A DNA stretch of 64,000 nucleotides from Paramyrothecium sp. XJ0827. Its lineage: Eukaryota > Ascomycota > Sordariomycetes > Hypocreales > Stachybotryaceae. A program made the position numbers and the translations under genes. Shown in pieces: positions 1 to 64,000 of the stretch (its first letter is position 1; the number at the start of each line of letters is the position of its first letter). The DNA lies in assembly GCA_020881915.1 (NCBI GenBank), contig JAJFPB010000004.1, positions 5,518,001-5,582,000 on the forward strand, in the 5' to 3' direction. The notes below the pieces were generated by a model that was not told where the DNA came from, ran no database searches, and saw only the letters and a list, made by a program, of their open reading frames with translations.

Positions 1-3000
1 GTTCCTCGCGTTTTCAAAGAGGCTGGGTGATATATCCGTGTAAGCAAATGATTCGAATCTTGTGGTGCCAGTCTCACTTTCGAGAGAATTTAGCATCGAC
101 GGCAGATTTCTCGTCATGGCTCCGGTACCAGCGCCAACCTCAACAATTTGCAGCTTGGGATTCTCATGCGCCATTAGTTCGAGCAATTTGCGGAGACGCT
201 GATCACAACAGTGGTCAAACAAGCTGCGGTAAAAGGTGTCCCCAAGATCATTAGTGAAAATCAGATCCAGAGCATCTATAGAACCGCTGAATATGATTTC
301 AAGATTGCGAGCAACTTGTGCAAAAATTCACCATCCTAGTTTTTCTTTCTCAGAGCGGTCCAGGATCTCATATGCCTGCTTATCGCTCAACTCCTGTCGA
401 AAAGTCTGTTTCCGGTAATTCTCGACCTGATGGCGAAGCGTGGTTTCCAATTTCCGAAGGTGTGCTGGTGCCTTTTCCAGTGTAGACTGGTCCAAATTGC
501 TCACTGCCTTGCCTGATATGTGAAACAAAGCCGCCTTCAAGTTTACGAAGAAGTTCACCATCGCAGCGGAGTCAATTGGGCTTACTCGGGCATTGCAGAT
601 CTTAGCGAGCTGATCAGGGCTTTGAAAGCTGAGTTGTGGGTTCCATTGGACTTGGTGTATCAGGGTTTGTTCACGCTCTGAAGCTGCATCTTTGTGGACA
701 CTCGAAAGCGGCGACACGGTGACTTGGCCGATGGTAAACAGGGGCGCACCTTGTGCCGAAAGTACCACCATTTTACTATTGAAGCTTGACCTCCCATCAT
801 AGGTGACTGAGGACAGCATACGCAACGGGGAGCTCTGAGGCTGTTCCCACCCCTCAGCAGATAACTAAGTGTCATGCATTTGGCTTGGTACCATGGTTGG
901 CACACGCTTGGATAATCCCTTGGAAGTTTGCACGACACTTATCTGAAGTGCGGCGTCGAAAGTGGCCGGATGGACCAAGCTAGATGTCTTGTAATGGTGA
1001 CTAGAAGGCACGATTCGGGCGACAGCACTATCCTTGCCATCCCAGCCAATCTCTCGGAGAACCTGAAAACTATCACCGTATCGAAGACCGTTTTGCTGGC
1101 TATGGGCGTAGAAGGCTCTGGTCTCAATAGCTTGAGAGCATGTAATCAATCCGGGCTTGTATCTTTGCTGAATTGTGGTCACCTCTATCTCGTTTTCTGC
1201 GACGGTGTCACGGAGAGGCGTAGCTTCGTGGTATTATACCTGGATCTTCGTAGCAGAGCATTTGTTCTAACGGTCCCGTAAGTATGAGTAAATAGTGATG
1301 CCGAACCACAAGGATTCTTTCTCGAATATATTGCTCATGAATCGTAAGTGAACCATCGATTCCGTCACATCCGATGCTGATTCTCCTAATGTGATCGGAC
1401 TTGAAAAGCTGGCCTCCTTAATTCTGAAGCCAGTGATTCTTCGACCGGGCAATGCAGCTTGTTTCACAGCTTCAACGCCTATCACTAACATGCCCACGTC
1501 TGGGTACAAAACCGTATCATGGACCTACGGCGCCCTTGTCAGTTTTTGTAAAGTGACATGGCAGCCTTGAAGTCAACAGAGCAATGAAAAGACTCACCAC
1601 ATTGTCACCAATCCATGGCATTTTCTCGATAGATAGTCGATTCCGCCATCTTGGCTCGAGCGGGTTCCAATCGTGTGATTGCACCCCAAGACTGTCGGAT
1701 GGCACCGCTTTCCGAAGACGGTAATCACGAGCGATTCGAGAGTCTGACCAATAGCTTCGCGTGTGGTTGAAAGGATAACTTCAATCGTGCAGCATTGGGA
1801 TTGGTTCTTTGGACGGAGTTCCGAGATGATGATTCCCCCTGAGTATGGGAACTGGAAAAAATATCGCCTAGCATCGCGAGGAAGCTGGTCGCCGGACAGC
1901 AAGATCCGTTCAAGAAAGAATGGTAGCGGGCCCGAAGGTCTTCCAGTGACATATTTGCCATGATGTCTTGAATAGGCCTTCGCAATGCGGAGTGAGGACC
2001 AATTTCAATCAACTATGTAATGTCACCTGATGCCGGTGGGTTCTCTAACAGGTAAATCATTGCGTCATTAAACCGTACTGTAGACACGAGGTTGTTCACC
2101 CAATACAGAGGGCTTTGTAAAATGCGCTTTGGAACAGCATCGCCTATCACCGACGAGATCATTCAGATTGTTGCTGCTGAGTGCCCGGATGAAGATACCC
2201 CATAGCCTGCATGTACTTGAGTGTCATCTTTTACATAGTGGGCGAGTGGTATGCAAGTCCTGTATACAATTTAGCCACAAAGATCTAGTCTGCCTCAAGA
2301 TGGGACAAGAGCAGCTCAACATCTTCCTCTGCGCCGGATAAAGTGCAATTGACAGGACTATTTTATGCAGGAAACGTGGAGCTTATCGACGAGGTCTGGC
2401 AATACTTTCTGGAGGTAAGATTTCACTGAATCTTAGCCGATATTAACCGAGATCATTGCTTCTTGGTTCGGAAGGTCTGCCTTAATATTTCCAGCTAATA
2501 AGCCCCGGTAGAATACAATCTTTATTGCCGATTCCAAAGATAATGCGCCGATGGCATACCTAAATGAACATAAGTCATGGGCTGGACGGGACAGGACTAG
2601 TCTCTGGATATCTTACGCTGCAGCTATCTCACCGGACGAGTGCCCTACGACGGAGGCAGGGCATATATCGAAGCTTCGTAGCAATAATACCAGGGCAATT
2701 TGAAGTGTTATGCATAGTGGCTGGCTATGCTGGGGCTCATGGATATCATTGCCGTGCCACAACTTGTCTACAGTCCATTAGATTACTATGACAAGTAATA
2801 AACCATGAAACTCACCAACTAACGACCATGTACAGCCGAACATGGAGAGCGGCGTCGGCATCTACAAGGGCGTGTTGAAACACCGGGTAGCGCACGAGCT
2901 TCATGCCCATACCTAAGTATTGTGCCCCTTGGCCCGTGAATACAAGAGCCAGGCGTGACCAATTCAGCGCCGAGTCTGACTTTGTCGGGGCTGAAGTGTC

Positions 3001-5011
3001 CCCAAAATCAAGTGCTTGTGACTGGTTTACCACGGCAAACGCCCTCCAACCCATCAGGCAGCGGCAAGCCAACAGAGTATACGCGAGTTGAGATAATTTT
3101 GCTCTTTTCCCATGGATATTGACCTTGTAATAGGCTTCATAGAGCTTTACCAGATTCTTTGAGCTCGCGGCATCGTTGGCAGACCAGACAAGCAAATATG
3201 GCAAGTCTTTGTCGCTCCGGGCTGTGGCAACTTCCTAGATATCGTTGTCACGCTCAGCCTGCTGGCTGCTATCATTATGGCCGTTGATATGAACGTTTGT
3301 GACGATCTTATATCCGTTTTTAGCCTGGCTGTTTATTACCGTTGGTGAGAGCGTTTTCGGAATGCTTCTGGTGTTTAAGCTTGTTAGGTACGAAAAGGTG
3401 TCATCCAGGATGGCGTGAGCGTTCGAAACCCTGAAACCGTAAGTTGTAATAGATATTCGTCTTATTCCATTTTCGGGCCATTTAATGGCTTTGCTCAAAA
3501 CCCGATGTAGTTAGCATTGCACACTACCGGCACCCAGGTCCCGGAACTTGAGGTCTTCTTACCATGACCGAGTTCTCCTCAAGCCTGATAGCTGGGCTAA
3601 TCTCTTCCAATCCAGCATTGGCAGCGATAGCGCCCTTTTCTACCATCAGGATGGATTTGAGCATGCCTACGAGACCACTGGCGCCCCCAAGATGGCCGAT
3701 ATTGGTCTTGACAGAGCCCCTGGCACAATGTCAGTACAGTAATTCATTTGAGTTCGATGTCTTACACGTATATAGGTGGATTCCTAGAGTGATAGGGATA
3801 GAAAACTTTTCCGATCGTTTCAATTTCTGTACGATCACCAAGTATTTTCACCGTGCCTAAATATATATCAGCAAAGTCGAATTATCAAGGCTGAGATAGC
3901 TTGCCGTGGGCCTCAAAGTAGCGAGTACTTTCAAACCCGAAATCCGCTCTACTATACACGTCTCGAATAAGACTCTCCTGAGCTTTGGCGCTGGGCTGCG
4001 TCAACCCCGGAGTATGACCATCGTGGTTTACACCTATTGCTCGGATCACAACACGAATAGAGTCTCCGTTTTGTACCGCAGTCAAAAGAGGTTTAATAAC
4101 CATCGCAATAATACCCTCGCCCCGGGAATAACCATTAGGCCGACTATCAAAAGTATGACATATACCATCCGGAGACAGAAACTGCATATTAGATAATAAC
4201 AAGGATAACTCAGGAGAAAGCAATAGGGAAGAATCTATTATCAGAGCCTATTATTTTCTGTCAATGCCCTGAATTCATCCAACATCCACATTAACTTGCC
4301 AGCGGGGCGCTTCGGGTAAGCAAAGCCTGACAAGCGGCGTCCATAGCTGTCAGGCTGCTGGAACAAGCCGTGTCAATGTGCATGCTCGGCCCATGAAGGT
4401 CGAAGTACCAACTTAACCTATTTGCCAGGATACAAGGGGTTGTACCTGTTATTGCCATGCGCGGCACTTAGTCAGGGTCCTTTGCGAGCAACCGCGTGGC
4501 ATCATCCGCTCCTGATGCTGCGTAGACCCCGGTTGGGGAACCACGAAGCTTCTCAACCGACATGCCAGCTAACAAAACCCGATTAGCCTTTTCACAGAAA
4601 CATTTGACGAGACTCATGAGGGCCAAACGAACCATTCTCGAATGCATGATATGCGGTTTCCAAGGCCCACTGCTACTGGGGATCCATGGCTTCCGCTTCT
4701 TGGCCTGTGATGGAGAAGAATGGAGCATCGAATGCAGCTATATCCCCGGAGAGGAAATGCGCCATGTCTGTGGGCAGCTATAGATGGTCAGACGTTGCCA
4801 ATACTCATAATTGGGCAATGGGGTATTTCACTTGGCCATGCCGACTCTCTAGCCCGCCACAAAAAGAGTGAACAGTGGCACGGTCAGAAGGCCACCGGGT
4901 CAAAAAATTCTCTCCAAACTCGAGGACTTGCCACAATTCATCGTCACGGGTGATATCTTGAGGTAATCTGAATGAAATGCCGACGATAGCGAGTGCCTCC
5001 ATATTTGCCAA
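1..5011 (-). pseudogene. Highly reducing type I polyketide synthase, decayed, 3' part outside the window
   Basis: Domains run KS, AT, DH, MT on the minus strand. The KS start is at 5011. The KS Cys motif DTACSSS (4354-4374), the EAHG His (3900-3914) and the NIGHL His region (about 3685-3715) can all be read. AT shows FTGQGAQ (2911-2940) and the Ser motif GHSSGE (2628-2645). DH occupies about 940-1705. MT has the SAM motif EVGAGTG (115-141). At least two fungal introns are visible near the start, one joining E-N to A-G-M. The gene is broken: the DPQQ motif carries TAG (4673-4675) and LAKDPD is followed by TAA (4468-4470), both readable as CpA to TpA changes. There are also frame breaks after the KS Cys region and after GHSSGE. 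The DH catalytic His position reads Asn (1601-1603). ER, KR and ACP would lie beyond position 1. The polyketide class is unknown. Confidence 0.93.
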
Positions 5012-6016
5012 GTTACTCGGCTAGCTGAGGACAATAAAACAGGTCAAACCTAGGGTTACGTGCTGCAATTCACAGAAATGTCTTTTTATATCGTAGTTCC
5101 ATGTACGCTGAATTCAGTAACACCATTATATAGAGGACATTGCACCAAGCCTCGCCAAGTAGGTATATAATAAAAGTCCATCCCTTCCACCCACTTTAGG
5201 CCATTTCCTGTTAGGTGGTATCAGTATGGACTCTCAAGCGGGTTGTTGGCTCGCACTTAAGGTAACCAGTGAGTGAGATCGCCACTCGACGTGTTGGATT
5301 TGCATGACTGCGCCTTGCCTGATATGCGAATGGGGAAATCTCCGCCCCCTGGAGCAGGAGGCAATAATGTGATAACAGCTGCACTATGTAACATACAATT
5401 TGCCGCGGTCCTTCAATATCACTGTATCCTCAACCCGGCGGAACAGGGCAAGGGACTTAGATCCTCCCGCAGGCTAATGGAAGGATTTCATTTGATGGTC
5501 CATTTACATCACACATGCACATGGACGGACATGTGACGCCTGCGACACGGCTGGCGTTTCCTGGTCCACACCTCTGCCGCTTTGCGTCTGACGTGTACGA
5601 TGGGACGACACTCTCCCCCGCTGCTGCCTAGGCGGCTTGGGCGGCTTGGGCCGCAATATGCCAGGATGAGTTATTCAGCCCTGCCATGATTGAAGCATGC
5701 CGGATCAGGGCGCTGCATGTTATATCTTCACAAATGGCCAATCGCATGGCGAAGCGGTGAGGCACTTCACCAATACTAATACAAAGCTGGAGATAATATA
5801 GTCATATTTCTACATGGGGAAATGCCACGCGCTTACTGCCCGGATTGGAAGTCTAGGACTATTTGTGAGGCAAGTGTGGGTAGAAGCTTGGGGCATGAAT
5901 TTATTATTCAACAGTTTCAGAGCCCCGTATTCTTGTAATTTCAATCTACTTGTATGCAACTCTGACCTCTCGTCACGATCTCACTCAGTAAGCAATAATA
6001 TGCTTCCTACTTGACA
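5012..6016. other. Intergenic region between PKS remnant and P450
   Basis: No coding similarity is visible. It holds the former upstream region of the PKS and the 3' flank of the P450. Both genes lie on the minus strand, so the P450 precedes the PKS in transcription order. Confidence 0.6.
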
Positions 6017-7793
6017 CTAGTTACGAGACGTGAAGTTGAGATATGGACCCTCGTGACGAATGGAGAAGGCATCAAATGTCTGGAACTCTGGCTTTTTGCC
6101 CGACGCCGTATCCTTGTAGACACAGCCAATCTCTCCCAGTTCTCCGGGAGCTTGCTTGAAGTCAAAGTGCACCATGATCTTGGCCAAGATGAGACCTGCC
6201 TCCAAGTATGCCATTGATTTTCCTGCGCAGCTGCGGATTCCGGCAGAGAATGGGTTGAATGCTTGGCGCATTTCAGGCATATTTGCATCACCTATCTGAT
6301 CGTAATCGTCAGTCTCCGGGAGATCCCCCGTCAGCCAGCGATCGGGGTTATAGGTGAATGAATCAGGAAAGTATGTCTCATTGTGATGGATGGAGTACGT
6401 GTTGACCCCAACCAATGTGCCTGGCGGTATAATGTGCCCGTCGACAACCCAGGGGTCTTGACGCTTGTCGTCTATGGCCTCACGCCACAAGGTTCCTCCA
6501 ATAGGCGGCGTCATTCGCAATGCCTCGTCGATGCACGCTCGTAGATACCTACAGCGCTTGAAGTTTTCCCTATTGAGAATATATGCGTCGCTGCTGAAGG
6601 TATTTCGGACTTCTGCAGCTAATTTCTTGTAACACTCGGGGTACCTCGATAGGTAGAATAACGTAGCCGCAAGGGCGCTCGATATCGTATCCCCGGCTGT
6701 ATTGGATGAGTATAAGGCAGCTCAGTGTGCAATGACTCAAACAAACCTGCGGACAAGAAGAAAAGCGACTCTGAAAACAATTCTGACTGTTGCATATCCT
6801 GAGCTTCTGACTCTAAACTGCTGCTAACGAAGGAGTAAAAGTCATGCTTTGCATTTGCATCTTCTTTGAGACGAGCTTGTACCATAGTCCAGATAGTCTC
6901 TCGCCACTTTCTTCTCATTGGGCTTCTTTTGAGTAGCTGGTCGAGCTGGAGTTTGGACAGTGCAGGGAAGTTCATATACAGGTTGATGCGTAAATTGAAA
7001 AGACCAAGACTGGTAAAGAAGTAGTCGTACTCCTTACTTGTTTGGAGGTTAACAGCCGTCCCAAAACCGAGGAGCACAGAAATATCCATGGAGAGTCTTC
7101 TCAGCATGTCAGTGACATTGACAGGTCTAGTAGGCCCAGCCTTCCTGATGAGGCCTACGAAGATACCAATTTGCTCAGCCATTGTAGGTTGGAACGCTCG
7201 CATCGACCGTTCAGACAGGCTTGGGCTGATGATCTTGCGCTTCCGCAGATGCGCATCGCGGTCGATGGTGTTGAAGATGAAGGGCCGGACGTTGACAACC
7301 GAGAAGAGATATACATTGGATTTCGTCACGGACGGATTTCTGTAGATATCTTACTGGGGATCAGCACAACCGCATGGCACTAGGCACTTTCAAACCTCAC
7401 CTCTTAGAGCCGCCGTAGTGTTGAAAACCAATCGATTTGGGCCATAGCGCATGACATCTCCTGGTTGTGGCTTAGAAACAGGTCCATGAGGAGCGAGGAA
7501 TGGGGCAAGAGCGTATCACTGACCATACTTCTGGTGGTCCTTGAAGGTGGCCAAAGGGACCGACCGCTTAACAGCGTGCCAGCCGGCATAGCAGTCGGAT
7601 ACTTTTGCCAACCATGGACCGGGGTACTTCTTGAGCGGGTGTAGGGCGAGATTGTACAACCATGTGTAGATGCACTCGAAGGTCGTTAGACATTGAAGAT
7701 AGCCACGGAATTACCGAAGTCACTACTTACAAATGGTATCAAGATACAGCCGATGCCCTCTATGAGGGTCGGGAGATTGGTGGTCAGTCCCAT
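6017..7793 (-). CDS. Cytochrome P450 monooxygenase, intact by inspection
   Basis: Microsomal-type P450, a haem-thiolate monooxygenase, probably a tailoring oxidase for the neighbouring polyketide pathway (inference from position). Five exons (7731-7793, 7524-7674, 7401-7460, 6747-7349, 6017-6696) sum to 1557 nt, encoding 518 aa, a normal family length. The N-terminus has a hydrophobic anchor followed by a proline-rich KYPGPW hinge. The I-helix AGDT motif (residues 293-296) is rebuilt exactly across intron 4. The ExxR motif EALR is at 350-353. The haem loop FNPFSAGIRSCAG starts near 439, with the Cys ligand near 449. The start at 7793 is the Met that opens the anchor. Intron 3 needs an unusual AAG acceptor. 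No stop or frameshift was found, in contrast to the dead PKS beside it. The substrate is unknown. Confidence 0.88.
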
Positions 7794-8920
7794 GGCGGTC
7801 AGTTTGTGAGTTGCGCAAACCATCAGCCGGTGGCCCAGGGGGCTTGGAAAGAAGGTCGATGTCTTCCTTCTACTTGAAAGAGAGGATTTCACTTGGCTAT
7901 TATTGATTCGTCAGCCTCGTCGCCAACACCTGCAGCCAACAGTCTACTGATCGGCAATGCACCGTCCCTTCTCGGAATTTCTGCGCCCGTATCTTATCCC
8001 ATGGTTATCTGCTCCTTGACAAGGCAAGGGAGGGGTGGAGGGATGTGGGCTTTCGAGGTGGCGTGATGCGGGAACACCGAGGTAGCATTGACATATCCAT
8101 GCGTTCTGAGGAACACACATCCCGTCTTCTCTTCTTGGCTGGTATCCTGACTGTTTGTTACCCGGACTGTTGGCCCTGCGCTGCCTGCGCCATTACGAAG
8201 TTGCATTGCATTGCAATAACCAACATCTTGATGGAGCCCCACTGGCCAGCCGGAAATGGCTTTTATCCCCGAGCGGGTCGTATCACTCATTTGGGGGCGG
8301 CTTCTCAGCCTCCTGACCCCGTAGGAGTTCTGTGGATTGCCAACCTGGCCATCTACTAAAAATTGATGTAACCCATTCAAGTGGAGTTCACACGGCAACA
8401 ATCTTGGGGAGAATGAATAGATGGCACGGACCATATGGCGGATTGTGTATGGACTGTGCATCGGGTATCACGACCTGATCCGCGAGACCATTGGCGTAGT
8501 AGGATTTTCCATGAGACAGTGAACAATGAGGTAGGAGAGCCCTTCGGCTAAAGTCTGTGTGTTTTGATTGTCTACCAATGGCGTGAGATGTAATGGGATC
8601 AACAAGGGTTGGCGTCCATGCGCCCCGTGATTGGCTGTATCTTGCCTGCTTTGCCACCTTTCCCGCTGAGTGACCGCGAAAATGAAAGAGGTTTAGTTTT
8701 GACCGCTAAAAGCTGATTGGTTCTTCCATTTGGAGGCGACGATGAGGTCTATAACTTGCAACAACGATATTATAGCAGAGTCGTATAAAAACGTAATTAA
8801 GAATTAGTTCTAGGGGTTTTAAGAGCCTAATATATCTTAATATCCAATAGCAAATACTTTTGCTTCATTTTAAGCTTCTAGTTTGAGGCAGAGAATAGAT
8901 AATCGACCATAGTAAATTTG
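7794..8920. other. Non-coding stretch upstream of the P450
   Basis: Only short open frames without recognisable similarity are present. I see no RNA gene or repeat. From about 8740 the composition drifts towards AT. Confidence 0.5.
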
Positions 8921-9010
8921 GAAGTCCTCAAATGGAAGGACGATGCCTCCATTTGCGACTGTCTCTTCTACTACATCTGGGTGAACACTATGGTTGGGAT
9001 ATCGCATGAA
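8921..9010 (+). repeat. Inverted partial duplicate of a SAT4-gene exon
   Basis: About 85 bp on the plus strand match the minus-strand exon end of the neighbouring SAT4-like gene (about 10042-10131), including the part encoding FYYIWV and the exon/intron junction. It differs by a small GTCT-type insertion and a few substitutions. The piece is too short to encode anything and is a duplicated gene shard. Confidence 0.8.
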
Positions 9011-9288
9011 TAGCGCCGCTCATATGAAGGCAATGAAGGCACTCGACAGCTATCAATAACATACAGTCTCTGGGATTGCTCTGCTTGCACTTCTACTTGT
9101 GTGACCCTTTGCACCTATCTCGCTGGACTAGTGACAACAAGACAACGTTCGACCATCGATATATTGCAACTCGTATAGCCCTGCTATTCTGTCTGATAGC
9201 CCCTAGCACGATTACCTGCCCTATACTCGCCTGGAGTGAGTTCCCGATCGTCACGCTAACCCTATCCGCCGGACCTCGAAATCCTTCT

Positions 9289-10799
9289 CTACTTAGCTTG
9301 GTGCAAGGTGCACTCGATTTTGCTGCCTTCATGGCCACTGCGAATTCTTTCCGGAACGATATCGACCTCACATGAAATGACAATATGACCCAGTCCAGAG
9401 CCTACCTGAAGGGCGGTTGGTTGGGTTGAATAGCCTCCAAGGCCGTGCGTAGCTATTTCGCTAATTGGAGAACTTAGGGCTTCTGTATATAAGTCCGTCG
9501 TCCCATTTTGCTCTCTTGCATGGGGCCTCTGTGTGTGAGGAGAATTTCTGGCTTTAGAAGAGGCTGCTGATTCCCTCCTAGAGGAAAGGCCCAAAGCGGC
9601 GCTAAGGGTTGGACAGTATTTGATAAATGGTCGCAAGGAAGGAATTGATGCGCAAACGATGAGAGCGCACACCTCAACTTGGGACCAGAGCATGGGAACC
9701 ATGAGACTCTCTAGCTGAGGTAAGCTTATATAGCCGAGGATTAGATGATCAAGTACTTGCTTGTCAGATCTGCCCCAATCTCTCTGATGTATATTACCCG
9801 GATTATAGCAATGATACAGACACTAGATTCTAGAAATTAGCAGGACACAAAGCAAAGACAAGCATCAGCGCTCGAGGTGATGGGCATACAACAAGCCGAT
9901 CGACAGCATTAAAATTGCACCGACTCTCTTCTCCGTGCTTATATGAAGACTCCAGACAGCGGGGATAGGCTGAATGAAGAGGCAGACGTCGGTAACGAAC
10001 TTGACGACAAACTAGAGAGGCAACACTCTTAGCAGGTCTTATCATGCGATATCCCAACCATAGTGCTCACCCAGATGTAGTAGAAGAGTCGCAAATCGAG
10101 GCATCGTCCTTCCATTTGAGGATTCCACGCTTTGTTCACTGGGTGACACTGGAAGATGACGACCATAGTGGCTACGAGCCCTTCAATCCCCAACAGACCA
10201 AGAAGCACTTGGTTGAGGCGTCGAGAGAGGTGTAAGGGAAACAATCGCAGGTAGAGAACGGCGAAGGACATCTTGGCCGTAACGAAGCCCCACACATAGG
10301 TCAGTTGCGTGAGGAATTGGAACTATAAAGTCAGAGTCCGTTCGATTCGAGGGTTAATTGAACATCACTTGCCTTGCGGAACTTGCGGAAATTGTCAGCG
10401 GAGACATCGGTAATGGGTGTTCCGAAACCGTATGTGGTCACTGCTAACATCAGTCCAATGTTTCCAGAGCGCTTTCGCAGATATCCCTGGCACTAACTAA
10501 CTAGTACACAGCTGCAGAACGTAATCGTTAGGCACTAGCACAGTTAGTGGTGTTTTCTCTTTCACTGCAGAAGAGAAGGCTTCAGAAAGGATCACGCACA
10601 TAGCTAAGGAATACAAGAGCTGGCTTGTGAGTAAGCATTAGACATTTCGGGGAGCTAGAGGTAGCATACCATCGTCCCAAGCCACGCTGCGGAAGATGAA
10701 ACTCCGAACAAAGACCCTAATTGAGACGAACAACGTGATCAGCACCATTAGCGAGGTGCTAAGTCCGATTATCTTTCCCACGGAAGGAGACATCCTCAT
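9289..10799 (-). CDS. SAT4/PTH11-like seven-TM membrane protein (fungal rhodopsin-like domain)
   Basis: Integral membrane protein of the fungal rhodopsin-domain (SAT4) superfamily. Members are candidate receptors and often sit beside secondary-metabolite genes, but their functions are mostly unknown. The start at 10799 opens a TM helix ending in the family signature AWDD. Later exons give VTTYGFGTPITDVSADNFRKF, then TYVWGFVTAKMSFAVLYLRLF with a FQCHPV motif, then VCLFIQPIPAVWSL, a further TM (VCIIAIIRVIYIREIGADL) and the usual SQVE...ASIPSLRPF segment, followed by a polar tail ending at 9289. Joining them takes about six introns, one probably with a GC donor (near 10375). The second exon (about 10500-10660) is the least certain, so a defect there cannot be excluded. 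Confidence 0.75.
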
Positions 10800-11576
10800 G
10801 AGCTAGCTCCTAACTCAACTGGTACCACATTAGCCCACATGCACGAGGACGAGAAACACTGTTCTTAAATACGGCAAGGATCGCATTAAAACCATTACGA
10901 AATTGGGCGTCACTCGATTCTTGCCGTGGCGTCAGTCTCATGCAGTGAGGGGTGTGATTCGACGTCCGCGGAAGCCCCGGAATCTTAGAGTTGCGGCCGC
11001 AGACAAGTCCAGACCACAGTCTGTGGAGAATGCAAAAGTCTAAAGTTACCTTACTGTTACTTATTTGACAGCGGTCGCTAGCGTTTTATTCCCAGAGCCG
11101 GATGGTCTTGCCGTGTGAAGCTGAGGCTAGCGCTGTGCCATCTAGTAACAGCACGACCATCACGCAGCTATTCCTCGGTTTTATCCGCGATTACGCTACG
11201 CGGAAACTTGTCCATGAACGCCGGTCGAGGGTGAGAGCCGCTTCTACAACGCTTTATCTAGTGATCGAGTTACCGATAGGCCCACGCTGCTGGCCCCTAA
11301 GAAAGGCTTCCACCTGTGTCATTAGGGCTCATGGACTTATCATGATCCCAGTTCTATCGTTCAGACCCCGTAGGCTCGGGAATGCAGGAATGGAACATGC
11401 GCCTGGATGTGCTGTGCTGTGTCGCCAAGTGGACGATGGGTGACATTCTTACGCGCCGTCCGTTCCACCAAGTTGGATACCGAACTGAGCTACCAGGCAA
11501 GAGCGCTGAGTGCTGTCGTCCATTTCGCGGCTATGGAGGATGCAGTGGATATTGTCTTAAATTACTTAGCGCTAAG
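10800..11576. other. Non-coding stretch
   Basis: Upstream region of the SAT4-like gene plus about 700 bp in which I recognise no gene, RNA or repeat. Confidence 0.5.
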
Positions 11577-12278
11577 TTAAGTCAATAAGGAAATCCATAT
11601 ATGGATCTCAGATCGTTGCACAGGATGCCAATCCTTTAGTTCTGCTATCTCTGCTGCCTTATTTATATAGCTAACCCAGCGGTCAACAAGGCCCTCTGGT
11701 AGGAAGGTCTGGAATAGCTCTAGGGCTGTGGGCGGCAGCGGCCGGAACAGGGGGTCTCGATAGGTCATTTCCACTCGCGTAACCCATCAAAGCCCTCCCA
11801 GCAGGCTCCAGACGTCGCTCGCCATGTCCCACCGTGGGGAAAATGAATCCGAGTAAGATGCCATTCCAATCAACTTTTTGTCTTTTATTTTAACGCGAGT
11901 CTCAGGGAGCTATCGGACTTGAAAGGGGCGTTCAGGGACATCTAAAGGTTCAAATTTGCTACCCATTGCGTCTGTGGGCTCGATATCCGGTCTGTATGTG
12001 CTATCATGCGCTTGTTCCGGCCGGCTATTATTCAATGTAATTGGAAGCTCAACACCACCTTCGTCAGCAGCTTCAACATCGTTCAGCAGCAGCGGTGGTG
12101 GCGGCGGCAGGCTGTTGCGGCCGGGCCCGGCGTAGTGGCCTTCGTCTTGGTCCCTTGGAAATAGCTTCAACGGCGGCAGCAGTGGTATCGTCATGCCGGC
12201 CCCTGCCCCGACGGCTCTGCCGCTAGCTTTTCGATCCTTTGTCTTCCATTGAGGTATCTTAGGAAGCAGCTTACACAC
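11577..12278 (-). mobile_element. piggyBac-like transposase remnant (N-terminal part)
   Basis: Two minus-strand frames look like the start of a fungal piggyBac-type transposase (DDE_Tnp_1_7). The upstream part (11910-12278) is low-complexity and acidic and ends in SKFEPLDVPERPFQVR. The second (11577-11774) reads LPPTALELFQTFLPEGLVDRW and then DWHPVQRSEIHIWI, the helical segment that precedes the DDE core in this family. The catalytic core is absent and the frames are separated by stops. Sequence around 12140-12200 is shared, inverted, with a second fragment at about 14790-14850. The family assignment is from memory of motifs only. Confidence 0.55.
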
Positions 12279-13122
12279 TAATTATAGTGGTGCGGGGTTG
12301 CGAAGTTACTTTATGTACCGACATGGTGACTAAGGCATTGTGGGGCCGCTACAACTTCTGCAGCTTCGCGCAGTCAAGGGGATAGATCAAGCATAGAGTA
12401 GACTGCGTGTTAGATCAAGTTAAGCGAGCTACGACTCCCAATTCATCTTTTCCGCGTGTTGCGTCGAGGTTGCGTTGAGGTTCTCTTTGCTGCGAACTTG
12501 AGGCACGGGTGGGGGATCAGCTTCAGCAGCCCCACTGCTTTCGTCAAACAGAGTTTGCAGAGATGGTGAGGTGGCCGGCCAATGGTAGGCCGGAAGTGAC
12601 ACGCTCCCCTACCTAAAAAGGGACCTGACGAATGAGCAGTGCTTTCGCAGTCCCGGCCACTTGTCTAGCGAAAGCTTATGGCGAGTCCACAACACTTCGC
12701 ACCGAGAAGCATATGCTCTTATGCCCTCTTTTGGGGCACTTTGAGTCAGCCCAGCGATGTCCGAGTCTACGATCCGACCGGCTTACCTCAAGAAGACGAC
12801 GTACAGCATTCCCACCCCAAGGTTCAGGAGCAGCAATTGGAACGACGGCCGCGAAAACCTGAGGCCACGGACCTGGCTTGGTCTTTCCAGCCAATCATGG
12901 TTAGGGCATGACAGATGTCCTCGTAGATGCGGAAAGCAAGGGCTAATCAAGTGGACTGGGTATCAGTAGCACAGAGGACCCCACTGCTGAGATGCGCACG
13001 TGCATCAGCCCCCCATTACTGACTTATCATCGTGACGATGTTCGTGTGGTAGGGTGGAGTTGGACGATATTCAACGTCAGCGCACCAAACACTGATCATT
13101 ATCCGTTCTATCAAACTTCTCC
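12279..13122. other. Non-coding stretch
   Basis: Open frames at 12632-12969 show no family resemblance and overlap one another on both strands. I see no supported gene. Confidence 0.5.
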
Positions 13123-13288
13123 ATGCCTAGAAAGGTATGCAATCCCGATTTACGCTGGTTGATAACCTCTAACTTGTTGGCGTGCATAGAACCCGATCTC
13201 GGCCCCTGCGATTCGGAATCGCGATAACCAGCGTCGCTCGCGTGCGCGGCGTCGGCAATTTATTGAAGAGCTTCAACAAGGAGTTTGA
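13123..13288 (+). pseudogene. bZIP transcription factor, N-terminal fragment
   Basis: Exon 1 (13123-13134, encoding MPRK) joins over a 55-nt intron (donor GTATGC, acceptor CATAG) to exon 2 from 13190. Exon 2 carries a fungal bZIP basic region, IRNRDNQRRSRARRRQFIEEL. Reading stops at TGA (13286-13288), where CGA would be expected in the family (RVR). The leucine zipper and effector region are gone. Such factors often regulate adjacent biosynthetic genes, so this may be the relic of a cluster regulator (inference). Confidence 0.8.
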
Positions 13289-13619
13289 GGTGGGAGCGAT
13301 CTCCTCAATCTACCATTCCCCCCTCCCCCTTGCAGGGGATCTAAATAGTAATTACCATGCAGGCACTCTTTATTAGCGAAGGGTTTTGACGATTTCAGAA
13401 CTCTTTTGCGACCAAAACACGAATTCCCAATATTCCTTTCATTATCCTCATCGGTTCTGTTAGCAAGGAAGTCACGACCAAATTCCTGGATAGAGTTAAT
13501 GACGATTTGCAATAACCACAGGGACGACTTAATAGCACGTAATGTTAGACAGATTACAAACCCACACTCTTACTTTCTCAAGTTATAAAATAAGAAAACT
13601 ACTAGAATAATAACCGGAT
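13289..13619. other. Non-coding stretch between the bZIP fragment and the LTR fragment
   Basis: No continuation of the bZIP protein is readable. Nothing else is recognised. Composition becomes AT-rich towards 13600. Confidence 0.45.
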
Positions 13620-13768
13620 CATTTGACCTTCTTAAGGGCATTAGAAGCTATTAGACTAGAGGACCTGGGGCTAGATATATTATATATTAGTATTATATAG
13701 CTTAAAAGTTAAATATAAGCCTTAAATATATTTAGTTTAATTTTAATTAAATACAGGCTCTACTAAGT
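13620..13768 (-). repeat. Degraded solo LTR-like fragment of the Copia-associated repeat
   Basis: The reverse complement shares a long motif with direct repeats at 51887-52030 and 59396-59540: GTACTTAGTA, then CTAAATATATTTAAGGCTTA, then TACTAATATA. It is strongly AT-biased. It abuts the NRPS fragment, which it may have disrupted. Confidence 0.6.
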
Positions 13769-13769
13769 A

Positions 13770-14398
13770 CGAGGCAGACGTCCACATTCTGTGCCGCCCC
13801 AATAAGATCACATCGGCAACGCTGGTCAGCACTGCATGGGCTGTCCTGCTATCGCGTATATCTGGGATTGATGATGTCGTATACGGCAATGTGGTCGCCG
13901 GACGAAATTCGGCCATTCCAGAGATAAAAGACATTGTGGGGTGTTGTCTGAACATGGTCCCTTGTGCGGGTCAATCTCTCGTCACCGAAATCAGCAGCCG
14001 AGCTGCTGTATGCTGTTCAGGAACAAGTTTTGGCCATCGGACAATCCGGCTCACTGGGATTCAAGGAAATGATTGAGAAATGTACAGATTGGCCAGCAGC
14101 TTCGAGCTTCGAGTCAACTATCCATCATCGCAACGTCGACGAGCACCCAGAAATCGAGACTCAGATTGGCGTTTCCCGAGTGCAATTCTTCGAGAACAAA
14201 GCTCGCCATGTGCCTGACAGTATCAGCATGTTATCGTTCCCATAAGACAATAAGATCAGTATCTTATTTGGGGCAAACACGCATATCATGCCGCGGCAAA
14301 TGGCGCATGTCCTAGTCGATAGCCTTGTCAAAATTATTCAGAACTTAGCAAAGTCCCCAAATGCGCCCTTAATATCATTAATAAAGGATAATGAGTAG
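13770..14398 (+). pseudogene. NRPS condensation-domain fragment, frameshifted
   Basis: The C-terminal half of an NRPS condensation domain is readable. It has TAWAVLLSRISGIDDVVYGN, then VVAGRNSAIPEIKDIVGCCL, then, after a one-base insertion near 13970 (extra T), VRVNLSSPKSAAELLYAVQE to about 14245. After another frame break it ends QMAHVLVDSLVKIIQNLAKS. The HHxxxDG half, adenylation and carrier domains are absent. This shows that a peptide-synthetase gene, perhaps a partner of the dead PKS, once existed here. Confidence 0.85.
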
Positions 14399-14452
14399 GA
14401 TATTCAGTTATTCTAGATCTGGAGGGTTCAGACAAGGGAATAGCCATAATAG

Positions 14453-14476
14453 ACAATACAGCTGATTGAACCGTAT
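14453..14476 (+). repeat. 24-bp exact repeat, copy 1
   Basis: This 24-mer (beginning ACAATACAGCTGATTG) occurs again identically at 21210-21233. The flanks differ. It may be the end of an unrecognised element. No function is assigned. Confidence 0.7.
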
Positions 14477-14710
14477 AAGTAGTTAATATCTCCCGCTCTG
14501 GCAATGCCCCTCAATGTCAGCCATTGGTTTGGTTACTTTAGGACGACAGGCTGGCTTTCCAGTGGAGCTTAGCTGCGCGCGACAGAACTCACAACGAGGA
14601 GGCTTCGATGCTCCTTGACTGTCGTAAGCCTCAGATAATGTAGTCGGCCCCATAGCATCTTAGTCCTAATGTCGAGACATCAAGTTATTCCAAACCCCGC
14701 ACCAAATACA

Positions 14711-15008
14711 CTAATATGCAGGCGGCTTCCAACGATACCTCAGTGGCCGACTACGGAATAAAACAGTCAAAGGCATAGCTGGCAGGGCCAAGCCCGGCGT
14801 GACGAAGCCGCTGCTGCCGTCCCTGCTGTTGAAGCTATTTCTAAGACACGAAGACGACGACAAGACGACGACGGCTCGATGGACAAGGAATGGCTGTCTG
14901 ACACGCGATGTACCGTTATGTAGCAAGAGACAATGCTGGTACATATATCATCAGCCAATTTGCCAGAAGCCTGATGTAGCTATATTTAATCCGGTTCCAA
15001 TTGGTTAA
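14711..15008 (+). mobile_element. Second piggyBac-like remnant, opposite orientation
   Basis: The plus-strand frame MTKPLLPSLLLKLFLRHEDD at 14799 corresponds to MTIPLLPPLKLFPRDQDEG in the minus-strand remnant near 12150. The nucleotides also match (GAAATAGCTTCAAC in reverse complement). Only the low-complexity N-terminal part survives. Together the two copies form an inverted pair around the bZIP and NRPS fragments. Confidence 0.55.
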
Positions 15009-15544
15009 GACCCAGTCTGCTACGTAGCCGGCATCTTCGCACACTCAAGCGGATACTTCTATATAGCAATCGCGCGTGAATGCTGCGGCCCCCGAAGTGA
15101 GTGGGACATTCCCTAGACCCAGTTCGAAAACTCGCCATAGTAAATGCATTGAAGCCAATTGTTACCCCTTCCTAGAGGATGGTGCCTTGCCTGCGCACAG
15201 TGGCCTCAGGCTTCTAAGCCAGGCCCTCCTGCAACTGATATGTTTTGTTATTCCAGCTCGTACCATACAAATCCGGACAGCCCCCAAGACTTGCAACCAT
15301 ATTACTCAAAACGGTGGGGTGTATCCGTAGTACTTTGCCTACTCGCAGGACATGGCCACTGCTGACCTGCAGGAGGACGTAGCCTCACTACCAGACGAGT
15401 ACGGGGAGTCATCGGTTATAAGCAACTATACCAACGCGTGGACTCGAAGCAACGGCCCATTGCGGTATTTCCCCTTTCTACCGTTTCACACCGCCCGGAC
15501 ACCCCTTTCACTATCTAGAGCCTGCTCTGGGGACTTCAATTCAA
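15009..15544. other. Non-coding stretch upstream of the first UstYa-type gene
   Basis: No recognisable coding sequence. It probably contains the promoter and 5' leader of the gene that starts at 15545. Confidence 0.5.
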
Positions 15545-16423
15545 TTGGACGTGCTTACCAAGAGGACCAAAATGGCGAAATTGGACGCTTCCCACGATAA
15601 CGAAGACCACGAAGCGTTGCTCGAGAATTCGGATGGATCTAACAATGTTAACGAGAAGCGCATGAACTTCTTCCGTGAACCCTCCGGGAGAAGAGTGTAT
15701 ATGCTGGCATGGCTCCTCTCTGCTTCGTTGATCACCAACACAATTTTGCTGGCTCTGCTTCTCCGACCAAGCCCTGGCGAATCTCTTTCCAAATACGCCA
15801 AGCTCGCACGAAACCGGGAAGAGCCTTACGTGCGCTTGACGCCATACAGCTCGGGTCACAACGAGACTCTGCAGGACCAGCTATGGCGGGATATCAATGT
15901 TGACTACGGCGTCGTCGCGCTATCAGACGCGTGGGCTGCTCAACACGGACTTCGTACGGCGCAGCGTTTTCCCTGGGACAAGACCAAGGGCATTTACATC
16001 CTCCACGGCTTCCACAACCTGCACTGCATCAAGATCATCCACATCTCGATGACCGAGTTCCGCCGTGGCGAGGAGCAATCGCGGGCCTGGCACCATGTCA
16101 GCCACTGCATGGACGCCCTGCGGAGGCAGATCATGTGTGACGCTGACGACACGCCGCGAGCCACCGACAGGCGGCCAGAAGTCGTCAGCGGGCTTTTGCA
16201 GCATCGCATGTGTCGGAACTGGGATGAGCTCATCGAGTTTAGCAAGCGCCACACGGCCTGCTACAAGCGTCCGGACACACCATCCAAGGATGGACGGTCA
16301 TCTATTGAGTGGTACACGCACTGCCCTCCTGGGAGCAGTTATGTTGTCAAGAATGAGTATGTGCCGACCGATGAGCTCATGATCGGGCTCCCGGAAGAAT
16401 CACTTGAAGGTTTCGGGGGCTGA
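15545..16423 (+). CDS. UstYa-family oxidase-like protein (DUF3328), gene 1
   Basis: Single-exon 292-aa protein of the UstYa/DUF3328 family. Family members are membrane-anchored proteins required for oxidative cyclisation of fungal RiPP peptides such as ustiloxins and asperipin. Visible features are a polar cytosolic N-terminus, one TM helix (residues about 51-73), a lumenal domain with the two diagnostic motifs HNLHC (157-161) and HVSHC (184-188), the typical QIMCDADDT stretch after the second motif, and several further Cys. Length is normal. A second Met at 15572 is an equally good start. It ends 437 bp from the tail of the Kex2-repeat precursor gene, which points towards it, so it is the likely modifying enzyme for that peptide. 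The actual reaction is unknown. Confidence 0.92.
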   Translation: MDVLTKRTKMAKLDASHDNEDHEALLENSDGSNNVNEKRMNFFREPSGRRVYMLAWLLSASLITNTILLALLLRPSPGESLSKYAKLARNREEPYVRLTPYSSGHNETLQDQLWRDINVDYGVVALSDAWAAQHGLRTAQRFPWDKTKGIYILHGFHNLHCIKIIHISMTEFRRGEEQSRAWHHVSHCMDALRRQIMCDADDTPRATDRRPEVVSGLLQHRMCRNWDELIEFSKRHTACYKRPDTPSKDGRSSIEWYTHCPPGSSYVVKNEYVPTDELMIGLPEESLEGFGG

Positions 16424-16859
16424 ATGTGAAGATTCGCAATCTGTGCAGGCGTCATAGTACAGTCTCTAGTCTCTGACATGGCTTCTCATGTGGAAACCTA
16501 TAATCATGAAGTAGTCTAGACAACCTTGCTTAGCACTGCATGTTGATGTGATAAAGTTTCGCAAGGTAAGAGCCCTGGCCTGAGTTCGTCCAGAGTCGCC
16601 TTGGAAACTGGCGTTGCAAGTATCGCAATATGCTGCAGAAACATCTTGGACCGATGAAGCAGAGCCATAACGAAAGAAGCAAGTTGGATTTGCAATTTCA
16701 ACTATATCGAGCAAGAAGAGCGGCTTGAGGGCTATAATAAGTGCCGAAAGATGTTGTAATAGTCCTTTCCCATCATTGTGCATCCCAGATAAAATGCATG
16801 ACCGTACCGTCCTTCGCTTCCGAGTTCAGACTTCAGTCCCAGGCTAGCAGATCCAATTC
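16424..16859. other. Convergent 3' region between UstYa gene 1 and the precursor
   Basis: Tail-to-tail spacer holding both 3' ends. The small frames here are not supported as genes. Confidence 0.5.
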
Positions 16860-17209
16860 TCAAAATCCGTCGGCAATCTCGACCTCCTCGTCCCGCTTCT
16901 TGAAGCCATCTGCCACTTTGACCTCTTCATCGCGCTTAAAGCCGTCAGCGACCTTCACTTCTTCATCCCGCTTGAACCCGTCGGCGATCCCAACTTCAGC
17001 ATCATCGCGCTTCTTATAGCCATCCGAGGTGCTCACGCCCTGGCTGCCATCTCTAGCGCTGAGCAGGCCATATTCAGGATCTGGGGGAACGTATTAATCA
17101 TGGCGAAACACCAAGATGATAAGAACAATCACGTCTTACCGGCAACCGGCAATGCTGAAGAGATAGCGACCAAGCCAAGGATCACAGTGTGCACAGCAGA
17201 ACATCGCAT
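16860..17209 (-). CDS. Kex2-repeat RiPP precursor peptide (dikaritin/UstA-like)
   Basis: Two exons (17140-17209 and 16860-17080) around a 59-nt intron (GTAAGA donor, CCCCAG acceptor) encode 96 aa. Residues 1 to about 19 form a signal peptide (MRCSAVHTVILGLVAISSA). After a short leader come five tandem units of 10 to 15 residues: one ending STSDGYKKR, then GIADGFKR, DEEVKVADGFKR, DEEVKVADGFKKR and a terminal DEEVEIADGF at the stop codon. KR or KKR sites (46-48, 60-61, 72-73, 84-86) fit Kex2 cutting, and acidic D/E spacers precede each core. This is the architecture of ustiloxin-type precursors. Flanking UstYa-type genes support a RiPP role. The short exons make the gene easy to miss. The core sequence is not one I recognise. 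The product and any bioactivity are unknown. Confidence 0.88.
16863..17051 (-). repeat. Tandem coding repeats of the RiPP precursor
   Basis: Five in-frame units: 17007-17051, 16968-17006, 16932-16967, 16893-16931 and 16863-16892. Units 3 and 4 encode the same 11 residues (DEEVKVADGFK) but differ at synonymous positions in 7 of 11 codons. This argues for selection on the peptide rather than a recent DNA duplication. Confidence 0.88.
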
Positions 17210-18137
17210 CTTGATTGACGTGCTTCGCAAATTGAAGTAGATGACAGGAGATAATATGTGTCAACTGGAATGTTCTGTCAACAGAATCGAGGATAAAATC
17301 TGGGAGAGCCGTCCACGATATCTATCAGTTGCGGTTGCTCGGTTATACCACGCCCCTCCTCTTGTCCACAGAAAGAATAGACGCAGATCTCTTGCCATAA
17401 ATGCATCGTGCATCTCCTTAATGTTCGAAGCCCCCTGTCATTAAATGTCTTCATGGGGGTTTTGCACATTTAATGGTATGTGCCAACCCATGTAACTATG
17501 AGCGGGACAATGCGTCTAATACGTCGTTGTACTTGCAACAATCACAGGACAGGCTCAGCGGGCGCCACGTCACTTCAACTGGTCGACAAGGGTGCTGCCA
17601 AGCTGAGCGAGAGAGGGGAGGCTCCAGGCATGCAAAGTACGGAAACATTTGTCCCTGCCATGTAACGTCGAGAAATGCAACAAGGCGCGCAAGACGAGCA
17701 TAATACGGACAGGACTACACCGAAGTGGCGAATTATTGCAAAATTCTTGACCTCGACGACGAGGACGGTGGGGAAATGTTACATCTCTTGCCCTTAAATC
17801 TGGTAACCAAGCCGGCTCTTTTAGCTTTGATGGAATTTTTTTTCTTGGGAGACGGGGCAAAAGCTGGTCATCCGGCTAAACTGGTGGGGTGGAAGGACCA
17901 TCCATAGGTGATGAGAATAGATGCATTGGGTAGGTCATGGGTAGATTATAACGTGGTATTCGTATCGCGCCTGACAAGGGGCGTCGGATACATCATGAGA
18001 AGAGCGCGGGTCGACCATGGCCTCTGGCAGAGCAGCCATAGCGGCTCTCATACTATTATACTAGCGGTGGAGCCGGGCTTGGCTCTGCCATTTTTACCCT
18101 ATGTAATGTGTCAATCTGTTTCTCAATCAATCTCGCT
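17210..18137. promoter_or_regulatory. Shared divergent upstream region of precursor and UstYa gene 2
   Basis: The precursor (minus) and the second UstYa-type gene (plus) are transcribed away from this 0.93-kb region, which allows co-regulation. No operator can be named by eye. Small frames at 17473-17907 lack any family signal. Confidence 0.5.
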
Positions 18138-18950
18138 ATGCTCTTTGGCAGCTTATTTCAGAGACAGCCTCGATACGACCCGCTTGCGGGAGGGGAATGG
18201 GATCTCCGTTTGGGAGGTTCTCAGAGTCCTGATCCCAAGCACTCTGCGAAACCTGCACGAATGGCGCTTGTGATCTTGAGCTATCTTTCAGTCACCGCCA
18301 TAGGCTTTGGATGTGGGACTTTCTACGAGAACCACAGTGGTATCTTGCATAGAAAGAGCCTCACGGCACCCCGTATACCTCTGCCCCTCGTCAAACTGGA
18401 CTTCAAGAATGAGACGCCTTTTCTACTGGAACCCCCCGGGAGAGAGAACTCGGGGAGCTTATCTGAGCCCATTTGGGATGAACTAGTGCCAAGTAAGCGC
18501 AGCCTTGAGAATGAAGTTTGTATCCGACGCTGACTAAGGACGGAAGACGGACTTGGCTACTTCAAGGATGGCCACATCGCTCATGAAACATCTATTCGAA
18601 CGGTTTTCCACCAACTCCACTGCCTGTATCTCATCCGTCGTGCCTACTACCAAGGGTCAGGCGAGCTTCAAGAGTTCGATTTTGGCAAGGATAGAGACAA
18701 ACATGTCGCGCATTGCCTCGATTACTTGAGACAGAGCCTGACATGCACCATAGACACGACGGTAGAGCCGGCCTTGGGACAGGAAGGTGACTTTCTCGGC
18801 TTCGGTTTCAAAAGGCAGTGCCAAGACTTTGAATCGCTGGAGAGGTTTGTGGAGAAGAACAGGGTCTTCAATGCCAGGGGGTTTCTAGCAGGTGGTCTGG
18901 ACCATGGCCATGCACACCTCAACGACCACGACAGCAAGCGGATCCTTTGA
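18138..18950 (+). CDS. UstYa-family oxidase-like protein (DUF3328), gene 2
   Basis: Two exons (18138-18492 and 18547-18950) with a 54-nt intron (GTAAGC donor, CTGAC branch, GGAAG acceptor) encode 252 aa. An upstream in-frame Met at 18108 would add 10 residues. An N-terminal TM lies at about residues 43-60. The intron join rebuilds the family segment WDELVPNGLGYFK, followed by the two motifs HQLHC (140-144) and HVAHC (171-175) and LRQSLTCTIDTT. It is a paralogue of the gene at 15545 but clearly diverged. Several known dikaritin clusters carry two such proteins (known of the family), which fits a joint role in modifying the peptide encoded at 16860-17209. Confidence 0.9.
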
Positions 18951-19761
18951 AAGAAAGACTGGTTGCATTGGGATTGTAGAAATCTGCACGCTTACCCAGG
19001 TCCCAGGTCGCAGATGGAGTTGCCAAGACATGGCGAAGACGGAAGGACTGACGCTGCAAGATAGAAAGGGTCAAGAAATTGATTACCGTTACATTAGTTG
19101 CTGGGGAGGTGACCAACTACATTGTGACTTACCTGACCTTGCCTTACTTAGGCGTCTAATGTTTTGGGACCGCTCGAAAAGGGGCACGCATTCCCGCCCC
19201 TACACGACGAGCTTGGGCAGGGATAGCAAGCCAATTGAGCTGTGCTTTAGGTTGTACGACGTGAGAGGCTGAGCACCATTGACAAACCAGCCGCTTCTCT
19301 CATCATGTCACATTTTCCTGAGAGCACCCCACTGCCTGGAATACAGACCGGGGTAGATCTTTTGTCCAGGAAGGAGCGGTGGCGCGGGAGTTTTCATGCA
19401 TCCCCGAAACACAAGGAAAGGAAATAGATCGCCCACTGGTCAGCCTGATAGAACCTAGCAGGCTCAAAGCCGTCTTGTCCACCGTTTGAGTCCCCTGTGG
19501 CAATTCAAGCCTGAAGTAGCATACCAGGAAGGAGAAGGGGGTAATGTTGCAGTCTACCCAAGACAGACGACTCGTCAATGCTCATCCGGCTCGGGGATTG
19601 CGAACGTGTTGAATCTCTAGGGAAACACTGCGGATATATCCATGGCCTTGTTAACTCCTAACTTGCGGCCTTCGTCGATCTCCATGGTTCAGCGGTAAAC
19701 CCATATTGCTTTTTCAAGCTTCTTCTTCAGTTCACCTGCAGTGGGCAGACTGCACACACAA
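18951..19761. other. Non-coding stretch
   Basis: Between UstYa gene 2 and the next plus-strand gene. Open frames here (for example 19303-19578 on the minus strand) show no similarity I recognise. Confidence 0.5.
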
Positions 19762-21093
19762 ATGGCTTACTCGGCCAAGTTGAGACTGGTCGATGACCGG
19801 ACAGGACTAATCGTTATGGCCACGTTCTTCATCCTCCTTACCACCCTGCTGGTCGTGCTTCGATTCTATTCGAGGCGTCTGCAGAGGGCAATGTTGGGCT
19901 ACGATGACTGGCTGGCCCTGGCAAGCTTGGTGAGAAGAATCTTGCTACTCGACTCGGAGGCGTGCCAGCTCAATTGACATCTACCATACCCTAGATTTTT
20001 GTCACGGCTTTGAATGGCTGCTTCATTGCGGGCTGCGTGGAAGGCGCCATTACGGGACACTCTGAAGTCGTCAACGGCTTACCCGCGACAAGCCCTCTCG
20101 AGAACCTGGTGCAGAAGTACAAGTACGGCTTCCAGTCGACGGAGAAGCTCGGCTTCGGCCTTATCAAGCTGTCTATTCTGTTCCTGTGGCTACGCATTTT
20201 TGCCCGCGCTACGCGCTGGTTCGTCGTCCTTTGCTGGGCAATGATTGTCGCGACAGCCGGCTGGGGCATTGCCTTCTTCTTCGCAACAATTTTCCAGTGC
20301 GGCACCAGATGGGACTGGAATTGGTCACCCATCTTCTTCTTCCTTACAGAGTGCACCGACACGCTCATGATGCTGACTGTGTTCACGGCGACGGATTTGC
20401 TCAGCGATTTCATCATCATGCTCATGCCTGTGCCCCTGATCTGGTCACTCAATATGCCTCTAAGAAAAAAGTTTGGCGTCACTGGCGTCTTCCTGCTGGG
20501 TCTATTGTGAGATACTCGCTTCTGTGAGAGCCTGAGCAACTGTTTCATGTTGACACGTAAACAGTACGATTGGAGCCGGCATCGCACGCATGTACATCTA
20601 TCTCGTCACGTCGTACGACAAGGAAACAAACCCCGACTTTATTGGCGACTTTACGCTTTTCATCCTCTGGTCGGAGATTGAGATCAACGTTGCACTGATG
20701 GTCTGCTGCATGCCCGCGCTTGGGCCCGTGTTAGACCGAACGCGCAGTAGCCTGCGACGAAGTCCAGTCGGCCAATGGATCCAGCTTGGCCCATCAACTC
20801 GTGGCGGCAGCAGCAGCAAGACGACCAAGACCATGGAGCTCTCAACCAATCCCAACATGGAGAATGGCGAGCAAGCCTGGCCTATGCACGACGACGACGC
20901 GCCGTGGCACGTCAATGAGTCAACCAAGATCACTGCGAGCCAACCGTGCCCGGGCAGGGAAGACTTTCCGTTCGGAAATAACATCTTGGCCGAGACGGAG
21001 ATATCCCGAACATTGGAGGAAACACCCTTGGAGTGGGGGCAACGCATGCATGTGCGAACAATTCGAATGGGAGGTGTCCCGGATGAGAAGTAG
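19762..21093 (+). CDS. SAT4/PTH11-like seven-TM membrane protein, complete
   Basis: Three exons (19762-19929, 19995-20506, 20565-21093) sum to 1209 nt, encoding 402 aa. Hallmarks of the fungal rhodopsin-like (SAT4) domain are in order: TM1 followed by MLGYDDW, the GFQSTEKLGFGLIKLSILFLWLR segment (a kinase-like look only, since this is the third TM region), FQCGTRWD, ATDLLSDFIIMLMPVPLIWS, GAGIARMYIYL, and a WSEIEINVALMVCCMPALGP end. A polar cytosolic tail follows. The start at 19762 is preferred over 19741 because it opens the TM1 leader. Members may be receptors. Whether this gene belongs with the RiPP locus 0.8 kb upstream is open. Confidence 0.87.
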
Positions 21094-21889
21094 ATGTTGT
21101 AAATGCTGCTACATCAGAGCGGAAATAACGCCACAAAAACACCATTGTACTTAGCGTTGTGCCGAAGCATGCCCGCGAGGGCAAAATTGTTGCATTTGCA
21201 TGCATCGAAACAATACAGCTGATTGAACCGTATGATCAGGGATAAGAAGCACTGTGACTTTATCATAAGTCAGTTTTAACAATCCGGCAGCGGGCCGTGC
21301 CATAGTGCCTGATAGAGGTGGCGCAGGAGGAGAGAAAGACGAACCTGGTCAGCATATCCAGACCGAGGTTGTACAGTAACATCCACTAGGCTTAGACTGT
21401 AGGGTTGAGGATCAATGTCATGACCCCTTATTCCGCCACACCACCTGCAGCTGAGGTTGCAACTGCAGGCAACACCTGAATTTGGCATGTCAGGGACGGG
21501 CGGGACATCCTTCAAAAGCACGATGCATGATCGCGGGCGTGTTTTTTGCGCTGTGTTGGGCTGCACCTCCTGAATCTACGTAGTCGACTCCATGTAAATA
21601 GCTAGTCTTTCACGCTCTGGTTTAATCACGGGACATATGCACCACTGATTGCAACCTTTCGTGCCCCCATCCAACAGACCGGCCAACGCGCATAAAATTT
21701 TACATGGGGTCAATATGTCGTCACGCTGTACTTGGCGATTCTTCGATAAACGCCGCCTCCCCCTGCCCCCGACAACGGGTTCATTCCGGTCCCCCTCTCT
21801 TGCCCAAGGCCTAATCCTCTTTCTTTTGTTGCCGCTCTCTTTCTATCGCCCTTGGTTGTTCCGGGGTCAGAGCTCATTCTACCGCCATC
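21094..21889. other. Non-coding stretch upstream of the esterase
   Basis: Contains the second copy of the 24-bp repeat (21210-21233) and a pyrimidine-rich leader before 21890. No gene is recognised. Confidence 0.5.
21210..21233 (+). repeat. 24-bp exact repeat, copy 2
   Basis: Identical to 14453-14476, in the same orientation. Confidence 0.7.
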
Positions 21890-24652
21890 ATGACTCGGAA
21901 CGTGTCGACCTGTCTCTTGGCCCTCAGCGCCTTGTTCGTGGGCGTTGTCGCGGTCGCCCTCGGATCGCTGCGCACATACCTGGCCGAGAGACTTTTGGAA
22001 CGCGATCTAATCCCGCCTGCGTTCATGATCCCCCAGCCAATTGCAATAAATGTTGGAAATAACATTAAATACCTCGGCACATATGAGTCCGGCGTCGAAC
22101 ACTTCAGGAACATTTTCTACGCAGAGGATACGTCGAGTAGGAATCGCTTCAATCCACCGGTCCCGACCACACCGAAGCCGGGATCCGTAATCGATGCCAC
22201 GAGGGAGGGAGCATGGTGCCCGCAAGGCACCGGCGACATCTTTCCATTCACCAGCCCAGTAACCAACATCAGCGAGAACTGCCTGAGCCTACGAATTGCT
22301 CGTCCTGTCGGTACTAGGGCTAATGCGAAGTTACCGGTCATGGTGTGGATACATGGAGGTGAGTCGCTGCTATGCTTGCCAACTGACGCCCAGTCGCCTT
22401 GACGCTTTTACCAGGTGGTCATGCTTTAGGTTCAGGATCTGATCTCTTGTACACGCCCGATGGATTGATCAAGAAGGCCGTCGCTGATAAGCAACCGGTG
22501 ATCTGGGTGGCAATCAACTACCGTCTTGGATGTGAGTTTCGCCCCGAGTGAACATCTTGGCTTGAAACTCATCCATTAGTCTTTGGGTTCGCCACAAGCG
22601 ATGCGATTATCGAAGCGAAGCATGCCAACGCAGGTCTCCGCGATCAACGTGCGGCACTTCAGTGTAAGTCGTGATATGAATCATATCATTTTGTACAATA
22701 AGACTAACAACGTCGCCTTAGGGGTCCGCAACAACATCAAGCACTTTGGAGGTAATCCGCAGAAGGGTAAGCTGTCTTTTCCGCGCCGCAAAATGCCCAC
22801 TTATCAATCCAAATTACCGCCAGTAACTGCGATCGGTCAGAGTGTCGGTGCAAGCGACATTACGCTTCAGTTGACTGCTTTCAATGGAGAACGCGAGACA
22901 CTATTCCAGCAAGCCATGTACGGACCCTGCTCTGGCATATCTCGCACGAAAGGCTGACCTCATATAGCTTAATGTCCGGCGGTCCTGGGCTCAATTTCAA
23001 CACCGACTCAAAACTTGTTGCCGAAAATACTGCGGCCATCGCTAGGGAAGTAGGATGTGCTAGGGGGGACGGCCAGTCCTTTGAAACACTGGAGTGCTTG
23101 CGCCTCATACCGTACGAGACACTCACGAACCTCTCCGTTACCGCATCCCGCAAGGCGCGTCCACCTTTCGGCGAAGGGTTCTTCTTTCCAACTCTCGACA
23201 GTGACTTCCTTAGGGACCGCCCGTCGGAACTCGTACGTGCGGGCAAGATAGCCAAGGGTATCCGCATTCTTGCGTCATGGGTTACCAACGAAGGCGCTTG
23301 GTACGCTTCCCCCGCGACTCAGTCAGACAAGGACGTGCTGGGGACGTTTGGACTCTGGCTTTCCGGGCTTTCCGATGCGACGAACAAGAAGCTCCTCCAG
23401 CTATATCCTCGAAACGACTTCGAGCATCTCGTACGACCGGAATACGATGGGCAGATCTCGCCGCAGTATTATCGTGCAGCACATATTAACCGAGACCTTT
23501 GGTTCACATGCCCGGTCGTCGACTTCGCTTGGCAGTATGCCCGAAAGGGTGGCGTGGATCTATCCGACGTTCGCCTTGCAGAGCATAACTCAACACGCTT
23601 CACACCAGTCTTCGAATACATGGGCGTTCCCATGTGGCGCGTGTCTCATCTTAGTGATATCCCTTATGTATTGAATCTGCAAAACCTGCCTGGCGGCGCA
23701 GATAACTCAGCCCAAGCCCTTGCACTCGGCGCAATGATGTCAAGAAGTATTGTCCGATTTGTTACTTCTGGTGACCCTGTGTGACGACCGGGCCTGGACC
23801 TAAGTACAGGGTAGGTGGTTTTGCGGTTTATTATTTAATGTAGGGAATAGGATTCCCTTTCGAAGTAATGGATCACTTATTACTAGTCTATAAGACTTCT
23901 TCTCTAGAAGCTAGTTAAAGGATATCTCGGGGACTATATATTATTAATAGCTAGTAGGTTCTAATCTAGATATAATATATAGAACCTCCTATCTATATAT
24001 GTGGTTCCTTTTCCTGGAGTATATAAGAGGGTACTCCTTAGATCACAATATATAATGCTCCTAGGAGCATTGCAGAAGGTAATCCCTTCTAGTAGTACTT
24101 CTACACTCCTAGCCTTATTTATAGGAATCTTCTTCTATATAGGTCCCTATCCTTATTAGATATTATTCTATTTCTATCCTTTTATCCCTAGTCTCTTGCT
24201 CCTGGCCCTTCTTTTATACTAGTATCTGATGTAGGCTAGTACATTGGGGCTGGCCTATGGGTTATACTAGTAGTGCAGGAGCTAGCCTTTCTTGAGGCCA
24301 ATAGCCCGAGGCTGGTACGGCATTTATGTGTTATGTTATGTAACTTTCTACGGCTTAGTTATGACCTTGGGTCAGGTCGTGATACCCTGACGATAAAGGA
24401 GTGACCGGAAAAAACCGGTGGCTGCCTGCTTTTGGGAGGGCTAGCGCTAAGGAGCTTCGTCAGGCCACTTATCCGTCATCATTCTCAGTATGGCTTACGG
24501 GCGGTCCTCATGGGAATGGTCTAGTGACCGTGAGAGAACGTTCAAGCAAGCAGGATAGCACGCCGGCTCAGGACGCAATTCAGTGGGAAAAGTTAATTAA
24601 GCGTTGCGAATTTATTAATAGTGACCAGGTCAGGAGAGAGATAGGAATATAA
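21890..24652 (+). pseudogene. Type-B carboxylesterase/lipase, disrupted by a solo LTR
   Basis: Alpha/beta-hydrolase of the type-B carboxylesterase family. Exons are 21890-22358, 22415-22531, 22580-22663, 22722-22766, 22824-22917 and 22968-23779, resuming at 24390-24652. It starts with a hydrophobic signal or anchor. VMVWIHGGG and the nucleophile elbow GQSVG (canonical GESAG) are visible. A candidate acidic residue lies in NEG, and the catalytic His is in SHLSDIPYV. The last exon is split at codon GDP by an LTR (23780-24384). The remaining C-terminus (GGPHGNG and the typical RCEFINS end) is intact beyond it. Without the LTR and one TSD copy the exons sum to 1884 nt, an exact 628 codons. The interrupted gene stops inside the LTR (TGA at 23782-23784) and loses about 88 residues but keeps the triad, so residual activity is possible. 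Confidence 0.9.
23780..24384 (+). mobile_element. Solo LTR (family A) inserted in the esterase gene
   Basis: A 605-bp unit begins TGTGACGACC and ends GGTCGTGATA, nearly inverted ends. The final TGATA is a C-to-T version of TGACA seen at the end of another copy (59753). It is flanked by the 5-bp target duplication CCCTG (23775-23779 and 24385-24389). There is no internal domain, so it is a solo LTR. Its body shares blocks with 39710-40277 and 59549-59753. Confidence 0.92.
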
Positions 24653-25768
24653 GCTAGGGAGTACTTATATAATAATAAGGGGTTTACTTTATAGTAGAGG
24701 TAGATTTCTAGGTTTAGGTAGTAGAATTAGAAAAAAAGAAATATAAAAAAATAATAATAAAAATTAATAACTTCCTTAAGAAATCTTCTTTTTTATTATT
24801 ATTTTATTAAGGTAGAAAAATATAATATATATATATAATAAGTAGGCCATAAATCCCTTATTCTATATCTCAATTAATTAATTAAATAATTTACTATAAT
24901 TAGCTATAATAAACTTAATTAATAAAGCTAATATTAATCTTACTTTTTAGGCTCTTTAGAGGAACCTAAAATTAAGCCTATAATATACTATAGCTATCTA
25001 TAATATCCTCTATTAAATATTAACTTACTATTAGCAAGATATATCTTTAAATAAAATAAAATAAAGAACTCTTAGAAATATATTATTAAGTTTTTTTATT
25101 TAATAGCTAGCTCTAACCTTGGGTCAGGTCATGACATTTAAGTAATAATTCGACTTTTTAAAAATCTAAGAAAAATTGCTTTTAAGGTGCAATAAGGAAT
25201 AGGTCGCTCGCTTATTAATCACATTATAACATTACGGTCAGTGAAATGCCAACGAAATTTCACCGAATGGCAGTCGTCACCGTATCAAAGTAAAACGGAC
25301 GCAAGCGATACGCTTATACCTTGGCAATTAGCGCCTGGTGCTACCCAAAATGCACTCTCGGTCAGCGAATGTAATAAGGCTGAGACAGCGGTCGTCGATT
25401 GCGGTTGGATGGGAGAAAGAATTGCCTGCATCAAAATGGAGCTTGGGAGGAAAGACAGACAGCTTGTCCAATAGAAAGCTACGTGGGCTGAGACAGAGGT
25501 TACACCTAGGCCACCCTTGGCTCAGCTGTATAGCTTGGCAAGCATTCTGATCAGACTATTGGACAGATGAACATTGAAAGATCAGGTATTAGGGCGGCCC
25601 CCGGAGGCTTCATTTAGCTTACTTGGTAGCTTACCAGCCGCAGCCTCAGCTCGTTTCTGCTGGATGCAGGCTGCCTACATTCTTAGCCATGGCCAAATCT
25701 TCAATCCGTATTCATTCTTTGATGAAGATTATCATTTCTGTGCATAGAACCAGCTCTGCCTGACCATA
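24653..25768. other. AT-rich RIP-affected spacer with an LTR-end fragment
   Basis: 24660-25140 is extremely AT-rich and ends in ACCTTGGGTCAGGTCATGAC (near 25117-25136), the terminal motif of family-A LTRs, so it is a mutated LTR or element end. From 25140 to 25768 composition is normal but no gene is recognised. Confidence 0.6.
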
Positions 25769-27628
25769 ATGCAATCACATCAACTTTGGCCTCGATCATT
25801 GCTGCTCTTGCACGGTCTCTTGCTACTGGCTCGGGTGCAAGGGTCCAATCTGCCCGCGCGACAAGTCGATTATGATCCGATCCCAGACTGGCAGCGTCAG
25901 CGAGCGCGGGAGGCCAGTTTGTCCCCCACTGTAACTCGAGCTCAAACATTATGCTAATTACTGGAAGTCGTCGTACTTGGCAATTACCTCTATTTGAACG
26001 GAGGCGAGGTTGCATCTGGGTATATGGATCAGAAAAGCATTCAAAGTGAGAAGTTCCCCGCCCAGCTTGAAGAAGATTCTTAAACTAGGTCCATCAGTCA
26101 ACGGCACGTATTCAATTCCTCTCAACATACCGTGGGACAATTCCAGTATTCGCTTCAAGCACGTGCATCAAGATTGGCCTTTGTCCAAAAACCATGCGAC
26201 ATTGTGGGCTGATCCCATATCGAAAGTCATCTATAGATGGGGCGGCGAGCTTCCACTTGACACTCCAGTGGATGAACACGACATAAGTCTGCTGGAGTTC
26301 ACGCCCGATAACGAAGGTGGTGGCACCTGGTCCAACACGTCCAACCTTGAAGGCTCGGCCGACGTTCATCAAACGATGGGAGCAAGTAGTATCGTATGTG
26401 GTGGCTTCGGTATAGCAATTGGTGGCGTCGGGAAGTCAGCATCCGATCCAAGGTTTGGAGGGCCGATCGCGGTTCCGGGAATGGCTACATATGATATGGC
26501 TACCTTGAGCTGGTATAACAGATCCATCGAGCCTATGAACCCGTCTCATGGCACGCTCATATATGGGCAAGCCGTATGCGCTACTGGTTTCAGACGAGCG
26601 AGTCTTCTCGTGACGCTTGGAGGGACTGAAACCCCACCGCATACGATTGCAGAGGACCAGCGCTTGTTGCGTAGCTTCAGGAACATCACGTTGTACGATC
26701 CTGCGAATGACGAATGGCTTTGGCAGCCCGCCTCCGGCGCCGGTGGCGACATTCCAGCGCCCCGCGATTTCTTCTGCGCCGTGGGAGTACGAGGGCCGGA
26801 TAGCTACGAAATGTCAGTCTCCCTAACCTCACTGATAGATGCTTTTCTCAGTCAGCTGATTTCTCTTGGTTTAGATTCCTGTACGGTGGCCGAGGCCGAA
26901 ACAATGATGGCCATGTCGTTTATAATGAAATGTGGGTGCTATCTTTGCCTGCCTTTCGATGGTTTCGCATCGATGTGAACGCGCCTTATCGAATGTTTCA
27001 TGCCTGTGCTGTTGCAGGCCAGCGCCAGATGATTGTGTCCGGAGGCGTGATCTGGCCTGGTCAATGGAATAGAGATGAATGGAGCAACTCAATAGGTGTA
27101 TTCGATCTGTCGACTCTGAGTTGGGCATCAAGTTATGACCCCGTGGCAGCTGGATATCATCCTCCAGCCATAGTGCAGGCCTGGTATGACAGGTAATTTT
27201 GCTTATGACTCATGAAGCGACGCTTAGCTAACAAGTATTAGTAAGGCAAGCGTAGTCGACTGGAGTAGTGACTCAGTCAGGGATGCCTTTAAGCAGGGTG
27301 AGTGATCTTCCATTAACAAAATTGGCAGGCTAATTCATGCGCAGGTACACCCATGCCCTCTCCGGAAGTTCCCTCTCAGCCTTCCCCTTCTACTCCAGTC
27401 GGGACCATAGTAGGCGGAGTGGTTGGCGGAGTCATCGTCCTTGCAATTATGGTCGTTGCATGGTGCTTCGTCCGTCGGAAGAAGCGGTCGCAGGCTCTAG
27501 TGTATGACAATGCACCCAATCAGGCTGATACTTCAGAAATGCCGAAATATGATCCACCTGTCGCTGAGCTGCATGAAGCGTCACGGTCTGAACTTGGAAC
27601 TCAACAACGAGTGGAGCTGCAGGCTTGA
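25769..27628 (+). CDS. Kelch-repeat (galactose-oxidase-like propeller) membrane protein
   Basis: A signal peptide (residues 1-25, LLLLHGLLLLARVQG) is followed by a kelch-type beta-propeller and, at the end, a Pro/Ser-rich stalk, one TM helix (VGGVVGGVIVLAIMVVAWCF) and a cytosolic RRKKR tail. Exons: first from 25769; one ending 26045; 26089-26812; 26875-27192; 27242-27297; 27345-27628. Kelch traits are LGNYLYLNGGEV, VIYRWGG, LYGGRGRNNDG with MWVLSLPAFRWF, and IVSGGV. All later junctions are in phase. The first junction (between about 25930 and 25970) did not resolve cleanly: the obvious donor GTAACT and acceptor GGAAG are out of phase. That could be a small defect or an unseen exon. Function is unknown. 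Such proteins are cell-surface or cell-wall associated in fungi. Confidence 0.8.
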
Positions 27629-28060
27629 TGGATGACTAGCCTGCACATCAACAATAGATTAATTTGATGAAAGGAGATCAGGGAAATGAACCAATGTTTG
27701 CATTAATTAGTTAACTACAAGATATAAGATAGGAAGAATTTCATACCGGCAGTGTTATAAGCAAAGAACACAAATCATGGGCAAGAAAGCGAGGCTAAGG
27801 TTGACCTTGCCTCGTCGATTGCTTCAATAAAGAAACTTGGAGATTGGCTGTACTTTGATGCTTGAGCTATGTCTTCTCCTCACTATGCGGCTAATATTCC
27901 CAAGGCATGATCCCTTTTTAAATAAGGAGTTATATTTAGCATTCCTTAGTTAAGTATAAATTGTTTGAGAAATAAGACTTATAATAGTATAGACTAATAT
28001 ACTCTTGATCTAATTAGATAGGACAGGTAATTTCCTATCCTATAAGCTAGGCTTAATAAT
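27629..28060. other. Non-coding spacer, increasingly AT-rich
   Basis: 3' flank of the kelch gene grading into RIP-affected sequence. Nothing is recognised. Confidence 0.5.
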
Positions 28061-28709
28061 TGTGATAATTAAGGGTAGCCTTATACTAGAAGATATAGGG
28101 TAACTAAGGATTATTAGGGTTCATTTATCCTTAGATAGAATAATAGGAAAGTATCTAAAGTATATAAGGGGTTATTACTAGTCTATAAGAGAATAGTATA
28201 ATAAAGATTATCTTAGGGACTATATATTATTAATAGCTAGTAGTCTCCTATCTATCCTAAGGTAAAATCCTCCTATTTATATACTTATTATAATTACTTT
28301 ATTAAGATAATTACTAGTATACTTAGTTTAATATACTTAGTTATAATATATAAGTATATATATATAATTAGCCCTTTTCTTACTTAGTATTATATAGGAA
28401 TTTACCTATATTCTTAGTTCTAAAGTAGTTAGGTACTAGTCCCTTTTCTACCTTACTAAGTAGGGACTATATTCTACTAAATCCCTAGGATAGTAGCTAT
28501 ATTATACCTAATATATTCCCTAGTTATCTATCTAAACCTCTAGCTATATTAGTCCTATATAACTATATCCTTAGTAAGAACTAATATATATTTAAGTTAT
28601 GGTCTACTGATTGGTTTATCTAGCTTTTCTATGTAGTATCTATTATAACTAGTATAGATTATATTTATTTTATACTGGCTTAGTTACGGGGTTAGTGTAG
28701 GTTGTAATA
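28061..28709 (+). mobile_element. Solo LTR, family B (Gypsy LTR)
   Basis: A 649-bp unit begins TGTGATAATTAAGGG and ends GGTTGTAATA, flanked by the 5-bp duplication ATAAT (28056-28060 and 28710-28714). It matches the LTRs of the Gypsy element at 43421-51404 and the copy at 40405-41054. It is the least mutated copy of the family in the window. Confidence 0.9.
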
Positions 28710-28761
28710 ATAATGGCTTTAGTGTGATTCTAAAATAGGCGGGACCTCTCTATGTAATAAT

Positions 28762-28965
28762 TAGGGGTGATCTTATATTGAAGGGTATAGGGTAACTAAG
28801 GATTAAGGGGTACTTTATTCTTAATCTTTTATTTATTTTAAGATAAAATCCTTTTATTTATATATTTATTATAATTATTTTATTAAAGTAATTAGTAATA
28901 TACTTAGTTTAATATACTTAATTATAGTATATAAGTATATATAATATATATATATATAGTAAATA
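28762..28965 (+). repeat. Truncated family-B LTR-like sequence
   Basis: Starts GTAATAATTAGGGGTGATCT and repeats the first part of the family-B LTR (GGGTAACTAAGGATTA, later TAGTTTAATATACTTA), with an internal deletion and no recognisable end. Confidence 0.65.
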
Positions 28966-29209
28966 TCCTATAAATTCTAATTCTTAAGATAGGAACCTTA
29001 ATTAAAATACTATATATTATTTAATTAATTAAAACTAATTACTATACTCTTCTCTAGAGATCTTTACTTCTACCTTATTAAGAAATCTATTAAGATAACT
29101 AAATTTAAGAATCTTAAATAGGGACCTAGATATAATAAAAATAATTTAATAGGGAGATCTAATACCTAGAATCTTAGATATAATAATAATAAAGTTAATA
29201 ATAAAGATA

Positions 29210-31066
29210 ACGTACATGATAAGCGAGTGCACCAACCAAGCGAGTGCACCAAAAATTCACACCATTAAAATAGAACATTACTTAAAATCACTACAAAACA
29301 TCTAATCAATTAAAATTAATCACTATCGTCTTCTTCAGATACTAACACAACTATCTGACATGTTCTTGAATTATGTCCGGTATTTCCACAGGTTCTACAG
29401 CGCCTTTCTCTCGCCAGTGCTGACCTCCCTCGACCACCACTTCTCAACAATCCAGCCATTATCTGCGCATCAACGTCTTTCTGATCAATCTCATCCCTTC
29501 CCTCACCTATAGTCATCTTCCCTCCATTCTGTAGCCGGGTTCTTTTTGCCCTACGCCGCTTGCTAAGAGTCTCATTTGCCTGTCGAAGGATCTGGTTCTC
29601 AGACTTTAATAATGCTATTTGATGCATTATCGCCTTCGTTCCCTTAGAAAATGACTTAAGCGCATCAACAATAGATGCTGGGGAGCTTCCTGGTGCCTTC
29701 TGATTCGTCTTTCAAGGTATTCAGATTGAGAGGTAGCCTCAAGGACCGTCTTTGGCGTCTTGGGCACCCAAGGGTCGGGGAGGCCGGCCTCCTCCTCAAT
29801 CGGTGTTGGAGTTCGTACCTGCACATCAAGCTTCGATATGACACTTTCTGGGTCTAAAGGAACAAGCCCGGCCCCTCTAAAACCCCCTTTGATATTAATT
29901 TCTATTATGGCGGCTTGGTGGGCGGCGTAAAATGCCAGAAAGAACTCAGTCTTAGAAACGTGGGTTATAGAGCACCTGATCAGATGCTCTATTTCTCGAC
30001 CGTATGCCTTTTTGAGTGGCCCAAAGCACCCGACATCAAGAGGCTGAAGTAGGTGAGACGAATGAGGCGGCATACACAGCGTAATGATATGGTTATCTTC
30101 ACAATATTTCTCAAAGTCAACCGAGTGGTGACTTCCATGCCCATCGAGGATCAGAAGACGATAGCGACCGGTTGATCGGGCCTTGGTATGCCGGTCAAAG
30201 TGTTTTAGCCACTCAAGGCCGGTCTCATTGTCGGTCCAACCATTTTGAGTTGTCGCAATAGCCCAGTCGCCCGGAAGGTTGCTTTCCTGGTACCAGCTTG
30301 CGAGGTGATATTGGCCCGCGACCACGATGAACGGCGCGATCGCCCAGCCTTCGGCATTAATCGCCTGAATGACTGTAACCCATTCCCGGTTTCCAGGCTG
30401 GACTGATTTCGGGTTTCCACGCCTATCTGCACCTGTGACGACCATTCCGCTTGCAATTATGCCCATCATAAAGCCGGTCTCATCAAAGTTGTAGATATCG
30501 GCTAGGTCGATGCCATATTTCGCGATTGTGTTCTCCACGAGCCGGAACCAATTGCGAATAATGGTTGGATCTTCGCATTTAGCCCTCTGATAGTCATATT
30601 TACGAAAAAACGCGTCTTGAGCTCTGGTTGTCGCCTGACGAAGTTGGAAGCCCAGCGCTTGCCGACAGGTGACGCGTCGCGGTCAGCGAGCAGTCGGTTG
30701 GCCATTTCTTCAACACCACGCAGTCGCGGGGAAATCCTCGCGAATCCAGGTCGAGAATGAACTGGACAATAATCTGCTCCTCTAGATCGGATAGTCTCCG
30801 TGAGTTGGGGATGGTATCGCGCCGAGACTGGATGCCCCTCTGTCGGCGACGAAGGGCATAATAATCCACCTGGTATAATCTTGCGGCGGGTCGTAGACCC
30901 AGTTTCGGGTCATTTTGAAGGGCCCGAAGAGCGAGAAGCATATTAGCTTCATTATTTGATTGTGACATATTTGGTGGTTGAGAAATAGTTGATTAGATGT
31001 AAAGAGGAGAGATTGAGTAATTTTTGGTGCACTCGCTTGGTTGGTGCACTCGCTTATCATGTACGT
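29210..31066 (-). mobile_element. Fot1/pogo-type DNA transposon, complete ends
   Basis: An 1857-bp element with perfect 48-bp terminal inverted repeats (29210-29257 and 31019-31066). Each contains two copies of AAGCGAGTGCACCAA. It is flanked by TA (29208-29209 and 31067-31068), the Tc1/mariner/pogo target duplication. Base composition is ordinary, with no RIP, although it sits in RIP-mutated DNA. It therefore arrived after RIP of the surroundings, or escaped RIP as a single copy. Confidence 0.95.
29316..30968 (-). pseudogene. Fot1/pogo transposase with three one-base frameshifts
   Basis: The N-terminus (from 30968) holds a Psq-type HTH and then a Tc5/CENP-B-like HTH. The DDE_1 catalytic core shows NFDETGFMMG, LLILDGHGSHHS and LLQPLDVGCFGPLKK, with all three Asp present. 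The C-terminus has a basic helix and a CCHC knuckle (CRTCGNTGHNSRTC) and ends at 29316. Three breaks separate the frames. Each needs one added base in a homopolymer: C-run near 30731, T-run near 30605, G-run near 29687. Otherwise the protein looks complete. Either the gene is freshly dead or the assembly undercalls homopolymers. Confidence 0.92.
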
Positions 31067-32292
31067 TATTTATAATATAATATATTATAAGTACTTATAA
31101 GACTTAAGCTATTATTCTAATATATAGGAACTTAATAGAGCTATTAAGATATTACTATATTACTAGGATCTAAATAAACCTTATAGCTATAACTATAGTA
31201 ATACTAGTAGTAAAGCTAAAGTTAATATAAGTTTCTATAGTAATATATATTACCTAGCCTTAATAAGATTAAATTAAACTATAGTAATAAAGTTATTTAT
31301 CTAAAGAATAATAATATAAAAATCTACTTATACTTTACTTATTATAATTAAAATCTCTTACTATTTATTACTAATATTAATAATAGTAGAAGAGACCTAC
31401 TATAATAACTAATCCTTAAGATATTTCTTAAGAAGCTAGAATTTACTTTAAAGTATATAAATAAGAACCCTTAAAGATTATAAGCTTTTAAATTATTTCT
31501 ATATACTAATAAAGTTAGAAAACTAAAATTATAGCTAAAGGAGATATTAAAAATAGCTTAATTATTAATAAGATCTAGTAGCTATAGAAAAGTACTACTA
31601 ATTTAGTTAAGTAGTAGGAACTAAATTATATTTAAGATATAGCTAATTAATATAAGAGAAGAAAGCCTAATTTATTAGGGCAGGAAAACACATACCACAC
31701 CCAGATACTTAATAATTATAGTATTTTTTTTAAGGTAAAAGCCTTAAAGACTAAATCTTAAGTATTTTATATCTAAATTACTATAAAGAAGATTTAAATT
31801 ACTAGATCTTTTAGTTAGCTCTTAGAATTAGGCTTTAAAAACTTAAATTAAATATAAAATAGAAAATAATAATTCTTAGTACTTAGTTTAAACTTCTTCC
31901 TTTAAGGTAGTTCTTATAAATGATTTTACTAGCTATAGGGTAGCTAATAAAATCTATCACGAAAATCCTAGCCTAATACACTAATAAGACTAAGAGGAAG
32001 ATATTTAATAGATTAAATAAGAGATTTAAAAAGATATAAGACTAAATACTAGAGTTAGAATATTAGGCCTTAAGCTGGAGTCCCTGAAGCTCTTGCTATT
32101 ATAGGAGATAGTTAGGCAAATCTAATTTATTCTAATTAATGATGGCTATTCCTAAGTTCTTGTTATATAATAATATGTATTATCTAAAGTCCGTACAAGC
32201 CACTATGGGCAGTTAAGCTGATCACGTGACTTATCACGTGATCTCAGCAACAGTAGCAATGACAGGTCTTTTATCCTCAGTACCCAGGAGGA

Positions 32293-33109
32293 ACCGACGG
32301 ACCCATACTATATATCCCATGTACAGCATTAGTATTAGTCTATTTCACACTACCTTGTTTCGGTCATTTTTTCCGGAGAGTGTTAAAGCAATAGGTTGCA
32401 TTATTTAGGAAGGACCATGTTCGAAGGAATATGAGTAATTGCTGCCTCAGGCAGAAGCAATAGAAATATACGAAGCGTGATACTGAGCGCGACACAAAAT
32501 ACTGTGTGGAGAAGTTGTGGACCTACAATTTTCCATTGATAATGAAGTTCTAGGACGCAAAGGCTGACATTCATTTCGGTCCCTACTGTATGATATGACA
32601 ACCGATACTGTGGTTGTCTTTGCTTGATAGTGGGTTGGTTAAAATCGCGGAAATGGTTCAATTAACACCTAGCACTCGGAAGATGAATGTCACGGCCAGC
32701 GACATGTCAGCAATGCGGGTTTGTGGTTAGTTGGTCATGAGCGTCTTGATACAAGAGTGTGCTGGTGTGATCATGGAACTGTTGGTGATGATGGAATCAC
32801 GGAGCGGAACGTTACATGTCACAGTCGCAATCAAAATTCACCAGTGTTTTGGCTTACCCCTCGCTTCCAGAATGTTATCAAGATTGACATTGATCCCGCA
32901 GTGATGAGTGGCATTCCTTTCCTGGGGTCTCGTGTCACCAACAAGACAAATGTTGCGAATGAGCATATTGCATAAGAGGGACTTGAAGCACAGTGCAAAG
33001 AAACCCAGGTATTTCCACGTAGGGAACGTCAAGGAGTTGGCTCTACATGGTGTAAAAGAATATGCCCAACAAAGTATGCCCAGCTCCAATCCATATCCCG
33101 CCTTCTAGG
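32293..33109. other. Non-coding stretch
   Basis: Normal base composition, short overlapping frames on both strands, no recognised gene. Confidence 0.5.
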
Positions 33110-34057
33110 TACGAGACACGGCTATGAATCTGGCGGGCAATTCTGCTTTCACGTACATGCCCCAGCCTTTCAGGTCCCCATCTATATCCAGCCTCCTAGA
33201 GACTTTCTCCACATCGAAAGTCCACAGGACCTTGGCTAGAATAATCTACTTTGCCCCATGCAATTCCCTTCCTGTACACATTCTCGAGCCCTGGCTTAAC
33301 CTTTGGAATCCTCCAAGATTATCCTTCCTGAATTGTTTATCATAGCGAGTATCATCCTGCAATAGCTAGCGCTCGGGTCGAAACGAAAGGGGTCGATGAA
33401 AATTTCGAGGGCTGCGGGCGGGAGCGAATGGGCTTGACAGATGACCTATTTTCTCCACCAGAAATGTATAGTTAGTGATGAATAGAGAGCCTTCTACTGC
33501 CCTTTAGGGATAAAGATGCCATCCATATTAGCCCCTGAACTTATTACCGGCTACCTCGTGATTAATAAAGGTATCAACCGAAGAGATTCCTTCAAACAGG
33601 CTGTCAGGTAGGGTAATGTTGCAGTAACCTCCGGCGTTACCTCATTATAGCTCCCAAAAAGCTATTCGGATATTATCTTAGAGATAAGCATTATTTCGGG
33701 AGTTTCCAAGAGGTAATATAAAGTAAGGTAAAGCCACATGCACGGCGGCTCGTATCCAGCGAGAAGAAGCTGTCCAGCGACTTGCTCCAGACGTCTCATC
33801 TCCTCGATCTTAGGGAGCTCCCGGTGTTCTGGAACAATTTGCTCGAAAAATTCCAGCTGCTCAATAGCCCCTTTTCTTATGATGCGCTGTTCCAGTTGAT
33901 AACGGCCATGTCTCCTGATCGCGGCATGAGACTTTAATGATGTGAGTAAAGGAATAGGTATTTTAGCGGAGACAATAAAGGAAACCTCCACAACAACTGA
34001 ATTATGACTACTGCCTCGTTGAAGCCAGTTAGCAGAGCAATATGATGGAGTTGTCAC
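33110..34057 (-). pseudogene. Cytochrome P450 remnant (C-terminal half)
   Basis: The minus strand shows P450 landmarks in order but in broken frames. The I-helix region is EQVAGQLLLAGYEPPCMWLY (about 33730-33810). Next come the ExxR helix TACLKESLRLIP, the meander IDPFRFDP (about 33380), and a haem loop SQGSRMCTGRE (about 33270) that retains Cys. TAG follows in GAK*IILAKVLW. The I-helix lacks the usual Thr. Several stops are present. It is unrelated in detail to the intact P450 at 6017-7793. Its N-terminal half was not found. Confidence 0.82.
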
Positions 34058-34574
34058 TGGGCTGCATCGTCGTCACTTACTGCTTTCAAGAGCTCTCAGT
34101 TGCCGGTTATAAGCCATCTCCGCAGAAATGTCTACAGATAACCAGTTGATCCAGTCTGCCAAGCTTATGACTCAACTTGCGCGACCATGCTGTTTCATCC
34201 GGGTAACAAAAGGTCAATGTATCGGTGCAAAGTCGGTTCCTTAGCCTTCAGCCGAGGCCCGGCTGCCTTGGTTGTATATGCTACACTTTACTTCCATTCC
34301 CTCAAAATTCACTCTAGCACTTATTCTATCTTACTATTCTCTATACTTGACTAATTCCAAAGAGCCTCAGCGACAGTTATAAGATGGCCCTTGCACTTTC
34401 ACGAGGCTATAGTAGTAGCAACAGAGGAGGCTACATATTTACTAGGCTTCTCTTAGATATTAATTAATTTATTCAAAGGAAATAAGTAAACCGCGTATTA
34501 TTTCCAGTTCACTTGGAGAGTTGTATCTAAAGACGATACTACATTGCTCAAAGAGTAGCTAAATACTTTTCAAG
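34058..34574. other. Non-coding stretch
   Basis: Between the P450 remnant and the 704-aa gene. May include unreadable 5' parts of the P450. Confidence 0.4.
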
Positions 34575-36689
34575 TTAATCAGAACGTACTTGAATTGTCC
34601 TTTTATCCCCAACAGACTCTTGTAATGATTCCTCTCGCAGATGCCCAGACATATCGGCACCGCGCTTATACATGGTGTAGCCATTCAACTTCGGCGCACT
34701 CCTCTTTCTAAACCCGTACACTATTCCTAGCACAGCAGAGATTCCGGACCAGATGCAGAAAAGTGCCAAAACAAAATATCCCATCACGTGCCCGGGCACT
34801 AGCGATGCAATGTTTAAGATGCTGCCTTTTCGTGACGCGGTTAAACCTGTGTCAATCCATCCACCTTCAAACCCAGATGAGAAACCGTACATGAACTCGA
34901 TGGCATTGAGGCTGTAGGCAAGTATAGTGGACCGCAACAAAGCGTCGGAATTGACGTAGCCTTGCCATCTATACAAGCTACCATGAGGCACTTCGCGTGG
35001 CGAGTGGCTGGCATAGTAAAAGTCGGAAAACCTTGTCCATTCAAGAAACTTCCAGGCCTGACTGTCGAAGATACCTCGGTCGCCATAGACGAAGACAGGA
35101 TCCACATGTTCGAAGCCGGTGAAGGATGACGTTACGCCATCCAGAGTTGCCTCTCCAAGGTCCGAAGATGCAACACATCGGACACCAATCGGCGCCGCCA
35201 CATCCAGGACGGGTTCTGCGTATTCGAACTTGGGACTGTTGATTTTATAGTCTGTTAACCGCGTTGAGTTGAAAAATTTGCGGAGATCAGTGACCGAGGC
35301 GTCCAACTTGGTCTTCACTTGGCCGACTTCCTCAAGGGTAAAATTGCCGCCTTGTCTTATCTTAAAAAACGTGTCATTGCTGATAAGCGTGCCATTTGCC
35401 GACTTTGAAAAGGGACCTCCCATGCCTTCGACAACAGGGCCTAGTGTAGAATTGAAGGAAGGTATTGTGCCGTCGTCGTAGTAGCCGCGAAACTGGACTT
35501 GCCATAACGCATATTCAAAAATCGTTGACTGGGATATATTAACCGGAACACCGTATTTGCCATCAGAAAAGTAGCTGCGGGCAGACGTGGACGGGATACT
35601 CGTCCCCATCTCGGAATACGACCATAGATTGATGTGATTGGGATCGACCGAGCTGTTGGAGATGTAAATCGCAGATCCTGAAGGGGTACGGAGGCTGACA
35701 CTGGTTCGTCCGTTGGCCTCGAATGAGTCATCGCCTGATTGAGCCATCGAGAACATGGAAATGGGCTTCTCGCTGAGAATCATAAATTCGGAAGCCTTGC
35801 GAACGACGGAGCAGTTGTACTGCACTCGGAATCCCCAGGCTCGGCCTGACGTAGGTATTTCGGCTTGAGGTGCCAAGAACATGTCGAAAAAGGAACTGGT
35901 CAGTGGCAGGTTATTTGGCACCTTCTCAAAAGAAGAATGCTGCGCCCTATCGATATCTGGAGCTGTGTATACGATTCCGAAGCCTGGAATGGTTGGATAC
36001 ATCCCAATTCGCCAAGCACTCCGCACGCCAGTATCGGACCAAACCAATGTCGACCAAGTGCTCGTGTTTCGTCCTATCACTAGAGGATTGGCGGATGTGC
36101 TAATGTAGCCATCGGTGATCTCGAACACAAGGCCAGATAAAGGAAACGCAATAAAGGGAAGGAGGGATAAGAAGGCAAGTAAACTCCACAGTTTAGAAAA
36201 GTCGCGACGCCATATAGCCCTCATCCACCCTGAAGGGGAGCTCCACGTAGCGTCAGAATGCATCATAAGCGTATGAAGATCAGATGCCTTCCAGAAGCGG
36301 GATTGGAGCATAGCAAACTCCACGCCTGCCAATCCGTATTCAGACCACGACAAGCCGAAAACACCGATGATGAACCAGGAGTAGTAGATCAAGGACCCGG
36401 AAAAGTGGCGGTACTTTGCGGCATCATCGCTTTCGATACCCAGGACAAGCCGAACCCATATTATGGCGTACCATACAGTGATGATGGATGGAATTAAGAT
36501 GACCGACAGAGTTCGAGCCCAATAGCGCTTGAGTTTTGGGGGCTTGGTTGTTTCTGCTTGGCCTTGATGCTGAACCTCTTTGTTTTCGATTTCAAGATCA
36601 TGTTTATCGCCACCAACATCGTGAAGTTCATGGAGAAGGTTGTCCGTGACGGCGTTAGTATCGGCCTGTGATCTAACGAGGGACGGCAT
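34575..36689 (-). CDS. Uncharacterised multi-pass membrane protein, 704 aa
   Basis: Single uninterrupted exon. I do not recognise a named family beyond the fungal-specific hypothetical membrane proteins of this size. Visible: a charged N-terminus (about 55 aa), TM segments near residues 58-82, 97-117 and 170-195, a large probably extracytoplasmic middle of about 420 residues with several N-glycosylation sites (for example NTST, NCSV, NSSV, NSTL, NGTL, NFTL) and a few Cys, and a final TM (MGYFVLALFCIWSGISAVLG) before a basic tail. There are no stops, RIP signs or frameshifts. The start at 36689 is the first Met and fits. No function is proposed. Confidence 0.85.
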   Translation of the reverse strand: MPSLVRSQADTNAVTDNLLHELHDVGGDKHDLEIENKEVQHQGQAETTKPPKLKRYWARTLSVILIPSIITVWYAIIWVRLVLGIESDDAAKYRHFSGSLIYYSWFIIGVFGLSWSEYGLAGVEFAMLQSRFWKASDLHTLMMHSDATWSSPSGWMRAIWRRDFSKLWSLLAFLSLLPFIAFPLSGLVFEITDGYISTSANPLVIGRNTSTWSTLVWSDTGVRSAWRIGMYPTIPGFGIVYTAPDIDRAQHSSFEKVPNNLPLTSSFFDMFLAPQAEIPTSGRAWGFRVQYNCSVVRKASEFMILSEKPISMFSMAQSGDDSFEANGRTSVSLRTPSGSAIYISNSSVDPNHINLWSYSEMGTSIPSTSARSYFSDGKYGVPVNISQSTIFEYALWQVQFRGYYDDGTIPSFNSTLGPVVEGMGGPFSKSANGTLISNDTFFKIRQGGNFTLEEVGQVKTKLDASVTDLRKFFNSTRLTDYKINSPKFEYAEPVLDVAAPIGVRCVASSDLGEATLDGVTSSFTGFEHVDPVFVYGDRGIFDSQAWKFLEWTRFSDFYYASHSPREVPHGSLYRWQGYVNSDALLRSTILAYSLNAIEFMYGFSSGFEGGWIDTGLTASRKGSILNIASLVPGHVMGYFVLALFCIWSGISAVLGIVYGFRKRSAPKLNGYTMYKRGADMSGHLREESLQESVGDKRTIQVRSD

Positions 36690-38943
36690 GGCTGTCGAAA
36701 TTAAATACAGAGAAAAGAAAAAGTGTAGGTTGGCGGGCGACGGCTATCCAGATGCTTGTTGTCCACGTTAAATGAGCGCAGGGGGGGCCCTGGGTCTGAG
36801 CTGGGCCGGAATATAGACGGAGCCGTCAAAAGTCCCAACCACGCGACAAGGGAGGTCTTGTAAAATTAGAAAATGAGTCAGAATAACACCAAATATCGGC
36901 TCTTCATTTCACTGGCCGGAGGCGGTCTGCAAAGAGCAAGTGCACTATAGCGCTACTCACTTTAATAACTGAAACGAGCATCGATGGACTCATCATACTG
37001 TAGCTGAGAAAAGAACGCCGGAAGTTGGAGGGCGTCGTAGACCTATCCTTGGGAAAATTCACCCCAGGGGCCACTAAACTTCATCCTGGATGCTGCGAAA
37101 CCTTAGCGTCTTGGCGACCGGAGACTTTTGGAAGCTTTCTTTTGGATGAGCGTAGGATGACCAATAAAAGAAGATGGAGGCGAGGAAGTATGCAGTCAGC
37201 AAGAATGGAGCCTTCCTTCTCGATCCACCTACTTAATACCTTTGAGGATAATTGAGTACGTAAGACTATAAATTGTTCCTGCAGATCGCTAAACAACCTA
37301 TCCCGATGAAGTGAGGATTTCGGGTGAGTTATTATTAAGCTGATTGCTGGTCCGGGAGCTCAGTATCGCGGACGCTGTCGTTGACCAGAGTGGCCTTGGT
37401 GAGATTGGCGCTTAGGAGCGGTGAAGGTTCCATTTTGAGGCCAGGCTCCTCCAGCTACTGGGTAACCCAAGACAGGTAACCGAGACTTTAGGCTGGCAAT
37501 AGGGGACATGTACGGCAGCCAAGTTAAGTACGACGGTGGGAATCTGCTCCCGACTCAGGCTGGATTTAGGTAGCTTAAAGTCGGCCAGACAAGCCTAGGG
37601 TCGATTGCCTTATCACCTCATCGCCTCACAGGTGAGACTGAACCTGTCTTGAAGGCTATTGACATGTAAATTCGCCTTGTCATAAGACTCTGTTCCGAAG
37701 CTGGCTTAAGCAGTAGACGGTTGAGAGCCTGACAATACTTGATACTTACCACCAGGTGCATCTCACTCCTCAGTTCAACGGAGAGTAGCAGAGTAAGTAA
37801 ATTCAGGTGGGACTTTGAAATGCTGCCTATGTTGGGGAGGTCTCGTTGTCTTGTTATGGTGAGAAAAACGGAGCTCACTGTCAGATATGCCGGCCCATGA
37901 CTGGAAGACAAGGCGCCGGCAGTGGACCTCACGCCATCAAATTAGCCCGGCCGATTGGTTGAAGATTATGGTAGAACATATGAGGTTCGAGGTCATCAAT
38001 GGTGATTGTCAAGGATAGAACCCTTGGCTGTACGACGCTGATGAAGCTCTCGTCGGTTTCACAGTGCCCATCAAAGGGCTGTAGCTGCCATTTGAGAGTC
38101 TGACTGGGCGCACGCCAAGATGGCTAGTGTCACTGACCCTCAACGACTCGAAATCACATAGTAAACACTGAGACAGCAAATTGGAGTCAGTCTAGGTTTA
38201 GGCCTTTTTGAAGCAAGCCGAGCAGACACACACCTTGCGCGAGCAGCCCCATCAGTTCCACTGACAACTACTCAAGGGCACTCAGCCATCCAGATCTGAC
38301 GTGGCCGTCTTCCTCCAGGGACTGGTTCTGTGTTTGGCAGCTTTTCGGTGATATGTGCGACGCTGTGCTTATTCCATCCGATCTCATCTTCTAGTAGCCC
38401 TATACGGCGCGGTGAATCGGCCGTCGTAGTTCTTGCGCCTCATCTGTTCTTCTGAAGATCGTCCTGGTACAACAGAGGTTTGGAGGTGCTTCAATGGCAG
38501 CCAGCATCAGATTGCGGTTGGCATGGCTCAAGTCGACTTGGCCGTGGATGAGTAGCTTGGTCTCCTCAGCGTAAATGGTTCAGCACTGCGGTCAAAACGG
38601 CAATCATTTGACTCCAGATCGGCTTTGAGGTTAGCCTGACTGAGTCAAAATGGTGGTTCATTACTTCGTACTGACCGTGCTGGAAGAGTAGCTTGAAGAG
38701 GGATAGTAAGCCCACCATCACGCCCGCTAAGAAAACAATCTACGCCAACATGGATAAGCGCCACGCTTCACCTAAAGTGTTGAGCAGGTCTGGGAACTAG
38801 CCAATCAGAAATGTTCTTATGGCCAAGATCCAGTTAGATAGTTGACGTCATTCTGCCGAAATACAAAACCTAGTCTCTTCCTTGCCCAGAGCATAGTCTC
38901 GATCGAGCATAACAACTCTCCTTCTCTTTTAATCCCAGTCATC
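36690..38943. other. Long stretch without a supported gene
   Basis: 2.2 kb of normal composition. Short frames only. A minus-strand reading at 38300-38800 has coding-like patches (for example VMVGLLSLFKLLFQHG) broken by stops, perhaps a gene relic that I cannot place. Confidence 0.45.
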
Positions 38944-39678
38944 ATGGATGACTGGCAGGATGCAGCCTTGTCTTCCCGGCACATTCACAACAATGTCGGC
39001 CGTAGCGGTGAGAGAGGCAACAGAAAGTCCAGGGGGCGCAATGTGTTTGATGTCCGCAGCACCTTTGGCAGCTACTCTTGCAAATGCTCGGCATGGCACA
39101 GAACTAGCAGTGTATCCGACCATACCTTTGACCAGGCCGCTGCCCTGGAGCTGTACCGGCTGACTGAAAATGGCCACGGCGTGGTTGGTCAACTCTCGTT
39201 GCCCGGTGTCCTTCAGGCTGCCGTTATCCTCGCTGCAAGCAGAGATGGTCTTCAACGTATTCTACATGAATTGGAGCCGACTGACCAGGGCAACCACACC
39301 AAAGTGGAAGAATGCAAATTCGAAGCGACAGTCGATGGCGACGACCACGATGACGGCGAAAGCGATAGCAACTATAGCTCCGAACGTGGAGCCGGGAGCA
39401 ATCGGTTCGATGCATTTGAAAAGAACAGCTTTCGTTCTCCGAAATTCTGGCTGCAATGGAATGGTATTGTGCAGACCACCTCAACGCCCACCTCAGCGCG
39501 GTCTGTAGAGAGTTTTGAAACTGGAATTGGCTACATTGTCTTCACTAGTAATGCTTGCCGCAAGTTTAAGGGCACACTTAACTGTGCATCGCTCGCATGG
39601 AAGGATGTCTCCTTTTCCGGCTATAAGGTTTCTGGTAGATCCGAGTCAGATATGCCAGTTTATTGGAATCTAATATAA
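38944..39678 (+). CDS. Orphan protein, 244 aa
   Basis: Open frame from the Met at 38944 (an upstream in-frame Met exists at 38842, but the pyrimidine-rich CTCCTTCTCTTTTAATCCCA before 38944 looks like a leader). The N-terminal half is basic, then an alpha-helical stretch (LPGVLQAAVILAASRDGLQRILHEL), an acidic DGDDHDDGESDS linker, and an aromatic, Cys-containing C-terminal part (FWLQWNGIV, ETGIGYIVFTS, GTLNCASLAWKDVSFSG) resembling a small beta domain. The family is not recognised. It ends 31 bp before the first LTR of the RIP block. No intron or defect is visible. Confidence 0.6.
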   Translation: MDDWQDAALSSRHIHNNVGRSGERGNRKSRGRNVFDVRSTFGSYSCKCSAWHRTSSVSDHTFDQAAALELYRLTENGHGVVGQLSLPGVLQAAVILAASRDGLQRILHELEPTDQGNHTKVEECKFEATVDGDDHDDGESDSNYSSERGAGSNRFDAFEKNSFRSPKFWLQWNGIVQTTSTPTSARSVESFETGIGYIVFTSNACRKFKGTLNCASLAWKDVSFSGYKVSGRSESDMPVYWNLI

Positions 39679-39709
39679 GCTATGAACACCAGAATGCACC
39701 TTGGGACAT

Positions 39710-40277
39710 TGTGATGATCGGGGGTAACCTTACACCGTTAGGTATAGGGTAACTAAGGATTGCTGGGGATTTGTTTATCCTTAGACAGAATAATAGAAAA
39801 GTATCTAAAGTATATAAGGGGTTATTACTAGTTTATAAGAGAATAGTATAATAAAGGTTATCTTAGGGACTATATATTATTAATAGCTAGTAGGTTCTAA
39901 TCTAGGTATAATATATAGAACCTCCTATCTATATATATAGTTTCCTTTTCTTAGAGTACTAGATTATAATTAGATTATAATCCCTTAATCTATTCCTATG
40001 TATTTTTGCTATTTATAGAAATCTTCTTCTATATAGGTCCCTATCTATATTAGGTATTTTCCTTACTAGTCCCTTATTACTGGTCCTTTACTTCTAGCCC
40101 TTCTTTTATACTAGTATTTAATTTGGGCTAATATATTAGGGTTGGCTTTAGGTATTATACTAGTGCTACGGGACTAGTCTTTCTTTAAGGCTAGTAGCTC
40201 TAGGTTAGTATTAGGGTTATATATTATATTATGTGGTTTTCTACGGTTTAGTTATAGCCTTAGGTCAGGTCGTAATA
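39710..40277 (+). repeat. LTR with family-B start and family-A end
   Basis: Begins TGTGATGATCGGGGGTAACC and follows family B through the ATATTATTAATAGCTAGTAG block. It then continues as family A (GGTTCTAATCTAGGTATAAT, CTTCTTCTATATAGG) to the family-A end GGTCAGGTCGTAATA. The flanking 5-mers (GACAT and AAGTA) do not match. The piece after it (40278-40404) equals the sequence inside the right LTR of the Gypsy element. Confidence 0.75.
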
Positions 40278-40404
40278 AAGTAGAGGCCGTAATACTATAA
40301 AGTAGGCTACTTTCTTTTCCTTAGAGTTTAGCTTAATTAACTTACTTATTATTTTAATATTACTTTAGGTATAATAGTATTATTTAGAATAAGAGCTATT
40401 AATA

Positions 40405-41054
40405 TATAATAATCTAAGGTAATTTTATACTAAAAGATATAAAGTAATTAAAAATTATTAAAGATTTATTTATTCTTAAATAAAATAATAGAAAAGTATT
40501 TAAAGTATATAAGAAATTATTACTAGTTTATAAAAGAATAATATAATAAAGATTATTTTAGAAACTATATATTATTAATAACTAATAATCTTTTATTTAT
40601 TCTAGGGTAAAATTCTCCTATTTATATATTTATTATAATTACTTTATTAAAGTAATTACTAATATACTTAGTTTAATATACTTAATTATAATATATAAGT
40701 ATATATATATAATTAGTTCTTTTCTTACTTAGTATTATATAGGAATTTACTTATATTCTTAGTTCTAGGATAATTAGGTACTAATTTCTTTTTTACTTTA
40801 CTAGGTAGAAATTATATTTTATTAAATCCCTAGAATAGTAGCTATATTATATCTAATATATTTCTCTATTATTTATTTAAATATTTAATTATATTAGTTC
40901 TATATAGTTATATTCTTAGTAAGAACTAATATATATTTAAGTTATAGTTTACTAATTAATTTACTTAGCTTCTTTATATAGTATCTATTATAACTAGTAT
41001 AAATTATATTTATTCTATACTAGCTTAGTTATAAGGTTAGTATAGGTTATAATA
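40405..41054 (+). repeat. Family-B LTR, RIP-mutated
   Basis: 650 bp, starts TATAATAATCTAAGG (mutated TGTGATAATTAAGG) and ends GGTTATAATA. It is preceded by 127 bp of Gypsy internal sequence, so this is the outer end of a deleted element rather than a solo LTR. Confidence 0.85.
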
Positions 41055-43420
41055 TTATATAAGTAGTACTTATTATATTATATTTTATAAGTTATTAAAT
41101 CTAGTTTATAAAAGGCCTAGATTAATATTAGTAGTACTAAAATAAATTAATTTTAATTAAATATTATTACTTAATTTTAAGTTTATTTTTTCTTTATAAT
41201 ATATTTATTTTTCCTTTAGCTATATTTAGTAGCCCTTATATTATAACTAATATTAAGTATAATAGAGAGAGAAGTATTAAGCTTATAATTAGTTTTAATA
41301 AAAAGAAAAATAAGTATAATAATATTACTAGAATCTCTTATAGAAGGGGAATTTAAAATTACTTATTAATTTCTTAATTTTCTAAAGAAGAATTTTAAAT
41401 TTAATTATAAAAGAATTAAACTTTTCTTAATTTAAATTAAAGGAGATTTTATAGAAATTTCTTAATTTATTTATAATAATAAGAAAATACTTAAAAGTAA
41501 TAAATCTAAATATAAACCCTACCTAATTTACTAGAATATTATTAATTTAAGTATAATTATAGTAATATAAAAAATAACTTAATAAATTATTCTTAAAACT
41601 AAGTTCTTTAATTTAATTAATAGAAGTACTATTAAAATTAATACTAAAAAAGCTAATACTCTTTTAGCTTATACTTTAATAATAAAATTAGATTTAAAAA
41701 TAGATCTTAAAACTACTTAATTATTAATATTCCTAGGGTTTATTACTCTTAGTTACTAAATAATAATAATAGTAATAATAATAATAATATATAGTAGTAA
41801 AATATAACTATAAAAGTAGAACTTACCTTGGTTATAGATTTTATATAATTACTATAGCTCTTCTTTATTTAATCTAGTATTTTCTATAAATATCTAAAGT
41901 ACTTCTTTCTAATATTAGCCTAATATAATTTTAGTCTATTAGCTATTATTAACTAATATCTACTTAGTAAAATTAGGATATATTTTCTTAATATTATGTC
42001 TAGCTTCTTTAGATTTAATATAATTAATTATCTAGTAAATATTCTTACTATTAGCTAATATTTATATATAATACTTTAGATTTTCCTTATTTAGTTTATT
42101 ATTATTAGTAAAATATTTACCTAATATTTTAATATAATTCTAATCTATCTTCTAATTTTCCTTAATACTCTAAATATTAGAAAGTATACCTATAGCTATT
42201 TATATAATAATAATACTCTTAGGCTAATACTCTAGAGTAGATCTAGACTTTTTAGAAGGCTTAAATTACTTTATTATTTTTCTTATTATTAAGATCTCTC
42301 TATCTTCTTTAGTTAATTACTTACTTTAATAAGATATCTTATTATTACTTTTTATACTTATTACTATTTCTTTTAAAGATTAAATAGCTAACTAAATTAG
42401 CTACTTTTTATATTCTAATAAAGGATAAGAAGAAAATTTATTACCTATTACTAGACTTTATAATAAATCTAAAATAAGAAGCTCCCTATTATTCTAAGCC
42501 TAAATAAATATCCCCTTAAAGATTAATTCTAATACTATATATTTATAATCTTAAATCTCTATTAATATAGTATTCTAGTTATATTATAATCTATAAATAC
42601 TAAATATATTTATTAAGAACTAAAAATTATTTATTAAGCCCTAATTACTTAAGGCCTAAGCTTTATTAAGAAATTTATTAAAATAACCTAAATTTAAGAA
42701 TTTTAAATAGGGACCTAGATATAATAAAAATAATTTAATAGGGAGATTTAATACCTAGAACCTTAGATATAGTAATAATAAAGTTAATAATAAAGATATC
42801 TATAATATAATATACTATAGGTACTTATAAGACTTAAGTTATCTATTTTACTATATATATCTCTAATTATTAATCTAAAATATATATAATTAAGAAAGAG
42901 CTTATAGGCTTATAATTAGCTTTATATATATAGGAACTTAATAGAGCTATTAAGATATTACTATACTACTAAGGTCTTTATTAGATATACCTAAATAAAC
43001 CTTATAGCTATAGCTATAGTAATACTAGTAGCAAAGCCAAAGTTAATAATACTAAGTTCTTTAGTAATATATATTACCTAGCCTTAATAAAGTTAAATTA
43101 AACTACTACTTAAAGAATGGTAATATAAAAATCTACTTATGCCCTACTTATTATAGCTAAAATCTCTTATTATTTATTACTAATACTAATACTAGAAGAG
43201 ACCTATAATAACTAATCCTTAAAATATCTCTTAAGAAGCTAGAATCTACTTTAAAGCCCATAAATAAGAACCCTTAAAGATTATAAGTACTATTTTTATA
43301 TACTAATTAAATTAGAAGCCTAAGTTATAGCTAAGGGAGATATTAAAGATAGCTTAATTATTAATAAGGTCTAGTAACTAAAGAAAAGTACTATAGATCT
43401 AGCTAAGAAATAAGAACTAG

Positions 43421-46400
43421 TATAATAACTAAGGGTAGCCTTATACCAAAAGATATAGAGTAACTAAGGATTACTAGGGGTCTATTTATCCTTAGATAGA
43501 ATAATAGGAAAGTATTTAAAGTATATAAAGAATTATTACTAATCTATAAGAGAATAGTATAATAAAGATTATCTTAGGAACTATATATTATTAATAGCTA
43601 GTAGTCTTCTATTTATTCTAAGGTAGAATCCTTCTACCTATATACTTATTATAATTACTTTATTAAGGTAATTACTAGTATACTTAATTTAGTATACTTA
43701 GTTATAGTATATAAGTATATATACCTAATTAGCCCTTCTCTTACTTAGTATTATATAGGAATTTACCTATATCCTTAGTTCTAGGGTAGTTAGGTACTAG
43801 CCCCTTTTCTACCTTACTAGGTAGGGACTATAATCTACTAGATCCCTAGAATAGTAGCTATATTATATCTAATATATTCCCCTATTATTTATTTAAATCT
43901 CTAGCTATATTAGTTCTATATAATTATATCCTTAGTAAGAACTAATATATATTTAATTTATAGTCTACTAGTTAATTTATTTAGTTTCTCTATATAGTAT
44001 TTATTATAACTAATATAGGTTATATTTATTCTATACTAGCTTAGTTAATAGGGTTAGTATAGATTATAATATAATACTTCTCTCCCTAAGGCCTACTCCA
44101 GAGATCTAGCTACTTCTTTATATAAATTTAGGTAAATTCCTAGATTTCTTAATTATAGCCTAGTAAGTATTTCTTCTTTTTTCCCTCCCTTATAATAACC
44201 TTAGAGGCTACTATTTACTATTATTTTTATATTAATACTATTTTTAGATTTAGTTTTACTATTATATCTTATATCTATTATTATTTAAAGAATATAAAGT
44301 ATAAGATATTAGCTAAATTAAAGTATTACTAAATATATACTTATTTTAATTATTCTTATAATTTAATAAGTATTCCCCTAATATCTTATATATTCCTTTT
44401 TCTCTATATATCCTTAGTTTTTACTAATTATAGTTAGTTTATTAGATAGTTAATAAGAATAAGAAGCTAGAGAAAAAGAAGATTAAGGTAGAGGAAAAGT
44501 TACTTTATTATTAGGCTACTCTTTCTAAGTCCCTAGCTTATTTAATATAATTATATTACTAGTACTAAGCTTTAAAGAATAAGAGTACTTACTTAGTAAA
44601 GAATACTAAAGCTAAGAAGAAGATTCTTATTAAAGAAATAAAGATTATTCTTAATATTTAGTTCTTAGTTTATTTTAATATTACTTTTTCTCTAAATATA
44701 AATTAGTAGATCTTAGATTTTAAAGCTTTACCTAATTTTAAAATTTCTTTAATTTTAAGCTAGTTTTACCTAGGTATTTAAGTAGTTCCTAAGTATTTTT
44801 ACTTTTATTATAATTTTTTTATTTAATAAAATATAGTTCTTTATTATTTTTAGTTTATTTATATATAAGTATTTATTTTACTTTATATTCTTCTTCTTCT
44901 ATAAGTACCTTAATAATTTCTTCTATAGTTTTATTTTCTAGTATTAGTTCTAAAAGTATAATATAAAATACTAGGTAATATTTTATTATATTAGGTAATT
45001 CTAGTTTATAGTTAATATCTTTAATTTTATATAGGATTTTAAAGAATCTAAGTTTTTTATAGTCTAGTTTATTACTTAGTTATATTATTTTTATATTTTT
45101 TTTAAGTAAGTAGATTATATTTCTTTTCTTAAAAATTAACTCTAGTAATCTTTTTATATTATAATTTTTTTTTATTTTTTAATTTATAAATAAAATTTCT
45201 TATTTTATTATATTATATAATTATTTAAGTTCTTTTATCTTAATAATAACTAGTTTATTAAGAGATCTTTTATATTTAATATACTTAATAATTAATTTAA
45301 ATCTATAATTTATATAGAATAGTAATACTTTAGTAGTTTCTAATTTAGTACTATTATAGTAGTATTATACTATAAGTAGCTATTTTACTTAGTTCTTCTA
45401 CTAGTAATTAATATAGTAATAAAGATATTATTTTAAGATTTAATTTATATATTTTATTTATTTATTTATTTATAGGTAGTAAGTAGTACTTAGTTTATAA
45501 TTAATATTTAGGAGAGCTACTAATTTTTACTAGAATTTAAATATAAATATAGATTCTCTATTAGAAATAATTTCTTCTAGTATATTATATTAGCTTATAA
45601 TATACTTATAAAAGTAATATACTATATCTTTAGTATTAATTACCTTATTATAGATAATAAAGTAAATATATTTAATAAGCTTATTAATAATAATAAAAAT
45701 ACTATTATAGCTATCTTTTAAGCTTAGCTTCTTTAATTAAGGGAGCTTAATAATAAAGTCCTATAAGATTAATTACTAAGATCTAATTAGTACTAGTAGT
45801 AATTTAAGGTATTTATAAGATTTATATCTTAAGGCTTTAGTTTTATTATAGATATTATATTTTCTTATAACTCTTTTTATATCTTTCTTTATTTTAAGGT
45901 AGTTATATATTTAATATACTACTTCTATAGTTTTTTTAATTTCTTTATATTTAATAATATAATACCTATAGATTTTAATTAGAATTTCTTCTTATATTTC
46001 TCTTAGAATCTATATTTAGTTATTATATATAGGTACTATATTATATTCTATACTTACTTCTATAAGTACTTCTATAATATATATAATATATTTTTTACTT
46101 TATTTTTTAATTTTATTATATTATTTATCTTCTATTTTAATTTAGTAGATTTTAACTAGGTTAATAGTTTTTTATTTATAGTTTCTTTTTAAGTTTAAAT
46201 ATAGTAATTATTATATTACCTTAGGGATTTCTTACTTATATTTACTTTTATAACTTAGTATATTAGTATATTTATTTTTAGATCCTTTTTAATAAATAAT
46301 CTTATAATTAAAAGATATAAGTATTTCTATATAGTAGACTTATCTTACTATTAGGATTTAGATTATAGTAAAATAAGTAATATTCTAGTAATTAATATAG

Positions 46401-49400
46401 ATCTTAATTTTATATTTTATACTTATAAGGTAATATTAGAATTCCTTAAATACTTTAATAATTACTATAAATTCTTTATTATAAATAAGGTAGTAAAGTA
46501 AAGATCTAGTAATTTTCTTAAATTAAAAAATAATAGAATATAGGAGTTTATTATTTTTTATTTATTTAATAGTAGTACTAAGAGTATAATTAAAGATATT
46601 AGTTTCTAGAATAATTTACTTTTTTAAGTTAAAAGTTATTAATATAGATTTATTAATAATTTATTCTTTAATTTCTTTAAAGGCCTTCTAGGCTTCTAAG
46701 GTTTATTTAAAGAGTATATTTTTTCTTATTAGATCTATTAGTAGTTTAGTAATCTTTCTAAAGTATTTAATAAAGTATTTATAATAGTTTATAAATCCTA
46801 GGAAACTCTAAATATCTTTAATATTATTTATAGGGGGTTTTTATTCTTTAATTATAGTAATTTTACTTTACTTTATTTAAATCTTATTAGATTAAATAAT
46901 ATATCTAAGGAAATCTACTTTATATATATAGAAGTTACTTTTAGTAGGTTCTACTAGGAGTTTAGTATTTTATAGTACCTAAAGTACCTTATATATATAT
47001 TCTTTATATTATTCTTTATTCTCTAAAAAGATAAGTATATTATTTAAGTAAATAATAATAAAGTTATTTATAAATTCTTTTAAAATATAATTAATTATAT
47101 ATTAAAATATAGCTAATATATTAGTTAGGCTAAATAATATTACTAAGATTTTAAAGAGTCTAAATTTTATATAAAATATAATCTTTTATTTATTTTCTTT
47201 CTTTATTTTAATTAGATTATAGGTACCTTTAAGATTAAGTATAATAAAAATTATTTTACTATATAAGTAATCTCTTATTTTAATAATAAGAAATAAAGGT
47301 ATTTTATCTTTAATTATAATATTATTTAGTTAGTAGTAATCTATATATAGGTAGAGTTTCTTATTCTTTTTTAGAATAAATATAATAAAGTATCTAATAA
47401 GTAATATTAATTATTAGATATATTCTTTCTTAAGGTTTTTATTAATATATTCTTTTAATATCTTTAGTTCTTTAATATTAAAGTTATAAATTAATAAGAA
47501 GTAGGTCTTTTTTCTATTAATTAAGTAGATTTTATAGTCCTATTTTAAATATTTAGGGAATCTACTTTTTAGGTTTTTTATAAATAGCTTTATATATTTA
47601 TAGTACTTTTCTAAGATATTTATAAGTCTATTTTCTACTTCTTATTTTACTTATATTTACTTCTTAATACTATATATAAAAGTATAAATAAAGTTAATTA
47701 CTTTTTATTTATAAGTAAATATTACTTAGCTCTATTTATATTATATATTAAATTATATTTTATTATTAATTAATACTTTAGCTTTTATTTAATAATTCTT
47801 CTATCTTAGGAGGGTCCTTCCTTTCCTAAATAGAGTTTTATTATAAATATTTACTTTCTTTTCTTTCTTCTACTTTCTTTTTTTTATTTAAAATAGTTAT
47901 AATTCTACTATTATAATTTAGCTAGTATTCTAATTAAAGGTAGATCTTTAATCTTTTAATTATAATTTACTTAGAAGTATATTAGATTATATATATATAA
48001 TATTAAGGGTAACTTAGTATATAGTCTCTTATATTATTATATAGAGAACTACTTCTTTATTTATTAGCCCTTAGTTATAGATAAATAAGATTCCTTCTAT
48101 ATTTATAGCTTTATATAGTTTCTTCTTTCTTCTCTAGGGGATTTTATATTAGTTTATAAAATCAGGATTAATATAGTTTTCTTTAGTACTAGTATTTACT
48201 TTAATATTAATAATTATACCCTAGATTATAAAATTAATATAATATCTTTATTATTTTATTTATTCTTACTTTTAAATTATAGTAATAGTTTATTACTTTC
48301 TTCTATTACCTTATAGCTTAGTTATAATTAATAAATCTTATTTTTTACTTAGTTACTTTATATAGAGATCTTATTAATTCTTTATTTAGCTTCTTTAATA
48401 CTAATAGGTAATTTATTACTTATTTCCTTTATATAAATAATATATCTATAGTAGATTTAGTATAAGTAATAGTATTCTTTATACTTCTAGGTATATTCTT
48501 TTTTTATAGTACCTATTATCTTAGATTCTATTTCTCTATAAAGATATATTTTTTTTATTTTATATTTTTTATAATTATAGTAGTAATATAAACTATCTTC
48601 TATATAGCTAATCTCTATAGAGCTAGATTTAGTTCTATAGGTAGTAGGGATTTTCTTTTTATAGTTATAAGTAAAGTATCCTATTTTATAATAATATTCC
48701 CTTCTTAGGAATTTATTAAGAAATTATAAAATTACTATTTTAATATACTTATAGTTTTTATTTAGAAGTATATTTTCTAATTAAATATATTCTTTTTTAT
48801 ATTTACCTTAGAATCTATAGAATTAGTTAATTTTTACTTAGTAGTATATCTAGTATTTATTAGTTTTATAGGTTTTTTCTACTTTAAAGTAATATTCTTT
48901 AAAGTATTTCTTATTTAATTTAAGGATTATAATTTAATATCTAAGGTAATATATCTTAATCTCCTAGTAGGGTATTTCCTTAAATATATAGGGGTTTTCT
49001 ATCTTAGTACTTTATATATATATAGGAAATATATTTTATTTTACTTTAGTAGTAAGGTAAATAGAATATTAGTATATTATATAAAATACCTATAAGATTT
49101 TATTATATCTATAGTAATTAGGGTTAAATAGAAGATTATATTAAGAGTTAATAATAAATCTAGCTCCCTATAGGCTTATAGCTACCTTTGTAGTTACTAC
49201 TCTAATATATATTTCCTAATCTTTAAAGAGTAGATTATATTACTTTATTCTAGCTTTAATTAATATATAGTTAAGTAGAAGTAAGGTACCTTTAGTAGTT
49301 CTTATACTTAATTCTAATTTATTATCTAAGAGTTTACTAATTATAGGGATTCTTCTTAGTAAGTTAATTAGGCTAGTAATATTAGAAATATCTTTAATTA

Positions 49401-51404
49401 TTATTTATTAATTAAGAATATCTTTAGTAAGTTCCTATTTAGTAATAATATTAATTAATTGTTTTTTAATTATATTAATATTATATTAGTCTTCTTAAAT
49501 TAGCTAGAAATAGATTTTCTTTCTATCTTAGGGCTTACTTCTATAGTCCTATATATAATATCCCTTTTTTCTATAGTTATAGTAAGAAAAGTCTTTTTCT
49601 TATTTTTAGATAATATTAATTTCTATAGGTCCTACTATAGTTCTAAAGGAGATAAGAATAAATTTTTTCTTTTTTCCTTAGTTTACCTAGTAGGGGGTTT
49701 TAAATTTCTTTACTTTATCTTCTTATTTCTATTTCTTATAATATTCCTAATTATAATTATTAATTTCTACTACTTTATATATATATTCTAATAATAAGAC
49801 CTTATTATACTTAACTTTAATAAATTTATTTTTTATATTAGATTTAATTTTATTATAAAAGATCTTCTTTAGAATATTCTCTAGCTAATAAAGTAATATA
49901 GTAATATAAAGGAACTTAGTAATAAGCTTAGTATAGGATCTAGTTTATTTAAGTAAGTTAAGAGCTCTTTTAGTATCTTATATTTTATTAATTATTCTAA
50001 AAATATATTTAATTTTCTTCTTAAATTTCTAGAAACTTATAAAGATATATTTAATATAGTTTATTTAAAAAATAAAAGTATTATTTATATAATCTTAAAG
50101 TATAGATTTAAATTAGATTTATATTTTCTTAGTTAAATTATAAGCTATAAATATAATTTTATTATAATCTTATATAAAGAGTAAAAAATAATTTAAGTAA
50201 TATACTTTAAGTAATATAATAAATATTTAAAGCTTACTTAAGGTACTATTAAAGGGCTTAGGCTTTCTAGTTTATAAAATAACTCCCTTATCTTTTTAGG
50301 CCCCTATAGCTCTACTAAGGTTTATATTTTAAAGTTATTTAAGTATTTTTTTATTTTTCTTAGATTTCTTTATATAAAGTTATATTATATTAGTTATTTT
50401 CTTCTTTAAGGTCTTAATAAGTTACTTAAGTTTATAGGCTTATTAAATATTAAGGATATTATTTTAGAGTTAATTAAGCTTTTTATTAGTAATTTAAATA
50501 TTCTTCTAGACTTTTATTTATAAAGTAGTAATTTTATTATTATTATTAAAGTTTATTTATAAGACTAGATCTTTATTTATAATAATATTATCTCCTAAGA
50601 GGGTTTTCTTAGAAGTAACCTTAGTAGGTAGAGGCCTTAGTACTATAGGGCAGGCTACCTCCTTTCCCTTAGGGATTAGCTTAGTTAACTTACTTATTAT
50701 TTTTAATATTACTTTAGATATAATAATATTACTTAGAATAAGAGCTATTAATATATAATAATTAAGGGTAGTCTTATACTAAAAGGTATAAAGTAACTAA
50801 GGATTACTAGGGATTTATTTATTCTTAGATAAAATAATAAAAAAGTATTTAAAGTATATAAGAAATTATTATTAGTTTATAAGAGAATAATATAATAAAG
50901 ATTATTTTAGGGACTATATATTATTAATAACTAGTAATCTTCTATTTATCCTAAGGTAGAATTCTTCTACTTATATACTTATTATAATTACTTTATTAAA
51001 GTAATTACTAATATACTTAGTTTAATATACTTAGTTATAATATATAAGTATATATACTTAATTAGCCCTTCCCTTACTTAATATTATATAGGAATTTACC
51101 TATATCCTTAGTTCTAGGGTAATTAGGTATTAGCCCCTTTTCTACCTTACTAGGTAGGAACTATAATCTACTAGATCCCTAGAATAGTAGTTATATTATA
51201 TCTAATATATTCCCCTATTATTTATCTAAATCTCTAGCTATATTAGTTCTATATAATTATATCCTTAGTAAGAACTAGTATATATTTAATTTATAGTCTA
51301 CTAGTTAATTTACCTAGCTTCTCTATATAGTATTTATTATAACTAATATAGGTTATATTTATTCTATACTAGCTTAATTAATGGGGTTAGTATAGGTTAT
51401 AATA
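43421..51404 (-). mobile_element. Ty3/Gypsy LTR retrotransposon, RIP-mutated, full length
   Basis: 7984 bp with two LTRs of identical length, 651 bp each (43421-44071 and 50754-51404), flanked by the 5-bp duplication ACTAG (43416-43420 and 51405-51409). A polypurine tract on the minus strand (plus strand CTTCTCTCCCT, 44077-44087) abuts the left LTR, and the RT reads on the minus strand, so the element runs right to left. All reading frames are destroyed by RIP. It lies inside copy 2 of repeat C. Confidence 0.93.
47000..47395 (-). pseudogene. Gypsy reverse transcriptase domain, RIP-mutated
   Basis: The minus strand still aligns by eye to a Ty3/Gypsy RT: FILKKNKKLYLYIDYY, LNNIIIKDKIPLFLI, LKGTYNLIKIK, FSLTNILAIF, and YLNNILIF where YLDD(I)LIF is expected. 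Asp-to-Asn and Gln-to-stop changes are what G-to-A and C-to-T mutation produces. Confidence 0.88.
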
Positions 51405-51886
51405 ACTAGGCTATATTTAAGATATAGCTAATTAATCTAAGAATAAGAAGCCTAGTAAGGCTAATAGAAATCTATTTAAGAGTATAATAAAGAGATTAAA
51501 AAAGATATAAAATAAACTAAAGCTCTTATTATTATAGGAAATAGTTAAATAAATTTAACTTATTCTAATTAATAATATTTAGTTCTAAATTCTTATTATA
51601 TAATAATATATATTATCTAATATAAGTTTATATAAGCTACTATAGTAATTAAGTTAATTATATAACCTATTATATAACCTTAGTAATAGTAGTAATAATA
51701 GGTCTTTTATCCTTAGTACCTAGGAGGAGGCCTAAGCTTTATATTTTATTTTACTTTCTCTTTACTACTTAGGATCTATTAGATTAATTATATAAGTATA
51801 GGAATCTTCTTCTATATAGGTCTTTATTTATACTAGATCTTTTTATTTCTTAGCCTCTTATTAGATTATAGGGATTATAGGATACT

Positions 51887-54800
51887 TGATTTTACCTTAT
51901 CTTATACCTTCTAGTACTTAGTAAGGCTTTTATTTAACTAAATTTATACTAAATATATTTAAGGCTTATATTTACCTTTTAAGTTATATAGTACTAATAT
52001 ACCCTATACTTATTTCTTAGGCCTATAGTTTAATATATTTCTCTAGTTTTATAGTTATTTAAGACTTAAAGTTATTAAATAAATTATAATTAAGAATATA
52101 TAATTATTTATATTATTAAAGTATATTTCTTTATTATATATATAAATATAATAGTTTTCTAAGTACTTAGAGTTATTAAGATATATTAATTAATAGATTT
52201 AAGTTTTATTATATTAAATATAATTTATATAGTATTTATATATTATATAATATAATTTAATAAATATAATAAGTAAATATCTATTATTTATAATATATAA
52301 TACTATAAATATAACTTTAATTAGTATTAATTACTACTACTAGCTTATATATATTTATTATATTTCTTACTTACCTTTAAGTCTTTTTTTTCTTTTTTAT
52401 ATATATTATTTTATATTAATATAAGTACTTATTTTATTTACTTTTTTATTATTATTTTAGAGCTTTATTTTAGTACTTTAAAGAACTTATTAATTCTTTA
52501 TTAAATATTTTTATATTTAAAAGCTCTTCTTATTACTATAATATTATAAGTTATTTTTAAGGCTTAGAATTAGTTTTTAAGGCTTCTTTATTAACTTTAA
52601 GAAGTAATTAAAACTTTACTTTTTTAAATACTTTACTTAAGATTTTATATAAAATCCTATCTCTTAAATTAATTATATAAATTACTAACTTAGTATTTAT
52701 AGTTTTTTCTTCTTTATTACCTAGTAATATATTAATATATATATATACTAATTTACCTTATAAGTAGCTACTTAAGTATAGAGTTTACTTTTTAAGTCCT
52801 ATTTATATATTCTAAAACTTATTTATTTATAATAAGAAGTAGAAATATAAAATACTTTATAAGATCTACTTAAATATAGTTCTTATAAGTACTAATAATA
52901 ATAAGTATTAGAAGAAGTGTAGTAAAAGTAAATATTATAAGTATTATATTAGTAGTAGCTTTTATTACTTTATATATATATCTTTTTATATTTTAAGGCT
53001 TATTTAATTAATTTAAAGCTTATAGCTACTATAATCTCCTTCTAGTAGTACTTTTTTTTTAAATTATATTTAGTAATCTTTTACTAAGATTAATTATATA
53101 ATAAATTTTCTTAAGATTTATTTTTATTATTTAAGTCTTAAATATAAATTTTAAATAAAAATATAAGTACTACTTATAAGTAATAAAGATTATATATTAT
53201 AAAATTACCTCTAGTAACTTTTCTTCTTTTAATAATCCTTATTTTTAGTAAGTATAACTTAAATTAATAATTTATAATATATTTTTAGTTTAGTATATAT
53301 TATTATATATAGTAATCTAGCTTTTAAATAAATAAATTAATTTATTAATTTTTAGTACTATATTTAATTTATTTTAGTTTTAAAATATAATTATAAGATT
53401 TATTTATTATAAACTAAGCTTCTTTTTAAAATTCAAGATCTTAGAATATATCTTTAATACTTCTTTTATTTTAAAGCTCTTTAATTTATTATTTTTAAAT
53501 TTAATTCTTAATTTTAATAAACCTAAGTTAAAATTAAATTTTAATTAGTTATTAGTCTTATAATACCTTTATTAGATTATTTATAATTAACTTTAAGTTT
53601 TATTTATATATTATTAAAATTATTTTTTATTAAATATACTTTTATAATTAATAGCTATAAATATTTATATATTTAAGTTTAATCTTTAGTTTCTTAATTA
53701 AATACTTTAGTAGCTTAATTATTTATTAATTATTATATATAAAGCTTAAAATTAAAGTTTAAAGCTTAATTTCTAGATTTTTAAGTAACTTTTATTAAAA
53801 TAGCCCTTTCTTTAATACTTATATAAGTATAAATAATTTAGTTTTTATTATTAAGGTTATTACTATATTTTATTTATTTATTTATTATTTAATTAAGTTT
53901 TTAAAGAGTTTTATAGTATATACTTAAGAACTTCTTTTATTAAGTAAATTATTTATAAAGAATATATTACTATAAATTATAAATTTATTAGTTTCTTTAA
54001 ATTATAGAATTAAATAATAAGTCTTATATAAGTAATTTAAGACTTAATTTATAGCTTTTATATATTTATAAGCTAGATTATATATAACTTATATAAGATA
54101 TAATATAATAAAAGTAATATTTAATTTACTTATTATAACTATATATAAAACTAAATTAATTATATATTTATATTAATTATTAATTTTATTATATATAACT
54201 TATTTATTTAAAAGAAGTTTTATTTTACTTATTAGAAATATAATTTTATATTTCTTAGTTTATAATTTATATATTTTTTTTAAATATATAGTTTAGATTA
54301 TTTATAATAGCTTTTAATTTTAATTATAATAAATCTTTATTTCTAGGAACTATTAAAGATTATTTTTATTAATTAAGTAGTATTTTACTTTTAGATCTTT
54401 AATTATTTAATTAGCTCTTTATTTAATTTCTTAATTTTTATTAAAAGTAATTATAATATTATTAATATAAAAAAATAATAAAATCTCTTCTTAAGTATAG
54501 TAATAAAGTTCTTATAAAATAGACTTAAATTATATATTATATAAGGCTTCTTTAAGCTTTATTTACTCTAAAAGAAATATAATCTATAGTTTATATAATA
54601 TCTTCTTTAATAATAGGACTTATTTTTTTACTTTCTTACTTTAGTACTTTAAAAGAAACTTTATAAATATATTACTTAGTAGCTTTATATTTATAAATAT
54701 ATTTATTATATTAAATTAAAGTAATTCTAAATTAAATCTTATTATAATAATAAGTAGGATTTAAAAGGATTTTCTAGCTAATATAGTAATATAAATCTTC

Positions 54801-57800
54801 TTAAATAAAACCTTTTATTATTAGTTTTCTTATATTATAAATCTTATTTTATATTTATAGAAGTAATTATACTTATTAAATTTATATATATATATTTATA
54901 TATAATTTAATATTTATAAGTTATAAATCTATAAATTATATTTTAAAATTTATTCCTAAGACTTTATTTACTTATAATTCTTTAAGTAATTCTTTTTTAC
55001 TTTTTAAAACTTAGTTTTAAATTTATAACTAAATAAGTTATTATATAATTTTAGTACTAAAGATATATTTTTATAATAATATTTTTACTTATTAGAACTA
55101 AGACTTAAATAAGTCTTTTAAGGCTTATATTTAGGATTTAATTTACTATAACTATACTTATAATATATTATTTTAATAAAACTTATTTCCTTAATTCTTA
55201 TTAAAAAAATAACTAAAATCCTAATATAAAATACTTAATTTATTATTAAATCTCTTTATAAGCTCTTAGTACTATTCTTTAATTTATTTCTTAATTTAAT
55301 TAATTATATTAAGAAGCTTATTACTAAATTATTTAAAGAAAAGAAGAACTTAAAACTTAATTAAATATATTTTTACTTTTTTTAATTTATTTTCTTTTTT
55401 TTAATCCCTAGAATTTATTTCTAGGTCTTTAATAAGCTCTTTATAACTTATTTATTTCTTTTTAAGCTTATTTTTATTTTAGAAGAAGTATATTACTTAA
55501 TTAATATTCTTTAAAATTATAAGAGCTTAAAGCTATTATTATATTTCTTTAAGAAGTTATTTACTAATTTCTTTTTTAATTTAAGAATTATTTACTTTAT
55601 ATAATTCTTCTTTATTAAAAATAATATCTTATATTATATTAAGAAATTTATTAAGATAATCTAAATTTAAGAATTTTAAATAGGGACCTAGATATAATAA
55701 AAATAATTTAATAAGGAGATCTAATACCTAGAACCTTAGATATAATAATAATAAAGTTAATAATAAAAATATCTATAATATAATATATTATAGGTACTTA
55801 TAAGACTTAAGCTATTTATTTTACTATATATATCTCTAATTATTAGTCTAAAATATATATAATTAGAAGAGAGCTTATAGGCTTATAATTAGCTTTATAT
55901 ATATAGGAACTTAATAGAGCTATTAAGATATTACTATACTACTAAGGTCTATACTAAATAAATCTTATAGCTATAGCTATAGTAATACTAGTAATAAAGC
56001 CAAAGTTAATATAAGTTCTTTAGTAATATATATTACTTAGCCTTAATAAAGTTAAATTAAATTACTACTTAAAGAATAGTAGTATAAAAATCTACTTATG
56101 CCCTTATTATAGCCGAAATCTCTATTTATTACTAATACTAATACTAGAAGAGACCTATAATAACTAATTCTTAAGATATCTCTTAAGAAGCCAGAATCTA
56201 CTTTAAAGCCTATAGGTAAGGACCCTTAAAGACTATAAGCTATTTCTATATATTAATTAAATCCTAAATATATAGAAGCCTAAGTTATAGCTAAGGGAGA
56301 TATTAAAGATAGCTTAATTATTAATAAGATCTAGTAACTAAAGAAAAGTACTATAGATCTAGCTAAGAAATAAGAACTAGATTATATCTAAGATATAGCT
56401 AATTAATCTAAGAATAAGAAGCCTAGTAAGGCTAATAGGAATCTATTTAAGAGTATAATAAAGAGATTAAAAAAGGTATAAGATAAACTAAAGCTCTTAC
56501 TATTATAGGAAATAGTTAGGTAAATTTAACTTATTTTAATTAATAATATCTATTTCTAAATTCTTATTATATAATAATATATATTATCTGAAGTCTATAT
56601 AAGCTACTATAGTAGTTAAGCTAATTATATGACCTATTATATAACCTTAGTAATAGTAGTAATAATAGGTCTTTTATTCTTAGTACCTAGGAGGACTTAT
56701 ATTATATATATATAATTAGTAATTAGGTTCTATACTTAAAAGATATTTTAGGAATTATATTTAATTAAATAACTAATTTAGGCTTTTAGTTTTATATATA
56801 CTTCTAATTAATTTATTTTTTATTATACTTTATATATTATAATAAAGACTTTATTTCTTAAGATCTTTAATTAAATTATTTAGGGCTAAAAATTACTAAA
56901 TAAGTCTTAGACCTAAGAAAAGAAAATTTTATATAATATCTTTTACTTAAGTCTCTATTTTAGGATTTAATTTAAGAAATAAATAGCTATTCTTATTATT
57001 TCTAGTTATAAGCTAGATAATAAGTTACTTTTAAGTATTAAAATTTTTACTTTTTCTTTTATTACTTCCCTAGAATATTTCTTAGAATTATTTTATTATT
57101 ATATTTATAGAGTACTTTTATTTACTTTAATAATCTTTTTTATAGCTATTTATAAATTATTTAACTCTTTTAAAACTTATTATTTATTTTAATTACTTAG
57201 ATCTTTATTTTATATTTTTTTTTAAGTAATTAAGTAATATCTTCTAGTATTATAATAAAACTAGCTTTCTTATAGTTCTTAAAGTAATAGTTCTATATAA
57301 AATTTATTTTATAATCTATTATTATTATATAAAAGGTATATTTATTAATTTCTACTTAATAATTATAAAAGTTTATTAATATTTTCTTTTTACTTTTATA
57401 TTTCTTTTATAAGATTTATAATACTTTTATTACTTTATTTTTCTTAGTATATAAATATTATATTAATTATACTTAGATTCTTTATTTAAGTACCTTATAT
57501 TAAATTTATTAAATATTCTAATACTTTAGATCTTAAATAATTAAGTTATTTATACTAAATTACTACTAAGGTATATTTTAATTTTTTATTTATTTATAAA
57601 ATATAATAAAATTTATTTATAATAAATAAGACTTAATTCTTATTTCTAGATCTATATTTAAGAATATATTAATTAAAATATATTATTAAGTTATATATTA
57701 TATTTCTACTTTTATATTTAATTATATTATTACTATTTTATTAATTTTATTAGTAGTCTTATTTTCTATTTAAGAAATACTAAATTAGCTTATATTTATA

Positions 57801-59540
57801 AGTAAAATATAATATAATTTAAAGTAATAATATATAACTTATTTCTTAGGTTTTATACTTTAATTTTTATATCTTTAGATCTAAGTATTAATAAGTTCTA
57901 TACTTCTATATAAATTACTTCTCTTTAAATATAAAAGAAGTAAGTAAATCTATTAAATAAATTAAAAATATAAAGTATTATTTTTAAATCTAAAATTATT
58001 AAGTCTTATAATAAATATTTATAACTTACTATTAAAAGTAATATTACCTTTATTAGCTAATTAATTTAGTACTTTAATTAAAGGTTTTTCTTTTATATAA
58101 ATTTTATATATAAATCTTATACTTTCTTATTTTCTTCTAATCTCTTCTTTTATATCTTTAAAGGGCTTTTATATTTTTTATATTTTAAGAATATACTTTA
58201 AGGAAATACTACTTAATATAATATATTATTTAAATTATAATAATATTTTTTATATAAAATATATTTTTCTTATTTAGCTTTTACTAACTTATTATTATTT
58301 ATATATTATTATTTTACTAAGTATAATTAAGATCTCTTACTTAATAAATTAATATACTTATTAAATTCTAGTTTTAAGCCTTAAAATATTAATTTAAAGC
58401 TCTCTTTTAATATTTATTTTTTATTTAGCTTTTAAAGAATTAACTTATTATCTTAAAGCTCCTATTAAAATTATATAATAAAAGTTAAAAGAAAATATAG
58501 TTTATTCTTAATTAAATCTTTATTTTAGTTACTTTCTATATAAATAAAGATATTAAATTTTTATCTTAACTTCCCTTTTATATTATTAAATTATATTCTT
58601 AAGCTTTATACTTCTACTATATTTCTAAGCTTTATAATATATATTACTTATTTTTATTTTATAATCTAGTTTTTTTTAGTTAATTTTAGGATTTAAAGTT
58701 TTATTTAATATCTTAAAGTAGTTTTTTTAAGCTTATTTATATTATTAAATATTATTTATTTTATATATTAATTTAAAGTTCTAAAAAACTAGAAAATATT
58801 ATTATATTATATAAAAAACTATTACTAATCTTATAAGTATTTATTATAGAAGTATATATTTTAATATAATATAATATAATTTTTTAATTATTTAATTTAA
58901 AATATTATAAATTTTATTTATTTCTTTATTATATACTTTTAGATTATATTAATAAAGGAATATTATATTTCTTAGAGCTTTTTTATTCTTATTTTAAAAA
59001 TTAAAATAGCTTTTTATAACTTATTTCTCTTTTTTAAAACTTAATAATAATTAAAGATCCTTAGCTTATTATTTTAAGTATTAAAATATTTATAGTTTTT
59101 ATAGTTCTTTTTATTATTTCTTACTAAATTTCTTTAAATTACTTAAGTATATAAGATAATAGATCCTTTTAGTAATAATTTTTATATTATATACTTATTT
59201 AAATATATTCTAGTTCTCAAAGTAATTTAGTAAATAAATCTTTATATTTATATTTAAAAATATCTTAATTTCTCTTAAATTACTTAAATAAGGTTTATTT
59301 TATTAATTTATAACTTAATTTTATAATTATAGTTACCTTAATATAATATAACTCTAAAACTCTTAATTATTAAATTATAAAGATTATAAAATATTTAATT
59401 TTATTTTACTTTATACCTTTTAGTACTTAGTAGGGCTTTTATTTAATTAAATTTATACTAAATATATTTAAGGCTTATATTTACCTTTTAAGCCGCGTAG
59501 TACTAATATATCTGGCGCTTGGTTCTTGGGCCTATGGTCC
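51887..59540 (-). mobile_element. Ty1/Copia-type element, RIP-mutated
   Basis: Direct repeats of about 145 bp (51887-52030 and 59396-59540; they share GTACTTAGTA and CTAAATATATTTAAGGCTTA) enclose 7.4 kb. A minus-strand frame at about 54360-54500 reads FFYINNIIITFNKN, then IIKDLKVKYYLI, like a Copia RT YVDD region with Asp changed to Asn. The right repeat is hardly mutated while the left one is heavily mutated. I found no clean target duplication. The boundaries and the short LTR length are tentative. Copy 3 of repeat C lies inside. Confidence 0.6.
55640..56695 (+). mobile_element. Non-coding repeat C, copy 3, uninterrupted
   Basis: 1056 bp, starts TAAGAAATTTATTAAG and ends CCTAGGAGGA, flanked by a 12-bp direct repeat CTTATATTATAT (55628-55639 and 56696-56707). 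It is the reference copy of the family. There are no inverted ends, no LTRs and no open frame. A variable target duplication of 12 to 14 bp suggests retroposition by a non-LTR machinery (inference). Confidence 0.82.
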
Positions 59541-59548
59541 AATACCTC

Positions 59549-59753
59549 TCGTTCCTGGCCTGTTGGTCCTGGCCTTCTTTTTTTAACAGCATTATATTTA
59601 GGTTAGTACATTGGTGGCTGGCTCGTAGTCTATACTGGTAGCGCGGGGCTGGCTCTTTCTGAGGCTTAGTAGCTCCGAGGCTGGTGCAACGTTCACGTGC
59701 GATGTTATATGATTCTTCTACGGCTTAGTCATGACCTTGGGTCAGGTCGTGAC
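59549..59753 (+). repeat. 3' part of a family-A LTR, little mutated
   Basis: Starts near TTCCTGGCCTGTTGGTCCTG and ends GGGTCAGGTCGTGACA, the unmutated family-A terminus. It corresponds to the last third of the solo LTR at 23780-24384. Confidence 0.75.
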
Positions 59754-59755
59754 AC

Positions 59756-60010
59756 AAAGGCAGCAGCCAGAAGGTCAGGGCCTTACGTTTCCGCTATGTA
59801 CCTCAACCCATATAGAGATCAGGGCAGCCGGAAGGGCAGAGTAAGAGGAGATCCATAGCAAAGGCAGCAGCCAGAAGATCAGGGCCTCGCATTTCCGCTA
59901 CGTACCTTAACCTATATAGAGATTAGGGTAGCTAGAAGGGTAGAGCAAGAGGAGATCTATAGCAAAGGCAGCAGCCAGAAGATTAGGGCAGCCAGCGGCT
60001 TAGGGCATAA
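59756..60010 (+). repeat. 104-bp tandem repeat next to the family-A LTR end
   Basis: Units begin AAAGGCAGCAGCCAGAAG at 59756, 59860 and 59964 (period 104; the third is partial, followed by degenerate AGAAG/GGCAGC motifs to about 60110). Unit 1 is GC-normal, unit 2 carries many C-to-T and G-to-A differences, and later parts more still. It is probably the 5' internal region of the family-A retroelement. Confidence 0.85.
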
Positions 60011-60400
60011 GGAAGCCAAAAGGCAAGGGCAGCTAGAGACTTAGGGTATAATATAGCTAGAAGCTTAAAGTAGCTAGAAGATTAGGGTAGCTAGAAGGTT
60101 AATTACCTATTTAGGAAATACCCTAAAAGAGATATATATCTCCTTTTCTTAAAGTAATTAGCTTCCTCTATATAAATTAATCCCAAGAAATTTATAAAAA
60201 ATATTTTATTTAATTATTAGAAATATAAAATAATTATATTAAATTTATAAAAAAGTATTACTATTATTAAAATATTCTAAGATATTACTATAAAAATCCT
60301 AATAAATCTAGGAAATTTCCTTCTTATTTTTCTAGCTAATTATTAGCTACTAAAGATTTAATTATTATTTACCCCTTACCTTTAAGTAGATCCCTTTTTC

Positions 60401-62138
60401 TCCCATATAAATTTAATCGTCATCTACTAGCCAACAATTCCTATAACTGTAAGGGCTTGCGTTTTTAACTATTAATTTCAGAAACGGAAAGAAATGCACA
60501 AGCATAATGGTGAAACCTCCACGCTTAACTACTTGAACTCCCCAGCTAGCCTCGTCATTGTTAGGTAGAATAGAATACGTGAAAGGGAGACGTGGTACAG
60601 TCTAAACAGTATAAGGAGGGCGTAGTCAGTCAGTAGCCATCTGAAGCGTTATTGCCCGACAGCAACTGTCGTAGCATCAAGTGCCAACAGACGACCCGCC
60701 ACGGATGTTCTGACACTCGACCTCATGCTCCACCTTTGTCCGCAAGTCCACGAAGCATCGCACATGTTCATGGCCTGTCATTTCTATGAGAGCCGTCAAA
60801 TCCACCGTATCTTGGCTTTGCAGCTGTTGTGTATTGCGATGCGACATCTGGCCGTCACTGCTTTTAGCTGACAACTCGACACGGCACCTCCATGACAGCT
60901 CTTCTTCCCTCCAAAAAAAAAAGCAAAGCGAATTATCGACGACTTGCAAATGACAAAGACCCAACATGTTCTGACTTTACGAATTATGCTACGAGGGAGG
61001 TCCTCACATCGTCTCCGCCTGGTTGCCTCCGCTCTAGTGGCTCTTTCGTCAGTTGGGTCTATGATGAGTAGCGCTAGGGAGCAATGGGTGAGCGAGACGG
61101 CATTGAACGCCCATGTTTCTGTTGGGCTCTCAGCCGGCTCAGAACATGAGACCGAGGTTGCTCGGTAGTAGATCATTCAAATAACTACTGCCTACTCTTA
61201 AAGGAGGCTCAAAGACTACGGCCGAGGTCGAACAGATCAACATGCCTCTTAGCAGTCATGGCAGTAAAGCAACGCAGGTCAATGTTGATGAAAACGCTTG
61301 GGAAGGTTGCGCTCGACCAGGCACTTTTGGCTTTTTTACACCAACTGACGGGCAATCCATAATTCTCAGACTACATAATGAACCGTGTACGAATTATGAG
61401 GGCTGGCATAAACGGTTCCATTAGGATGTCCCCGCCACATCTCGAAGCCCGTCATCCAAATGATTGGATGAATACTACGCAATTGGAGAGGCAAAGCATG
61501 AATTCTGCATTGACCTATCCATGCACTTCATAGAAAAATGAGAGTGGTTTCTTTTATGGGCTTGACACAAGAATTTAGCCTTGTGTGTAGGATTGCACAG
61601 GCATCCGCGGACGTACCGCTTGCGCAGAGTGTGATTGGAGCAGTACACGTGCGGAAGATTCAACAAGCACTACATGGGCTCCCGATGAGACTCGGATCGA
61701 ACGGGTAAGATGGAAAGAGTCTCAGGGCCTGATCAAATAGATTAACACTAACTCTACACTTCTTCAATTCATGGGCTACTTTGAGTATATGAGCCGTTTG
61801 AACGATAACAGCAATCGCGTACGACAGCAAGATTCAACTCGTGCTGCATCAGTAAAGTGATATTCTTGAATTTTCGAAGACGTTGTGGAAGATGCCGTTA
61901 TATCGATCGCATAATTGGCTGGACAAGCTATGACGAGAATCTTTCCTGATTGTTTTGTGGTGCTGCTTATGCTTCCTGGTCCGTGCCCGGCAGTTGCCCG
62001 ATACCAGGTTTCGCTGATAGGCCTCCGGAGCGTAACGGCAATATACCACATAATAATAGTCAGAGCCTTTGGCATCATGCTTCGTGGCTCTTTTACCATA
62101 GGACATGTGCATTTTTTCTATCACTAGAATGCATCCTC
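60401..62138. other. Unique sequence without a supported gene
   Basis: Normal composition resumes at about 60410. Frames at 60677-61176 (both strands) overlap and show no family signal. Confidence 0.5.
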
Positions 62139-63214
62139 TCACAATCCGCCAAGTAGTGCATGTAATCCTTCAAGGTCTTCTGCATTGAGAAGAGTTCGCT
62201 GTGTAGCCTTTTTGTGGTACATATGCTCCCCAACAGCTTCCTTCTCTTCAAGTATGGAGCTATTACTAAATCTCGATACTTTTTCATCGCATGGTTGGAC
62301 GAGCTGCTTCTCCTCCACAATATGTGACTTGGTCATGAAGGGGGTCAGATCAATAATGTCCAATTCGATCTGTGGAGGAGTACGATAGTCAGGTGCTGTC
62401 TGTACTTTTTCGCTACTTGTGTTCGAGTAAGGTCTAGAGGGAATTTGAGAATGCTCATATTCGCTTTGATAATGAGGCGCTTTTGCCAGTTCTGTGTCGG
62501 TTGCTCCCATCGGCGATGGGAGTATTGCCTGAGCCTGACGCTCGTGAACTCCCAACTCGCCCATGTTTAGTGACTGTGAAGAAACTGCACCCCCGGCGTC
62601 CAATTCAGCAGGAGGGGATGGAAAAGACGCAGGGCTCAATTCGAAGACATGTGGTGGCATTTGGTAGTTTTTATCGAGGGTAGGCTTGAGGTCTCGTGCT
62701 GTTATACATTATCAGACGTAGGTCGAACATTGGTGTCTCAAGAAAGCAACGTACGCGATGATATTCCCATCAAGTCGGCCAGAAGGTCAAAATTGTGGAA
62801 AACGGGAGGCTCTTCCGTCTTGCGGTCTCCTTTTATGGTTGCAACTTTGCCATCAGTGGTAATTTTACTAATCTCTTGTATTCGATAAAGTTCTGAAAGG
62901 ACAGCGGCATGATGCGTTTCGACCTCGGAGGCTTTCTCTTGGAGACGATGTAAATACATAACTTCCTCTTCAGAAGATAAGGGAAGCCGTTGGACTGGAT
63001 ACCCTCGCGCAATCACCACCTGAGCTGCAGCAATACCGAGTTGGGCCGCAGCAATGACATCATTCATGCGTTGTATGACTGCTGGCTGTTGAGATATAGA
63101 CAAATGATGTTCGTTCCGTAGCCTCATGAGTATATGCAAGTCTTCCTTGCAGGCGCTTGTAACATGTATCAATTGCCGCTGTTTTGGTTGGCGGTTGCTG
63201 CCTAGGCTAGCCAT
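62139..63214 (-). CDS. Orphan protein, 339 aa, two exons
   Basis: Exon 1 (62755-63214) and exon 2 (62139-62698) join over a 56-nt intron (GTACGT donor, CTGATAAT branch, AACAG acceptor) in phase, giving 339 aa. The first half is helical: PAVIQRMNDVIAAAQLGIAA, then a coiled-coil-like EEEVMYLHRLQEKASEVETH running on to AAVLSELYRIQEISKI. The second half is Pro/Ser-rich and probably disordered. I recognise no named domain, signal peptide or TM segment. The start at 63214 is the first Met of the open frame. Likely intracellular; function unknown. Confidence 0.72.
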
Positions 63215-64000
63215 GTGGTGACGGCGTGTGAGAATGGGACCTGACAGCGGGATTCGCCACTCTGGTGTACCCAGGGAAGACTACCATAGATCTGCCAGAT
63301 CCTAGCAGGTCACTGTCGTTGCTTGCCCAGCCGTGTTGATGTAGGAACTTTGTCTTCTAGCAGTTAGTTTTTGCATTTTCATAAGGAGCCGGAAGTGGGT
63401 GCGTATCTACAAAGGATGTGAAAGGCTGTGCCCATTTCGGGCCAACTTCCTGAATCAATCTATTAATCTCCGTCTTTTGTGTGCTGAAATGCAGCTGCAG
63501 GGTTGTTATCAGACCATTTGTTCAGGGGTTGCAGAAAAGCAACAACCAACCGCATAAGGAGCTGAAGATTTTGACCCCTGTCCCACACAAAAAGGCAAGA
63601 CTTGGCACAGAAGGAATCTTGTCTCGCTCCCTGGACAATGCTGATAAATAAGATGGGAAAGTAATCAACAAGTGAAAAATGGTTCTCGAAGAAAGATAGA
63701 AAAACTAACATGAACAAACATATATAAGGAAGGGTAAGCTGAGGGCTGGCTAGGTGGAGGTGCGGGAGCTATGCCGCAGAATTGAGGCTGCCTACGTTGT
63801 ATTCGGTTGCAGATCATTATCAGCCATATTATTAACGTATCAAATCGGAGACCGATTTTGGAGCCCGGTCTAAATCCCCTGCCAACTCGCGCCTCCCCCT
63901 TTTCCAGTCCTCATGTTCGAGCTAGATGTGGCTCCACAGCAGTGATGTATGAATTCATGTCTCCACCCTTATAGCTTGTCTTTGAGAGCCCAGGGCACAC
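63215..64000. other. Upstream region of the last gene, no gene seen
   Basis: Normal composition. A small minus-strand frame at 63463-63717 lacks support. Confidence 0.5.

What the first reader, a model, noticed from the sequence alone, without database searches (positions are those of the whole stretch)
15545..18950. Candidate new fungal RiPP locus: Kex2-repeat precursor between two UstYa-type genes
Seen: a spliced 96-aa secreted protein with five units, four ending in (V/I)ADGF and one in TSDGY, four of the five followed by KR/KKR, plus two single-TM proteins each with paired HxxHC-type motifs. Known: this combination (repeat precursor with Kex2 sites plus DUF3328 proteins) defines the ustiloxin/asperipin/phomopsin class. 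Inferred: the peptides are cut in the secretory pathway and cyclised. The ADGF core is not one I recognise, and the gene is hidden from simple ORF calling because neither exon is a long ORF with its own ATG.
Basis: partly seen in the sequence, partly recalled or inferred. Interest (0 to 1): 0.93.

Follow-up and report, generated by a model that had tools for sequence, protein, structure and literature searches.

The report
Conserved fungal peptide-making gene trio
A fungus carries a compact three-gene unit that appears to make short, cut-out and chemically modified peptides ending in Asp-Gly-Phe, and the same peptide motif is found in distantly related fungi, often beside the same kind of enzyme gene, which marks it as a widespread and apparently uncharacterised peptide family of a known general type.

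Summary
In detail: a 96-aa Kex2-repeat protein with a signal-like N-terminus (16860-17209, minus, one predicted 59-bp intron) lies between two UstYa-domain genes. The RiPP reading is well supported. (1) This genome has a second copy of these three genes in the same order and orientation on another contig (enzymes 53% and 55% identical; core VSEAF). (2) Profile searches gave 20 precursor relatives (15 below E 1e-3); the 9 with species names are from Sordariomycetes, Penicillium and lichens. (3) The core is near-invariant, consensus V-D-V-A-D-G-F (Phe in 74 of 75 units); 17 of 22 precursors stop right after that Phe. (4) The window's A-D-G-F codons vary only silently. It is a dikaritin-type locus with a Tyr-less core ending in Phe; lack of Tyr alone is not rare. 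The chemistry is inferred: copper-dependent UstY oxidation, perhaps a bond from the terminal Phe to an upstream Val. No product has been seen. New variant of a known kind.

The parts
17140..17209 (-). Precursor exon 1: start codon and signal-peptide-like N-terminus (MRCSAVHTVILGLVAISSALPVA)
   Evidence: spliced translation; hydropathy peak 2.53 at residues 9-20
17081..17139 (-). Predicted 59-bp phase-1 intron GTAAGA...CCCCAG; the second cassette's precursor has a predicted phase-1 intron at the same place, just after the signal peptide
16860..17080 (-). Precursor exon 2: five Kex2-type units (VSTSDGY, VGIADGF, VKVADGF x2, VEIADGF), stop codon directly after the last Phe
15572..16423 (+). UstYa-family gene A (283 aa), N-terminal hydrophobic helix, two HxxHC motifs
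   Evidence: Pfam PF11807 E 5e-22; 144 relatives; motif residues conserved in a 48-row alignment
18138..18492 (+). UstYa-family gene B, exon 1 (hydrophobic stretch)
   Evidence: gene model; nearest kin of the gene in this genome at C12
18547..18950 (+). UstYa-family gene B, exon 2, two HxxHC motifs; predicted intron 18493-18546
   Evidence: Pfam PF11807 E 2.1e-22; model

Best explanation
A three-gene dikaritin-type RiPP cassette. The precursor enters the ER by its signal peptide (inferred from sequence), is cut by Kex2 after KR/KKR and trimmed of the basic residues by a Kex1-type carboxypeptidase, which leaves peptides that end in ...V-x-[VI]-A-D-G-F-OH (inferred; supported by the stop codon directly after that Phe in 17 of 22 precursors). 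The two UstYa proteins, which belong to two separate lineages, then oxidise the core in the secretory pathway, most likely with copper at the paired HxxHC motifs. Since four of the window's five units lack Tyr in the core, the Tyr-phenol ether of ustiloxin, phomopsin and asperipin cannot form in those four. The likeliest reactions are a bond between the conserved C-terminal Phe side chain and an upstream Val/Ile (victorin is reported to be closed through its C-terminal Phe), and/or hydroxylation or desaturation. The acidic spacer before each core probably serves as a recognition sequence or is trimmed. Shown: gene anatomy, second copy, cross-species co-location, conservation of the core. Inferred: cleavage, oxidation, cross-link.
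For: Gene models and Kex2 units; UstYa domains; HxxHC pairs. A second cassette in the same order and orientation on C12; matches at E 1e-3 between 29.5 kb around it and the window fall on these three genes, apart from one 28-residue match in AT-rich DNA. C12 holds the nearest kin of both enzymes in this genome. 20 precursor relatives at E <= 10 (15 below 1e-3); 9 of 20 have the contig length and source of a gene A relative, three pairs with consecutive locus tags: P. verhagenii N7466_007229/007230, Rostrohypoxylon 468783/468784, Parahypoxylon 007620/007621. Core conservation and end at Phe. Silent-only codon variation at A-D-G-F among the four ADGF repeats. Gene A relatives with a co-located precursor are scattered over the gene tree. 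Literature: UstY enzymes use a dicopper site (passage in PMC12186524); victorin is closed via its C-terminal Phe (passage in PMC9233826); RiPPs from KEPs cyclised by UstYa homologues are named dikaritins (passage in PMC10512285).
Against: No transcript, peptide or mutant data. 11 of 20 precursor hits could not be linked to a gene A relative (several on short metagenomic contigs; 24 of 144 gene A hits were not listed). Co-location rests on equal contig lengths, not on DNA that I saw. Association of gene B with the precursor in other species was not tested. None of the window stretches given to Pfam showed a peptidase, methyltransferase or transporter; a P450 lies about 8 kb away, link unknown. 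UstYa proteins also act in NRPS and polyketide pathways (PMC12048977 section 22), and an NRPS condensation-domain fragment lies 1.5 kb upstream of gene A (13747-14073). The AlphaFold model of gene A is moderate (pLDDT 75.3) and has no PDB fold match, so the copper site was not checked structurally.
Confidence: 0.82

Rival explanations
1. A Kex2-processed linear signalling peptide (pheromone- or hormone-like) that is not chemically modified; the UstYa neighbours are coincidental or serve another pathway.
For: The core is strongly conserved across classes, which suits a signal recognised by a conserved receptor better than a fast-evolving toxin; 74 of 75 units lack Tyr. One paper describes KEPs as secreted peptides that are not modified after translation (PMC7099791, passage).
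Against: Co-location with UstYa gene A relatives for 9 of 20 precursor hits, and in two separate loci of this genome between two UstYa genes each time. Almost all KEPs annotated as mating factors or pheromones, with three exceptions, are not accompanied by DUF3328 genes (abstract of PMC7329392).
Confidence: 0.1
2. Same RiPP cassette, but the UstYa pair does not cyclise: it hydroxylates or desaturates Val/Asp and gives a linear modified peptide.
For: UstYa homologues are also reported to desaturate residues in phomopsin (passage in PMC10512285) and to hydroxylate and chlorinate in the cyclochlorotine cluster (PMC12048977 section 22). The core has a conserved acidic residue and two conserved aliphatic ones but, with one exception, no phenol.
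Against: The aromatic position is among the least variable of the core (Phe 74, Tyr 1 of 75 units), which suggests that the ring itself is used.
Confidence: 0.35
3. Chance: a spurious ORF with repeats, or a decayed gene.
For: Exon 2 is an open frame without any ATG of its own; the gene needs an intron that is not backed by RNA data.
Against: Homologues in other classes, a second copy with a predicted intron of the same phase at the same place, and silent-only codon drift at A-D-G-F.
Confidence: 0.02

Closest known systems
Ustiloxin / phomopsin (classical dikaritins)
   Same: Signal peptide, tandem units between Kex2 sites, UstYa-family genes nearby (2 for ustiloxins, 5 for phomopsins per PMC7329392 section 7)
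   Different: Those are cyclised through a Tyr ring; here 74 of 75 core units have no Tyr. No tyrosinase among the window stretches given to Pfam; those were a selection of the window's frames
Victorin
   Same: Multi-core RiPP, likely Kex2-processed, closed between a C-terminal Phe side chain and an internal Leu (PMC9233826 passage): the closest chemical precedent for a core ending in Phe
   Different: Chlorinated and otherwise heavily modified (same passage); here only Val/Ile are available as aliphatic partners in the consensus, and no sequence comparison with it was made
Asperipin-2a
   Same: KEP precursor with UstYa-family oxidase
   Different: One UstYa gene and Tyr-based bicyclic core in asperipin (PMC7329392 section 7 and PMC9233826 passage); two UstYa genes and an almost Tyr-free core here
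KEPs accompanied by DUF3328 genes (Umemura 2020 survey, PMC7329392)
   Same: By hand it meets the survey's repeat and DUF3328-neighbour criteria (sections read). Lack of Tyr is not unique: 65.6% of repeats in such KEPs contain Tyr, so about a third do not
   Different: ADGF does not occur in the main text; whether this family is in the supplementary table could not be looked up. The C12 copy, with two good units, would probably miss the three-repeat rule

Membership tests
Kex2-processed repeat protein (KEP) | N-terminal signal peptide | tested here: inconclusive
   Hydrophobic stretch at residues 9-20; no trained predictor run
Kex2-processed repeat protein (KEP) | At least 3 repeats of 8 aa or more between KR/KK/RK/RR sites (PMC7329392 methods) | tested here: met
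   Five units, four followed by KR/KKR; judged by hand, not with the survey's program
Dikaritin | KEP precursor gene next to UstYa (DUF3328) gene(s) | tested here: met
   Flanked by two PF11807 genes; repeated at C12; apparently co-located in 9 of 20 relatives
Dikaritin | HxxHC motifs in the UstYa proteins | tested here: met
   Two in each of A and B; the His and Cys residues are invariant or nearly so among 48 rows for A
Dikaritin | Core cyclised by a side-chain cross-link | not testable with these tools
   No mass spectrometry or NMR data
Classical Tyr-ether dikaritin (ustiloxin, phomopsin, asperipin) | Tyr in the core | tested here: not met
   Tyr in 1 of 75 core units of 22 precursors, namely the first unit of the window's precursor
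Alpha-pheromone / mating factor | Match to pheromone profiles; as a rule no DUF3328 neighbours | tested here: not met
   No Pfam family at E 0.01 in the window's precursor, and UstYa-domain genes on both sides

The most novel reading that the evidence does not exclude
VxVADGF peptides are an old, strongly conserved family of oxidised fungal peptides shared by Sordariomycetes, Eurotiomycetes and lichen-forming Lecanoromycetes: a Phe-closed dikaritin subclass whose constancy points to a conserved target or a signalling role in fungal biology rather than a lineage-specific toxin.
Probability: 0.35. Interest if true: 0.75.

Novelty: new variant of a known kind. Interest (0 to 1): 0.55.

Why it matters
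Few fungal UstYa-type RiPPs had known products as of 2022 (five dikaritins, PMC10512285, passage), and the survey literature describes KEP repeats as highly diverse, with most types found in a single genus (PMC7329392, abstract and section 6). A core kept almost letter for letter across three fungal classes, with one precursor and two oxidases, is a small and testable system: it asks what a UstYa pair does to a core without Tyr, and why such a peptide is conserved. It also supplies precursor candidates named from lichen metagenomes, where a 2025 survey found no repeat precursor in the two RiPP clans it studied (PMC12048977 section 22; those clans are in Parmeliaceae by its abstract, while the lichen hits here are Fulgogasparrea, Teloschistaceae, and Squamulea).

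Tried and rejected
Fungal rhodopsin gene (19762-21093) as a fourth cassette member or peptide receptor: a PF20684 gene follows gene B in both loci, but the family gives 155 exon matches in this genome, the best match of the window's protein in the C12 region is 24% over 45 aa at E 0.05, and the C12 copy is not among its 75 listed matches in the genome; rejected as a co-duplicated part. Recent duplication of the cassette: rejected, since gene A of C12 sits in an 8-row clade with relatives from other fungi while the window's gene A groups elsewhere (bootstrap had not settled; 107 of 122 rows kept by a length filter of 240-330 aa, with P0106, which lies below it, added by hand and P0004, a row with a co-located precursor, dropped as too long). 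Solved-structure search of gene A by sequence: nothing at E 1. Fold search of its model: no match at E 0.001. Full-text search for VADGF, IADGF and longer forms: 7 papers; from titles and starts of abstracts none concerns fungal RiPPs; none opened. Rfam scan of the window: nothing. P0134 shares a contig length of 1035 with P0019 but comes from a different source; not counted as linked. DNA around the relatives could not be fetched (no fungal collection among the tools), so gene B elsewhere is untested.
Full report
WHAT IS THERE. The window lies in an unnamed fungal genome of 51.8 Mb in 15 contigs, at C10:5518001-5582000. On the minus strand a two-exon gene (17209-17140 and 17080-16860, predicted 59-bp GT-AG intron) encodes 96 aa: MRCSAVHTVILGLVAISSALPVADPEYGLLSARDGSQGVSTSDGYKKRDDAEVGIADGFKRDEEVKVADGFKRDEEVKVADGFKKRDEEVEIADGF, with the stop codon directly after the last Phe. 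It lies between two plus-strand genes, A (15572-16423, 283 aa) and B (18138-18492 + 18547-18950, 252 aa), both with the Pfam UstYa domain (E 5e-22 for A, 2.1e-22 for the second-exon frame of B, none for the first), each with a hydrophobic stretch and two HxxHC motifs. No Pfam or NCBIfam family matches the precursor.

A SECOND CASSETTE IN THE SAME GENOME. A search with the UstYa family gave 28 exon matches in the genome. One pair, on C12, has the same layout (locus L009): gene A (+, ending at 4457), a minus-strand two-exon gene (5091-5025, 4969-4842; predicted 55-bp phase-1 intron GTGAGA...GATTAG, one of three joins that kept the frame and the only one that kept the whole signal peptide) for MKVVAIQSIVLGLFALVAALPAVKSRAASIQVNEGHKRDEMEIDVSEAFKRDEMEIEVSEAFKQ, and gene B (+, 6129-6474 + 6564-6967). 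Both precursors thus have a phase-1 intron just after the signal peptide. Of 408 open frames of at least 40 codons in 29.5 kb around the C12 locus, the matches at E 1e-3 in the window fall on these three genes (the precursor at E 4.7e-6), some on the opposite strand of the same genes, plus one 28-residue match at 41168-41251 inside AT-rich DNA, which I take as chance. In the whole genome the C12 copies are the nearest kin of A (53%, E 8.7e-92; next E 5.5e-13) and of B (55%, E 2.2e-43 for the second exon; next locus E 3.8e-12). A precursor search of the genome at E 0.001 found only the window's own gene, not C12.

RELATIVES ELSEWHERE. Gene A has 144 relatives at E 0.001 (120 listed); the named ones are largely Xylariales (order recalled), with Aspergillus, Penicillium, Diaporthe and lichens. 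A two-sequence precursor profile found two relatives, in Diaporthe sp. PMI_573 (E 1.7e-6) and Penicillium verhagenii (E 0.06). A four-sequence profile, those two included, then found 20 with E <= 10, of which 15 below 1e-3; only the 7992 candidates sharing most words were scored. 9 of the 20 have the same longest-contig length and source as a listed gene A relative: P0121/P0047 Diaporthe, P0122/P0062 P. verhagenii (tags 007230/007229), P0123/P0001 Rostrohypoxylon terebratum (468784/468783), P0125/P0005 Parahypoxylon ruwenzoriense (007621/007620), P0126/P0004 Whalleya microplaca, P0129/P0040 Biscogniauxia marginata, P0140/P0010 Hypoxylon crocopeplum (weakest, E 8.4, one full unit), and P0124/P0035 and P0128/P0106 without species name. 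For the other 11 of 20 no link could be shown. 9 of 20 hits bear a species name; two of these are named from lichen metagenomes, Fulgogasparrea decipioides and Squamulea squamosa. Classes checked: Lecanoromycetes (Fulgogasparrea), Sordariomycetes (Whalleya), Eurotiomycetes (P. verhagenii). The gene A tree (107 rows, bootstrap unsettled) has its 8 rows with a co-located precursor in many branches, and puts the C12 gene A in a separate 8-row clade, so the two cassettes of this genome are old relatives rather than a fresh duplication.

THE CORE. In 22 precursors (20 hits, window, C12) 75 units fit [VIM]x[VITL][AGSV][DE][GAVR][FY]. Position counts: V 58, I 16, M 1; D 57 with A, E, V, N, G, K, Q, S; V 58, I 15, L 1, T 1; A 60, G 8, S 5, V 2; D 71, E 4; G 67, A 6, V 1, R 1; F 74, Y 1. 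Shuffled precursors gave a mean of 0.11 matches. The pattern was drawn from the family, so the count describes it and is not an independent test; the 18 precursors not used to build the profile hold 60 of the 75 units. 17 of 22 precursors end exactly at the Phe; 70 of 75 units have a dibasic pair within five residues after the core or are the chain end. In an earlier looser scan (83 windows) seven rows had His at the last place, six of them register artefacts and one a unit of C12 (NEGH). In the window, pairwise comparison of the four ADGF units shows 34 codon differences, 25 silent and 9 replacing; the replacing ones are at the variable second place and the V/I place, while the first V and A, D, G, F differ silently only. 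Of random point changes about 24% would be silent. The core is thus under selection as a peptide.

HOW IT PROBABLY WORKS. By analogy with the ustiloxin pathway (PMC7329392, abstract and sections; PMC9233826, passages): secretion, Kex2 cleavage in the Golgi, removal of basic residues, oxidation by UstYa proteins. [quoted passage not shown] two cited papers were looked up by id and are not held). The His and Cys residues of HNLHC and HVSHC in gene A are invariant or nearly so in 48 rows (47 of 120 listed relatives plus the query). The core is almost free of Tyr but has a C-terminal Phe in 74 of 75 units; victorin is reported to be closed between its C-terminal Phe and an internal Leu (PMC9233826, passage). 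I therefore favour a bond from Phe to an upstream Val/Ile, with hydroxylation or desaturation as a close rival. The single Tyr unit, VSTSDGY in the window, would be the natural comparison. In relatives with F-K-x-R-R or F-K-K-S-R-R after the core (P0122, P0127, P0128, P0138), removal of terminal basic residues alone would leave extra residues, so a further trimming step is needed there (inference).

LIMITS. No RNA, peptide or mutant data exist here, and no trained signal-peptide program was available. The model of gene A is moderate (pLDDT 75.3, pTM 0.63) with no PDB fold match. The main text of two KEP surveys holds no ADGF, and a full-text search for the core found nothing that looks relevant, but supplementary tables could not be read; the family may sit there unnamed. 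Lack of Tyr is not unusual by itself: 65.6% of repeats in DUF3328-linked KEPs contain Tyr, and three of the seven abundant DUF3328-linked types have other motifs instead (PMC7329392 section 7). The Hypoxylaceae metabolite survey reports ustiloxin-like RiPP clusters in some species and says that the true diversity cannot be estimated yet (PMC8403587, passages).

VERDICT. An apparently intact three-gene peptide cassette of the dikaritin kind; a new variant by its conserved core ending in Phe, its small two-oxidase make-up and its spread across classes. The RiPP assignment is strong, the chemistry open.

Noticed in passing
window 40001-60000: A 20-kb island of 13-22% GC (32-54% elsewhere in the window, in 2-kb steps) with no open frame of 110 codons or more: a RIP-mutated repeat block or a regional centromere.
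   Followed up: no
G000 C8 ~560-563 kb (L007, L012): Another UstYa gene with a repeat precursor near it, units STNNQAGWG followed by RR or KR.
   Followed up: partly
G000 C5 ~585-593 kb (L010): Several UstYa exon matches around a repeat precursor with units like DADAAEKYKLYVDPS-KR.
   Followed up: partly
G000 C9 ~4.992-4.997 Mb (L006, L013): Two UstYa matches beside an open frame of 325 codons with many AVAYGRHTDDVP repeats and EKR sites.
   Followed up: partly
window 13747-14073 (+): Fragment of an NRPS condensation domain (PF00668, E 2.8e-11) 1.5 kb upstream of gene A; looks like a remnant.
   Followed up: partly
window 19762-21093 (+) and 10029-10319 (-): An apparently intact fungal-rhodopsin-domain membrane protein gene and a stretch of another; the family is very large in this genome.
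   Followed up: yes
window 21815-23784 (+): Carboxylesterase-family gene in at least two frames, downstream of the rhodopsin gene.
   Followed up: no
window 6020-7350 (-): Cytochrome P450 gene in at least two frames.
   Followed up: no
window 29630-30682 (-): DDE-superfamily endonuclease (transposase-like) open frame in a stretch of lower GC.
   Followed up: no
window 34578-36743 (-): Open frame of 722 codons without a Pfam match at E 0.001.
   Followed up: no
G000 C2:822837-823568 and C2:1327714-1328445; C2:388694-389161 and C4:137684-138151: Pairs of rhodopsin-domain matches with the same scores in two places, which suggests recent duplications or assembly duplicates.
   Followed up: no
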